From Styela clava (lineage: Eukaryota > Chordata > Ascidiacea > Stolidobranchia > Styelidae), in NCBI RefSeq assembly GCF_964204865.1, contig NC_135251.1, positions 20,832,001-20,896,000 of the forward strand: a stretch of DNA of 64,000 bases, given 5' to 3'. Below are positions 1-64,000 of this stretch, piece by piece (the stretch's first letter is position 1; every line of letters begins with the position of its first letter). The notes under the pieces are model-generated. The model was not told the DNA's origin and ran no database searches. It was given only the letters and a program-made list of their open reading frames with translations. The position numbers were made by a program, and so were the translations under genes.

Positions 1-1413
1 TCGGTTAGTGGCAAAACCTTTTCCACTATTAATCCATGTACCGAGGAAAAAATATGCGATATCCAAGAAGGTGACAAGGCTGATGTTGACAAAGCCGTTG
101 TTGCAGCAAGGAAAGCGTTCGAGCTCGGGTCGGAATGGCGTCGGATGGATGCTTCACAAAGGGGGCTGTTGATGTTTCGTCTCGCCGATTTGATTGAAAG
201 GGATCGAGTGTACTTGGCGAGTTTAGAAACGCTCGACAATGGGAAGCCTTATTATATGTCTTACAATGCAGACCTCCACTTGACCATAAGTTGCTACAGA
301 TATTATGCGGGATGGGCGGACAAGAATCATGGAAAAGTAGTTCCCATGGACGGAGATTTTTTTGCTTACACCAGGCACGAACCCATTGGCGTTTGCGGAC
401 AAATTATTCCATGGAATTTCCCCTTATTGATGCAGGCTTGGAAATTAGCCCCAGCTTTAGCGGCGGGAAACACTGTGGTGATGAAAACAGCTGAACAAAC
501 ACCGCTTACCGCATTGCATATTGCTGCATTGATCAAAGAAGCTGGATTTCCCGCCGGGGTGGTAAATATAATTTCAGGATATGGACCGACCGCTGGCGCT
601 GCTATTTCTGAACACATGGATGTTGACAAGGTCGGATTCACTGGATCTACAGAAGTTGGCCATTTGATAATGCAGGCTGCCGGAAAATCGAATCTAAAAC
701 GGGTCACTCTCGAGCTTGGTGGAAAAAGTCCAATGATTGTTCTCGCTGATAGCGATCTCGATTTTGCGGTTGAAACTTGCCACTTTGGATTATTTTTTAA
801 CATGGGACAATGCTGTTGCGCCGGATCAAGAATTTACGTTGAAGAATCCGTTTACGACGAATTTGTAAAACGAAGTACCGAGCGTGCTAAAAAGCGAACA
901 GTTGGAGATCCATATGACGAAAGCATCGAACAAGGCCCACAGATTGATCCTGAGCAATTCGCTAGGGTTACCCGCATGATTGAGGAGGGCAAGCAGTCGG
1001 GAGCTAAACTTATGTGTGGCGGCAAGAGATGGGGAACAAAGGGATTTTATGTTGAACCCACCGTTTTTGCAGATGTTCCCGACGACTCTTCAATTGGTAC
1101 TGAAGAAATTTTTGGGCCTGTTCAGCAAATCATGAAATTCAAAACCATCGACGATGCTATAAAAAAAGCAAACACAACAAAATATGGATTGGCAGCGGCT
1201 GTGATAACGAAAGATCTCGACAGGGCGTTGACAATTGCAAACAGCGTCAGAGCAGGTACGGTGTGGGTGAATTCTCACAACACTTTTTCAGCGGCAATGC
1301 CGTTTGGTGGATATGGTATGTCTGGGCAAGGACGAGAACTTGGCGAATATGGTTTGGCAAACTACACTGAAGTTAAGACGGTCATGATTAAAATTTCCCA
1401 AAAGAATTCCTAA
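1..1413 (+). CDS. ALDH1/ALDH2-family aldehyde dehydrogenase (5' end outside window)
   Basis: NAD-dependent aldehyde dehydrogenase that would oxidise aldehydes (retinaldehyde or acetaldehyde class) to acids. The frame is open from base 1, so the N-terminal roughly 30 residues lie upstream; an internal ATG at 145 is not the start because family residues precede it ([12 protein letters not shown]). Visible signatures: PWNFP of the cofactor site, GFTGSTEVG of the Rossmann fold, the general-base Glu in LELGGKSP, the nucleophile in GQCCCAGSR (middle Cys of the triplet), and the family C-terminus ending ISQKNS. The Cys triplet is like ALDH2, the C-terminus more like ALDH1A, so the subfamily is left open; no mitochondrial leader can be judged. 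All 470 visible codons are uninterrupted by introns, unlike the genes at the right of the window. Sure of the family, not of the substrate. Confidence 0.95.
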
Positions 1414-1578
1414 TTGTACGTGGACGATGGCAAATCATTGCAAAACAATTGGAACAATATGTACCCTATATATATCCATTAACCTATATATAAGCATTAA
1501 CAATATGTATATATATAAATCGATACAAATTGAAAGCTGTCACGGAATTTGTAGCAGCTATTTTGTTGAATTCTTGTT

Positions 1579-1584
1579 AATAAA
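1579..1584 (+). promoter_or_regulatory. Candidate polyadenylation signal of the ALDH gene
   Basis: AATAAA 166 bases after the ALDH stop codon; a second AATAAA lies at 1789-1794. The rest of 1414-2087 is AT-rich 3' UTR and spacer in which I see no other gene. Confidence 0.5.
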
Positions 1585-2095
1585 AACTTAATTAAAAGTA
1601 AAACATCATGCATACAGTCTGTTCGAAGGAAATTGTTTTTTTGCAATCGTGCACAGCGCTGGAAAAATATGAATGCAAATTTTGCTGAACCCAAATCGTT
1701 TAATTAGTTTGTTGCAATTTGAATTTGGCGAGTCTTGACCCGCATTAATCATTTGAAACGTACGTGTTATTTTTTCTCATAGCATGTTAATAAAATTTCA
1801 ATTGTTCACAGGAACAGGCATAGCTAATCCATTAATCATATAAAACTTGTTATTTCTGATTGTATGTTAATACGATTCAATTATTCACCGGTTGGCGTGA
1901 CAACGTTGCTACTCGCCAGTAGGACTTATACCCGTCAATTCTGGTCATATGGCACATCCTGTGTTTCACACATATATCGCAAAATAAAATCATTTCTCAT
2001 GAATAAAAATTAACTTTTTGTTATTATTGATGCACTATATTTGATGACATAAAGCGACCCATTTTTAGATAGGATAACATATGGGTTTTCTAGAA

Positions 2096-3316
2096 CAGTG
2101 CTTCCCAACCTTTCTACCCTGACGTACCGGTAAAATTAAATGTACTCGCGGACCGGCAAAAAATTGAAAAGACCGGAACAGAAAAGAATAACACATATTT
2201 GCGTAATATAATGCAATGTCGGACACTCAATATGCTTCTATACAAAAGAAGTACGCTAAATACATTTCACACGAATAAAAACTATCAAATAATGTGCCGG
2301 CCAAAAATTGAAATGAGTGAAACATAAAATATTATCATATATTTGCGTAATGAAATGCAGGTCACTCATTATGCGCAAGAAAGGATCACATAAGACATTT
2401 CACATAAAAAACATGTACATGCCAAATCATGTACAAACACAATTAACTCTAGTGGGAATTTTGCTACTGTTCCGTTTCCAATTTGGATTGCAAACGAGGC
2501 TTCAAAGAAGTTTATGCAACACGTAGCTCTGCAGTGGCGTGCAGCCGATTTTTTTGCTTCGTTTTAATTAAAGCTAGTGATGAAAATGTGTTTTTTTGCA
2601 TAACGAATAAGTAACTGGTTGAAAATACGGACAACAGTTTGATTGCTCGATTACCTAGCGATGGGTATTCGTTATCAAGAGATATACAAAATTGTGACAG
2701 TGATTCTTTTTTAAAATCTGGACTGTAAAGTAGAAATTGAATCACAATTTTAATCAAGCTTTTTCATTTTCATCGGGTTTATCATATTAAAACTTCTGCA
2801 GTTGATCGAAGCCTCAAGCGAAATAAATTTACATTATAATGACAAAGTCGTCGGTAACTTGGCACCAGGCTCAAAATCCTACTAAATACCGGAAAAGATC
2901 TCTGCGGTCCATGCTTTTTTGCGCGTCTCGCGCGTTCATATCTTACTGGAATATTATATTAATCTCAACTGTTTTTCTGGTATAAACACAGAAATATGCA
3001 TAACGTTTTATATGGATGGTCATGTTAATCAGGAAAAGCACGCAGAATAGAAAGAGCACGCGTGCTGATTTTCGGGTTTTTGAATCCTGCGAGATTTGAT
3101 GGAGCGCATTCGCGAAGAATAGCGCCGAAAAAGCAAAAGTGTGATTACTCGGCGCCGAGATGTCGCGAAAGACGTCACAATATGACGGCGGAAGAGTAAT
3201 TACGTAATAAACCAACGCAACTCGTCTTCGGTAAAGCGATTGAGACGGCATGAAAACAACGAAATTTCTCGCGGACCGGCAAAAAAGCTTCGCGGACCGG
3301 CACCTGGGAACTACTG
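2096..3316. mobile_element. Non-autonomous hAT-type element with 8-bp TSD
   Basis: Left end reads CAGTGCTTCCCAACC, right end is the imperfect inverse (GGGAACTACTG). It is flanked by TTCTAGAA (2088-2095) and TTCTAAAA (3317-3324), a 7/8 target duplication. Both subterminal regions carry GCGGACCGGCAAAAA motifs in direct and inverted copies (around 2149, 2297, 3274 and 3292). No transposase ORF is present, so it depends on a helper. The CAGxG...TTCCCA ends and 8-bp TSD are typical of the hAT superfamily. Confidence 0.8.
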
Positions 3317-3324
3317 TTCTAAAA

Positions 3325-5060
3325 CAGTAAACCTACTGAACAAAAGTTCGTAACAATGCAGTGAATGTGTATTCGCTCGAACTCTCTTGTCAATGATGTT
3401 ATTTTTTTTAAGATATACTATTTATGTCGAAATGAAATAGCAGAGTTAAGGTGATTCTCAGTAGAGTTCAGACCGAAATATGAAAAGAGAAAGCATTTTT
3501 GTTGTTCTATAAACTTAATAATATTCTCAGAGGATAACAGTGTTATCATTGAATTAATTATGTAAATAAGATGAGAGTAATGAGAGTAATCTGCATGAGA
3601 GTAATCGATACATGTTTGTCAAAATCGTTTCCTAGCTTTGCAAATAATTGCTCGTACTGTCAGTTCTAGAGCAGTGGCATTTTATCTCGATTCAATTGCG
3701 GTAGGTCTTACGCTCAATTTACTATTTTAACTCTCGATGCAGAGTATGGAAGTTCATTTTCTTGGATTATTGTTATTTTTTTACTATACTACAAGAGATC
3801 AATTTTTGTTACAACGAAATTAGTTTCCCGAAAAAAGGCGTATTTGCTGTTTCGTGCAAAACAGATCGATACGATGTTGCAGCATTGCAACATTTCATAA
3901 CAACTGCTTTCGTGTGGCGGACATTTAACTGTCAGCAATAAAGCGACAGGATTTTCATCGTGATTCGTGCGTGAGTCACAGGCGCCCGCCTCTGCATGTT
4001 GATCTTTATCCTCTTGGCGTTTAAAATAATGATGGACATTGCCATATTGGAACTAAGTTGCCTGTGGTCAGATGTCATCGTATCGTGCGAAAATACGTGT
4101 AAATTATAGTGGAAAGCAATAATAAAATCACGAGTTTCACTGTAATATTGTCCGATTTTCTCATTGTTACCTATATAACTCCCGTGACAAAATCAATTGT
4201 TTGAAAGAGGCTGTATTTCAGCATGGTACAATGTTTCACCACAGTAGCTTCCGTGCATTATATATTCGGCTAATGATCAATATTTTGCATTGGTCGAACA
4301 ACAAATTAGGATATTCCACGTTGTAATCTCAATAGCACTGATTAAAATCAGTAAGAATTGGAACACGTAAATAAAATCACTTCGGGTCTTTAGAGCGTAA
4401 AGACAAAATTTTAAACAAAAATTCACAAGAGCTTGTCGCCTTGTCACGCCCGAGAAAATATTAAGCGATAGTCAAAAATAAATTTTTCTCGGAATTATTG
4501 AAACTTTGGTAACTTGAAAAAGCCAAAAAGGATAATCCGAATGTGATGTCCAAATGACATGTATCTGCGTAAACATTTCCAGACTCGTATACACGCGCCA
4601 TTTTGGTGGAATGCGCAAGGTAGTACAAACATTTTTGCGCGAGATCGGGCGTGGACTAATATAGTATTGTATTTGTCGAAAATTAATTTTTGCTGATGAT
4701 ACTTTTCCACCAAATATTTATTACGCTACAAGCTGGCTGGCTGATCTCGTTCCTAATCATCCTATTAAGTTTTAAAAGTTAGATGAGAGTTTTATACAAC
4801 AGCCCACAAATAATGATTACACTGTAATCACATTTAATGTTTTTGAACTAGGTATAAGATTATGGAGCATGATTTGTTTTACGCATTATGATTACTTTTA
4901 AATTGATGTTTTTATCCATATCAGTATTATTCTGAGAGGTTAGCTGAATGAAATTCCACCAACAACTAAGTATTCAAAAATTGTATTTGACCAAAATACA
5001 TGATTCAATTTCGAAAATACTCGGTTTTTGGGAATGTCTATTCACACCTGCAAGACATGG
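3325..5060. other. AT-rich intergenic stretch, nothing recognised
   Basis: No open frame with a recognisable protein, no terminal inverted repeats that I could pair, and no RNA gene signature. A 72-codon minus-strand frame at 4495-4713 looks like chance. Confidence 0.5.
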
Positions 5061-5068
5061 TGTCTACA

Positions 5069-5077
5069 TATATATAA
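5069..5077 (+). promoter_or_regulatory. TATA-box-like element
   Basis: The ATATATATAA run lies about 30 bases upstream of a frame (from 5103) that encodes a signal-peptide-like segment. The spacing suits a TATA box and a very short 5' UTR, but AT-rich DNA makes this weak evidence. Confidence 0.3.
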
Positions 5078-5102
5078 CCTTGTTCAACACGAAGCTGCTT
5101 AA

Positions 5103-5257
5103 AACGTTGAAAAATTGATATTTTTACTTATTATCGCTCATAGCGTGGTCGGTAAGCCGTTGGTGTCAAATGCTCACCCGGCCTCCATTAATCCCAATAG
5201 AGAAGAATGTTCTGATTGCTTGCCTCAGATATGGCAAATAAGTCGTTTTTTACCAGA
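5103..5257 (+). pseudogene. Secretory-peptide-like exon without an ATG
   Basis: The frame from 5103 reads a charged residue followed by a hydrophobic core (KLIFLLIIAHSVVG), then a polar stretch with a CSDC pair, up to a possible donor (GACAG before GTACAA, 5257/5258). It looks like a signal peptide plus start of a small secreted protein. However, an in-frame TAA lies just upstream (5100-5102) and no ATG starts the frame. It may be a decayed exon, an exon joined to an upstream start I do not see, or chance. Function unknown. Confidence 0.3.
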
Positions 5258-5262
5258 CAGGT

Positions 5263-6176
5263 ACAATATTCTGGGAGATGCTGATTCGGGGGCAATGCCT
5301 CGTCTGAATATTGAAGACAAATTTATAATTTTATCAAAGCCCGTATTTATAGCACAAATCTACTTTTTTCAGTTTCTTAATATATATTTTTGTCCAATCC
5401 AAATTACTATAGCTGGAACGAAACACGAACTATCTATGCCATCCAATCCAGTGTGAAAATTCGTAGGTGGAATAAAAACTGATGCATCACTTTTTAATAT
5501 TTGTACTTCTAGCTTGTGCATGCACGTTTATTTAAAGACGTTTTTATTTTCGACCAGTTATCAATCTGTTATTTTTACTACTTTGCCGATAAATATGCTG
5601 CGTAGAATAATTGTATCTAGTTAAATTTGTTGGTAATTTCAGTTCTCCGCCCCTAATGTTTGCTTAGCAATATCGCCCTCTCGACAACATATGATTCTCG
5701 CCTGAGAGTATGCCGTTTTTCCTGATTTACTCAAGAGATATTCGAAATCTATGCAAATAATTGAAGTGGCAATGTTCGTAGTTTTATTTGAATTAAATAG
5801 TATTGTTGGAAGTGCATGAAGAATTAATTCCATCAAGCGTATGGCTTTGCGGAGTATTTGCTCATAATACAAATGGCTTTCTAAGCCGCTGAATACAATT
5901 CAGCAAATAAAGGGTTTCAAATTTACACAATAAATATACGATCATTCGTTCTAAGATCCTTTCTACGTACTCTTTCTTTGAAATAACTGTTCCGCTCTCG
6001 AGTGATAAATCGAGGGTATTTAAGGTGGAGCTAAATACACGAACGCAGCTTTAACTTACGTTGCGCCGAGCTCCATTTTTCGGTGTCGTACCTCCCAGTA
6101 CCGGCTTGATACATATTTCCAGTAAGAAATTTCTCAGTGCGCTTGTCGAATCTTCCAGCGAAGGAAAGATATGGAC
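5263..6176. repeat. Tandem duplication, distal copy
   Basis: This block and 6333-7273 are diverged direct copies. Shared landmarks include the TGATGCATCAC region (5480/6552), the TAGAATAATTGTATCTAG region (5605/6683), the segment around ATACAATTCAGCAAATAAAGG (5892/7000) and the end of the coding region of the STPGR gene. The copies diverge abruptly after 6176 and 7273, which marks one breakpoint; the left breakpoint near 5263/6333 is less clear. Confidence 0.8.
5936..6176 (-). pseudogene. Truncated, frameshifted copy of the 3' end of the LEXM-like gene
   Basis: The reverse strand is closely similar to the last roughly 80 codons of the intact gene at 7031-8230, including the segments for SSAERFDKRAEKF and TEKWSS. 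A one-base length change near 6057 (GCAACGTAAGTTAAAGC against GCAACACAAATACAGC in the intact copy) and an insertion near 6020 break the frame. There is no coding sequence upstream of 6176, so this is a 3' fragment created by the tandem duplication. Confidence 0.75.
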
Positions 6177-6332
6177 TTTAATCGAATCAACTTTGCTTAA
6201 ATCTAGCTGATTTGAAAATCAATTCCACAATTTTGACATTTTTCAATATTATACCTACGGCAGATTAGGAAAAACAGTTCTACAGGCTCTACTATTCTAG
6301 GGAACCACAAAATAACAAAGGTTATTATAACA

Positions 6333-7273
6333 TGACACAATATTCTGCGGGAATGCTGGTTCAGGCGGCAATGCCTATTTGAACACAAATATCTAATTTT
6401 ATCAGAGCCAGTATTTCTAGCACAAATGTACTTTTTTTAGTTTTTTAATATCTATTTTTGTACAATCTAAATTACCATAGTTGGAGCGAAACATGAACTA
6501 TCCATGCCAAGGCTAAATCCAGTGTGGAAATTCGTAGGTGAAATAAAAACTGATGCATCACATTTTTCATCACTTTTTAAAATGTTTACTACTAGCTTGT
6601 GTATGCAGGTTTATTTAAAGGCATTTTTATTTTCTGTTCTCGATCTGTTATTTTTGCTACCTTTGCATATAAATATGCTACGTAGAATAATTGTATCTAG
6701 TTAAATTTGTTGGTAATTATAGTTTTCCGCTCTTATATAAGACATGCAATGCAGTAAGGTGCTTTGCTTTGCAATATCGCCTTCTCGACAATATATGATT
6801 TTTGACTGGCTGAGAGTATGCCGTTTTTCCTAATTTACTCAATAGAGTTTCAAAATCTAAGCAAATAATTAAAGTGGCAATGTTCGTAGTTTTATTTGAA
6901 TTAAATAGTATTGTTTGAAGTGCATGAAGAATTAATCTCATCAAGCGTATGGCTGTGTCTAGTATTTGCTCATAATACAAATGGCTTTCTGAGCCGCCGA
7001 ATACAATTCAGCAAATAAAGGGTTTAAAATTTAAACAATAAATACACGATCATTCGTTCTAAGATCTTTTCCACGTACTCTTTCTTTCAAATAACTGTTC
7101 CGCTCTTGGGTGTTAAATCGAGGGAATGTGGAGCTAAACACATGAACGCAGCTGTATTTGTGTTGCGCCGAGCTCCATTTTTCGGTGTCGTACCTTCCGG
7201 CACCAACTTGATTCATGTTTCCAGTGAAAAATTTCTCAGCGCGCTTGTCGAATCTTTCAGCGGAAGAAAGGTA
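6333..7273. repeat. Tandem duplication, proximal copy including the 3' end of the LEXM-like gene
   Basis: Partner of the block at 5263-6176. It contains the 3' UTR and the last codons of the intact minus-strand gene, so the duplication took in a gene end rather than a whole gene. Confidence 0.75.
6891..6896 (-). promoter_or_regulatory. Candidate polyadenylation signal of the LEXM-like gene
   Basis: TTTATT on the plus strand is AATAAA on the minus strand, about 135 bases beyond the stop codon at 7031. Confidence 0.4.
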
Positions 7274-8230
7274 TGGTGGTAAATTTTTCCCTCCTCTGGA
7301 TGATGGCGTACGTGGTGTATAAGAATTTGCTGCTGGAAAATCAGCAGATTTTGGACATTGGGAAAGTGTGCAGCAGTAGATTCTCTCTGTGGGTACATCA
7401 GGATACTGTCTAACTTTTCCGAGTTTTCCATGTTTTCGGCGATGCTCATCGTTCCATCGATCAAGAAACGAGGGCAAATTATATTCTCCTGGTCCTAAAT
7501 TTCCGAGAGAAACAGTTGCGTAGTGTCCTGTTTTATTAGCTTTATTTCTTTCTCCTGTAAATAAATCATAAGGACCACGTTTGCTCACAACTTTGTTGAG
7601 AATTTCATCGGTAAAACTGAGCTTTTCGTATCGCCCTGGAGCCAATTCACAGCCTTGTATTGGGAGATTTCGTGGCGTTGATGAACCCGCATCGAGTAGT
7701 CCTGTTGTACTCGCCGACTTTCTTGATCGTTCTTCTTTCAAAGCCGCCGGAATCCCACCTTTTCCGTAAGTTCCAGGTCCGGGAACACCGCTATCATGAT
7801 TTTCTCGGAATCTTTGTTCGCGAGTTGCACAAACGCCTCTCGAGCTAGATGGCTTCTGATTAAGGGCTAAAATGAAATCAGCTCTTTCCGTGTTATACGT
7901 ACCAGGGCCAAGTTTTTTCTTCAACTCATTTTTCTTTTCCCATTGCTCTCTGTACAGCAAATGAGGTATTTTACCGAGGCGCATAGTCTCGTAAGCTCTT
8001 TTCCACCCGGGCCCCTGTGCCCTCGCTAACACCTCTGCTTCATTGAAACTTCCAACATCTACTCTGTAAGTGCCAGGGCCGAGTCGCCTTTTCAGTTCGT
8101 TAGTAGACTTCTTACAATAAGGGACTTGTGTGAACGTTCCTGGTACTTTACTTTGTGGGTGAACTGCAGAAATGTCGAACCGGGCAGTTTGAGTTCCGAA
8201 GGGGGCCCCATTGAACAATTTGGTGGCCAT
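7031..8230 (-). CDS. STPGR (SHIPPO) repeat protein, LEXM/CIMAP2-like ciliary microtubule-associated protein
   Basis: A 399-residue basic protein encoded in one exon. It carries spaced Pro-Gly motifs of the STPGR/ODF3 type: LGPGTY (residues 50-55 and 107-112), PGPGTY (150-155), LAPGRY (196-201), LGPGEY (245-250) and a late VGAGRY. The N-terminus (KLFNGAPFGTQTARFD) matches what I know of LEXM/CIMAP2, whose family sits on ciliary and sperm-flagellar microtubules. I start at the ATG at 8230 because it has a strong context (ACCATGG); the frame continues upstream without another ATG. The neighbour on the opposite strand is EFCAB6-like, also axonemal, across a 1-kb spacer with an X-box. A truncated copy of the 3' end lies downstream. 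Family confident, orthology to LEXM likely but not tested. Confidence 0.85.
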   Translation of the reverse strand: MATKLFNGAPFGTQTARFDISAVHPQSKVPGTFTQVPYCKKSTNELKRRLGPGTYRVDVGSFNEAEVLARAQGPGWKRAYETMRLGKIPHLLYREQWEKKNELKKKLGPGTYNTERADFILALNQKPSSSRGVCATREQRFRENHDSGVPGPGTYGKGGIPAALKEERSRKSASTTGLLDAGSSTPRNLPIQGCELAPGRYEKLSFTDEILNKVVSKRGPYDLFTGERNKANKTGHYATVSLGNLGPGEYNLPSFLDRWNDEHRRKHGKLGKVRQYPDVPTERIYCCTLSQCPKSADFPAANSYTPRTPSSRGGKNLPPYLSSAERFDKRAEKFFTGNMNQVGAGRYDTEKWSSAQHKYSCVHVFSSTFPRFNTQERNSYLKERVRGKDLRTNDRVFIV

Positions 8231-9231
8231 GGTTACCAAATAAATAGCATCTGTGTCTTGTTATGTTTGTTACATTTTATCGATGAGCATTGCATTTGCA
8301 ACCAAAACTATGAATAAATATATTATCTAACAAACAAAAAAACATCATTTGATTAAAATGAGGATATCGATGGGACACAGCAAAACATTAAAGTTCTAAC
8401 GCTGTTTTCTAAAATTTGCAGTCGATTGTCAATCTCCTACCTTCATTTCTTAAACAAAGTATTCATTGGAATAATGTTACAAAGGCAATAGTGGCCATGT
8501 TGCATTTCATTATGCAACCATCCTAATTTAAATACGTTTTACAGGCACACAGCGTAATGACGACTTGTAATATTGTTAGTGAAATCGCCTTGGACCAAAA
8601 TGTTCATAACACAATCTGAAACTATCTCACGACGTATCGCCTCAGTGTTAAAACCGTTCACAACGTTCAAACAAGCTACCGACAACTTCAATCACCTATC
8701 CAATTTATCTTAATTAGCTTCACTCTACATTCATCTGAAACTTCGAGGTCAATTAAAACTCATATTATAAGAGCTGTACAATCTGGTTTCCCCTCGGAAG
8801 TACTTGGCTAATTTTCATAGTGTAAGGCCAAATTCTGACGAGACGAGGGCCTCTCAAAATACCGGCGGACCACAACTTCAATCAATACACCGCATCGCGT
8901 GAATGAGCACCGTAACCATAGCAACAACAGTTTAATGTAATACGCGATGCATTGGAAATATATTGATGTTTTTGTGATACAAGAGCGTAATTTAATCAAA
9001 TGAGGCAGAATTAGACCTAACGGTGCTAGGTTTTGAACTGCAGGTAGCCAAACAATGATTCTGCAAATGGTTTAACCTGTGGCGTCATTGCGCCCACTAG
9101 TAGACATTTTGTCTGCTTGTTGCCATAGATACCAGCGCAATTAACATATTCATTTGAGCTAGGAAAATTGGTGGAAGTCGGATTGGCGGGTGTGTTTATA
9201 TAGTCGTTTTCTGTCACACATCTGCTACAAA
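8231..9231. promoter_or_regulatory. Shared intergenic region between two divergent ciliary genes
   Basis: One kilobase separates the start codons of the LEXM-like gene (-) and the EFCAB6-like gene (+). It has no coding potential that I recognise and contains the X-box described separately. A bidirectional promoter is inferred from layout and gene function. Confidence 0.55.
8912..8925 (+). promoter_or_regulatory. RFX X-box motif
   Basis: GTAACCATAGCAAC fits the consensus GTNRCC-N(0-3)-RGYAAC at every defined position. RFX factors bind this motif upstream of ciliary genes. It lies about 310 bases before the EFCAB6-like ATG and 680 before the LEXM-like ATG. A half-matching site, GTTGCCATAGATAC, is at 9119-9132. 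Confidence 0.65.
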
Positions 9232-12006
9232 ATGGGCGCCAGTTCTGCTTTAACTACGGAAGAAAATATCAGGACAGAAGTTAGAACAAAGAGAGTGAGA
9301 GTGTCCGAATTTTTTAAAGATTTTGACCGGTTGAGATCAGGTTTTATTACTGCTTCACAGTTCAAACGATGCCTCAATCAAAATCTTCGATTGACTTTAC
9401 GGCCACATGAAGTGGACGATCTTGTTGATAAATACAACACTAAAGGCAATGGAATGATTAATTATCGTCTCTTTTCTGATGTGATTGACGAAGATTTTGA
9501 GCCTAGTAAACTAAATGAGGATCCAAAACATCAGACAAAAGTACCCATGGAATATCTTGGCACTACAAGATCACTGCAACCATCATCTTCAGAAGTTTCA
9601 GGAAAAGTCAAAGACATTCTTGAAAAAGTGCAAAATTACTATACATACCATGGTGTAAATATACGAACATGCTATGAAGATTTTGATAAACATCACAATG
9701 GTTTGGTAACAAGATCTCAATTTGCTCGTTCATTCCCTGGGCCACCTGATGTTACAGAAGATGAAATAGAGTTGTTAGCAGGGCATTATCAAGATCCAAC
9801 TCGACCTTCGTTATGCAATTATCTCAATTTTCATAATGACGTTGAGGTCATCAAGGCATATGCAAATGAAGAGAAGCTGAATCTATCTAAAAGCGATGCA
9901 GATATTATGAATGATACTTTCATCGATCGTCTTGGAAATATTGATCCTGACTTACGTACAACATTTGAGAAGATCCGTGTTGCAGTATACAAAAATGGTA
10001 TTCGAACGACTGAATTTTTTAGAGACCACGACAAGCTTCGTAGTGGTATCATAACTGAAAATCAGTTTGTTTGTGGGCTCTCACTAGCTTGTGGAAAAGA
10101 AGCACAGCTCAGTAAATCAGAAATTCAAGCTATTGCTAAGCATTATCAGACAGAAGATGGTCGAGTATGCTACAAAGAATTTTGTGACATCATGGAAAGT
10201 ATCTTTAATGTCCCTGGACTTGAAAAACACCCAACAGTTCATCCTTTGAGGCCGCCTCGTGGTGCATTGACAAGAAACCTCATTGCTTTGTCGAAGGAGG
10301 AAGAAGATCGAGTAGAAAGCATCCTTGCTTACATACGTGAAGCAGTTCTGAAAAGACGCCTGATGATTTACCCATATTTTAAAGATTATGATCGAGGAAT
10401 TGCGTATACAAGAAATGTAACCAAGTCTCAGTTTGCAAGAATACTTCATTTTCTGAGTCTCACTGTGACCAATGAGGACACAGGTCTACTGTGCCGTAAG
10501 TTTGAGGAGCCTATCAGTGGTGATGTCAATTATCCTGCTTTTTGTCAAGCTGTTGATCAAGAATTTAAACATTATACCATCGACGCTCCTACAGAACCAC
10601 CTTCATCCACGTATGTGCCTCCTGAGCAGCCTCGAACCATAAGCACAGCTCATATTAACTTGAATGACCTGCTTGCTCGGATAAGAAACCATGCTTTGGT
10701 TAATCGTGTCAGAGTTGTTGAATTTTTTGAAGACTTTGATCCATTAAGAAGTGGATCAATCTCTAAAGCTATTTTTCAACGTGGTCTGAACAGTATGGGG
10801 GTGACAAAAGTCAAAGAAGATCAGCTGAAAGCTTTGACTGATCATTATGTGGATCCCAAAAAATCTGATTGTGTGTTATGGACCCGGTTTCTGACAGATG
10901 TTGAGTCTGTCTTTACACAACCTAACTTAGAGAAGCACCCAACACTCGTTGTACCGCCACATGAGACATTCCACCTGCCTAAACAAGGTGCCTGTGTAAA
11001 CTGGGAAGTTGAATCTGAAGACTTGAAATCTTCATACGATGAAGCGATTGTTAGAATGTTTAGCCGAAGTAATCAAAGACGATTGATGGCTAAGCCAATT
11101 TTTCAAGATTTTGATAGGCATAATAATGGTCATGTTACCAAGTCTCAATTTCGTCAGTGTCTTGCTTATCTGGATTTACATGCTGATGATGACGAAGTAG
11201 CAGCTATGGAGAAAAAGTTTTCTGACAACATTGGATTCAATTACCTGAAATTTTTGGATGAGCTTGAGCCTAGAGAAAGGCAAGAGCCCAAGTACCCAGC
11301 ACACTTAAAAGAATTGCAAGCTGTTAACGCTTTTAAAAAGCCCCCTGAAATCGATGCATTGACTGATCTCAACTCCATCATCAGAAAAATTAAGACAAAA
11401 GTGTGTAAAGAAAGAATGCATATTTATGAGTTTATGCGAGATTATGACAAACTGCGCACTGGACGTATTCTTGTGCCCAATTTCAGGCGATCTCTTGATC
11501 TCGCTGGACTTGAACTGAAGGAATCTGAAGTACACATTCTTGAAGATGCATACAGGTCTTATGAAAATCCTGATTTTGTGGATTATCTTGCATTCCAAGA
11601 CGAAATTGAATCAATATTCACTATCAAAAATCTTGTGAAAACACCACTAGTTCAGCCAACTCTATTCAAGCCCCCTGTTGAATGGGAGCAAAATGAGTTG
11701 ACTTCAGAAGCTGAAATCGTTTTCAAACAAGCTATGGATAGGCTATCGGAACATGTACGAAAAACAAGAACCCAACTATTCCCTTTGTTTGAAGATTATG
11801 ATCGCGTCCATAATGGCTCAGTATCTCGTTTTCAATTCCATAGGGTGCTGAGTGAACTTGAGCTTGGTTCGTTGTTGAGTGAACAGGAATTTCGTGTGAT
11901 ATTTTCAAAGTTTAAAGTACGAATTGGTGGAAAAGATGATGTGAATTACATTGCATTTTGTGACAGTGTTTATGAATTGGCTGCCATTGAACCTTTCAAA
12001 CCTTGA
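9232..12006 (+). CDS. EFCAB6-like protein with eight EF-hand repeats
   Basis: A 924-residue protein from a single exon. I start at the ATG at 9232 (MGASS, AAAATGG context); the frame extends upstream but only with non-ATG codons. Eight units of about 115-120 residues each contain a helix-loop-helix with the pattern F-x-D-[FYH]-D: at about residues 27-45, 147-165, 261-280, 390-410, 510-530, 630-650, 735-755 and 855-875. Odd units read D-x-LR[ST]G, even ones D-x-x-[HN]NG-x-[VS][TS]-x-x-QF, except the fourth, which has a longer, altered loop. Several loops lack the full set of calcium ligands, so many hands are probably structural. EFCAB6 is an axonemal doublet-microtubule protein; here it is shorter than the roughly 1500-residue human form. 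No introns in the coding region. Confidence 0.85.
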   Translation: MGASSALTTEENIRTEVRTKRVRVSEFFKDFDRLRSGFITASQFKRCLNQNLRLTLRPHEVDDLVDKYNTKGNGMINYRLFSDVIDEDFEPSKLNEDPKHQTKVPMEYLGTTRSLQPSSSEVSGKVKDILEKVQNYYTYHGVNIRTCYEDFDKHHNGLVTRSQFARSFPGPPDVTEDEIELLAGHYQDPTRPSLCNYLNFHNDVEVIKAYANEEKLNLSKSDADIMNDTFIDRLGNIDPDLRTTFEKIRVAVYKNGIRTTEFFRDHDKLRSGIITENQFVCGLSLACGKEAQLSKSEIQAIAKHYQTEDGRVCYKEFCDIMESIFNVPGLEKHPTVHPLRPPRGALTRNLIALSKEEEDRVESILAYIREAVLKRRLMIYPYFKDYDRGIAYTRNVTKSQFARILHFLSLTVTNEDTGLLCRKFEEPISGDVNYPAFCQAVDQEFKHYTIDAPTEPPSSTYVPPEQPRTISTAHINLNDLLARIRNHALVNRVRVVEFFEDFDPLRSGSISKAIFQRGLNSMGVTKVKEDQLKALTDHYVDPKKSDCVLWTRFLTDVESVFTQPNLEKHPTLVVPPHETFHLPKQGACVNWEVESEDLKSSYDEAIVRMFSRSNQRRLMAKPIFQDFDRHNNGHVTKSQFRQCLAYLDLHADDDEVAAMEKKFSDNIGFNYLKFLDELEPRERQEPKYPAHLKELQAVNAFKKPPEIDALTDLNSIIRKIKTKVCKERMHIYEFMRDYDKLRTGRILVPNFRRSLDLAGLELKESEVHILEDAYRSYENPDFVDYLAFQDEIESIFTIKNLVKTPLVQPTLFKPPVEWEQNELTSEAEIVFKQAMDRLSEHVRKTRTQLFPLFEDYDRVHNGSVSRFQFHRVLSELELGSLLSEQEFRVIFSKFKVRIGGKDDVNYIAFCDSVYELAAIEPFKP

Positions 12007-12158
12007 TATTTCACAAAAATTTGAAGTCTGTAGTGTTTTTTCAACAGTTATTCATTGTATATTAATTACTGTTTGCTTTTATTTTGTATGCAACAAAATT
12101 GTTACTGTTTAAAATATTTACGAAGTTACATTTCAATTGACAGCTACTATACTATGGA

Positions 12159-12164
12159 ATTAAA
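12159..12164 (+). promoter_or_regulatory. Candidate polyadenylation signal (ATTAAA) of the EFCAB6-like gene
   Basis: The variant hexamer ATTAAA lies about 155 bases after the stop codon; no AATAAA is nearer. Confidence 0.35.
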
Positions 12165-12220
12165 TGTAGAAGCTCATAAATGTGACGTTTGTTTTTGTAG
12201 ATATTGGAATTGTCCTGGGC

Positions 12221-13039
12221 AGAGGTAATACCTAGTGGTTTCCGTTTTGGTGCGAGCAACGTAGGTTAGGACACCGTAGTCAGCAACGTGGGTTCAGACT
12301 ATGAGTATCAGCCCTGAGAAGTTCAGGAGACGCAATACAAATTTCAAGCCCTCTTAGCTCAAAAACCTTAATATCATATGGGTTTTGACGCAGCTCTACC
12401 TAATTGACTTAGGAAATAGGCAGAGGCCGGATAATAATGGCTATATGCAGGTGCTAATTATTATGGAAATCTCTAGCAATTAACACTGGAGCCGATAATG
12501 CCCACCTTTTAGGTGGGTTAGGAGTATTTGAGTTAACAGCTCGTCCACGATCTATTCCTAAGAGTGGCGGAGGAAGATATAACGACTTTTAATGTATGTT
12601 AACAATATTAAAGTCTCGTGCTAGTGGGACTACGCGCGACTACTGGAACACAACAAAAAAAAACTTCGCTAATCTGAGATTAAATTTGAAAACTACAATG
12701 TATATGTAGCCAAAAAAAGTGATTTTTGCAACGGTATATTGCGACTAACAACATTTATATTCGCTTGATTGTGGACAGTACTATCGAAATAGCCGTTGTC
12801 CTGTTAGGAATACTTTCTGATGCTGAAATGATACAGCCTATCAGTTACTAATTTCAGGTAATTATAGTAGAAAAGAACCCTTGTGATGAATGACACCGCG
12901 ACAAACCAAATAAAGCAATCGTGACTAATGCAAATAATATAACCTGCGTTGCGTAACATGCGGGCAAGATGGCGAGCCCTTCCATTATATTAAAATTAAT
13001 TAGTGCGGGGTGACAAGCAGAAATAATCTACTTTTTACT
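12221..13039. other. Intergenic, possible old tRNA-derived repeat near 12,230-12,400
   Basis: A stretch with GTGGGTTCAGACTATG resembles a decayed B box and is richer in GC than its surroundings, but no A box, flanking duplication or second copy is evident. The remainder shows nothing recognisable. Confidence 0.25.
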
Positions 13040-13047
13040 GAGTAGAG

Positions 13048-14551
13048 CAGGGGTGTGCAAACTGCGGCCAGTGGGCCAAATGCGGCCCGCAAAGAAAATT
13101 GTGCGGCCCGCGGAGAAGTGACAATTTTGAATGATGTGCCCGCGAAACGAGCTATTAGATTAATTAATCTGGAACTAGCGAGCAATTTCAATCTCCTTGC
13201 GTCGCGAAGCCTATTCCAGTACCGGAATGTCACTGTCATATCAGTGAGAATAGCTAGAAAGATCCAACCTGAAATTACACAATACAAAAAACGCGTGTAT
13301 TGACATTTGTTTATTTTAGATTAATTTAATGTAGTGCTTGAAGCACGGATGTCTATTGTCCAATTCGAATTTATTATTCGAATATCGCGAACTTCGATTA
13401 TCTTTTTTCGTGTTAGTAAGAATACCGAACAGGGCGCACATATCCAAGCGCCCCGTCAACCCTTGGATTCAAAACATTTTACAATTATATATTTTATTTG
13501 GTACTCCCACCTGAAGTATGCGCACCAAGATGTCGCACAACCTGAACTGTGACCTGGTACACAACCTGAGTTCAGGTTGTGCGCCATCTTGGTGCGCATA
13601 CTTCAGGAGGTCCTTTTATTTTTTATCGCAATGGGAGGCAGTCGTATGCGCGCGGTAGTAAATTACCGTCGATATGGAGGGATTTCAATTAGCGCTGACT
13701 TGAAGTACTTATTGCACGTCGAAGATGTTTTTGATTGGAAATATTTTAGAATTATTATCGTATATATATTTAAATTTTGTTGAGATAGTTTGTGCGCCTC
13801 GGCAATAAATCTAAAAGCAAATTGTGTTGTAATCAATTGTTTTCATTTCGATAGTGACCGAACATGAGGGCAAACTTTATCATTTTTTTGCAATTTTAAG
13901 CGTATAAAATAGCTTCTAAATAATATTCAGTATCTATCGCGGCGTCGTTGATGACAACATCGTTCAGTTTAAGTTGATGGTATTAATTTATAATCAAAAA
14001 TTAAATCATAACGGCCGACATGAAATATTTGAATCAGCGCCGACTCGAAAAATAAAAGAAGATTTCCGATCTTAATTCTCTTTTATTGGCAGATGGGAAT
14101 TTGGGAATCAGGTTCACTCATTTGATAATGACGATGATTGCGTAATTACATTTGCGTTTTTCTCTGAATCAACGAATGGTGTTGTGGGCAATATAAAAAC
14201 TAAAGTCTGTGGTATCTGCCCTGCCACATGCCAATCAAATATCTGCCATCCCATTGGCCCGTTTGTTTCCCGCGGGTACGTACAATAAGTCTCACTCAGT
14301 TTCAGTTGCGAATACGATGATACGCGTGACAGTTAAAACTAGGAGAAAAATAATAAAAATTTTCGTACATTACGTTATCTCTTAGTTTTTGACTTTTAAC
14401 GCCTTCTCCGACTCTCCACGGTCTTTGCTTAGCCTACGACTACGAATGTTTCGTATCCAGCGACTTTCGTAGGTAGAGTATACAGGTGCGGCCCGCGGCT
14501 TCACCCAGTTACATGTATTTGGCCCGCCTGTAAAAAGGTTGCAGACCCCTG
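13048..14551. mobile_element. Non-autonomous hAT element with perfect 8-bp TSD
   Basis: Left end CAGGGGTGTGCAAACTGCGG, right end inverse CAGGGGTCTGCAACC. Exact duplication GAGTAGAG at 13040-13047 and 14552-14559. GCGGCCCGC motifs lie near both ends. No transposase frame is seen, so this is a deletion derivative. A palindromic MITE is inserted inside it (13500-13613). Confidence 0.88.
13500..13613. mobile_element. Palindromic MITE, copy 1 (nested in hAT element)
   Basis: Almost perfect foldback whose arms read GGTACTCC...GAAGTATGCGCACCAAGATG and the inverse. Flanked by exact 8-bp duplications TTTTATTT (13492-13499, 13614-13621). Other copies are at 36232, 54977, 56494, 58156 and 61540. Confidence 0.9.
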
Positions 14552-14939
14552 GAGTAGAGTATTTCAGCATGTAGCTATATGCCCGTGATTCTCTGTTTCG
14601 CACACTTACACTGATTTTAGACGACATGTGTGGGATTGACCATGATATATTTATCGAGGTAAGATTGTAAATATTTCCCCTGTTCATATATATATGTTCT
14701 CATTCAAATAAGATTCAGTAGTATTTTCCTATTTGCATCGCGTTTGCTGTTGATGGGATTACGACTCGGAAGTTGATCACGTTCATTTGAGATGTTGCCA
14801 TTGACGAGATAGGAGTGCGTGCTTCATCGCTGTAATGACATCTTACAGCTAATTTGTTGATTAGGCCTAGACCTAGAGAACAATTGGTAAGGTGACGTTT
14901 CACAAAAGTAATTAAAAATCAATCGTGTTCTTAAACACC

Positions 14940-15015
14940 ACGGGTCGGCAACCTTTAGCATTGAATGAGCCATGACCATCCTTTTTGTCAAACTCAAACC
15001 TACTCGGAGCCGCAA
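14940..15015 (+). mobile_element. hAT end fragment
   Basis: GGGTCGGCAACCTTTAGC and the following GAGCC and GAGCCGC motifs are typical of a hAT 5' end. I found no partner end or target duplication, so this is a remnant. Confidence 0.4.
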
Positions 15016-15320
15016 CTTCTACTCTATTGTCAGTGGCTATTGAAACTCGCGGACAACAACTAATGATGCAATATTCTAGTCCTTACTAAGAAGAAGCCAA
15101 ATAAATTACGAATGATGCAATAATTGAGTTTACGACGAAATGAAAAGAACTTGGAAATAAAAACGATAAGTTTGTTTTGACAGATTTGAACCACCTTATT
15201 GCGACCTATTTTTATCGCTCTCGATTTCTGCCTGCTGTTACGTGTAATTAGTGAGTAGTAATCGAATTTATGCCGCCGACATTTATTGAATCCCCACTGC
15301 TTCTAACATAAAAATGCTGT

Positions 15321-15463
15321 AGTGCATGATTGCCACCAGGTAAACTCATGTTGATAATAAATGAAGCACAACCGGTGTTAGCAAAACGATGTAATTTGCC
15401 AATTTTAATTTGCAAATTACATCGTTTTGCTGACACCGGTTGTGCTTCATTTATTATCAACAT
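15321..15463. mobile_element. Foldback element A with 10-bp TSD
   Basis: Two inverted arms (about 15349-15400 and 15412-15463) separated by a short AT spacer, preceded by a unique AGTGCATGATTGCCACCAGG segment. Exact 10-bp repeats AAAATGCTGT flank it (15311-15320, 15464-15473). TSDs of 9-10 bp are usual for Mutator-like elements; the superfamily is an inference. Confidence 0.75.
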
Positions 15464-15643
15464 AAAATGCTGTAGATACTTTGATTCATGGGAGCGCAAG
15501 AGCTACGAGAACAAAGTGCCGCATGCTGCTTCGGGGTTGCAGGTCGCCGATTGCTGCTATACACCAAACGGCGTACAAATGCGTAACAGCATGAACGAAC
15601 TGATAACTTGGGTAATTCAATCATTGTGGTGTCATATCTCCAT

Positions 15644-15866
15644 AGTGCATGATTGCCACCAGGTAAACTCATGTTGATAATAAATGAAGCACAACCGGTG
15701 TTAGCAAAACCAATGACATTGGCAAAACGATGTAATTTACCGACGTTTCGAATTTCTATACAGAATGATAGAACTTCTGATGAAGTTTTTCTGTATAGAA
15801 ATTCGAAACGTCGGTAAATTACATCGTTTTGCTAACACCGGTTGTGCTTCATTCATTATCAACGTA
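15644..15866. mobile_element. Foldback element B with 10-bp TSD
   Basis: It starts with the same AGTGCATGATTGCCACCAGG segment and the same outer arm as element A, but has a longer inner palindrome (ACCGACGTTTCGAATTTC and its inverse). One arm carries a short extra direct repeat around GCAAAAC (15702-15729). Exact 10-bp repeats ATATCTCCAT flank it (15634-15643, 15867-15876). Confidence 0.75.
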
Positions 15867-16708
15867 ATATCTCCATGTTTTGTGACGTGCACAATATAAA
15901 TCGGCGAATTATTTTCTGATCAACTTAATTCATTCAAACATAAAAGTGAACTCAATATAAAAATAAAATTATAATTCTGTTATTATTTTTTGGTCATGCT
16001 TTTTTTATTCACAATCAAATACTTTGTGAAGTGGTGATAACTGCACCTCTGTTTTCGGGTAGGCGGTTTCGCTGTGACATTCGACATTCTTCGATTCGCA
16101 ATTCACTGTATATAGCGCCACTGGCGGATTTTATTTTCGTGAGACACTGGAACGGAAAATTTCTTTGCCATAAAATGAGACAAAAAAAGAGGCTAGCCTG
16201 TAATTAAAGGTTTTTCTCCTGAACTACTGGTTACATTTAGGTTAAAGAGTTACAGTAGTCCTTGGGCCTGGCAGGTTAACCAAGCAGGCTCAACAGACAG
16301 GCAGATAAAATAAGGTCGATGCAACAGTACGATTATTTCGCGCTGTATTCCTGTATTCAGTAACTCCGGTACGGTGTACCGGTAAGACCGTAGGTACGGT
16401 ATACCGGTAATATGACAGTATGAGGAGCTTCATCTTTTGAGATTTTGTGGTTTTTGTCTTATTTTCAAACTATTTTATATTGTATACACAATTTCATATG
16501 AAGATATTGAATACCGGTAATAATAATGTTTTTTTATGAGTTTATTGATAATCTTCTGTTTCAAGTAACAATTTTATTTTCAGTCTGATTAAGAATTTAT
16601 GCTAAGAATTTAAGTAGTTATGTCCAAATTGAATCAAATTTTTCTAACAATTCGCAGTATTTCAGTAGTTTATTTATATTCAAAATTATAATTTTAGAAA
16701 CAATCGAA

Positions 16709-16905
16709 GGGTCTCCTGAAGTACGCACTCTCAAGTACCGGTACTTCTAGTGGGCTTAGAATAATGATTTTGGGGCGCATGTTTACTAAACGCCGTAAGT
16801 TCTTCTAATTGGCGTGGCACAACCACTTGTCCTGCTTGTGGAGTCAGGCCAACTAGAACTGTAGAAGTACTTGTCTGCTTGTGGGTGTATACTTCGGGAG
16901 ACCCC
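16709..16905. mobile_element. Possible diverged relative of the palindromic MITE
   Basis: Ends GGGTCTCCTGAAGTACGCAC and the inverse of GGGGTCTCCCGAAGTATAC resemble the MITE arms, and an internal palindrome AAGTACCGGTACTT is present. No target duplication found. Confidence 0.4.
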
Positions 16906-17265
16906 AGTCAACCAATTGAAGTCTAACACTACTGCACTACAGCAAAAATGTCTTCTTTCAATTTCTATAAGCTGTGAAAATAGAGAACCAGTTAACCATT
17001 GTCCCCATATCTTAACCGTCTGACTTCTCCAAACAGCCAAAACGACTCATAGAATATACTTTGACATCTAAAACTGTATGTGATCATTGTTAAACTCCAA
17101 GCCCATTTAGAATATGTTTGATATTTCAAATTTGAAAATGTTATTCTAGAATGTCAGATCACTTTAATCTGTTAGCTGTTATAACTATTAACTTTATTCT
17201 AAGCTATTTACTCGATTACAATAACCTGTTATTTTAGAATTGACATTTACAGATTAACAGGGTGT

Positions 17266-18092
17266 AGGGTGGTGTAGCCAGTCTGCGGACGATTTCATTC
17301 AAACCGCTATAAAACAAAAACCAATATTTCTAACCCGTTAATTTTTTCACCGTAGGTGCATTGGCATTTATTCTACACGCTGAATTAACTTTCTACGACC
17401 AGGGGTTAAAGCTATACAAACCACCAAAGTACGACACTCTGAAGACGTATTTGCGACCGAACGACCAGTGTGCGACCACGGATTTCAAGCCTTGAACATC
17501 GTTTCTGCTGCGTCGAGACTAGGGCATACGCAGCCATGCGTGAAAAAATGGGCTTCTAATTGCATTTCTGACCGTCATATATTTTAAGAACACGATTATT
17601 TCAAACAAAATTCTTCAAATTATAAACAAAGCACCGCATCACAGCAATCAAACAGACAAAAACACGGTGGTCGCAAATTAGTTGACAAAGATATTATTGA
17701 CGTATTGGAAATGCGCACCCCCCTACTCCCCCTCCTTTGAAGATAGAAACGCGAAACTTTAAAGATGGGTAAAAGAAACACAACTCTACCCACCTGCCAA
17801 GTTTCATCTCTTTATCTCTTATATTTGTATGGATTTTCAAGCTTTTTTGAAAGAACAATGGGTAGTTGGCGACATGGTAAAATGGTCCGTTTTTTTTCTT
17901 CGGTCAGGTTTTCGGTCATAACTTTTTTATTTGTGGCCGCATTTTAGTGTAATTTCGTAGAGCTACGAGGGATAAGTGGACGATAACGCGTGAGAAATAT
18001 CGGCGCGTTTCGTTAATTTTTTCGGCATTAATTTAATCGATGAAGTTGATGGTCGCAGATAGGTCATGGCCGCAAAGTGGGTAAGCCACCCT
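17266..18092. mobile_element. Candidate TIR element
   Basis: AGGGTGGTGTAGCC at the left and the inverse AGGGTGGCTTACCC at the right, both followed by a TCTGCGG/TTTGCGG motif, suggest terminal inverted repeats. Inside, GCGACC-type motifs recur. No clear target duplication or transposase was found. Confidence 0.35.
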
Positions 18093-18340
18093 ATCTGTAT
18101 ATTATATACTTAATGTATACATAGTTCAGTAGTTATAATTTATAAATATGATAAATAACCTTCGTTTACTTCTCTCGGTATATACTATTCCTATTCTTAC
18201 CTTTAATAAAGGTTTGTTTCATATTTATCTTATCTTATCTCAAATTTTAATTTTTACTGATACTTATACTGATTTTTAGAATATTGACTAGCTGGCTTAT
18301 TATTCTATTTGACTTAAAAATTAATACACAAAACTAAAAA

Positions 18341-21300
18341 ATGGTTGACGAAGCAGGGGATGACTCACTTTATCCTATAGCAGTTTTAATTGATGAATTA
18401 AGAAATGAAGATGTTCAACTTCAGTTAAACAGCATGAGAAAGTTGTCAACAATTGCTCTGGCATTGGGAGTTGAACGGACTAGATCGGAGCTAATTCCTT
18501 TTTTAACTGATTCTATGTGTGATGAGGTTGGAATTTTTTTTATTAGTTTGTTATAGATTTTCATCTTAAAATTAATATCAAGGTATTATTAATGATTTTT
18601 ATATTAATAATTCATTTTTCAAAATTAGAAAAGTAGAAACTCTCCTTGCGAAATTATTTTGTTCGGAAGCCTTTTCGTAAGCAGAAAATTTGTAAGTAGG
18701 AACGCATTTTACTGTATAAATGCCCAAATGCTTTCTACACACAAAACTCTGACATAATTGGCTGGTATGGGTTCAGCGCTTGGAGTTTCATATTCTTTCA
18801 CGTAACTTCATAGCCATTGAGATTTTTTGGTATATCTTTCACCATAAAACATCAGCTCAATTATGCAGTTATGTGATAGGGTCAAAAGCTCAAAACTAAA
18901 CAAGTAAACTTCAAACTTTTACATAGTCATAATACAAACGCGACTTAAAATTTGTAGATTAGTATTGGATTTTAAAATAATTAGATAGTTTGGAGCTGGA
19001 GCCACTGAAATTCCTGATAGCTCTGACTCCAACTCCATCTATTATGGTATAGAAAGCGTGCACTGACATACCAAACTTGTAACGTTTTCTGGTCAGGTTG
19101 AACGTATATCAGTATATGATATACAAATAATACAATATTATGAAATGGTAATACAAAATTGTATTCTCATTCAATTTAATTAGAAATTTTATGGAATAAA
19201 GGATATTGATATTTAGCGCTTAATGAGATTCACACTCGGCATAATTACTGGTACCTTAAACAGTGTTTCCCAACCTACCAGTATGTGTTTCCCAAAACTG
19301 AGTCGCCTTAAAATCTTTTTGGGTTGCTTCTTTTTACAACAAAAAACCTGTAAGTTATTGATTTTATTTTCTAGTATTTTTTAGCGTTTATTTTGCATTT
19401 GGTATTGGAGGGTTGCTAAATAGTACAGTAATTGTATATGTGGGATTGTGGGTAGTATCAAAGCGTAAAAACTTGGCAACATCAATTTGGCTATGTAAAG
19501 CCATGACACAATTTCAAAAACTCGCTGATAGTATACAAGTGTAGCTGTCTCACCTTGAGTTAATTCTTGGTAAAATAAATGCTATGTGAAAATGATCGTT
19601 TTTTTAAGTAGTTTAATTTTATGTTAAAGCAACCAAGAAATTGTGTTATTGCTGATAGTTTTGATTTTCTGATGTTTAAATTATATTACCTCATTACAGG
19701 ATGAAGTTCTTCTTGCGCTCGCTGAGCAACTTGGTTCATTCACACCATTGGTTGGTGGAAATGCTTTTGCGCATTGCTTGTTACCACCATTAGAGAGTTT
19801 GGCGACAGTGGAGGTAACTTTTTGCTGTCTTTCATCAATAATACTAAAAGACTTAATTAAGTCATTTAAAATATCACACGGAAAAGAAAGATTCATAAAC
19901 AAAACGGTTTTAACATTAGCTCCTATGGAAAAGGTGCCGCCAACGGAACATAAATTTGCACTTTTGTAGTTTTGAGGTTATTGTTCATCGTAAACATGGG
20001 TGTTTTTTTTTTGATACAAAATTTGTTTAGTTCTTGTTATTAACTTTGTATTTTTCAAAACAATAAACATGGCCAAGTTTTCCAATGAATGTTTTCAAAT
20101 AAGACTTTTATTGGTGTTGTTTTCCAATGAGTATATCATTCCCCATAAGAGCTAATGTTAAAATTGTTTTGTTTACACCTCTTATTTTTCTTGTGTAGTA
20201 TGGGTATTGAATGACTTGTTAGTCATTACATACATGGTATGATCAAAGTCTAATATCTTCGATTGCAAATAATTTTCTGGGATTTCATATAATTTTTAGT
20301 TTTTCTTTTATTGATTACCGTAATATTGCTCAATCAGTATAATCGGTGTTTAAACTAATCATTAATTCTGGATATAATTGCCATCCGGACTGACAGAAAA
20401 TAATAATAATCAGTGTCCCTCAGGTTCAGAGGCATAAATGAAAGTTTTTTTTCAGGATATAAGCATATTTCAACCCCAAGATACACTAACTTGAATTAAA
20501 GAACGCCAACACAATTACAATTGAACGAAATTCCAATTCATATTATTTAAAAGCTATGAATTTAGTCTTCATACTATTTTGTTCAGTAAATGAACCAGGC
20601 GTTCTACATAGCACACACATGGTACTTTATCTCTTGAAACTGAAAATAACAGTAAAAAATTTGCATTTTATCACTCATCACTATCACTATTTTTTCCTCT
20701 TTCTAGTATTAATTAATACCCTGTCCTTATCAACTTGTCCATGCATGTTTATCTAGTCCACGCATCTGGTACGAATAACCGGTCGACTAATCCCATACCT
20801 GACATGGACTGGTAACTGGACAAGAGGCCGTGGTGCTCCATATGATTAAGCCGTTTTATCGGCTTCCCAACCCAGGATAAAAAAGACATCATATCTTAAT
20901 TTTATTTACCAGGAAACCGTCGTTAGAGACAAAGCAGTGGAATCTTTACGAACCGTAGCAAATGATCATTCACCTGCAGATCTGGAGACTCACTTGGTTC
21001 CTCTCATAAAAAGATTGGCAACTGGAGATTGGTTCACATCAAGAACATCATCATGTGGACTTTTCAGGTTGGTATTTTTGATGAGGTTGAATTTTTTTTA
21101 GTTTTTTTTTTTTGGGACATTTTGTGGAGTTTTATTTAATTCAGGCATCCGCAATTCAGTGGTTCTCATTTTCATGATTTGTGGCCCATTTATGTCCACT
21201 CCTCTTCTATAAAAATACTGAGGGCCCAGTTTGAAACATGCTGAGATAGGTGATAATAGGTCTAAAAATTAATTGAGAATGTGTGAAGATTTTCTTATGT

Positions 21301-24300
21301 TAGGTATTTAGTATCGATTTCTCAGGTAATTGGTTTTAATTACTGGTTTGATTCAATGATTTAGATTTTGGGTTGTTGTAGACATAATATATGTATTAAA
21401 TAAAAAGGACAAGGATTGGTGTTCATTAATGAAGTGAATTAATATACTGTACTTTCTCGACTTCAAGGTGTTTTTTGTATAATATTGATGTATATTATTC
21501 GCTATATTCATTAAGAAAATTTAGAAATACTGGACTGGATTAAATATTGTCTGTTAAATTTCAAACTTTTACTCAATTTCAAAAACATCAGTAAATTTCT
21601 CAAGTCAAGCAATGTTTTTTTTTATTTGGCAGCGTTTCTTATTCTCGAGTATCATCGACTGTAAAACAAGAACTGCGAACATTATTCCGAAATCTGTGTG
21701 GAGATGATACACCAATGGTTCGGCGTGCAGCGGCTTCTAAACTGGGTGAATTTGCAAAAGTAAGTCGTGGACTTTTCAGTTTGCAAAATTGTATACCAAA
21801 TGTATAAGAAAATCAATATCTACCAAGATATTTTATTTAGTCTTATATTAAATTGAACAATTTTTTTTCTGCCAGTCAAATGTAACTCTTTTAAAGGGAG
21901 AGTTTCCTACATCGAATATGACTGTATTGAAATATTCATTCCTTTTGTACATTCATGCTACAAATTTGACGTACATTTTGAACATATGAGGCTACGATAG
22001 TAATAACCTATTATTGAACCTTTACATCTTTTCATAATATTTTTTCCAGGTCCAAAATTTAACAGTATTTTCTATCTAATATTTTTTGTAAGAAATATCC
22101 CTGTAGAAAATTTTATTGTTGGATATGAGAATATGTTTTTAAGTATCGAAATATGCATATCCTAATTATCATTGCACAGAAAATTAAAATCTACCATTGC
22201 AATTTGTATCAATACCATTAATTTTTTTATTTGTTTTGTTTGCTTGTTACGTCATCACCGTCTCCCACATAGCAACAATGAGTGAAACTGGTTAATCATT
22301 ACTAAAGTCTATTTTAGTCCTGAATAGTAGCATACCAAAATAAAGGTGACATGATATGGTGCAATATACTATAGATATAGCAATATAGACATTCATTGTA
22401 AAATTAATATTAGTCTTGTAATACTAAAATTTTTCATTGCAAATTGGTTTATCAAAACATTGAAAGAAATTTGATTGCCATTTACAGATATGTTTTAGAT
22501 TAGATAAGATATGAGATATGATGAAACTCAAATTAGACCACCGTAATAATTTTTCAGTGAGAACAGAATGAAAACACTTTACAATTTTTTTGAAAAGTTT
22601 ATGGAATAAATTTATAATATTGTCATTTGTTGTCGTTAGACTTCGTATATTACTGTATCATATTCTCTTTTTCAAACATAATCTTAAGATAGAGTTTCTT
22701 CTTCGGGAGATTTTTCGAGTAGCAAAAAATATAGCAAAAACAATATCTTTTTGTATAGCTTTGTATACAGTATACCTCTCCTTCATTTTCCCCTTCTCAA
22801 ACATTATTGGTAATGGAGTTTCCACAAAAAATTTTGAAATTACAAGCGACGGCAAAAAAAAATTTTAATAAATTTTAATTACCATAAATTAATAAAATTT
22901 ATATAAAGCTAGTATTGATAATAGCTAATGTTAATGAATGGAATCAGTGAGTTAATGATTCAACTTGACAAAACGAGATTGCTCAGTAAAATATTTTATG
23001 ATATTTTATGCTGACATTTTAAACAAATTTTATCAATTTCAGGTTGTTGAGAAGGATAATGTTATTTCTGAAATTATTCCAATGTTGCACAATTTAGCTA
23101 ATGACGAACAAGATTCTGTGAGATTACTTTCAGTTGATGGATGTGTTGCAACTGCAGGTAATTTTTTCACTGTTGTGTACTGGAATAATATTCATGATTT
23201 CAAGTTTTGTTGAATAGAATATAGCTTTCGCCTTTGAAAACAGTTAGATAATCCGTTCTGCAAATATATCGAGAAAATATTACAGTTGTTTCACAGAAAA
23301 TAAAATTTCGACAATAATATATTGGTAATATACAGGGTGTTCATGAAATTGTTACAATCAAAATTTTGCTAGAAAGTTGGTTTTCAATACAGTATTTCTC
23401 CTTAATTTAGCACATAAATCGGTGTGAAATTTTCAGTGTTCATATATAATACGCATATATAGGTTTTATGTTCCTCTCTTGCGTTGCGATTAGACATTAT
23501 GTCTGCTTTTAATACACCTTTATATGACCACAATTAATTGCTCAGAGCACGGTAACATCTTTTACCTAATTTTGTAGAGGATTTCATTTATAATATAATA
23601 TTGGGAATTTTATAAAAAAAAAATGTTTTCTCCAATATGTTTTTCTATTATTCAGAGTTACTTAATGAACAAGAGTGTGAAAAATATTTGTTGAATACCA
23701 TCAAAGAAGCGGCAACTGACAAATCATGGAGGGTACGATATGTTCTTGCTGATAAATTCACTCTTCTGCAGAAAGCTATTGGTCCAAATCTCACCAAAGA
23801 TCATCTTGTACCAGCTTTCCAGGTAAGTTACTTCTTTTTTCATATTTCACTTTAGGTCAGAGTTTCTCAAACTGCGCTGCGGACCTGCTATGGGCCCATG
23901 GGACTTTAATCAAAGACCTTCAACAGGTACCACTCGTCACATCACTGCACTAATCTAAAGTAAATTAACTGTGATTTGTTCTATTCTTTGACTATGATGG
24001 ATTTATCTATTTACTTTCATTTATTGGCTTCTTTTAATAAACATAACTGATGGAAACGTGAAAATAACTGATGAAAAGATGTTAAAGGCAAAACTTGGTA
24101 TTTTTATAGAAGACCAGGAAGCCTCGCAAGTTGAGAGTCTTCTTCGGAATAGGGCCACATATCATGAAAGTTCTGCTGTATGCTTTTGGCCAGGGGTGGG
24201 CAAATTACTGCCCAAAGACCGGATTGTTTCATCCGCCCACTTGAGTCTACTGAAATTATGACTATAGTTTTTATGGATATAAGTTTCTGTTGATAATATC

Positions 24301-27300
24301 GATGAAAATAACATCATGATGACCCCAATTTGTTGCATTGTACTTCTCATTATTGTATAAACGTTAACCTAGCTGTTGTAAGTGAACTGTTTTTTATTCA
24401 TAAATCATAATTTTGCGCCTCTGACCAAGTAAACCAAGTCTATTATGTGAATCTGGCCCACTTAGAAAAGTAATTACCCATGCCCACCCCTGCTTTAGGC
24501 AAATACTGTGGCTTTCAGTAAGTATTCTATTCCATTGCATTCTGTTATTTAGTATTCAATCTTTTTTCGCAGTCTCTGTTGAGAGATGTTGAGGCTGAAG
24601 TACGAGCTGCAGTTGCTCACAAAGTAAAAGATTTCTGTGATCAACTACCAGCTGATAGTCGCGAGACTGCTATTATGCAGAATATTCTTCCACATGTCAA
24701 GGAACTAGTGGTCGACTCTAACCAACATGTTAAATCTGCTTTGGCCTCAGTCATCATGGGTCTGTCACCTATCGTTGGCAAGGATGCCACCATCGAACAT
24801 CTACTGCCGCTGTTCCTGTCGCAGTTGAAAGATGAGTGCCCTGATGTTAGATTGAATATCATATCGAACTTGGATTGTGTCAATGAGGTAGGGGTTCAGT
24901 TGTGTTTTGTGCAAAGGGTTGTTTATTTTATTTTCATATTTTTACTATTTTAAGATCCTTCGGAGTGAATAAAGAAAGCATTTTATATCCTTTTTTTTTT
25001 AAATTTGCTTTTTTAAATTAAAACAGAAATGTCTGAAACGAATTAAATATGCAAGTACGATCAGGATTATTTATTTGATGTTTCAAATTCTTCATTTAAT
25101 AGAGAATACTTTGAGAATAGTTTCATTCGAAAATTTTGTCTTTTTAAGCTTTTGGTATCTCTTGGCAGGACAAAAATCACAATTAAATTTTTTGTCACCA
25201 GAAACATAAAATCTTTCAAAATGACGTGGTTTTAACTATTCTGTATTATTGCTTTCAATTTCTTCTATGTATCATCTCATAGTAAACAATTCTTTGAAAA
25301 TTCCCTTCTGTAAAGTTTCCCCATACCTCTTCCATTTGGCTTCAGAGGTTTGACACATTTTACTAATAATGAAATGATATTATCCATATGCTCTTTACAT
25401 ATTGCAATTCTTCAATGAGGGAAAAATAAATAGTAGGCATCATTCTAAAGATTGAATTTTACATTGAAAACTATGATTTTGGTTATGCAATTTCTGGAAG
25501 TTTTTTTAACAGAATAGAATTTTTTTAATTACATACATGAGGCATTCATATTTGATTCAAAATACCATTCCCAATTTTTCTTCACTTTCAATTTAAAAAT
25601 TTTACGATTCCATATTTACTAGGTTATCGGGATCGATCAATTGTCTCAGTCATTGCTTCCAGCTATTGTCGAGTTGGCAGAAGATAGCAAATGGAGAGTA
25701 CGTCTTGCGATCATCGAGCACATGCCTCTACTCGCCACTCAACTTGGTCAACAGTTTTTTGATAAAAGACTGAGTACCATATGCTTGCAAGTAAGTTGTG
25801 ATAGAGTGGTCACTTCATTTCCTAAGTTACAAAATATTTGTTCAAGTTGTATCGGTATACAGACTTTCGAATCCTACACTCCGGTCCAGACTGACTGGAT
25901 GCGTGATGCAATAGAAAATGAGTATCAAAAGTTTATTACAATAATACTTAAAGATAAACATAGTTAAACATAATTGAAACATAGATTTTATAGCAGTAAA
26001 AAGTGACTTGTTGTTTAAGGAAATTACTTGACGTCTATGGTGATAATTAAGGCAAACGACCGCAAGTTGGGTCGGAGTGATAAATAGGTAGGGTCACAAC
26101 CAGGTCATGGGGTCAGTGGGGTCGCTGAGGTATGGTAGAGGATGGATGTACAACTCATCTAAGATTTGACAAACCATGTTAAATTTAGCAGTTTGTACCA
26201 TGGCTTAATGTAAAACAGGCCCATAGGCATCACTCTATGCTTTTGTTATTCAAAATGTAGGTGTTTATTGTGACATCACTGTTGAGTTTTAGCTTATTTT
26301 ACTTAATACCACCACATGACCAAACTCAAAAGTCTAGTGAAATAAGCTTTAAAGTTTCATGAAAATTGACACTTGACACTTGAAAGTTGTCTTTGGGGTC
26401 GTCCTGAAAAAAGCTTGGGAACCCCTGCGTTAGAGCTTTTTTGTTGGCATACACTCTCGTTAGTTGTAACAACATAATACTTTTTGAAATAATGATAATG
26501 ACCAAACTAACGAAATATTAAATCACTTGATCCTTTGTGGGCAGAAACGGCTGGTTCAAAATGTTGATGGGTCAAAATGTTTAGAACCCCTAATTGGCTG
26601 GCCTCTTGAGACCACTTCAGTTTTAAAACCATCTCACTGGACCGGTTTTGAGGGACATGTAATCAGGTGTACCTTAATTTAATTAGATGTTGAACCTTGG
26701 GTGTCGATGATCGATAACCAATCTTGGTTCCTCGCGTGTGTGTGTTTAATTTTATTTTTTGTCAATTTTGTATGTTATTTTTTACTGGATGCAAAGAATA
26801 AACCTGGCATAGCCTACATATTTTAATCTCTTTTATTCTTTGTTTTTAACAGTGGCTTGTCGATCATGTGTATGCCATTCGTGATGCTGCAACAGTCAAC
26901 TTGCGTAAAATTGTTGAGTTTTTTGGTCCGGAATGGGCAGAAGAATCCATCATGACAAAAGTCATCAACCTATCCCAGGACCAAAATTACTTGCGAAGAA
27001 TGACAACCTTATTCTGTATCAATGAATTGTCTTCAGCGCTAGGTCCTGATCATATCACAAGACTGGTATTACCGACTGTTCTAAGAATGGCAAATGATGA
27101 GGTTTGTTTTATGTTTTGATATTAAAAATATGAATTTAAAATGTTCTTCACAAAATAGATTACAAAGGTTAGCAATTTACCATTCTGTAGTTTGCTACAT
27201 TTTTGAAAAGATATAGACAACTGTTTTGGCATAACAGGTTACATCAAGACTTCCAATTCCACCACCCAGTGTATACTAAATTGGGTAGGCATTAGGCAAT

Positions 27301-27505
27301 ATGCGCGAATGTGTAAAAACAAATGTAAACATTTCAGGTTGCAAATGTGAGATTCAATGTTGCCAAGAGTTTGGGAAAGATTGGATTACTTCTGGATGGA
27401 ACCAGTGTAAGCTCGGAGGTCAAACCGACCTTGCAACGATTATCACATGATGCCGATGTCGACGTTCAGTTCTTTTCACAACAAGCTCTTCAAATTCTGG
27501 CCTAG
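18341..27505 (+). CDS. PPP2R1A/B: PP2A 65-kDa regulatory subunit A (scaffold), complete, 10 exons
   Basis: Scaffold of protein phosphatase 2A; its HEAT repeats hold the catalytic C and the regulatory B subunits. Exons: 18341-18526, 19700-19813, 20913-21067, 21633-21759, 23043-23157, 23656-23822, 24573-24887, 25623-25790, 26853-27101 and 27338-27505. All are bounded by AG and GT with matching phases, giving 587 residues against 589 in the human protein. Diagnostic segments: [20 protein letters not shown] at the start, GLSPIVGKD and [18 protein letters not shown] in the middle, [16 protein letters not shown] near exon 8, and a C-terminus ending LQILA. Since most invertebrates have one gene, alpha or beta cannot be assigned. 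Several donors are weak (GAG before GTTGGA, CAG before GTTGGT, GAG before GTTTGT). Introns carry a SINE tail, hAT elements and remnants. Confidence 0.97.
20755..20896 (+). mobile_element. SINE 3'-tail copy
   Basis: It matches the 3' half of the SINE at 29447-29795 (CTAATCCCATACC, GGACAAGAGGCCGTGG, CATATGATTAAGCCG) but lacks the tRNA-like head. It ends about 16 bases before exon 3 of the PP2A gene. Confidence 0.75.
21158..21235 (+). mobile_element. hAT end remnant
   Basis: CAGTGGTTCTCATTTTC followed by GTGGCCCATTTATG resembles a hAT 5' end. No partner end was identified; it lies in intron 3 of the PP2A gene. Confidence 0.3.
23860..23950 (+). mobile_element. hAT end remnant
   Basis: CAGAGTTTCTCAAACTGCG followed by GGGCCCATGGGAC is typical of a hAT terminus. 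Located in intron 6 of the PP2A gene, with no clear right end. Confidence 0.35.
24191..24492. mobile_element. Short hAT MITE with 8-bp TSD
   Basis: Left end CAGGGGTGGGCAAATTAC, right end the inverse CAGGGGTGGGCATGGG. Flanked by CTTTTGGC (24183-24190) and CTTTAGGC (24493-24500), 7 of 8 matching. It lies in intron 6 of the PP2A gene. Confidence 0.85.
26395..26426 (-). mobile_element. hAT end remnant
   Basis: The inverse complement reads CAGGGGTTCCCAAGC, a hAT terminus, in intron 8 of the PP2A gene. The other end was not found with confidence. Confidence 0.35.
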
Positions 27506-29230
27506 TTTTCTCCAGCCAATTATCTTGCACATTACAAATTATACCCGGCTGTAAAGAAAAAACGATTATGTTCGATTCGAACATGAAACATGGATAAAGC
27601 AAACTTGATCTGTTACCGTTCCTGGTTCCTCCTTCCTGTATTTTATAATATTACAGTCGGCGGAATGTCGCCATCAATTTTTTTTTTTGTATAAATTTAT
27701 TATCTTGTGGGAAGATTTCAGTCACCAAGAATCATTTCTCTATGGTCGTAATTATAAGAACGTTCGACACCAAATTAACCGGAAAAAAGCATATCATAAT
27801 AAGATATATTCCATAAGTTTGAGTTTATGAACATATGGTAATTCATTGTTCATATTCAAATGTTGAACATAACAAACGGGATTCTGCATTGATTCACGGC
27901 ACCAAGCGAGGAGCTATCAATGAATTTGTATATTTTAATCTGGCATGTTGTAATTCCTAATAAGGCTTTTGATTTGTAATTTCCATCAGAGGCGCTTCAT
28001 GTTCCTTGTATTATTATTGGCTTTGTTTATGTGAACGTAAGGTCTCTGTGTGTCTTTCTGATGATATTACTAGATAAATTTATACAGTACTGTAAGCGAA
28101 TCGTTCCCTCATTGGCTAGAGTCTGGTAGTAATCGGCAGTGTCTGCATCAAGTTAACATACATGACTGAGTTGCTCAAATTCGCTCAACAGATACCCTCC
28201 GTTTAGAATATATGCTGGTTATGGACATATCTTAGACGTAAAGGAGAGACCTGTTCATCGTGAAACACCTCGAAATTAGAAGGTGAAAAGATTCCCAGAA
28301 AATTTGCCTGTGGTAGAATTAAAAAGTTCGCTGTAAGCTTGATGTTAACGATATTGAACGGTTAACGAAAACGCCATGCCTTCCAGACTGGCACGAGGCT
28401 TGTTTAGATAGCAAAGTCTGTCCGCCTGTTCGTCGTCATTTGGAAGATAATTTACGACGTGGTGGCGTTGGAGAGCAGTCCTGGGACGTTTTATTTTAGA
28501 AACATGTTGGTGATTTTACTCTAAGAGAAACCCCAATGCCATTGAATCCATCCAGCGCTAGAATCCAAGATATTTTGGTTCATGATATTAATGTCTATGG
28601 CTAAACTAAACTGACTTCTAACTAACGAACGGACCTAATTGATGATAGGGAGACTTCTGACAAAAGTTTCGTTTTGAATTGTTTTCGGTGGCGCTGGAGA
28701 GCAATCAATGCTGCCTTTCGTACGCCTGTTAATTGCTTTGCTCAAAGAGAAGTATTAATTTGATTGAATTCATTCATTTTATTATATATATAGCACTTTT
28801 AAATTCGTTATTGTATGAAATGGAAATGTCGAATCATCTTGCTAATGTTAAGATGGTGGAAAGCCTTTTAAGGCCGTCAACATTACTCACTAGTTATCAT
28901 CAAAATTACTTTTTCGTTTCGCGAATTAGGCAAATAAAACGATATATAATATGAATTTAAAGAGTTTCATGGTGAGTACTGAAATTCGTCATAAAAAATT
29001 AAAAACGCCAATCGGTAATGTTTATTTTTACAAAAATAATTTCAATATATATGTACTTCCTTGTTTGACACATCTCATACCAATCATCACCAATTTCCAT
29101 TACGAATGCGTTTTATAATTAATTACCTAATCAGTTGTCCTAAATTGGTATCAGTTATATAATTACTCGGCATAAAAATTGAAGTAAAAATATTCGTCTG
29201 CCCTGTAATGTTCACCAACACAAAATCGCT
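27506..29230. other. Convergent intergenic region, nothing recognised
   Basis: Contains the 3' UTR of the PP2A gene at its left and that of the minus-strand VWA gene at its right. No canonical AATAAA stands out near 27505. I see no further coding exon, paired terminal repeats or RNA gene. Confidence 0.5.
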
Positions 29231-29424
29231 TCATACACTAGCAGTCTCTTCGTATTTTTCTGTACTCAATAGCTGGTCAGACCGACAAGTTGTTTTTGGT
29301 GAGCGTACATTATAAACATGTTGTCTTCGAATAATGTATATCACACAGCAGGTCAGAAGTACGATTATTACAGCAGCAAGTGCAAAAGTTAATATTGCAA
29401 CTGTGTTGTTCATATCACCACCTC
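29231..29424 (-). CDS. Last exon: transmembrane helix and cytoplasmic tail
   Basis: The acceptor is CTTTTTTCAG before GAGG (phase 1). The open frame runs on past the acceptor into a SINE in the intron, but that extension is not coding. The exon gives GGGD, the membrane helix and a tail rich in Ser, Thr and charged residues. Confidence 0.85.
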
Positions 29425-32400
29425 CTGAAAAAAGAACCGATTTTGTTGACGGCGCGGCGGTGTGGCTCAACGGGCTAAGCGTTAGGAATACGCTCGCCAC
29501 CGCACCTCTAATTACTCTGCGTGGGTTCGCAGGTTCGAATCCCATGTAGGGATGGTTATGTGCGAGAGGATTGCTGGACTCCTCGCCGTCGTTGGGTGGT
29601 TCACGTAACCGCTGGTCGGTTACGGCTTCCTCCACCACCAAGTCCATGCTTCCGAAAACAAACAATACAGTAAAAACTAATCCCATACCCGACTTGGAAT
29701 GGTAACCGGACGAGAGGCCGTGGTTCGCCATATGGATAAGCCGTCTTATCGGCTTTCCTCTCCCCCGGGATGAATATGTAAATCCTATCCTATATCGTTA
29801 GTTGGACGCAAAATTAACTCGCTAATAAGAATCAATATTTCGAGTACCCCGAAAATTCTCTCGGTGCGCAATCAATTTTCAGCACAACCCGACGTAAAGT
29901 TTTTTATTATTATATTTTATGTGATTTTAAGGTAGAGTTGCCTAAAATTTATTGTTTGTTTTTTGCTCGCTTCACAGCTCATCAACTTTGAATTAGATTG
30001 AGTAACTTCGAATATTTCAAGTTGGATCTTTTATCACTAAATGTTCGTCACAAAGCCCACCAAATATTATCCTTTATACTTTCATTCTACACACCAAATG
30101 TCCATTACCTGTTGGATTCATTGGATCACCGCCCGGTTCTCTTTCACAACGATATCCTTCGATTGTATCGACACATATAGGATAACGTCCCCCACATGGG
30201 TTAGATACACAGTCGTCAATGTCTGTTATTGCATGAATGAGTCATTAATTTTGAATCTTCTCATGATATAATACTTAATATAACAAAGTGAACAAGTTTT
30301 ATAGTAATATGGGCGAGATGGCAAAGCTATCAAAGCGTTTAGCCAGTTTTACGCCTTATCACTGTGAACGGCAAATCGAGCCCCAAACAATAAAATGGGA
30401 AAGGCTTCAAGGCGGAACAATTTCGCTGGAAACTTTGATTTTAACCACGTAATAAACATGTTAAAGGACAGTCAATTTGTTTAGTTGAAATAAACGTAAT
30501 TCATACTCGTTTGATATATATATATATAAACAAAAACCATTTAGCAAAATAAAAATCATATATAATATTGGATTTTTAAAACTTTTTGCGTATCACTGCC
30601 ATGATTGAAATTTATTGTAGGCCCACTAGAAAATGCTCGGTGGCTCACAGGTTGTCGACCACTGCCCAATCAGGTTGCCCAAACTGGGTAGGCAATCCCG
30701 AATCGGGAAGATCCCAGTCCTTTGATGCCTTACATATAAGACGCTGCTTTTAAAGAACTTTCACATGAGTGAATGACGTGAAAACGCTATATAAAAACTA
30801 TGCAGTAATCTAATTATTAAAAGCATTCCATTACTGTATTAAAATCATTGTTACAAAGAGGGCTTTCGTACGTTAAGAGGGCTTTCGTAAGTTGAAAAAT
30901 CGGCGCTTCAGAAGTATTTGTACCAATATGGAGGTAACTAATTTTGTTCGCCTATTTTATATTAAGTTGTGTAAAGGGACTGAAACCTATGGGAAAGATG
31001 ATATTCACTTAGCTAACACAGGCAGTCTAAGAACTCGTAATAGGGCTTAAGGTTAATATATACGAAACATGAATTGGCTATTATCTAATTTTAGAGTCCG
31101 ATATATATATACTCTGCTTATACGGTTTCTAAAATTCACATTTTTTGTTACTTTACAGTGAAATCTATTTCACATGATACTTACTTTCACATAAATTGCC
31201 GACCGATCGAAACCCTTGGTTGCATACGCATTGGTACTGGTTTATTCCGTCGACGCATCTTGAATTTTCTTTACATGGATTCGGGAAACAATCATCAATG
31301 TCTATACAATTCACTCCATCACCATAGAATCCCAATTTACATTTACAATCAAAGCCATTAGCTTTGTTAGTGCATTTAGCATGTGGACTACAATTGTCCG
31401 TTCCAGCAGCACATTCGTCTGTAAATATATCAGGATATGTTACGGTACTTTCTATAATTTTTCCCGATACAGAAGAACGGGAAACCGTTAAAAATCAGCA
31501 TTTCAGTTTCATTGGCGAGCTGAAATTTGAAGATCGAACTCAGCCAGAGACCTGAGTTCTCCACCATGAATCAAGCAAATAATTAAAGTTGCAGTGACGT
31601 GATAAGAATATCCCGTTTTTCATAGTCGGTAACGTGCGTGATCTGCTTTGCAAATATCACTCATAAACACCATTTGAACTAAACATTTGTTTGGCCAATC
31701 CCTCACTTGGCCTGGCGCAAATTAAATTGAAACTTTGAAAGTCCGGACCGACTTGATACAACGTTTATATCAGGTTAAAATCTCAACCTACGTCAATTTT
31801 GTAAAATATGCGGTAATATTTTATAAGACGAGGGAATATTTTTAGAAAATAACCGGCATGAATATTATAATACCTAAAGTTTTAATAAATGTTCATCTTA
31901 CCACAAAAAAATCCTTCTTTAGCTAATTCGCTTTCCAACGTTTCCATAACAGTAGATAAAGACTCAAAATCTGTTCGTGTAAAGACTCGTTCATTTGTTT
32001 TGCCTCCATTTGCAAATACTTTCAATTGTTTCAATTGGTAGTGGCCAACTCCTATTACAAAGTTAGTGATGTTACGCAGCACGGTTTGGTGATATCTACA
32101 ATGGAAAATTGGGTATATTACGACAAAGAAAACAGGTACTCACTCTTATCTACCATGTCCATTCATTATATTTGCATAAATGAATATCGTCACTTTGGTT
32201 GAAACTACCAATGCGATTGATATAAATATTTCAAAGCTTCAACTGAGCCAACATGGATAAAAAAGTGTCCCGAAATCGTAATATATTTTTGCGTTCTCAT
32301 GGTATAATCAATTCAAGTTTTTTATGTTTTACTTTCATCATAATCCGAACGACTTGAAAACCAGTCTTCGATATTGTCAACTTCATACCAATAATACCGA

Positions 32401-35400
32401 TGACAGATATCGGTATTCGGCTATATTATGAACTCTTCTCAAAACGAAAAATAAGGCTATGATACAATGCACTAGTAAGAATTGCTAGGATTTCATTTTC
32501 AAATTATTATACTAACGAGTGAACACCAGGATCACAAAATTAAACTGCTGTGCTTATCGATCGCGGCACTCAACAATGTCCACCAACATTACGTATAAGG
32601 GGTATTTAATAAACTTTTGGGTGTGTACTTATAAATATGTCGTATATTATATCAACTTTTTCTTGTCAAGAATATGTGTGAACCTAAGTTCATGCTCGAC
32701 ATAATTTATAAATGAACATTTGTTCAAATAAAATTTATTCGGCAGAAGAATTCTTACGCATTTGATAAAAATACTCCGTCATTTGCCGCTCCGTCAGTCA
32801 ACAATATTATTGCTTTCTTTGCCTTTGGATAACGTGGCGAAAGTGAAAATTCAACCTGTACAAATAACATTACAACATTGTTGTCAAAGAAAACCGCACT
32901 ATCATAATTCTTCAATTAGAGTTGTTTATAATGGCAATCATTCAGTTTGACGACTAATAACATATACAGAAATTGACGATACCTCAATAACTCTTCTCAG
33001 AGCATAATATGTATAAGTTTGGGCTTGTAAGTAATCCATTGATGTCAGCTTATCTTTCATACATTCAACTGTCTTGCAATTACCTAGTCTGAATGGTATT
33101 TCAAAAACGGTGGATTTTTCTATCGGTATACTGAAACAGAATTGAAGATATATTAAAATGGGGGAATATTATATGTACGGTATTTCAGTATTTGCATTAT
33201 TGAACGTGATGAACCTATGCATCAGTTTGCAGAATTATTGTTGTTACTGTTTTTGTTGGAGTTGTCGTTGTTGTGGAAAATGTTTTTTTTTGGGGTATAG
33301 CCTATACCTATAGCACTGGTCAAACAATACAGACGGGCCATATAATATGAACTAAAGCAAAGATATCCGCAGTGTGATAGCAAACAAAGAGATTTATTTT
33401 AGCGCCACTGGAAAAAATGAATCGTCCACACCTAAATGTAATGCATTGTTTCTCAAAACGATCTTAGACACGAGACAACATAAAAATGTTTGTTTTGTAT
33501 ACCTCCTGCCATTTTATCGTTGATATTCGACATAAAATGACAAATGACACATTTTTTATGAAATCAATTAAATTCACCTTATACTGGTATATTATTCAAC
33601 CGAATGCGTGATAAAAAAATTCTACTTTAAAATTGGGTATTGGGTAAATACACGTATTCAAGAATGAATAGCGAATGGAAGCATAAAGCAAATTATTGAA
33701 GTTGTATAGCGCGGGCATGTTTCCCATTTACTAATTTCCGTTCCATCCATCCGAAGAAACGCTCAAATAAATTTCAATTGCATTTCATGTCTCGCTCGTA
33801 TTACTACGACGATACAATTATAATACAAATTATTATTTCTCTTCATATTTAAAAGAAAACAATGTCATTCACGGTCTCGCACAAATTACAAAACACCGTC
33901 GATAGGGTCGAAGATTTACTTTTCTGTGAAAGTACTTGGTTGTACTAAAACGCATATATGGAATGAGTTGAATTTCATCTTCTCGTGTTTTACCATTGGT
34001 CCATTCAAACCAATATTGAAATGACTTTTGGGTGAATCATATTCGAGGGTATTATACATCCTTTGAAGTTTTGTCTGATCAAAAATCTACGGCAGGAATG
34101 GCATGTTTGTGCATGGTTCGCCTGATATATGAAAGAAAAAGTAGGAGCGTTGTTGCCGCGAACAACAATGAAATACAAATCTGATTAACGCATTGAACGC
34201 CATAGTACCCAGGCCATAAAATTCCACGCAATCAAATGGCATGATGCATAACGCGTGTGTCGCACCCACTTCGATAACGGTATCTCAATTTTCTGTAGTA
34301 TGGACAACTTGTAGGGCTGAAACCCCTATCTATGGGGTGCCGAATATTAGGGTGATATTATTCATAACCGACTAGTAGTTCATAGCGGATATTAAATTTT
34401 ATTATCTCTCACCATATTATTTGGTAATTACAAATAAAGTTTAGGACAAACAAAATATAATAGTTGAAAGTTTCTTACTTATAATATACCGGATCTTTGC
34501 TGGAATATTGCAAGACTCCAAACTGAGCTCTATCACCAAATTTTTGCATCATCTCTCCTGTTGCATTTATAAGCCATGATCTTACTATTTCAAAATTCGC
34601 TTCACCTATAGAACCAGAACCATCCACAACAAATATGATATCGATCAGAATGTCACCTGAAACAAGTGCGCATTATAAGAACTCAATTAATAGTTCAGTA
34701 TTGAAATTGTAGCACTGTAGCGTACATCGTATACTTTCACTCAACATAGAGAAATCCAGTTAAGCCAAAACCGATCGTGTCGTAGGCTACTAATCGTGAT
34801 AAAACCTCCAGTTGTTATCCTGTACATAATTCTTGCATTGACATTTGGTAACACCACACATTATTTTGCAATTCGATGCATTTTTTTTATTTCGTTTTGA
34901 TCAAGAATGTCAAGGGTATTATTTAACTGATGAATTTCGTATTTTTCATCTTTGGTATCTACAGTGTATTACTATGTGGTAGACTTATCACCTACGTATT
35001 GTAAGGTCGTGTATTTAATACCTTGACAAGAGTCAACGATGGCGTACCAGCACGACAACCACGGTGATAGGGCCCAGTCGACCCTCGCTCAATACCTGAT
35101 ATCCTCTATGCATGTTCTGAAATAAGGAAAAACGATGGCTTGGCAAAAATTGTATCAGGTTTTTGCCAGATGACACAGCTTTTGTATCAGGTTTTTACCA
35201 GATGACACAGCGTTTCCTCCAATAAATACTGGTTCACTCTCAGCAGCAATTTCTCATAGTGGTAATCTATATTTGTCAAATTATATTCTATACTCACTGT
35301 CAGTTGTACATGCGTATCCCGTAGATAACGTCGCCAATATCCAAAGACTGATCACAACTTTTGTATACATTCTTGCGGCCAATGTTCCTCTCTTATATTT

Positions 35401-38400
35401 GCTCAGATGTCATCACAATTTTGGACTGAACCGCAGGCTGCCAGCAAGACGTTTCCACTGGATCGCCTACGATTTATGGACTAGGTTTACGACTGAAGCG
35501 AACAAACTCATACAGTATCACTGCCGTGACCGGCCAAGAAATTCGACACGCTTCAACCCACCTCCTTGACAAGAACACTGAAAGAAGGATATCGAATTGT
35601 TTTTAAAACTATGACGCTATACTACTGGATACTAGCGGCTGCTACGATTCATTTTGTACTAATTAACGTTCGCCACTTCTTGTAACAAGGCGCTTGAAAG
35701 CCCTTGAAATACTTGGCTTTGTGATTAGTCCGGCCAAGGACTGTGTTATATATTTAGGCATAGAAACGCGGTATGCCAGTTTTCGAGAACGTGAAATAAT
35801 TTTTTTTGTTCTTATGCACTTTTATTATCGACAAATTGGCTCATTTCAGCCAGTATACATGGCCGCGCCGGCGTATAATAACGGTATCTGTGAGCAGAAA
35901 TACAAATGAAGAATTTATCCTAAACAAAAAAATGAATTGAACATGCAAGATATATTTATATAATCAATATAAAAGAAATGAACGGATTATCCCAACTGAC
36001 ACAGCCTCTCAAAGCCCCTTCTTCTAGCGCCACAAAGAAATAGAATTGAATGGAAATATAATTAATGCTAGATGGTCGGCAAGTAGTGCGTGACCTGACT
36101 AATATTTATTCTAAAATAAATAAAATTTGGATCGACGCCAGTCATGGTCAACCCCCCGAGCAGAACACAGCCAAAAATATAAAATTAACGAATATGAGTA
36201 TTGTTGTGAGCGATAGCTTTTAAATATAAAGGGTACTCCTCAAGTATGCGCACAAAAATGTCGCATAACCTGAATCCTAACCTGGTACACAACCTGAGTT
36301 CAGCTTGGTGCGCATACTTCAGGAGGTCCATATAAAGACTATGTAAATTTTAACTATCGCTCGCCTTTTTCGATCGCACTGGGTGAAATTTAAAATACTC
36401 GAAGTGGGAAAAGTTCTCATTAAATTATTGATTGCATGTTCATGAAATGCAATGTCCGAATTTGTACGAAATATATCAGTTCACCTCCAAACTACCATTT
36501 TAATCCTCCGAATATATATTGAATGCTGACTTTAAATTGCTGAACAAATTTTCCTGCATTAACCACAGAATGGCACTTGCCAGGAATCCAACCTAGATCA
36601 TCGATCGGTTCATAGAGTTTTGCTTGCTGAAAAAAAAAGACTGCTTATAAGTTTCAAGCAAAAATCATTGTTATACTCGGAATCACTACAAAATATATGT
36701 AAATGGTGTATTTTGTGCATTTTGCAGATACTGGTTTTGTAGATACATCAGTGGTTTTGCAATAAAGTAATGCAAACCAATACTCATAGAAGGTTGCAAG
36801 ACAAAATAAGTAGCTTTCACCATTAGCAGTGTATTTTATTAGTTGCCATTTAATGCGTATTTAGTTTGCGTGTGCATAGATTCATTGGCTTGAATTCAAA
36901 TGAACTCCACTCAAATAGCCTTTCGAAATGACAATTACTAATGGAACATAGTCATCAGTTTTACTAGCAAATTATCATACCGGTTTTTGGCATTTTGTTT
37001 ATCCAAAGTTTTGACTCTTTGGACTTATTAGAAACTCTCCATTTTGATCCTAGGAAATTAAAATTATAACATCCTAATGTAGATTTATCAATTGCACTTG
37101 TTTATTCCAGTTGTGCTTCGTAAAGCAATTTTAGGAGCATACCAAATTCTGAAAATCTAATCGTGTTACAATATGTTAGTCGCGACGAGGTGATTTTCCT
37201 CCACGACCCATTTGTGCCATAATGTCGTTTGCGTCAAAATGAAATTAGATTTATTGATCAGAGGCAATATAAAGTCGTATTCACGCTTTTACGTATTTAC
37301 AACTGGTCCTCGACTATAAATGTGTGTCGGACCAGAAGCCTATTGATTTTGGATGAATTATGTCGTATAATTAGCGAGTTATTAATAAATTAGTGATAGG
37401 ACACGCGGTGTCACTATAGAGTCATGAATCGAAACCACACCATTTCGATCGATAAGTCTTCGGTCTCCGACCGATATTCTCGTTAAATTTTTGGAACTGT
37501 AAACAGATTCTCTCCTTTGTATTTTTAGTTTTTTTTTTCGTTTTTCATTGCTTATCTCGTTATGCAGATTATAGATTTTGGTCAATTCAATTGCATTAAG
37601 TTATTTTTGGTAACTAATACCAGGAATTTGTTTTTGAAGAATTCTTCCTACTCTTGTATTCGAAGCCGCTGATTTCACCCAAATACCATAATTTATTCAT
37701 GAGTTGAGATTTTAACATGATTAAAATTCAGTGATCCCACGATCTGCGTCTCAAATCATTAATTAAATTATCAGTGAAATTTTCGTGAATTATCATAATA
37801 TGACAGTCTACACTTCAAGGTTTTATGTCGAGCACGAATTAGCAAAAGGAAATATATAGAATTAGAATAAAGTTAGCACGGTGCTACGCGGAATAGTAAA
37901 TAGGTCAGGACGAATACAAAATATTGTCATACATAGACATATATATTATAGTTTGTCAAAAATAGAAAATAATGACATTTTTGAACAATAATTCTTTGAT
38001 CCCAATATTTGTGTGGAGGTATCATTTGATGTTTAAAACTAAACCACATTTCATTGTGCAATTTGTGTTTGAAATCTATATTTTTGTAACAAGGTTTGAG
38101 AAATTAGCAGAGAAATATTTAGATGTATAAATCATACTTGGTTTGAATAGATGCTAATTACTATTTGGTGGAACTAATGGTATTTTGCTGCCCATCTCAT
38201 CCAATACGGCAGTTGTCGATGTATGAAAGGCTATATGAATTCGTAACAATATTTAGGCCAAAAAAAAATCTGATTTATGAAATCAAGGTGACGTTTGTCG
38301 AATTGAATCCAGCGATTCAGTAACGCCATTTTTCCAAAGTTAGTGAGCAACTATTGACGAAACGACGTAGTAGTGCCGACAGCAAAAATAAAAGTACGAT

Positions 38401-38866
38401 GAAATGTGGAATAAATAATATGGATACATTATTATTACATTTGTTAGAAATATTTCAGACAGTTATTTCCAATATTTATACCGGTATAAGATTGCTATGA
38501 ACATACTAAGTTTTACACGAATAGATGCTTTCAGGATATTCATGATAATTATCTTCAAACGTAGTAATTCAATGTATTATTTCTTTATATATATAATAGC
38601 GTTTTCTATTTGAGGCTTCACTATATTTTTCGTTAGTAAAAATTCATGACTCATCACTTATTCGTATTGTGAACTGTGAAAAAATTCTAAGCTTCTGTCA
38701 TATTTACAATGACGGATTTTGTATTGGCCTTAGCATATTCAAATACTCGAGAAAGAGAAAAAAATTTTTGTGCGCAGCTTTGTAATGTAAAATTGTATTT
38801 GTAACACGAGAAAGCTTCTATGACATTCTTCTTCCGGTAAAATTCACCGATCAAATTTTTGCTTGC
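29231..38866 (-). CDS. VWA-EGF single-pass membrane protein (N-terminus not found)
   Basis: Well-supported exons, in transcription order: 34479-34656, 32983-33130, 32758-32855, 31902-32095, 31185-31418, 30109-30222, 29231-29424. Splice sites are AG/GT and phases agree, giving 385 residues to the TGA at 29231. The first four exons form a von Willebrand A domain with a complete MIDAS (DGSGS, a Thr in AQTYTYYAL, LTDGAA). Next come three EGF modules (DEC..., IDIDDC..., NIDDC...), two with calcium-binding N-termini, then a short linker, a transmembrane helix (about AILTFALAAVIIVLLTCCVI), an RRQ stop-transfer and a 30-residue tail ending ETASV. Two upstream exons, 36593-36626 and 38708-38866, fit the phases but have no domain I recognise. 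The signal peptide exon was not identified. Likely an adhesion or matrix-binding surface protein. Confidence 0.85.
29447..29795 (+). mobile_element. tRNA-derived SINE, full length
   Basis: The head resembles a tRNA gene, with an A-box-like TGGCTCAACGGG (29463-29474) and an exact B box GGTTCGAATCC (29532-29542). A body with CCTCGCCGTCGTTGGGTGG and a 3' part with GAGAGGCCGTGG follow, ending in ATCCTATCCTAT. The 3' part is shared with copies at 20755 and 63575. It sits in the last intron of the VWA gene, antisense to it. Confidence 0.85.
35150..35212 (+). repeat. 32-bp tandem duplication
   Basis: The unit beginning TTGTATCAGGTTTTT and ending GATGACACAGC occurs twice in a row, nearly identical, inside an intron of the VWA gene. 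Confidence 0.85.
36232..36329. mobile_element. Palindromic MITE, copy 2
   Basis: Same arms as the copy at 13500, with part of one arm deleted. Exact 8-bp duplications ATATAAAG flank it (36224-36231, 36330-36337). Confidence 0.9.
37305..37480 (-). repeat. Interspersed repeat, copy 1
   Basis: The reverse complement matches 50634-50790 closely, including GACCGAAGACTTATCGATCG, AATAACTCGCTAATTATACG and CATAATTCATCCAAAATC. The longer copy ends in a run of ACAAACAAACAGACAAA. Family not identified. Confidence 0.75.
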
Positions 38867-41014
38867 CTGCAAGAATATAAAACAATCATTATTTGTATTT
38901 CTCTTTTTAGCTTGCTGTAAATGCGGAATCCAGAAAAGAAAAATTTATATTAATATTTATGATTTGGTCATTTTTTGAAACAAAATGAATCTTTGAATTA
39001 AATTAGTGGCTAAATTGGAAGGTATAATAAAAACCAGAATTAAGTAACAGGTTTTAGCGTCGTCTTTAAATTTGTGGGAGTGGACAGAAGGTAAATACTG
39101 TACAAATGCGTCGTTACTTGCGAGTTTCTACAACCAAAAAATGTTTTGGGAGATTTTATGGGGAACAAAACTCGCGAGATTTGTAAATATGTTTGTCCGC
39201 AATAGTCAAAATAAGGTTTTATACGTTGCGGGGAGGTTGCGTTCAATGTAGATTACTTTGACATTTCTGCATTTACCAATTTTCTTTGTTATTGAAATAT
39301 CGTGTTTAAAACGAGCTCTTCGTTTCATTGTGTCGTGTATCAGCGTCATTTTTCAAACGTAAAACAAAAGGAGCATTTTATTGTGAAACGAGAGAATCTT
39401 ATTTACTATAGTCAAATTACATGAATGCATGCTTTTTGCTTGATGATTTTGCATATGGAATTTGTTGTGAAATATTTAGCACGGCTTTTATGTAATTTAC
39501 ATTATATTTTTATTTTACATTGGTTTTTAAAATTTTCAAGTATATCAGGTTAGCCAAAGTTCTCTTAGAGATTAACTGCAAGAAAGCGAACTCAAATACC
39601 TAACCAGCTCGACCAGTAATGTGCCATCTAGATTTGCCCGATTTCAAATCTTTAACGAAGAGTTGACGAAAACTCAAAAGATGAAATAATTCAGATTATT
39701 TTAACATATATGAAATTATTACCTTAAAATGCTTGTTATTCCCAATCCCAAGACAGAATTCGACCTTTTCTCGCCAGACATACCATTTTATACGATATAC
39801 TCAAACGTTAAAATAAATGCAAATTTCATTTTATTTCGTATAAAATGCAAGAGCACGATCTGTTAGAAGTTTTTCCCTAAAAGAGTGAGACAATAGCGTG
39901 CTTCCGTCGGGGAAAAATTAGTGAATACATATATTGTGATGTAACAAATAAAAGGATATTGGATGACAAAACCCAATGTGAAATATTCGCTTTACATTTT
40001 TGGTGTGGTGATGGGGATAAAAATCACTAATAGGAAAAATAAATTCAATCGAAAAGCAACTTGCTTGAGAAAAAACAAAAAATAAAATGGTGGTTTGGGG
40101 TTGTCTTTTTTCATTCTAACCAACGCTCTACTTTAAAATATATTACATACAAGTCAACGGTGATTGTATATTTTCAAAATATTACAAACAAGAAACAACG
40201 CCTCTCACACCGTCATAGGATCGTATACTGGACAAGGTTCTGTAAAGAACATTTAACACTTTTGACATTCAAAGATACGAGGACCAGGAAACACATTCAA
40301 TATTACATTGTGTTTCCTTCTATTCACTTGTCAGACGAAAGCGATTATTGGACAATAAATGTATATGTATTGAATATATATTATTGCTCACCCTACTGGT
40401 ATAAACTGGTTAGAAATTATTTATATGGCTTGTCATGTTCTTCCAACTTTTATTATTATTGTCATAATGGCACGCTTACAGGTTGAGCATACCTAAAATA
40501 TATTGTGCAAATGAGTGAATGAATCCATAAAAGTGCGTGTGTACATCTTATTCACTTTATCACTTCATAATTCCCTCTGTGGCTTTGTTACAGCTAAATG
40601 GCAAGCGCTCTTATACATGGCAAGCGCTCTTATACATGCCTCCGCTTAGTTGCCAAAGAGGAACAACCGTTTGTGTTACCGCTGTGGTAACAACAATGTG
40701 TCATTGCGCATTATATGAGCTTTTATTATCATGATCTCGCCCTGCTATTTTGGCTTCTTGAACGAGGAAGCGCGGCAACGAGTGACGTCACATATTTGCA
40801 GGTCTAAAAGGGCGGCGTAATTCAGGATGTGCAGTGTTTCACCTGACTGTCGCTTCGATCAGTGTGCTTGTTATCTAACTAACTTGTAAAATATTGAAAA
40901 TATTTTTTTCATTTTGTATCGGGATTTAATATTTTAATACAAATAAGTAATAAAAAAATAACTCATAGAATAAGCAAGCGTTTTGGAGACTTGAAGACAC
41001 AAAACGGCAAAAGA
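38867..41014. other. Head-to-head region between VWA gene and adhesion-GPCR-like gene
   Basis: It should hold the first exon(s) of the minus-strand VWA gene and the promoters of both genes; I could not identify a convincing signal-peptide exon on the minus strand. A 141-codon plus frame at 40061-40486 looks like chance. A 19-bp unit (ATGGCAAGCGCTCTTATAC) is duplicated at 40598-40635. Confidence 0.4.
40783..40790 (+). promoter_or_regulatory. CRE palindrome TGACGTCA
   Basis: A perfect CREB/ATF site 225 bases upstream of the ATG at 41015, close to GAGGAAG (ETS-like, 40765-40771) and GGGCGG (40811-40816). Candidate promoter elements of the adhesion-GPCR-like gene. Confidence 0.45.
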
Positions 41015-43497
41015 ATGTGGTCGAGTTTTTTCGCAGCCATTGTAACCAGCTTCATTCTGGTCAAGCAAGTGGCAGCAAGTTCGTGCAGCAGTAAGTACAT
41101 TTTTGTATGTGTTATGTATTTATGATAAATGTTTTGTATTGGCAGACTACAAGATATTTTGCTCCGAAGGAGAACGGACTTTTAGTAAGCACTAATTATA
41201 AACATAAAATACAATGAAAACGGGGTAAAATTTCCTCGTCTTTATTAACAAACCAGATTATAAACATATTCTGTGATATAGTACGTAACTTTTACACATA
41301 TTTTGAGTCAGACTCAACGGTTCTGGGACGATTTCTCTGTCACAAAAATCAGGGCAGTTGAGGGATTATTGAAATTTTCAGTATAATAGTTACACGACGT
41401 CACGAGCTGAACTTCCTGCTTTGACGTATCATCAGTATTTACAATAACGAAATAATCTGATATAAAACAAGCTCGATGAATATCCATTATTTCCGTGGTG
41501 CTGGCTAAATTAAAGTAATTATTAGTTATGAACTAAAGTTAATTTATCAACATTTTGTAGCGTTGTGTAGTACGACGTATTAGCGCGTTCGGGCTCAAAT
41601 TACCTGAAATGATTCACTTAACATTTGAATAATAAAAATAGCGTATGATGATGAACTTAGTTGCATAGGTGAGTCGCGCTTGAGATTCAAGCAATAGACA
41701 CTCATTGGGCTCATTGGACTTTGTAAAAACCGTGCTGTTTAATGAATAGGGCTGATGCCATAAAGACGGCACGCTGTTAACATCAGCGTTTTAAATGTAT
41801 TCAGTGTAAATCATCAAGGATTTTATTATAATTACATTCGCCACCAATCCGAATTTATTATCTCTTTCAAAATTACAATAGACATTTGAAACTATTCTGA
41901 TGGAGTAACACTACGTCGTACTGTCAGTTATTTCCAAATGAGCATTCAATACGAATCCTTTTCATGCATCCCAGTCTTATTAATAAATTGATTTTTTCAC
42001 AGCCTCGTGCAGTCGAACTCTCTATATAGAGGAGTTAGCAGCAGATATTTCATCTCCGTGTTATCCTGGCAATTATTTGCAAAATCTAAACTGTAGAACA
42101 GAGATACAGTCTGATGGAACGAATCTGACTCAAATACAAATCACAGCCTTCAATTTGGAACCATGGCATGACTTTCTCAAGGTATGTCTTGTGGTGCTCA
42201 GTCCCAGACCAGAAATTTTCTGTCGGTTATATGTTGCATTGAAATCCGAAGAGCAACTGAGGTTTCAAGCGCGATGAGTTCTTTTTACTTGTAATTATTT
42301 ATCATCGAAATTTTCAACGATCTTAAACGATCTTTTAATTGAGAATTATCCCTACCTGGAGGTGATTTACTCAAAATGAAGAAAATTGCCTTCTGCCCAG
42401 GTCGCGACCTATGGGTTTCTTTCTTGCGATCTTTCAATGCTAATTTAATTTTATTTTGATTGAAATATACGACTCAGATGTACTAAATGATTGATATGTA
42501 TAATGCACTGTATTTTTGACATTGCTACCGCAACTAAGTTTATTACTATTAAGATTTATGGTTAATACCAAAATGTCATTTAATATATTAACAAACCCTG
42601 GTCTTCTTTTCATATCTGTGAGACCCGTGTGCCTAAATCAATGATCATAAGGTGTTTTGTTGAAAATTAATAGACGTGGAAAATCAAAGATTACTTTGCA
42701 ATTTTATTGAATCGTTTTGGGCTGTTTTACATGCTCGCATATCGGCGGTTAATAAACTTTTTTAGTCGAATTCTTTCATTCATATTATCACATTTGAGCT
42801 ATTTATAACGTTAAACTACCAATTCTGTAGTTTACGAAGTCGCTCGGGTGCATATTATAAACTGTTAAGCATGATAGAAATTAAATTATGCTCAATTATA
42901 TGTTGAAAACAATCAATGTTTTTTTAACCTTTTTTTTGTCATGCACGAGTTAATGCGTAATCGCGTTTAGGTCAGTTATTTGAGTTCAACAATTGTCCAG
43001 AAAATAATTTGTTTTGATGACTAAAAATGTCATTAAATTTACTGTCATTTAGTAATTCAATTTCTGAATATTTGCATCATTGTTTCACTGTGACATTCAT
43101 CATTTTATAATCCATGTAGAGTCATATTTCGTCATATTTTTTGATTTGATTGCATAATAATGACATCGGGTTTTAGGAAATTCAATATTTTCTGATCGCG
43201 ACGCATTGATTATCGTTTATCCAATTTTTTTTTTGTATTTTTGTTTGTAACAAAATTGCCAAATTGCCAGAAGTAAAAAGTTTGAATCCTATATTTCTCG
43301 GCTTATATAAAAATTGAAAAGTAAAAACAAATTAAAATTTTTCATGCAGTTATATGGCGTGACAAGCTTCTTATTATTCATAAACTCAACAACAAAGAAC
43401 GTAATAATAACCGGTTATCCAATTGGTAACATTACTGCTCTGTTTTCAACGGACTCCAGCATCAACAAATTCGGATATAATGCTACTGTTCGAGCAA
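41015..43497 (+). CDS. Exons 1-3: signal peptide and CUB domain
   Basis: Exon 1 (41015-41090) encodes a hydrophobic leader after MWSSFF. Exons 2 and 3 encode a CUB-like domain recognised by SSPCYPGNY, LNCRTEI, ITAFNLEPWHDFLK and STDSSINKFGYNATV. The first disulfide pair is plausible; the second half has no cysteines, so the usual second disulfide is absent. Confidence 0.8.
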
Positions 43498-46400
43498 GTA
43501 AGTTGTAAGATACTATAAAATAAGTTATCAAGCAGATTTATCGAAATGTATACAAGAAATTATGAAACATATTTATTCAAAAAAAAAAAATAGAATCGCG
43601 CGTCGAAACATTTCATGCTCTTAAAGCAGCGTCTAATCTGGTGAGATATTTTCCTTTAAAAAAAAAATTGAGTCTTCGCTGACTTTATCCTGTTGTTTAA
43701 GTTAAGTGATTATTCATTAGAGGTTCATCCTGTTTTCTTCAGCATAGCTGATATACTTATTTCATTTTTTAGTTTCGGAAAGTGACGTCCTCAATCAGTA
43801 TAATAGCTATCACGCGGAGGGCGCTGCTCATGTATTGAATTCTCCGGTATATTTATCCAGCAGTGGTGACAAGGGAATGAATGGAGAAGCTATTGATTTG
43901 ATGTTCCTTAATATTCCTAACACCACCGACACACCTATTCAATCGTGGAATGATTACACAAGTGAGATAATAATTACAGTAGTCTATATACCACTAGCCG
44001 TCAAATCAAATCCGAATCGAATATTTAAAATATTTTCTCGATGCTATCATGTTTAATTTTTTAATGGACTTACATTTAAGTCTTGAAACCTACAAAATAG
44101 CTAAACATAGGATTAAAATGTGCGTACCTATATTCATGTTTGTTACATGAAAGTCCTGTTCGAAAATAACACATCATATTTCAATCGAAATTTGATTGAA
44201 TTTTGAAGCATTCAGTGAGCCCCAGTATATCTTTAGTTCAAAAAATGTAATTGCCTAGTGTAAATTCTCGAGATTTTGACATTTCAGACAATTCATTTGA
44301 AACTACGTGGTATTTCTATGATTTTAATCTTGAATGATATATATAATTTGTTATATTTGATTTTTGCAAAACGCTCTATACCCGACATGGGCATTACGAC
44401 CAGCGGGTCAAATGCGACCCGTCGGGTACTTCAATCTGGCTCGCCGGATGCTGTAACAAGTAAACTGAAACCAAATTTCGATGTTTTAGCTTATAATAGC
44501 TCAAGGAATTTGTTGAGATTGCAATTAAATTTTGTTTCAGAACGAGGCTTATTGTTTTCTACTTTTGCTTTTGTAACACTGTAAATATTGTTCATAAAAT
44601 GTATCTTTTTACGTCACACTTACATGGCCCGACAGTCCACGTGGTCGATATTTTTGGCCCCTGGTTCAAAAACCTCGCCCATTTCTGCTCTACACGGTTA
44701 AATGAACGGAGATAGTTTAACAAATGTTTTTGACGCTGATTGGATTCAATTGTTTGTGAGCTTTTTCCATGAACCTTTACATTCAATCGTTTTAGAAATA
44801 TGACGACACTGATTTTTAATTTTTGACCAATAATTAGACAGTTTATCACACACTGTTGAAAAGTGCTTTAGCATGGGACTATTAACAGGCCAGAATCCGT
44901 TCGCCAACAAAAGTCTTCTGCAATTATTTTATGTCTTAGGACTTAGACCAGGGCTTGGCAATTAATTTTCTGAGTGGGCCAGATACATATAATAGACTTT
45001 GTTACTGTGCCGGAAGCACACAACTCAATACGAAAAACTATAAAAAAAACAAACAGTTTATTTACAACAGCTAGTCCAGCAGCTAGGCTAATGTTTATAT
45101 AATAATACAGAGCACAATGTAACAATCGGGTCCATTATGACGTTATTTTCATCGATAACGGCCGGATTTAACACTTCGGTGGGCCGGATCCAGCCCGCGG
45201 GCCGTAATTTTCCCACCCTCGTCTTAGACAGTATTCAATATTTGCAGTCCACTGGAATCAAGGTTTATTGGATTTACTAAAAGCATTACTGAAGAGCCAA
45301 GATAAAAAATAAAAAAATACATACATTTTCATTTTAATCGGTGTAATAGACTGGTGGTGCATTGATAAACACCTGTGAAAGTATAAACCCTTTACACGTC
45401 TTTCTTTGACAAATGTTAACAAAATACCATTTTTTTCTGATGCGAGGTTGAATAATCGTTTGTTTTTGTACGCTTTAAAATAACCGTTGAAGCTAATTAA
45501 ATAATTACGAATTGAAATAATATTTATATACCCCCAATTAAGGCAACAATACATTGGCAGTAATAATGGCGCTTTTCAATTTTGCCAATTTTTGTAGGAT
45601 AATCGTTATAATTAGTCTCCAAGATTGTCTTTCAAACAATATAAAACTTGTCGAATTATAATATAAAGTTCGCGAGATATGAGGCTTTAAAGTTGTATAA
45701 CTCATATACGTGATGCCAAAGCAGGAAAACCGGCGTTCAGGGTCAAAAGACGTTTTCGGGAAAGCCGGAATACCGGCTTTAAGGGTTCAAATAGTTAACA
45801 AAATACCGTTTTTATCTAATGCGAGGTCGAATAATCGCTTGTCCTTGTACGGTTCAAAATAACTGTCAACGCTGATTAAATAATTACAAACTGGAATAAT
45901 ATTTATATACCCCAATTAAGGCAACAATATATCGGCTGTAATGATGGCATTTTATACCGTATTCTGATAATGATTCATATTTCATGAACGCTGTGTACAG
46001 GGTTAAAATCATGAAGCTGTTCTCATTCAATGGGAATGGAATTCAGCTGTTACGAGTATCAATCATGTCATGGGCAACTTGCCATTAATGCACAATTTCC
46101 CTTTGACTCATCTCAGATTATTTTTGGTTCTGGTTTTGAATATGAAATAACTAAAACCAGGTATTTGTTTATTGGTCAACTTAATTAAGGAAAAATGATT
46201 TGGATATATAAATGATATGACTATATTCTTTATTTGAATATAATACTCACGTGCATTGTAATACCCATCGTTGTATGTTGCCGCGAAGGTATATTTTCTA
46301 ATTTGGATATTCATATTGCTAATTTGAAGCCCATACAGTATGAATGACGCTCAAAAAGCATTGTGTTAAAATACAGGTAATCAAAACTACTATTTTTTGG

Positions 46401-49400
46401 TAAATATTCCATTTATACAGCAAAATTTTGATGACTCATCCACACTAAATTTGACGCGAGTTGTTCCTGATAGATGACTGTTGTATGCCGTCACTTTATT
46501 ACGTATTAATGACTTTTGTGCCAATGTGTTTTATGCGAAAATATGATTTTGACCACAGCCATGCACCTATTTTTTGGTCGTTTGAATAAATCTGAAGTCG
46601 AATTTGAAAGATTGCATAACACGCTGAAGTGATGGTCAAACGCTGTTGTTAGAAGTCTTCAACAGGGGGAAATATAGCGAAGAAAATACTCAAATTATTG
46701 CGTCAAACTGGATAGTTATGATTTAACATATGTTTAATTTTAAGAATCTAACTTTCCATCGATATACTGATTTATCAAGCATTTCATATGTTTAATTAAT
46801 CATGATCTTCAGTTAAATTCGTTTGGTGTTTTAGCAGACGGAAATCAAAAAATCTTCAAATATAATATGAATTTGAAATAAAAAAATGTGTAGGCTTCAA
46901 AATATTCCGCAATATAATATATGTAAATACCTTCTGCCCGTTTTGCATGGTCTCCTTTAGATAAGTCTTATCATAAATATATGTCGTAATGAAATGTCGT
47001 GCCATCTACATTTTAGATGGCAATGTTTCTCATTTCGTGCAGTCTCGCCTACCATTTATAAAAAGTTTTATCACACCGTAAGCAATAGATCGGATGCTTC
47101 TGAATAATTCAATTTTTTTTACAATGTGCTCAATACTGCTGTGAAATTTTCGTAAATTTGTAGATTTACCCACATACGCTGCTAGCCAAGAAAAGAAGAG
47201 TTTGTAAGGGCTGGTCAGATGATTGTAATCATAAAAAGTGAATCAAATCCTAAATTAATCTAATTATTCTGATGCAATTATCGTATTAATACTCAACGGT
47301 CTACTCTACAAGATGGTCTTTCGATTTATGCCATCTCGGACGAGGTGGTGGTATGGACATAAACTCGAATTGTTTATTTTGCGACGCTAAGATACTAAAG
47401 ATCACAGTGGTGACTAATAGCTCCCCACAATTCGATTCAGTTCAGTCAATATGCCAGTTCCAACTAGCGCCATGCATATATTATAACGTATAGGCGCACT
47501 TGAATTTTGAATACACAACAAATAAATGACGCAATAATCCTTCAAAAGCTAAAACTAAGTTGATATTCAAATGTACCATGATAAATACCAGCAGGTTAGG
47601 CTATGCTATTCACCGTATGATAACGACGAATAAAATTTCAAAGCCAGTTCTTCCTTCTGCCAACAATCCAAGTATTTCCTGTAATGGGTGGGCGAGAATC
47701 CTGTTGCATACAACTCAGTCATTTAATTTCAGTACAATTGTTTTTTTTTGGCATCTTTTATATATCTTTTGCAATAATGCTTTCAATTCTGTGTGATATA
47801 GCAATATGACTTCACGGTCCATAATAGTATATATTGTTGGAAGATTTTCGAAGTTTGTACGTGTGAACAAAACTTTTAAATAAAGCGCCACTAAGGTATT
47901 GCGACTTAATATGTATGAAGTTGTTCACGTATTCGAAACTTCTTTCCCATCAACCCATCTAACAAAGTTGATGGGCTCCTCATATAGTTTTGGACATTAC
48001 TGATGCCATTCGACGAAGACTCTGTCTTGGCAACAATTTCTTTACAGGCGCATATAATTACTTATATATATATATATATATATACAACTAATTATATATA
48101 ATTACAATTGCAACCTGATGAAAGGCAAAAATTCAAAAAAAATGATGTCAAATTATATCAAAACCTATTGCCAATTTTAATTTTTGCATATATATACCTG
48201 ACTCTTTTATATGTTAGCTAAAGCAATATACTAAAAAATTATATTTATTCACGAAATTTCAATGGTGTACTGCTGAAATCAATTAAAAAAAGACTCAAAA
48301 TATCTGACTTTTTTATAGTTATTCTCGCAAACCTGAACGAATCCGCTGTATTAACTTTCAACGTAACTGCTACCGGATTCACTGCAAAATGGATGGAAGT
48401 ATCCGGATCAATTTCGTACAATGTATCGGTCTTTGATTCTGACGGAAACATTTTAAAATCTGTCGTTACTACCGAAACGGTCCAAATCTTCAGCGACCTA
48501 CCAAGCGGCTCTGATTATAACATTTCTGTAAAAATTACTGATAAGCTGGGAAATGTTGGATACTTTAGTGGTAATACTACCACTGGTAAGTTCCATATAA
48601 AAATCATATAAATATATAGATATTACATAAGAAAAAAACTCAATAATTACATTAACTACATAATCCCATTACTTCCCATTTTATTAGGCCCATCCCATCG
48701 ACCTTTTTTAGCTGACAAATAATTCGGATTCTGGCGTTTTCTTCATTCTTAATATTTTCTCAGATGTTCTTTCTCCCACCAATCTACGGGTAACTGATAT
48801 AAAACAAACAAACTTCATGGCAATATGGGATGCTGTTGATGGAGCAACTTCTTATCGGGTAAAATATACATGAATAATCTAATGTAAACTACCAAATTAC
48901 ATAGATATAGGCTAGATATATAGACAAGGATGAAAAGAGAGGGGAAAATAAAATCTGAAAATAACTAATGAAAAACGAAGAAGTTTAAATTTTGGTCGTT
49001 CTTGACGTACTTGTGGAACATCCAATATAATACCACAGAACAACCTAAAATTACGACAAAAAAGTCTAGTACATTCGCCTTAAATGGATTCCTAATATTC
49101 ATTTCTTCTTAGCGGGGCTTTGATATATTTAAGTAAGTAAGCGTGATTAAGTATTAGGGCTTCAAAAAGATAATTCTCGAAATTGACGAAAGGTTTTCTT
49201 GGTTGAACAGTGTGACTATGACGCTAACGGCGTATCCTACTCCAAGCAAACTGAAAATGCGAGTTTTCTGGTAACTGGATTATCACCTGGATCGCTGTAC
49301 ACAATAAATATTTTTGCCATATTCCCAGTCGGTGTGAGCGATGCATCTTCTATTCAACAGATTACAGGTCAGAAATATATTTGGGTTGTGCTATTTCATT

Positions 49401-52400
49401 TCAGTTGCCGTCCTTCCAAAACCTAATGTATATTTTAGAATGCATATTATGTACGAAAAAACGCGGTGTTCTGCTTTTGTCAAGATTGTGGCTTTCGTGA
49501 CGTCATATAAATAATTCGCTCCGAAAAATCTACGTAATATTTCTCCGCCTGTTCGCAAGTCAAGCAAATGTTGGGGCATGACGTTTAAAGGCTTTTTGAT
49601 AACGCTAAGAAGCTTGACTATACTATCGATTTCTGTTATTTGATGGATATGAATGGGACTTTATTGGGTTGAAATTATAAATTAGCCCTATCAAGTTAAA
49701 TGACAAGGAGTGATGAGCATTTTATAGATCAGCACTTTTAGTTTCGGAAATACCGTTTAGCTGACAGTCATAAATATGGAGGTAGTAAGATATACAGCGA
49801 TATGCTATAGATTGAGTGAGATACAAATTTTTCAACAGTGTGTAGTTGCAGTAGTTTACCATGATTTATCGAATAAATGTATTTTTTCGAACTTTGTTGG
49901 GCGAATTGGTATATTGTCTAACAGTTCCGGAAAGTGTAAGCAATCTTCACTTGGTGCATACAACATATGCTGTCAATGTGTCTTGGACTGGTGCTACAGG
50001 CGCGTCGGACTACAGAGTGACTTTGCACGATGAAGGAAACGGATCCCAAATTTTGATCACAACGGATACCAAGATTCTCATTGGGAATCTTTCACCTGGA
50101 ATCGACCATTATCTTTCGATTGAATCTGTTAATGCAGGCGGGAAAAGCCCAGCAGTTGGGACAAACTTTACCACAGGTATGTTTATTTTTTACATCATTG
50201 ACTTCCATCGAATTTTTACTCTAACTAAATATTTGATAAATACTTGACAAGCATAACAACTGATAGGTTTGTGTGATTTGAACTTGCCGGTAACTGTCCA
50301 TTTCAGATTTGCTACCACCCGATGCCTCAGTCCAAGTTTCCAGCATAACGTCCAATAGTTTCGTCGTAAACTGAATCTCCATACCAGGAGCAATATACTA
50401 TGACTAGGAAAAGAGAAATCTTTATAACCTTACTCAAACTTTGCCAATAAATAAAACAAAACAAACATTTGATAATTTGCCGAGTGGTTCATTCATTGAA
50501 ATAAGACTCAAAGTCTACAACAACAAATTCTAATGTAGTACGTAAAACAAATGTACATTGATCAAACATTTGCAACCGTTTCTCTTTTTGTACGCTAAAG
50601 AAACTCCGTAAAATTTCAAACGAGAAAATTGGTCAGAGACCGAAGACTTATCGATCGAAAGTTAGCGGATCCCAAAACAGCGCTCTTACTCCATAGTGAC
50701 ACCTTGTGTCCCATCACTAATTAATTAATAACTCGCTAATTATACGACATAATTCATCCAAAATCGATAGGATTCTGATCCGAGATATGATGAATGCATA
50801 TGCAATTTGTAGCGGATTCGTCCTCGCTTTCGTGAGATATCGCGTGTATCTAACAGACAAACAAACAAACAGACAAATACCTTAATTACCTCTTAAGATC
50901 GATAAGTAATGAGCTACCTCTTGTTCTGTAACATTGTAAACGATTGGTTAGGTAGTAAGGTATTAGAGTACTTGAACTCAGGTCTTGGTAAATATCGCTC
51001 TGCTATGATTTTTAGAATAACCTCCTTTCCCCCCCAAAATAAAATCGGTTACAAAAGTGAGTAAAACTTTTATGTTTTGATATCACGCGTATTTGATAAT
51101 TACCCGAGATAATATTAAACTATCTCACAGTTCCGTCAAGTGTAAGCGAGCTTCGTGTTGTTTCCTTAACAACGTCTGCTAGTGTATCGTGGAGTGGCGT
51201 AAAAGGAGTTTTATACTATACCTTCACCTTGAGTGGTGACGTAAGAGAGGAAATATCCAACACAACAGACATCAACATTACTGTGCCTTCTCTGTTGCCT
51301 GGGACGGATTACTTTCTTAAAGTTGAAGCTGTAAATACAGCGGGAGTGAGTCCGCCAACTTCATTGAACTTTACAACGGGTATATATATAATCGCTTTAC
51401 ATTTTCATTTTCTTTTTACAATCAGGAATTCATGACTTAACAGTTTTTATTGCTTTGGTTCAGAATTGTTGCCCTTTGGTGCCTCCATTGAAGTTGCCTC
51501 CATAACGACGGATAGTTTTGTCCTGAATTGGACATCAATACCTGGAGCGATATACTATGAACTAACAGTTTCAGAAAAGCGAAATATGTATAATTGTACG
51601 CATAAGTTATCAGTTAATGAAAGCCGGAAATCATTCACTAATTTGCCGAGTGGATCATTATTTGAAATCACTCTCAAAGTATATAACAGGCCCACAAACT
51701 ACAAAACAATGAATGGAACTGCCACAACAGGTATAATTTATTAAAATTGACACCATTACTTCTATGCACAACCAATCAATCATTTTATTGCGCTTTCAAT
51801 TTGCAGGAATGAAAACACCAGATAATACATCAGTTACAACTATAACTCAAACATCTTTTCGTGTTAGTTGGTCGACAATTAAAGGAGCCATACATTATCA
51901 AGTAAGCTGATAAATGTAAACTTCCAGAATAGCGATACATTTGATCAGAAGTCACATTTTACAACGGGAGTAGAAAATCTGAACTATCAATTATTAAGTA
52001 AAATTGATGAGTCAAAGCTATATAAATAAATCCTGAATGAAAAGAGTGGAATGAGTGGAAAAAATGTATCTTCTTTTCAGTTGATAATTTTTCATTCTGA
52101 TTTCCGTCTAACTATTACCAGAAATAGCAATTAAAAATAGAAGGTTCATTAAGCTGAAATCAGTTCAAATTTATATTCAATGCAGTGTACAATAGTAGCA
52201 GCATTGCCAAAAAAGGCACAGATCATTCGCAATTGATTGTTAACAGACTTGAATTAAACACATAATCCAGGAACGTGGAGCTTATCTTCTTTTCAGATAA
52301 ACGCAACTTCTGATGGCAGTATCATTCACAAAGAAACTTCATCTAATTCGGCATACTTAGATAATTTATCTCCTGGAACAGTGTATAACTTGAGTATTTT

Positions 52401-53508
52401 AGCGATTTTCCCTTCTGGCACGAGTTCGCCATCTTCCAGAAGTCAAATTACAGGTAAGAATTTACATGTACAGATATATGATGTGCCGATTTGTTGTCTC
52501 ATCTCATTATTTAATGTTATTTGAAGTTCCAATCCTGGATGTCCAGAATTTCTGAGCTGGTGTTGTGAATGTTTTCTAAATCAACCTTGAGGAGTAGATC
52601 ATTGGAAGATCATCATATATTCATCTGTTATTTTATCATTGCAAATCATGAATGCATGTTCACAGTCGTATGCACGTTGTTGAAAATGTACGTGATCATG
52701 AATCAACCATGTTTACTATAAGCTGAATCTATTCAACGCGCAACCTCCGTGCAAAATTATGTTTATTTTGCCAGAATGTTCAATGAAAACTGGTGCGTTG
52801 AATATCTGAAGCCGTGTGTTTATATATAATATGGATATGTTATTGTTTCTTCTATGATGTGTGAATTTTTATACTGCTTATACATTGCAAATTTATGTAT
52901 AAGTTGGAAGAGTGACATGGCATGTACCATCTAAAATAAAAATACATTCCATATTACGAGTGTTTAGTATCAGACTATTTCCTGCAATGGAAATAAAGCT
53001 GGTAAGAAGCAGAACAGCTGATAATGGTAGTGTGTTTTGCTACTGTTTGCCCTGTTTAGTTGGGCTTTATGCGCTTTGAGAGTGTTGCGACATCTTGAGA
53101 CTTGAATGGCGAGCCATAGAAATAAACAAGATTTTGCGATGAGGTTTCAAAGAAGAATTTATTTGAGTTTGAGTGAGTGTTTTTTAGATATTTTATAAAA
53201 AGAAAGGTTAAAGATGAAAAAACGACATTAGACTGTATTTAGAAGCAAAACTTCCAGATCTTTAAAAAATGAGCTTTTCTGCAGCCACAGCCAGAAGAAA
53301 TCCTCTGCCTTTCAACTCTATTGCCTCAGTATTTCAGACCAAAGATCAGAATGTATTATGAGTCAGAACACGCAATATTTTTCAGTTTTACAAAGATAGA
53401 TGATCTCAAATGGAGTGTGTGCTTGAATTAATTTATTGGTACGAAAATATCGTTTGATATATATATATACGCATGTGTAATGACAATTTTGACAACAAGC
53501 TTTTCGTA

Positions 53509-53547
<39 letters not shown>

Positions 53548-56500
53548 TGTCACGCAAATATGAGATAGCGTGAGCGACATTGCCATTGTTTAGATATTTC
53601 TAGTTTTCAGTACTTACAATATATATTGCTTCATGGCAATCTGCAATCATTTCGATAAAATAGGTAACTAAGACGGTTGTGTTTTTCGACAAGTTTTCTC
53701 CCGACTACAAGAACGCATGAGTAACCGACAGCGTTAAAAAATGATGATAATCAGGATGCCGCCATAATTGTTTTTATGGCTTGTATGCAGTACGGAAAAC
53801 AAATGCACTCTGAGCAACCATTTGCCAATTTTTCTCTTTTGGTACTGTAACAAACTCCGTAAAACTATAAATTAGCTACCGCTTCTTTCTGTGATCGTTT
53901 GTCATCCCGATAACACTGTGAACGATTAGTTTGGTAGTGAGTTATCAGGGTACTTGTACTCAGGTCGCATACGATTTTTACAATAACCTCCCTTTGCTCT
54001 CTGAAAAAACTTCCCGGTAACAAAAGTGAGTAAAACTGTTATGTTTTGATCTATCTCGAGTATTTGATATTTCACCGAATATATATATAAATAAACTGTC
54101 TCACAGTTCCGTCAAGTGTAAGCGAGCTCCGTGTCGTTTACTCAACAACATCTGTTAGTACATGGTGGAACGGCACAAAAGGAGTTTCCTACTATACCTT
54201 GACCTTGAATGGTGGCGAAAGAGAGACAATAATCAACACAATGGACACCAACGCTAACATGACTACTCTGTTGCCTGGGACGGATTACTCTCTTAAAGTT
54301 GAAGCTGTGAATTCAGCGGGAGTGAGTTCACCAGCTTCATTGAACTTTACAACCGGTATATAATCTATTTATATTTTCATTGATTTTTTACAATCTGACA
54401 TCCACGATCCTACAGTTGTTGATGTTTTGTTTCAGAACTGTTGCCCTCCGGTGCCTCTATCGAATTTGCCTCCGCAACAATGGATGGTTTTGTCCTGAAT
54501 TGGACATCAATACCTGGAGCGACCTACTATGAACTAACAGTCCTAGAAAAACGAAATATGTATAATTCTACACATAAGTTATCAGTTAATGAAACTCGGA
54601 AATCATTCATTAATTTGCCGAGCGGATCATTATTTGAAATCACGCTCAGAGTGTATAACAGGCCCACAAACTACAAAACAATGAATGGAACTGCCAAAAC
54701 AGGTATTGAAATTGACACCATTACTTCTATGCAGGGCCAATCAACCATTTTATTGTGTTTTTAATTTACAGAAATGAAAACACCAGGAAATGTTTCAGTT
54801 ACAGCTGTAACTCAAACATCTTTTCGTGTTAGTTGGTCGGCAATTAAAGAAGCTATACATTATCAAGTAAGTGAAGTTGAAGTTCAGAATAACAATTGCT
54901 TACATTTGCTGGGATGCTTAGATATTTTAGACATTTTACGATAAGAATAGAGAAGGTAGAGGAATACGAAAAGTTGGGACCCCCCAGAAGTATGTGCACC
55001 ATATGGCGCACAACCTGAACATAGTATGTGTACCAGGTTAGGGTTCAGGTTGTGCGCCATCTTGGTGCACATACTTCGGGAGCGCCAAAAGTTGAGTGTT
55101 GACAGATTCAGCTAAATATACATTACAAATTGCTAGAAACGAATTTCAAGTTTATAGAATGTCACAAATAGTGTATATTGTATAGAACGAGTGGGACTGG
55201 GTAGGAAAATGTGTCATTCTAGAAAAATGTGTAAAGAAAATCCTTATAGTAACAGCGTTATGGGTGTGAGTAGAGTGTTACCGCCAGTGAAATTTTGTTT
55301 GTGGATCTTGTATTGTTTATTGTTTTCAGGTTAACGCAACTAGTGATGCCAACATTGTCCACGAAATTGCTCTATCTCCTTCGGTATTACTTAATAGACT
55401 ATCTCCAGGAACACTGTACAATTTAAGCATCTTTGCAATCTTCCCCGCTGGTATCAGTTTGCCGTCAATTGAGAGTCAAATTACAGGTGTGTCATGAACT
55501 ATGAACTTCCGGAATTTTCGATAATGCTCCAATCGAACGGTGGTTAATAATGTAAAAACTATTTCCCAGTTTGACTAATAAATTTGAATGTGAGCTTTTT
55601 ATTGGGCTGACATGGTAGTTTCGAAGGAAGAAAATAGTAGACCTAAAGATATTTTGATGTCCACATAGGAAGCCAAATGATTACTGCTGACGAATCTATT
55701 ACACCTTTGTAACAATTGAGTTTATTGTTCAATGTATTTTCGTTTACTCATCAGCATTGTTGTTGCATGAAAACTTCGTTATTTTTATCTTGTCACTTTG
55801 TAATCTTAAAAAAGTGTGTATCTTGCTGATTTAACACTATGACTACCTGTAGCCTACCATATTTTGTTTTTCAATGGTGTCATATGTGATATAACAACTG
55901 TTATATGTTCAAAGGAATGAGGCCAAGAAATATTCTCAAATAAATGAAACACATACTTTCATATGTATCAATCAGGTTTCATGACCATCACGAAACTTGA
56001 AAAAAATGGGTCCATGATTGCAGGAAGCCCGGTATTGTGATTTCACAATCGGTCTAAAACAGCTATACTGTTGATAGTGTTTTGTATTTGCATGTTAACG
56101 AAAATGTGTGAACACCACATTTAATGTTTGTACATAGTTACATTTTAACCAAATGTTTTGTATTTTATCTGTGATTTTTATTAAAATTTAGATAAACATT
56201 CGTTTAAAATTAATTTTTGTATTGTCAGCTATTTTCATTGTAATTTCAATATTATCATTCATCTTTTATTTTTATTTTGTCTTACTTTATGAATAAATTG
56301 GATGAATGTTTGGAGTGACATATGAGAAAATAAATGTACATCATTGTATTTTGTATGTTAAAGTTGAAACAAGTCCTGAGGTTTGAGAGAAAAACTTCAC
56401 ATATTATCATTGTAAGAAACGATTATAAGTATAGTAGCATCATACTGACATTGACTTCATTAACCTCTTAGAGCAGTTTCAATAAAAATTGGAGGAGCTC

Positions 56501-59500
56501 CCGTAGTATGTTCACCAAGATGGCACACAAACTGAACATAGTATGTGTACCAGATTGGGATTCAGATTGTGCGCCATCCTGGTACACATACTTCTGGGCA
56601 CCAAATTGAAAGAGTCATTTCACCGGGTAACGTTCGTTTATATGCAACATCATCCGACTAATATAACTTAATTATAAAACACTTTTGATTCAATCAGGTA
56701 AATTAGTAAGGAGAGGAAGTTGCAACCTGTGTTTGAGTTATATTTGAATTTGAACTTTTCCTAACTTAAAATTTTTTTTGTCGTGCCATATCGGGCAAAC
56801 TCGTTTGAAATCATAGCAACGTGTCGATTTTAAATGGGATGCCAGATTTGGAAATATTAGTAAAGAGATTCATGTTCTATCGTGAATTAAGCATGATTTG
56901 TTATTTTGTTTAACTGGTATTAACAGAGCAGATCCGTGGATTATTTTTTACCATGGTGACTTCTAATCAAGGTTTGAGCGTTGATATCGCGCTCATTACT
57001 ATGCTTGACTAAAATTTGTGAAATTACTGTGACAGTTTTTCACATCAGATTTTGAATTTTCAGTTCCTGGGAACATCAGCAACTTGACAATAAGCAGCAT
57101 TCTTACAACTAGCTTTACGCCGTATTGGTCAAGCATCAAGTGTGCTTGCTCGTACTCAATGACCATAATTCGAAATAAAGACAATGCATGGAAGAAGGAA
57201 ATCGGCAATGTTACCAGCGGAGGTTCAATTACAAACGTTGAACCGGGAATTACGTATACAGTCTACGTCAGCGCTACTAATGTAGCAGGGAACAGCGCCG
57301 CAGCATCTGCTACGTTTTCAACAGGTGATGAATGGAAAAGATTTTTGATTTTTTTTTGAACGGTGTTTTTAACTTAATTATTGTTTTTTTAATCACATAA
57401 TAACATAAATGTAATTTTATGTACCTCCTGGCTGGGCCTACATATCTATATTTAATGCGGTTTGTATCATTAGGTATAATTTTACCGTCTTACTTTTTTA
57501 GAATTAATTCCCCAGTCAACTATGTTGACAGTGCGGGACGAAACTACCGACAGTTTTGTGATAGAATGGCCTGTTATTGATGGGGCAACACAATACACAA
57601 TATCAGTGAAAGAAATGAGAAATCTTTACAACAAAGCGGAAACGATTACTGGAAACACGAAGACAGTCAATAGCTTACCGAGTGGTTCTTTTTTCAATAT
57701 CACGCTTACTGTAATTGGTAAAGAGCCCGAAAATAACGCAACTTTGACTCACGATGCAAAAACAGGTAAATTTAAAACTCATTAAGTTATTAAACCAATA
57801 ACTTTTTTGTAAGTAATTGTCTGTAAACTAGACATAAAAATCATTTTATTTTTGAATTCGTATGCGTAATGGGTTTAGAGATAGCGTGGACCATCGGGAT
57901 GTTTGAATCTTGAATTGCAATATACTTTCCTTATTGTTTTTGTGTTGGTTTTAATTGCGCAATGTTTCATCATTAACACCACCGGTTAGAATGCTTTATA
58001 TTTGTTAACACTTTTTCTATACCATTTTGTAGCGGTTACACCCCCATCGGGCATCAATGCCGTTTCTACAACGCAGACCTCATTCAATCTGGGTTGGACC
58101 AAAATTGTTGGAGCTTTGAAATACAAGGTGAGTTCAACTCTATCATATCTAAATTGGTACTCCTGAAGTGTGCGCACCAAGATGTCGCATGACCTGAACC
58201 CTAATCTGGTACATAACCTGAGTTCAGGTTGTTCGCCATCTTGGTGCGCATACTTCAGGAGGTCCCTTAAATTTTATAACTGACATTGTTTTTTTATATA
58301 ACAATCGCCATGCTTTCCAACGCTTTAGGGCTTAAGCAGCGCTTTCTGAAATAATTACATTCTTTTTGGTAGCCGCATCTTGAAATAGTATGCGGCAATT
58401 AAGCCAATAATTTTTATAACAAAATATACCTGGCACTGTCTATTAATGCAACTATATCTATTTATCAAAATTTGTTACGCCTACCAATTTCATGTGCCTT
58501 TTTGCCTACACACGTTAGAATACAGAATATCCTCTCCTTTATTGTGAATAATATGTAAATTTGTTTTTGTGCTCTCATTAATAGGCCCATTCAATATCAC
58601 TTTGATCAAAAATAAGGCATCGAGTTTCTGATGATACTTTGATTTCGTTGATATTTCACGCTCAACTTCACCAATTTTTGGATATATGTATATTCGGTAA
58701 TAGAAGCATATATATAGATATATTTGAAAAACAATAATATCTTTTCTATATCTTGAAATTTAACTGAAATCAGATTGAATTTTAAATTTATCAAAGTTAA
58801 TTTCGTGTAAAAACAACCGCCTAATAGATGACATTTTTTTTGCAGATAAAAGCTTCAGAAGGAGCAAATATTATTTCGAAAGAATCGCCTATTGAACAAA
58901 TAAAGATAGACAACCTGTTACCTGGGACTGAATACAACCTTGAAATAGTTGCAGAGTTTCCTGTGGGCGCAAGCGCACCTGCGGTTAAGAAGCAAAAAAC
59001 TGGTAAGTCTCCAAATCAAACTTATTCTGGATAATTCATTTTGGGACAATAATTGCACCATATATATATCCCTTTTAGTGTGAACTCAAAACTGAAAGAC
59101 AAACTAAAAAAAACTATTTCAAAACAAATTACATGCAGTTTCGATGATTTTGGAAATGAATCTGCTTTTGGTGATTGGTTGTATACTTTCAATTTATCTT
59201 GACAAATTGTTGATAACATTCATACACCTATTGGTAGTAAATGCTGTAAAAAAATCACCGGTGTGGATTTACAATCTCTAGGATTGTAAGTAAGGCTTAA
59301 ATTGTAAGTAATAAATTCGGCTCAATTCAGGTTTGAATAATAATAATAATAATAGTGTTTGGTGTCATTGCTGGGAAATATTATTACTAAATTCACATTT
59401 GAAATCCACGCGACTTACTTGGTCTCGTTTCACCTTCACTGGAATTTGAAGCAGAAAATTATGTTATAGATCGATTAATGTTTTTTTCGATTTTTCGCAA

Positions 59501-62500
59501 TACTTTGCTAGATAACAATTCTTCCGGGATTAATTTTGTGTTTATCAAATTTTATTCAAAATTTATTTCAGCCGATGGGATGGGCAAAAAAGAAAAACTG
59601 TAAATGTACAAAAATAAAATCGAAAATAGCAAAAACTGTTTAGTAAAGTTTAGTAGAGTAACGTTTTTGTAAAAAAGTACTGTTTATATGCTTCCCCTAA
59701 TTTGACTAGATTTATTACTAAGTTTAAAATATTTAATTTTTATTGGTCAGAGTGGGCTATTTTATCATCTATTCCCGTCCCTATATTTTTAAAAATAAGT
59801 ATATATTTACCATATACTATATTTTTTATTTACTATTCTAGTTTTCTTTTACAGCGCCTGGAAATATTACAGATTTGACTGTAAAATCAACAACCACGTC
59901 GTTTACTCCTAAATGGACTGCCGTTACCGGTGCTACGTCCTACTTGCTCAATTTAAAAAGAACAAGAGACAACCAAGATATAAAATCGGACAAGCAAGTT
60001 TCAATCGAAGAAGTTGTGGGAGGAGTCCGTCCGGGAACTCATTATACACTTGATGTCACGGCTGTGAATGACGCCGGAGGAAGTTTCAAAGCTTTTGAAA
60101 CTTTTACCACGAGTAATAATATTTAAATGTGATTTTGCATCGTCCGAAAATTTGTGGGAAATGAAGAATTTTGATGCATGTAGAACGTTTTTATAGTGTG
60201 GTCAAAAATTGAAAATAGATAAGACTCAGTCTTTCTATGTTCAAAGTCTTTTCCCGTTATGCTTCTTGTTACCAGTTATGGAATCTTAGACCTCATTTGA
60301 AAAAAAATTTAGAACCGGTAATTTACTTTTATTCTGAGAAGAGAGTGATCACTGTTCGATACATTTTTCCTTTGTCATAAATTGCCATTATTTTTCCTTG
60401 TTGCAGACTTGTCCACTCCAACAGAAGTTAAAATAGTAGCAATAACAAAGAATCGTTTTCTGTTGACTTGGAAAGAAGTTGACGGCGCAAATCAATACGA
60501 GTATTCGTGCACAGATAAAATCGCCCAAAACACGACAGAAACTCAAGTTGCAGTAGAGGATTTAAAGTCTAATCAACAGTACACTTGCGAAGTTGCAGCT
60601 CTAACTCCGGACATGAAGAGTTTAAAAAGTTCATATTCCGAAAGGACAGGTACGTTGATCACAGTACCGGAAACAGACGAAAATTCTAAGTTGTACGCAT
60701 ATTTAGGAATGTATGAATTAGGTAAAAATCAATATCAAAGAATTTAACTGATGCCAGTTTTTTAAGGTATTCAATTCGTCGCTAGGTTGTGATAGACGAG
60801 CACCCAAAGTTACAGAACATCAATGAATAGATGAATCTGTCTGTTTTTGCAACATGTAGCATATTAACTTCGCTAACTTAATGTCAGTTTTTTCTTGATG
60901 ACGGTCTATTATCAATCACTCATCATTCTGAATATTTATTTCTATTGGCAAGGCTCTTTCTATAATGTCACACAACCTTTATCCTCATTCATTCGGTATA
61001 TCATCATAAACTCTCCTTCGACTAATTTTTTTAGGAAATAAACAAATACATCCAAAATACCCAGACTATGTAGCATATGTGCTGAGTTTTTGTCAAGTTG
61101 CAGTCCATTTAATGTACTGGACTGAAAAATGTTATTTGAGAATCAAGTGCCTATGTGTAATATTTTTCAGCAATGCTCGAATGTGATAAAAGTCCGTGCC
61201 TAAATGGTGGTATTTGCAAGGAACGGGATACGTCGGGATTTGATTGTCAATGTACTTCTGCATACGAAGGAAAAACTTGTGAAAACGGTGAGTTGAAATT
61301 TAATACGCGATAATATTGCATGTCAATTAAAAGTTACCGTAATATTTTTATCGATCAGAACGATCAAAAAATCTTGAATTTATGATTTAATTTTATTCAG
61401 TACGCAATTGGTGCGAAGAGAGAGAGACACCTTGTCCTGGCAACGCAACATGCTTCAATGACGTGAATATTCTGAAATCTCGTTGCGAGTGCAACGCGGG
61501 GTTTACAGGGGATGCGGAATTACGTTGTGTTGGTAAGTGGGCGCTCCCGAAGTATGTGTACCAAGATGGCGCACAACCTGAACCCTAACCTGGTACACCT
61601 AACCTGGTACATCTAAGATGAATATAGTGATAAATAGAGTTTTGAATCGTCAAGAGACAGTTTTGCGTTTGATAAATTCCTACAGATCAGAATACGAACG
61701 AACAAAAGTGTGAGAGGTTTATTAAACAACTTGACGTAAGCAATATATGTGCCGTTTGCATGTGTTAAGAAAGCTAAGAAATTGTACCAATAAATTTTAG
61801 AAATCATTGCTTTTATTTTAGTTGGGTTTAAAAGTAAATAAATATTTTAGTAGGATTCTCATATGTCCTATTCGATGCAAAAACAGAAAATTATCCTTAA
61901 ACAATAATTTGGCAAATATAAATAGATCCAAGTTTGGGGGTTATTTTCTCTTCATAAAAAAAAGAATTGAACATAGCAAACTTTTGATTAATCAGTTTTT
62001 TTAAACATTTAAAAGTGTGCTTCTTATTTTTGTCTTCAACGCTATTTTCATGTTGCAAAAAATTGTATGTCTGTCCTAATCTATAATATATTATCATAAC
62101 AGCATTTTGTCCTGACTCATCCATGGTGAAAGACAATGTTACTTTAACTTTCAACACTTCCTATACTGGAAGGGTAGCCCATTCCACGGAAAAGTGTGAC
62201 GGTGAGTTCAAAAACTTTTATTTTCTGGAAACTATAATTCATTAAATTATTAATTTAATAGCATTACTAAAACATACAGAAGCGGAATTTCCTTTTACTT
62301 TAAATTAAATATGCAAATTTCATTATTGGTCCGAGCTTCACAAAAAAATGAATATATTTCCACAGTTGTAATTCTTACATAAAAGCTTAATACAATGCTC
62401 TAATGAAAAAAACAATGTTTGCCATTCTAGTTTTGATTCTACTACGATTGTTCACAATAACATTCGTTTCAGGTCGTTCAAAAGCTTCGGTTGTTTGCGT

Positions 62501-63012
62501 TACAACATTTAACGGTAACACGGCTGTTTCTGAATATCCAGAATCTGGAGTCACCTTGGTGAAATGTGGTACAACAGTGGATGATGTGGTATCCAAGGTA
62601 AATAAACAGTAATATAGTTTTCATTTGAATTATCTTGGTATTTCTTGAGTTTTGGAAATTTCAGAGTTATATTTTGGGATTTTTTTGTGATAAATTTCAA
62701 TGGCATCGTTGGCTATAATATATGCCACTATTTAAAGCAAAGGCATAGATAATACATACGTAAGTTTGAGAACAATAGTCCAGTCGAGGAAGCTGAAACT
62801 CCAACAATGACGTGAATCGTGTCATACTTCCGAAGGTATTGGGCGTTGCATATTGTATAACCTAATATGTTCTATCCCACTATTAAACTATCTTTACCAA
62901 TAATCTGTGTGTACTACACGACCCGCGACGGAAGAATAATCATTATATATTTTTTTATTATTATTTATATATGTTTGCATTTACTGTATGTTTATTGTTT
63001 GACGAACGAAAT

Positions 63013-63049
<37 letters not shown>

Positions 63050-63358
63050 ACATTTTATAAAAAATATACTTAAAACCATATCTTTACCCATCACTACAAC
63101 TTACAATCAACTTAATCACAGATGTATGTCTATTGTATATCTATCTCCCCGTGAAAATATGCATGCATTACTCTTTATATCGATCCAAACACTGCTTGAC
63201 AGGTAACTGATACGACGACTGACTCCAAAAAACTAACGGAACAGACAAAAAAATTAGAAGTCTTGACGTCGGGTGATGCACTTAAGGAAGACGATGTCAG
63301 TAAAGTAGCTGAATATATTGATGACGTTGCAAAAATTTCTGGAAAGAGCAAGAATACG
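41015..63358 (+). CDS. Putative adhesion GPCR ectodomain: CUB, 14 FN3, 2 EGF, HRM-like, GAIN start (3' end outside window)
   Basis: I join 27 exons: 41015-41090, 42003-42181, 43350-43497, 43773-43961, 48319-48585, 48764-48858, 49211-49367, 49925-50176, 51131-51379, 51464-51730, 51807-51901, 52297-52453, 54107-54355, 54436-54702, 54772-54866, 55330-55486, 57064-57324, 57502-57765, 58033-58127, 58846-59002, 59855-60112, 60407-60649, 61171-61287, 61401-61532, 62103-62201, 62473-62597, 63203-63358. All have AG/GT borders and compatible phases (almost all modules phase 1-1), giving 1602 codons without a stop. Order: signal peptide 1-21, CUB about 24-133, linker to 197, FN3 domains 198-1392, EGF 1393-1475, HRM-like 1476-1550, GAIN subdomain A from 1551. 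The autoproteolysis site and seven helices would lie beyond the window. Calling it an aGPCR rests on the HRM-plus-GAIN end; the FN3 array itself is certain. Confidence 0.88.
43773..43961 (+). CDS. Exon 4: linker of unknown fold
   Basis: A 63-residue phase 1-1 exon, polar, without cysteine, between CUB and the first FN3. No domain recognised. A 4.4-kb intron with two hAT elements follows. Confidence 0.7.
44381..44686. mobile_element. hAT-like MITE
   Basis: The left end with CGACATGGGCATTACG and the right end with CTCGCCCATTTCT are imperfect inverses. Flanks GCTCTATA (44373-44380) and GCTCTACA (44687-44694) match at 7 of 8. In the 4.4-kb intron after exon 4. Confidence 0.6.
44949..45223. mobile_element. 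hAT MITE with 8-bp TSD
   Basis: Left CAGGGCTTGGCAATTAATTT, right inverse CGAGGGTGGGAAAATT, with GCCCGCGGGCC near the right end. Flanks ACTTAGAC (44941-44948) and TCTTAGAC (45224-45231) match at 7 of 8. Confidence 0.8.
45415..45960. repeat. Tandem duplication of about 165 bp
   Basis: 45415-45580 and 45795-45960 are direct copies with moderate divergence (TTAACAAAATACC, GATTAAATAATTAC, ATTAAGGCAACAATA), separated by about 215 bases. Intronic. From 45961 to 48318 I see no exon, only AT-rich sequence with a TA run. Confidence 0.8.
48319..49367 (+). CDS. FN3 domains 1 and 2 (types B and C)
   Basis: FN3-1 is one exon (48319-48585) with the core Trp in AKWMEV and LPSGSDYNI. FN3-2 is split over 48764-48858 and 49211-49367, the phase-0 intron falling after the C-strand Tyr (GATSYR), with LSPGSLYTI in the second half. 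Confidence 0.88.
49925..50176 (+). CDS. FN3 domain 3 (type A)
   Basis: Single phase 1-1 exon, with VPESVSNL at the start, the core Trp in VSWTGATG, LSPGIDHYL and NAGGKSP, ending TNFTTG. Confidence 0.9.
50307..50540 (+). pseudogene. Decayed FN3 exon (type B) within the array
   Basis: Homologous to the exons at 51464 and 54436 (LLP at the start, SIPGA-YY, EKRN, LPSGS, YN). The acceptor TTTCAG is kept, but the codon for the core Trp has become TGA, a TAG follows after the YY motif with several residues missing, and the 3' end with its donor is lost near 50530. Skipping it leaves the frame intact because neighbouring introns are all phase 1. Confidence 0.85.
50634..50890 (+). repeat. Interspersed repeat, copy 2
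   Basis: Inverted relative of 37305-37480, extended here by TTTCGTGAGATATCGCGTGT and a short run of ACAAACAAACAGACAAA. It lies in the intron between FN3-3 and FN3-4 and is missing from the duplicate block at 53786, so it inserted after that duplication or was lost there. Confidence 0.7.
51131..52453 (+). CDS. FN3 domains 4, 5, 6 (supermodule A-B-C)
   Basis: A: 51131-51379 (VPSSVSELRVV, SWSGVKG). B: 51464-51730 (ELLPFGAS, LNWTSIPGA, EKRNMYN, NLPSGSLFEI). C: 51807-51901 plus 52297-52453 (RVSWSTIKGAIHYQ, then NLSPGTVYNLSI). Confidence 0.9.
53513..53543. repeat. (TA)n microsatellite
   Basis: Pure TA run in the intron between FN3-6 and FN3-7. Another TA run is at 48063-48084. Confidence 0.95.
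54107..55486 (+). CDS. FN3 domains 7, 8, 9 (supermodule A-B-C)
   Basis: A: 54107-54355 (VPSSVSELRVV, then STWWNGTKG). B: 54436-54702 (ELLPSGAS, LNWTSIPGA). C: 54772-54866 plus 55330-55486 (RVSWSAIKEAIHYQ, RLSPGTLYNLSI). Confidence 0.9.
54977..55086. mobile_element. Palindromic MITE, copy 3
   Basis: Arms GAAGTATGTGCACC...GGCGCACAACCTGAAC and inverse. Exact 8-bp duplications AAAAGTTG (54969-54976, 55087-55094). It lies in the intron splitting FN3-9. Confidence 0.92.
56494..56602. mobile_element. Palindromic MITE, copy 4
   Basis: Foldback related to copy 3, with TSD AAATTGGA/AAATTGAA (56486-56493, 56603-56610), 7 of 8 matching. Intron before FN3-10. Confidence 0.85.
57064..59002 (+). CDS. FN3 domains 10, 11, 12 (supermodule A-B-C)
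   Basis: A: 57064-57324 (VPGNISNLTI; the domain contains a KCACSY segment with two extra cysteines). B: 57502-57765 (ELIPQST, IEWPVIDGA, EMRNLYN, SLPSGSFFNI). C: 58033-58127 plus 58846-59002 (LGWTKIVGALKYK, NLLPGTEYNLEI). Older and more diverged than the two preceding supermodules. Confidence 0.88.
58156..58265. mobile_element. Palindromic MITE, copy 5
   Basis: Subfamily of copies 1 and 2 (GGTACTCCTGAAGTGTGCGC start). TSD TCTAAATT/CTTAAATT, 6 of 8 matching. In the intron splitting FN3-12. Confidence 0.85.
59855..60649 (+). CDS. FN3 domains 13 and 14
   Basis: 59855-60112 is an A-type domain (APGNITDLTV, PKWTAVTGA, VRPGTHYTLDV). 60407-60649 encodes the last FN3 (LTWKEVDGANQYEYSC, LKSNQQYTCEV) with a pair of cysteines not seen in the other domains. 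Confidence 0.88.
61171..61532 (+). CDS. Two EGF-like domains
   Basis: Exon 61171-61287 gives a six-cysteine EGF (CDKSPCLNGGIC, CQCTSAYEGKTC). Exon 61401-61532 gives another (WCEERETPCPGNATC, CECNAGFTGD, RCV) without the calcium-binding N-terminus. Confidence 0.9.
61540..61612. mobile_element. Palindromic MITE, half copy
   Basis: One arm only (GGCGCTCCCGAAGTATGTG through ACCCTAACCTGGTACA), then a short repeat of CCTAACCTGGTACA. It starts seven bases after the exon end at 61532, directly behind the donor. Confidence 0.8.
62103..62597 (+). CDS. Hormone-receptor-motif-like domain
   Basis: Exons 62103-62201 and 62473-62597. Four cysteines (FCPDS, EKCD, VVCV, VKCG) in HRM order with a central SYTGRVA resembling the usual T-x-x-G-x-x-A. 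The tryptophans typical of HRM domains are missing, so this is a degenerate HRM or a related fold. Position between EGF and GAIN is what one expects in adhesion GPCRs. Confidence 0.6.
63016..63044. repeat. (CT)n microsatellite
   Basis: Uninterrupted CT run in the intron between exons 26 and 27 of the adhesion-GPCR-like gene. Confidence 0.95.
63203..63358 (+). CDS. Start of GAIN domain (subdomain A helix)
   Basis: A 52-codon phase 0-0 exon. The pattern LTEQTKKLEVLTS followed by LKEDDVSKVAEYIDDVAKIS matches the first helices of GAIN domains (L-x-x-x-DV-x-x-V-x-x-I-x-x-I). The gene continues to the right of the window. Confidence 0.65.
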
Positions 63359-63574
63359 GTAATATGATATACATGATTTACTGGTGTATGTGGGCAATAT
63401 GGTGTTTCTATATGAAATTCTACTGAACGTGGAAAGCTCGAATCATTGTGTTAGACCGTTACTCACTGTATAATTGTACCCTGCTGTACCAGAATTGAGT
63501 TGCCATGGATGAATTATATATCCCTCATAATTCATAGTGCAAAGTAAATACAGAGGCAAGATTGTTTTCTGAAG

Positions 63575-63728
63575 TAAGTCCATGCATCTGAAACAAATAA
63601 CTGACTAACTAACCCCATACCCGACATGGACTGGTAGCCCGACGAGAGGCCGTGAGCGATTCGCCATATGATTGAGCCGTCCTATAGGCCCCCGCCCTTC
63701 ATCACTATGTAAATACTATCCTATCCTG
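63575..63728 (+). mobile_element. SINE 3'-tail copy
   Basis: Shares GTCCATGCATCTG, CCCATACCCGACATGGACTG, CGAGAGGCCGTG and CATATGATTGAGCCG with the other copies, ending ACTATCCTATCC. Like the copy at 20755, it lacks the tRNA head. Confidence 0.78.
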
Positions 63729-63777
63729 AAACAATGAATTATAAAATTATTTGATTTATTATTTGATTGTAGTAACT

Positions 63778-64000
63778 CAGGGGTTCCCAACCCGAGGTAG
63801 CTCCAAACTTTTAAGGGGATTTGACTTGCCTTGTTGATAGATTTTACTTGTTAGCAAGCATTAGCGTGCTTCAAATGCAGTTTTGTGAATTTAACACATT
63901 TTAGGTGCATTTATATCTACAACTCTACATTGAAATTACTTTTTCCAAAGCCCATTTTGTTCATGAAATTTTTGTGAAAATGGAAATTTAAAAAAAGGGG
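63778..64000 (+). mobile_element. hAT element, left end only
   Basis: CAGGGGTTCCCAACCCGAGG is a hAT terminus; the right end lies outside the window. Confidence 0.6.

Follow-up and report, generated by a model that had tools for sequence, protein, structure and literature searches.

A predicted long-armed adhesion GPCR gene of Styela clava in which a CUB domain is followed by fourteen FN3 units

The question raised by this locus is whether a CUB domain, a long array of FN3 units, EGF-like units and an HRM-like segment belong to a single receptor gene and, if so, what kind of receptor it encodes. The window, i.e., the whole stretch of 64,000 nucleotides that was analysed, corresponds to C2:20832001-20896000 in the Styela clava genome, and the genome searched consists of 376.6 Mb in 379 contigs. 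DNA to the right of the window was included, and its positions are given in continued coordinates, in which the C2 position is 20832000 + x. A preliminary description, made from the letters of the window, had proposed an adhesion-GPCR-like gene whose GPS and seven transmembrane helices should be found further to the right.

The open chain of 27 exons and 1602 codons with compatible phases, which had been proposed for the window, could be rebuilt exactly. These exons (41015-63358, forward strand) add up to exactly 1602.0 stop-free codons when exon 22 ends at 60649 (CAG/gtacgt), the introns are GT-AG and the phases agree. To the right of the window, ten further exons continue the frame with the rest of the GAIN region, the GPS, seven helices and a stop codon, and the gene ends at base 71292 (C2:20903292), see Table 1. 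The full gene thus has 37 exons and 2237 amino acids, with no frameshift or stop across the 2237 codons, 36 of 36 introns of the GT-AG type and consistent phases. The order of the gene product is a signal peptide, CUB, the 63 residues of exon 4, 14 FN3 units, two EGF-like units, the HRM-like segment, the GAIN region with the GPS, the 7TM domain and a short tail.

Table 1. Features of the gene model; positions above 64000 are continued coordinates.
Feature	Position	Strand	Basis
Exon 1, start codon and signal peptide	41015-41090	+	Hydrophobic segment aa 3-21, phase-1 GT donor
CUB domain, exons 2-3	42003-42181, 43350-43497	+	Pfam CUB E 8.9e-6, above cut-off
Exon 4, 63 aa, phase 1-1, domain unassigned	43773-43961	+	Splice sites and coding score both good
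FN3 unit B1, one exon, B by its layout	48319-48585	+	22-26% identical to other B units
FN3 unit C1	48764-48858, 49211-49367	+	95+157 nt split, phase 1-0-1
FN3 unit A1, single exon	49925-50176	+	Exon model and unit comparison
Decayed B-type FN3 exon, outside the reading frame	50307-50540 (edges approximate)	+	Between A1 and A2
Triplet A2-B2-C2	51131-51379, 51464-51730, 51807-51901 and 52297-52453	+	DNA match to next triplet
Triplet A3-B3-C3	54107-54355, 54436-54702, 54772-54866 and 55330-55486	+	Protein identity with triplet 2
Triplet A4-B4-C4	57064-57324, 57502-57765, 58033-58127 and 58846-59002	+	Exon model and unit comparison
FN3 unit A5	59855-60112	+	44% identity to A4
FN3 unit Z, last of the array	60407-60649 (donor 60721 also in frame)	+	Frame
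Two EGF-like exons	61171-61287, 61401-61532	+	Six cysteines each
HRM-like segment, four cysteines	62103-62201, 62473-62597	+	Position before GAIN region
GAIN-region exon 27 (first of the region)	63203-63358	+	Last exon inside the window
Exons past the window, before the GPS exon	64370-64645, 65347-65625, 66382-66501	+	Continued coordinates
GPS exon	66919-67059	+	Pfam GPS
TM1 exon	67821-67930	+	Continued coordinates
TM2-3 exon	68695-68911	+	Continued coordinates
TM4 exon	69636-69783	+	Continued coordinates
TM5 exon	69991-70175	+	Continued coordinates
TM6 and start of TM7 exon	70593-70763	+	Continued coordinates
Rest of TM7, tail and stop	71032-71292	+	Continued coordinates

The exon models come from a small splice and codon model, whose training peptides were taken from the same locus, followed by hand curation. 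Given the start codon, the automatic exon finder reproduces exactly 26 of the 27 exons when the penalty lies between -8 and -13, and 25 of 27 at -14. For exon 22 it chooses at every penalty the later donor at 60721, with which the frame also stays open (1626 codons); the end at 60649 was retained because it gives 1602 codons and an ending like that of the other FN3 units. Over the whole gene the finder has at best 32 of 37 exons exact, and the edges of exons 22, 29, 30, 33 and 37 are set by hand. Some helix exons are lost at stiffer penalties, and the splice scores of exon 30 are poor (acceptor -1.0, donor 1.8, the donor used being TTT/gtaagt). A low intron penalty combined with self-training gave 53, 89, 104 and 114 exons, many of them tiny and spurious, and was rejected; a fixed codon model with stiff intron penalties gave 39, 35 and 32. 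In a chance control, length-matched AG...GT segments from the same 22 kb, the true exons included, were open in the required frame in 1 of 65 cases for the 258-nt exon and up to 15 of 64 for 95-nt exons. Taken one by one, long FN3 exons are thus far from chance and short exons are not, so that the case for the gene rests on the chain and on the domains.

The downstream exons reveal the kind of receptor. Pfam 7tm_2 (PF00002) matches at E 2.7e-24, above the cut-off and over profile positions 3-250 of 250, and Pfam GPS (PF01825) matches at E 1.2e-11 to 1.3e-12, also above the cut-off, with the sequence CRCDHLTNYAVLV. The cleavage sequence of the GPS is HL-S/T; here HL-T is found at residue 1866, with the CUB and FN3 matches of Pfam N-terminal to it. 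A hydrophobicity scan finds the signal peptide and seven segments after the GPS, plus one more, barely over the threshold, inside an FN3. One helix exon is also detected when the genome is searched with PF00002 (E 1.9e-4, C2:20900669-20900917). The GPS and the seven helices that had been expected to the right are therefore both present, in the ten added exons, and a downstream product other than GAIN-7TM is excluded as far as GPS and 7TM are concerned. With both present, the gene is by its predicted product an adhesion GPCR (class B2) with a long modular extracellular N-terminus. No GAIN model of Pfam is reported, and the alignment with ADGRG2 starts 67 amino acids before the GPS match and continues through the 7TM; we infer a GAIN domain in the region that ends at the GPS. 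The C-terminus reads ...SATAF before the stop, which would fit the form of a class I PDZ ligand.

Comparison with solved structures places the signalling part among the adhesion GPCRs. When the GAIN region and 7TM are searched with phmmer, the best matches are ADGRG2 (E 1.7e-33), ADGRG6 (2.8e-31), ADGRE5 (9.2e-29) and ADGRL3 (8.5e-26), and all 30 distinct PDB sequences listed at E <= 0.001 come from adhesion GPCR entries, which include fusion constructs. The CUB domain, which had been called from the letters, is confirmed by a Pfam match above the cut-off, and among the 12 PDB matches listed for it by phmmer at E <= 1 the ADGRG6 ectodomain is second (0.0012) and cubilin reaches 3e-5. It could be imagined from these matches that the gene is a divergent ADGRG6 relative, i.e., an old CUB-HRM-GAIN-7TM receptor with FN3 and EGF in the middle, where ADGRG6 has PTX-SEA, as ADGRG2 and ADGRG6 are the best matches of the GAIN-7TM part by phmmer scores and the CUB also matches ADGRG6. 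However, the bit scores of G2, G6, E5 and L3 (119, 112, 104 and 94) are so close together that no subfamily can be assigned from them, and cubilin outscores ADGRG6 for the CUB. Further, orthologues of ADGRG6 are described, in the part of PMC11475505 that was available, as absent from Drosophila, C. elegans, Ciona, amphioxus and jawless vertebrates. We therefore consider this descent rather unlikely.

The likeness of the CUB domain extends to single residues. In the alignment with the CUB of ADGRG6, E78, D82 and D120 stand opposite E89, D97 and D134, and the spacings of 8 and 37 fit that numbering; these three residues are named at the calcium site of the ADGRG6 CUB in the accessible text of PMC6954182. 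Given the aligned acidic residues, calcium binding by the CUB of this receptor is plausible. The CUB query has 15 matches in the genome at E <= 1, 12 of which lie elsewhere (eleven on C19 and one on C2), and in the own-genome search none of the 12 is near a PF00002 7TM match.

The weakest join in the gene model is the one between exon 4 and exon 5. The intron (43961 to 48319) is with 4357 bases the longest of the 36, the next being 1653 and the median 492. Exon 4 has no Pfam match at a limit of E 10, and a genome search with it covers just its own place. A second CUB, composed of exon 4 and pieces near 44.4 and 45.1 kb, was dropped because exon 4 has no CUB match. Early finder runs barred introns above 2500 and above 3000 bases, so that this join was not possible in them, and all three runs with the 3000 limit placed filler exons in the gap, 45111-45262 being among the pieces offered; the repeat allowed 3000 and 6000, and with introns up to 6000 exon 4 is joined straight to exon 5 at penalties from -11 to -14, i.e., in 4 of 6 settings. 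At looser penalties small exons are put into the gap, four at -8 and two at -10 (45111-45262 and 47644-47671).

Such insertions, the length of the intron and an exon 4 for which no homologue was found are what would be expected if there were two genes, one for a secreted CUB protein (exons 1-4) and one for the FN3-EGF-GAIN-7TM receptor, which would start at a first exon of its own downstream. However, the donor of exon 4 is good and in phase 1, which is the phase exon 5 requires, and in the available literature ADGRG6 is a precedent for CUB and GAIN-7TM on one receptor. A simple scan, which does recover the true exon 1, found in 43962-48318 no ATG exon that looks like a signal peptide and has a phase-1 donor; the gaps that precede the first EGF exon and the HRM-like exon likewise yielded none. 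The minus-strand control of the long gap is also empty, and the absence of a signal exon is thus weak evidence. Taken together, a division into two genes appears improbable.

The long FN3 array that had been proposed between CUB and EGF is real and consists of 14 exon-defined units, over which Pfam reports 13 fn3 stretches (8 over nine units and 5 over five). By exon layout there are three types of units: A is one exon of 249-261 nt, B is one exon of 264-267 nt, and C is split into 95 + 157 nt with phase 1-0-1. The order is B1-C1, A1, A2-B2-C2, A3-B3-C3, A4-B4-C4, A5, Z, and the array is thus largely an A-B-C super-repeat. The protein identity within types is 70% for A2/A3, 86% for B2/B3, 69% for C2/C3, 43% for A1/A2 and 44% for A4/A5, as well as 42% for B2/B4, 40% for C1/C2 and 42% for C2/C4, and between different types it is 12-29%. 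Some pairs are not separated from this cross-type range (A1/A4 24%, A1/A5 28%, A2/A4 29% and C1/C4 29%), and B1 is 26% identical to Z, hence no closer to the B type than to that unit.

Triplets 2 and 3 are, judged on their sequences, a recent duplication. At the DNA level they are 84% identical over 919 columns, covering A, B, the first C exon and the short introns, and the second C exon is 73% identical over 174 columns. Upstream of A three pieces match at 79-84%, and no match is seen in the longer introns that separate the two C exons or follow C. The Nei-Gojobori dN/dS between the two triplets is 0.51 overall and by unit 1.15 (A), 0.27 (B) and 0.40 (C), values that come without a significance test. 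Between A1 and A2 lies a decayed exon, to which tblastn aligns B2 at 50309-50521 (59% over 74 columns, E 3.7e-24) with in-frame stops. In bases 1-76000 it is the sole FN3-like alternative exon outside the model, and no intact one was found. The introns of the array also hold a dispersed CAPRWRT/YAHQDGAQPE-like repeat, at 54887-55111 (-) and 57989-58273 (-), which is present in the C1 and C9 paralogue loci as well and by eye looks like a short mobile element.

Within its own genome, the A-B-C array is found in this gene only. In a genome-wide search with the triplet, in which 47 candidates were scored, all 12 of 12 matches at E <= 0.001 lie inside the gene, the decayed exon included. An origin of the triplet by borrowing from other FN3 genes was rejected, as none of these matches lies outside this gene. 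When 11 loci (8 FN3 loci and 3 loci of two paralogues) were compared, there were two matches at E <= 1e-4, both in a single locus (L003), of 25 and 33 columns at 44-45%. The Pfam fn3 search of the genome scored 150 of 779 candidates, and as the units of this gene are absent among the 149 matches listed, genome-wide FN3 counts are lower bounds. Among these 149, the largest FN3 runs, dense and 80-90 kb long, are at C1:11.248-11.327 Mb (-) and C16:6.073-6.166 Mb (-). The loci taken from these runs show no close likeness to its units.

The two EGF units of the preliminary description hold as regards the six cysteines in each, but the Pfam EGF cut-offs are not reached (EGF_3 E 3.1e-4). Its HRM-like segment is in the right place and has four cysteines, but there is no match to the profile: with limits of E 1 and E 10 Pfam reports no HRM (PF02793), where the HMMER filters hide most matches above about 0.1. 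The segment has a weak match to GPR128_N (E 0.071), and the corresponding segment of a paralogue reaches 0.0034. We label 62103-62597 as HRM-like on account of its position.

Searching the genome with the GPS-7TM part gives at least 66 matches, of which seven fall on exons of the gene itself and the other 59 are weaker, at 22-52% identity; with 111 of 126 candidates scored, there is no close second copy of this part. One paralogue, at C1:22632001-22652000 (-), is an adhesion GPCR with FN3, EGF-like units, a similar HRM-like segment, a GAIN region and 7TM. It shares these modules with the gene studied here, the FN3 pieces matching at E 3.4e-10 and, weakly, 0.031. However, it is only 28-37% identical over its three GPS-7TM matches, and 2 of the 9 pieces scanned match fn3 and 0 of 9 match CUB. 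None of the FN3 units of our gene was matched in it at E <= 1e-4. FN3 on an adhesion GPCR is thus common to at least one paralogue, and the A-B-C array was found only here. Another adhesion GPCR locus, C9:21400001-21410000 (-), has EGF-like and WAP-like segments upstream of its GPS exon, as seen by eye in 10 kb.

The suggestion in the preliminary description of an allorecognition-type role found no support. In favour of an allorecognition receptor, or another highly variable recognition receptor, is the module turnover of the array, with one triplet duplication and one decayed exon, as well as the dN/dS of 1.15 in unit A. Against this stand a genome in which no close second copy of either the GPS-7TM part or the FN3 triplet was found, the lack of an intact alternative FN3-like exon in the bases scanned, and the titles listed for adhesion GPCRs, allorecognition and fibronectin, among which none is on such a receptor. 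The available part of PMC3447736 ties allorecognition to scavenger receptors and lectins. This role is very improbable. That the gene is a pseudogene in decay, as the in-frame stops of one FN3 exon of the array might suggest, is hardly conceivable for 37 exons without frameshift or stop over 2237 codons and with dN/dS below 1 for B and C.

The rest of the window contains several other features. An aldehyde dehydrogenase open frame (1-1410, forward strand, E 3.8e-180) is cut by the window edge. A sperm-tail PG-rich repeat frame of 409 amino acids (7034-8260, reverse strand, SHIPPO-rpt E 1.1e-7) adjoins an EF-hand gene, which is a single open frame of 947 amino acids (9163-12003, forward strand) with repeated EF-hand matches (EF-hand_7 E 4.4e-26). 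Frames at 20850-27116 (+) resemble the HEAT repeats of the PP2A scaffold subunit (match at 24522-24950, E 3.3e-23). The frames at 29234-32139 on the opposite strand could be those of a type I membrane protein: they have two EGF units, a VWA match that is weak and below the cut-off (0.0077) and, by eye, one transmembrane stretch.

We suggest that the locus is very probably one adhesion GPCR gene without a close second copy, encoding a long-armed, tethered-agonist receptor gated by ligand or force. As in other members of the family, the GAIN domain would cut itself between HL and T, with the two fragments remaining together. The FN3 array would be a long N-glycosylated rod holding the CUB tip far from the membrane; 50 N-glycosylation sequons precede the GPS. 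The tip could then meet a ligand of the matrix or of a neighbouring cell, perhaps with calcium. Binding and pull, or a change of shape, would release the tethered agonist (TNYAVLV...), and the freed agonist would switch on the 7TM domain and G-protein signalling. Over evolutionary time, the rod may become longer or shorter as FN3 units, which start and end in phase 1, are duplicated or lost.

It can be speculated, as a doubtful extension of the single-receptor reading, that this adhesion GPCR is lineage-specific and that an expandable FN3 arm has carried its calcium-binding, ADGRG6-like CUB off the GAIN-7TM core. The array would then gain and lose A-B-C units with phase-1 introns as their borders, and arm length would be an evolving parameter, possibly polymorphic or alternatively spliced. 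If so, the force or the distance needed for the receptor to fire would depend on arm length. The gene itself clearly illustrates the rebuilding of adhesion GPCR ectodomains by exon shuffling, and its duplicated, diverged and decayed FN3 units could serve as a natural series for relating tether length to mechanosensitivity.

How does this predicted receptor compare with known adhesion GPCRs? With ADGRG6 (GPR126) it shares the N-terminal CUB and its aligned calcium-site acidic residues, a module at the HRM position beside GAIN, the GPS and the 7TM domain. However, the place of the 14 FN3 and two EGF-like units is taken in ADGRG6 by PTX and SEA, and the HRM profile has no match here. The ADGRG6 order CUB-PTX-SEA-HormR-GAIN is not reproduced either, as Pfam finds CUB and GPS and neither PTX nor SEA. 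The CUB of ADGRG6 folds back on HormR according to the accessible text of PMC6954182; for this receptor, a long arm presenting the CUB to matrix or neighbouring cells would be a simpler reading than such a fold-back across 14 FN3 units.

Precedents for the single modules are found in other lineages. The adhesion GPCR set of the sponge Amphimedon has FN3, EGF and HRM ahead of GPS-7TM (PMC4302439, PMC3447736, each available in part), and in FN3 and EGF-like units resembles our gene; however, the available text mentions neither a CUB on an adhesion GPCR nor an array of 14 FN3. Invertebrate latrophilins have EGF, Ig, LamG and FN3 in their N-terminus (available part of PMC6422961), so that latrophilin-like receptors share the FN3 and EGF N-terminus, but Pfam finds no RBL lectin domain in this gene. 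Amphioxus adhesion GPCRs carry CUB and other modules (PMC2246102, in part), and thus share a CUB N-terminus outside vertebrates; however, 'fn3' occurs 0 times among their domain names in the text available. FN3 has been inferred for old holozoan adhesion GPCRs and is listed together with CUB among adhesion GPCR domains in the accessible portion of PMC12716839. The terms 'fibronectin type III', 'FNIII' and 'FN3' are absent from the available text of a 2026 review (PMC13197933).

The claim that the architecture was not recognised among described receptors is thus right for the combination but not for the modules, as FN3, EGF, HRM and CUB each have an adhesion GPCR precedent in the sources available. 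In the parts of the open-access literature available, CUB, an FN3 array, EGF and GAIN-7TM were not met together, and this combination may well have been reported elsewhere, above all in automatic annotations. What would be new here is the domain arrangement, a CUB, an unusually long FN3 arm and a signalling core, of a well-known kind of receptor.
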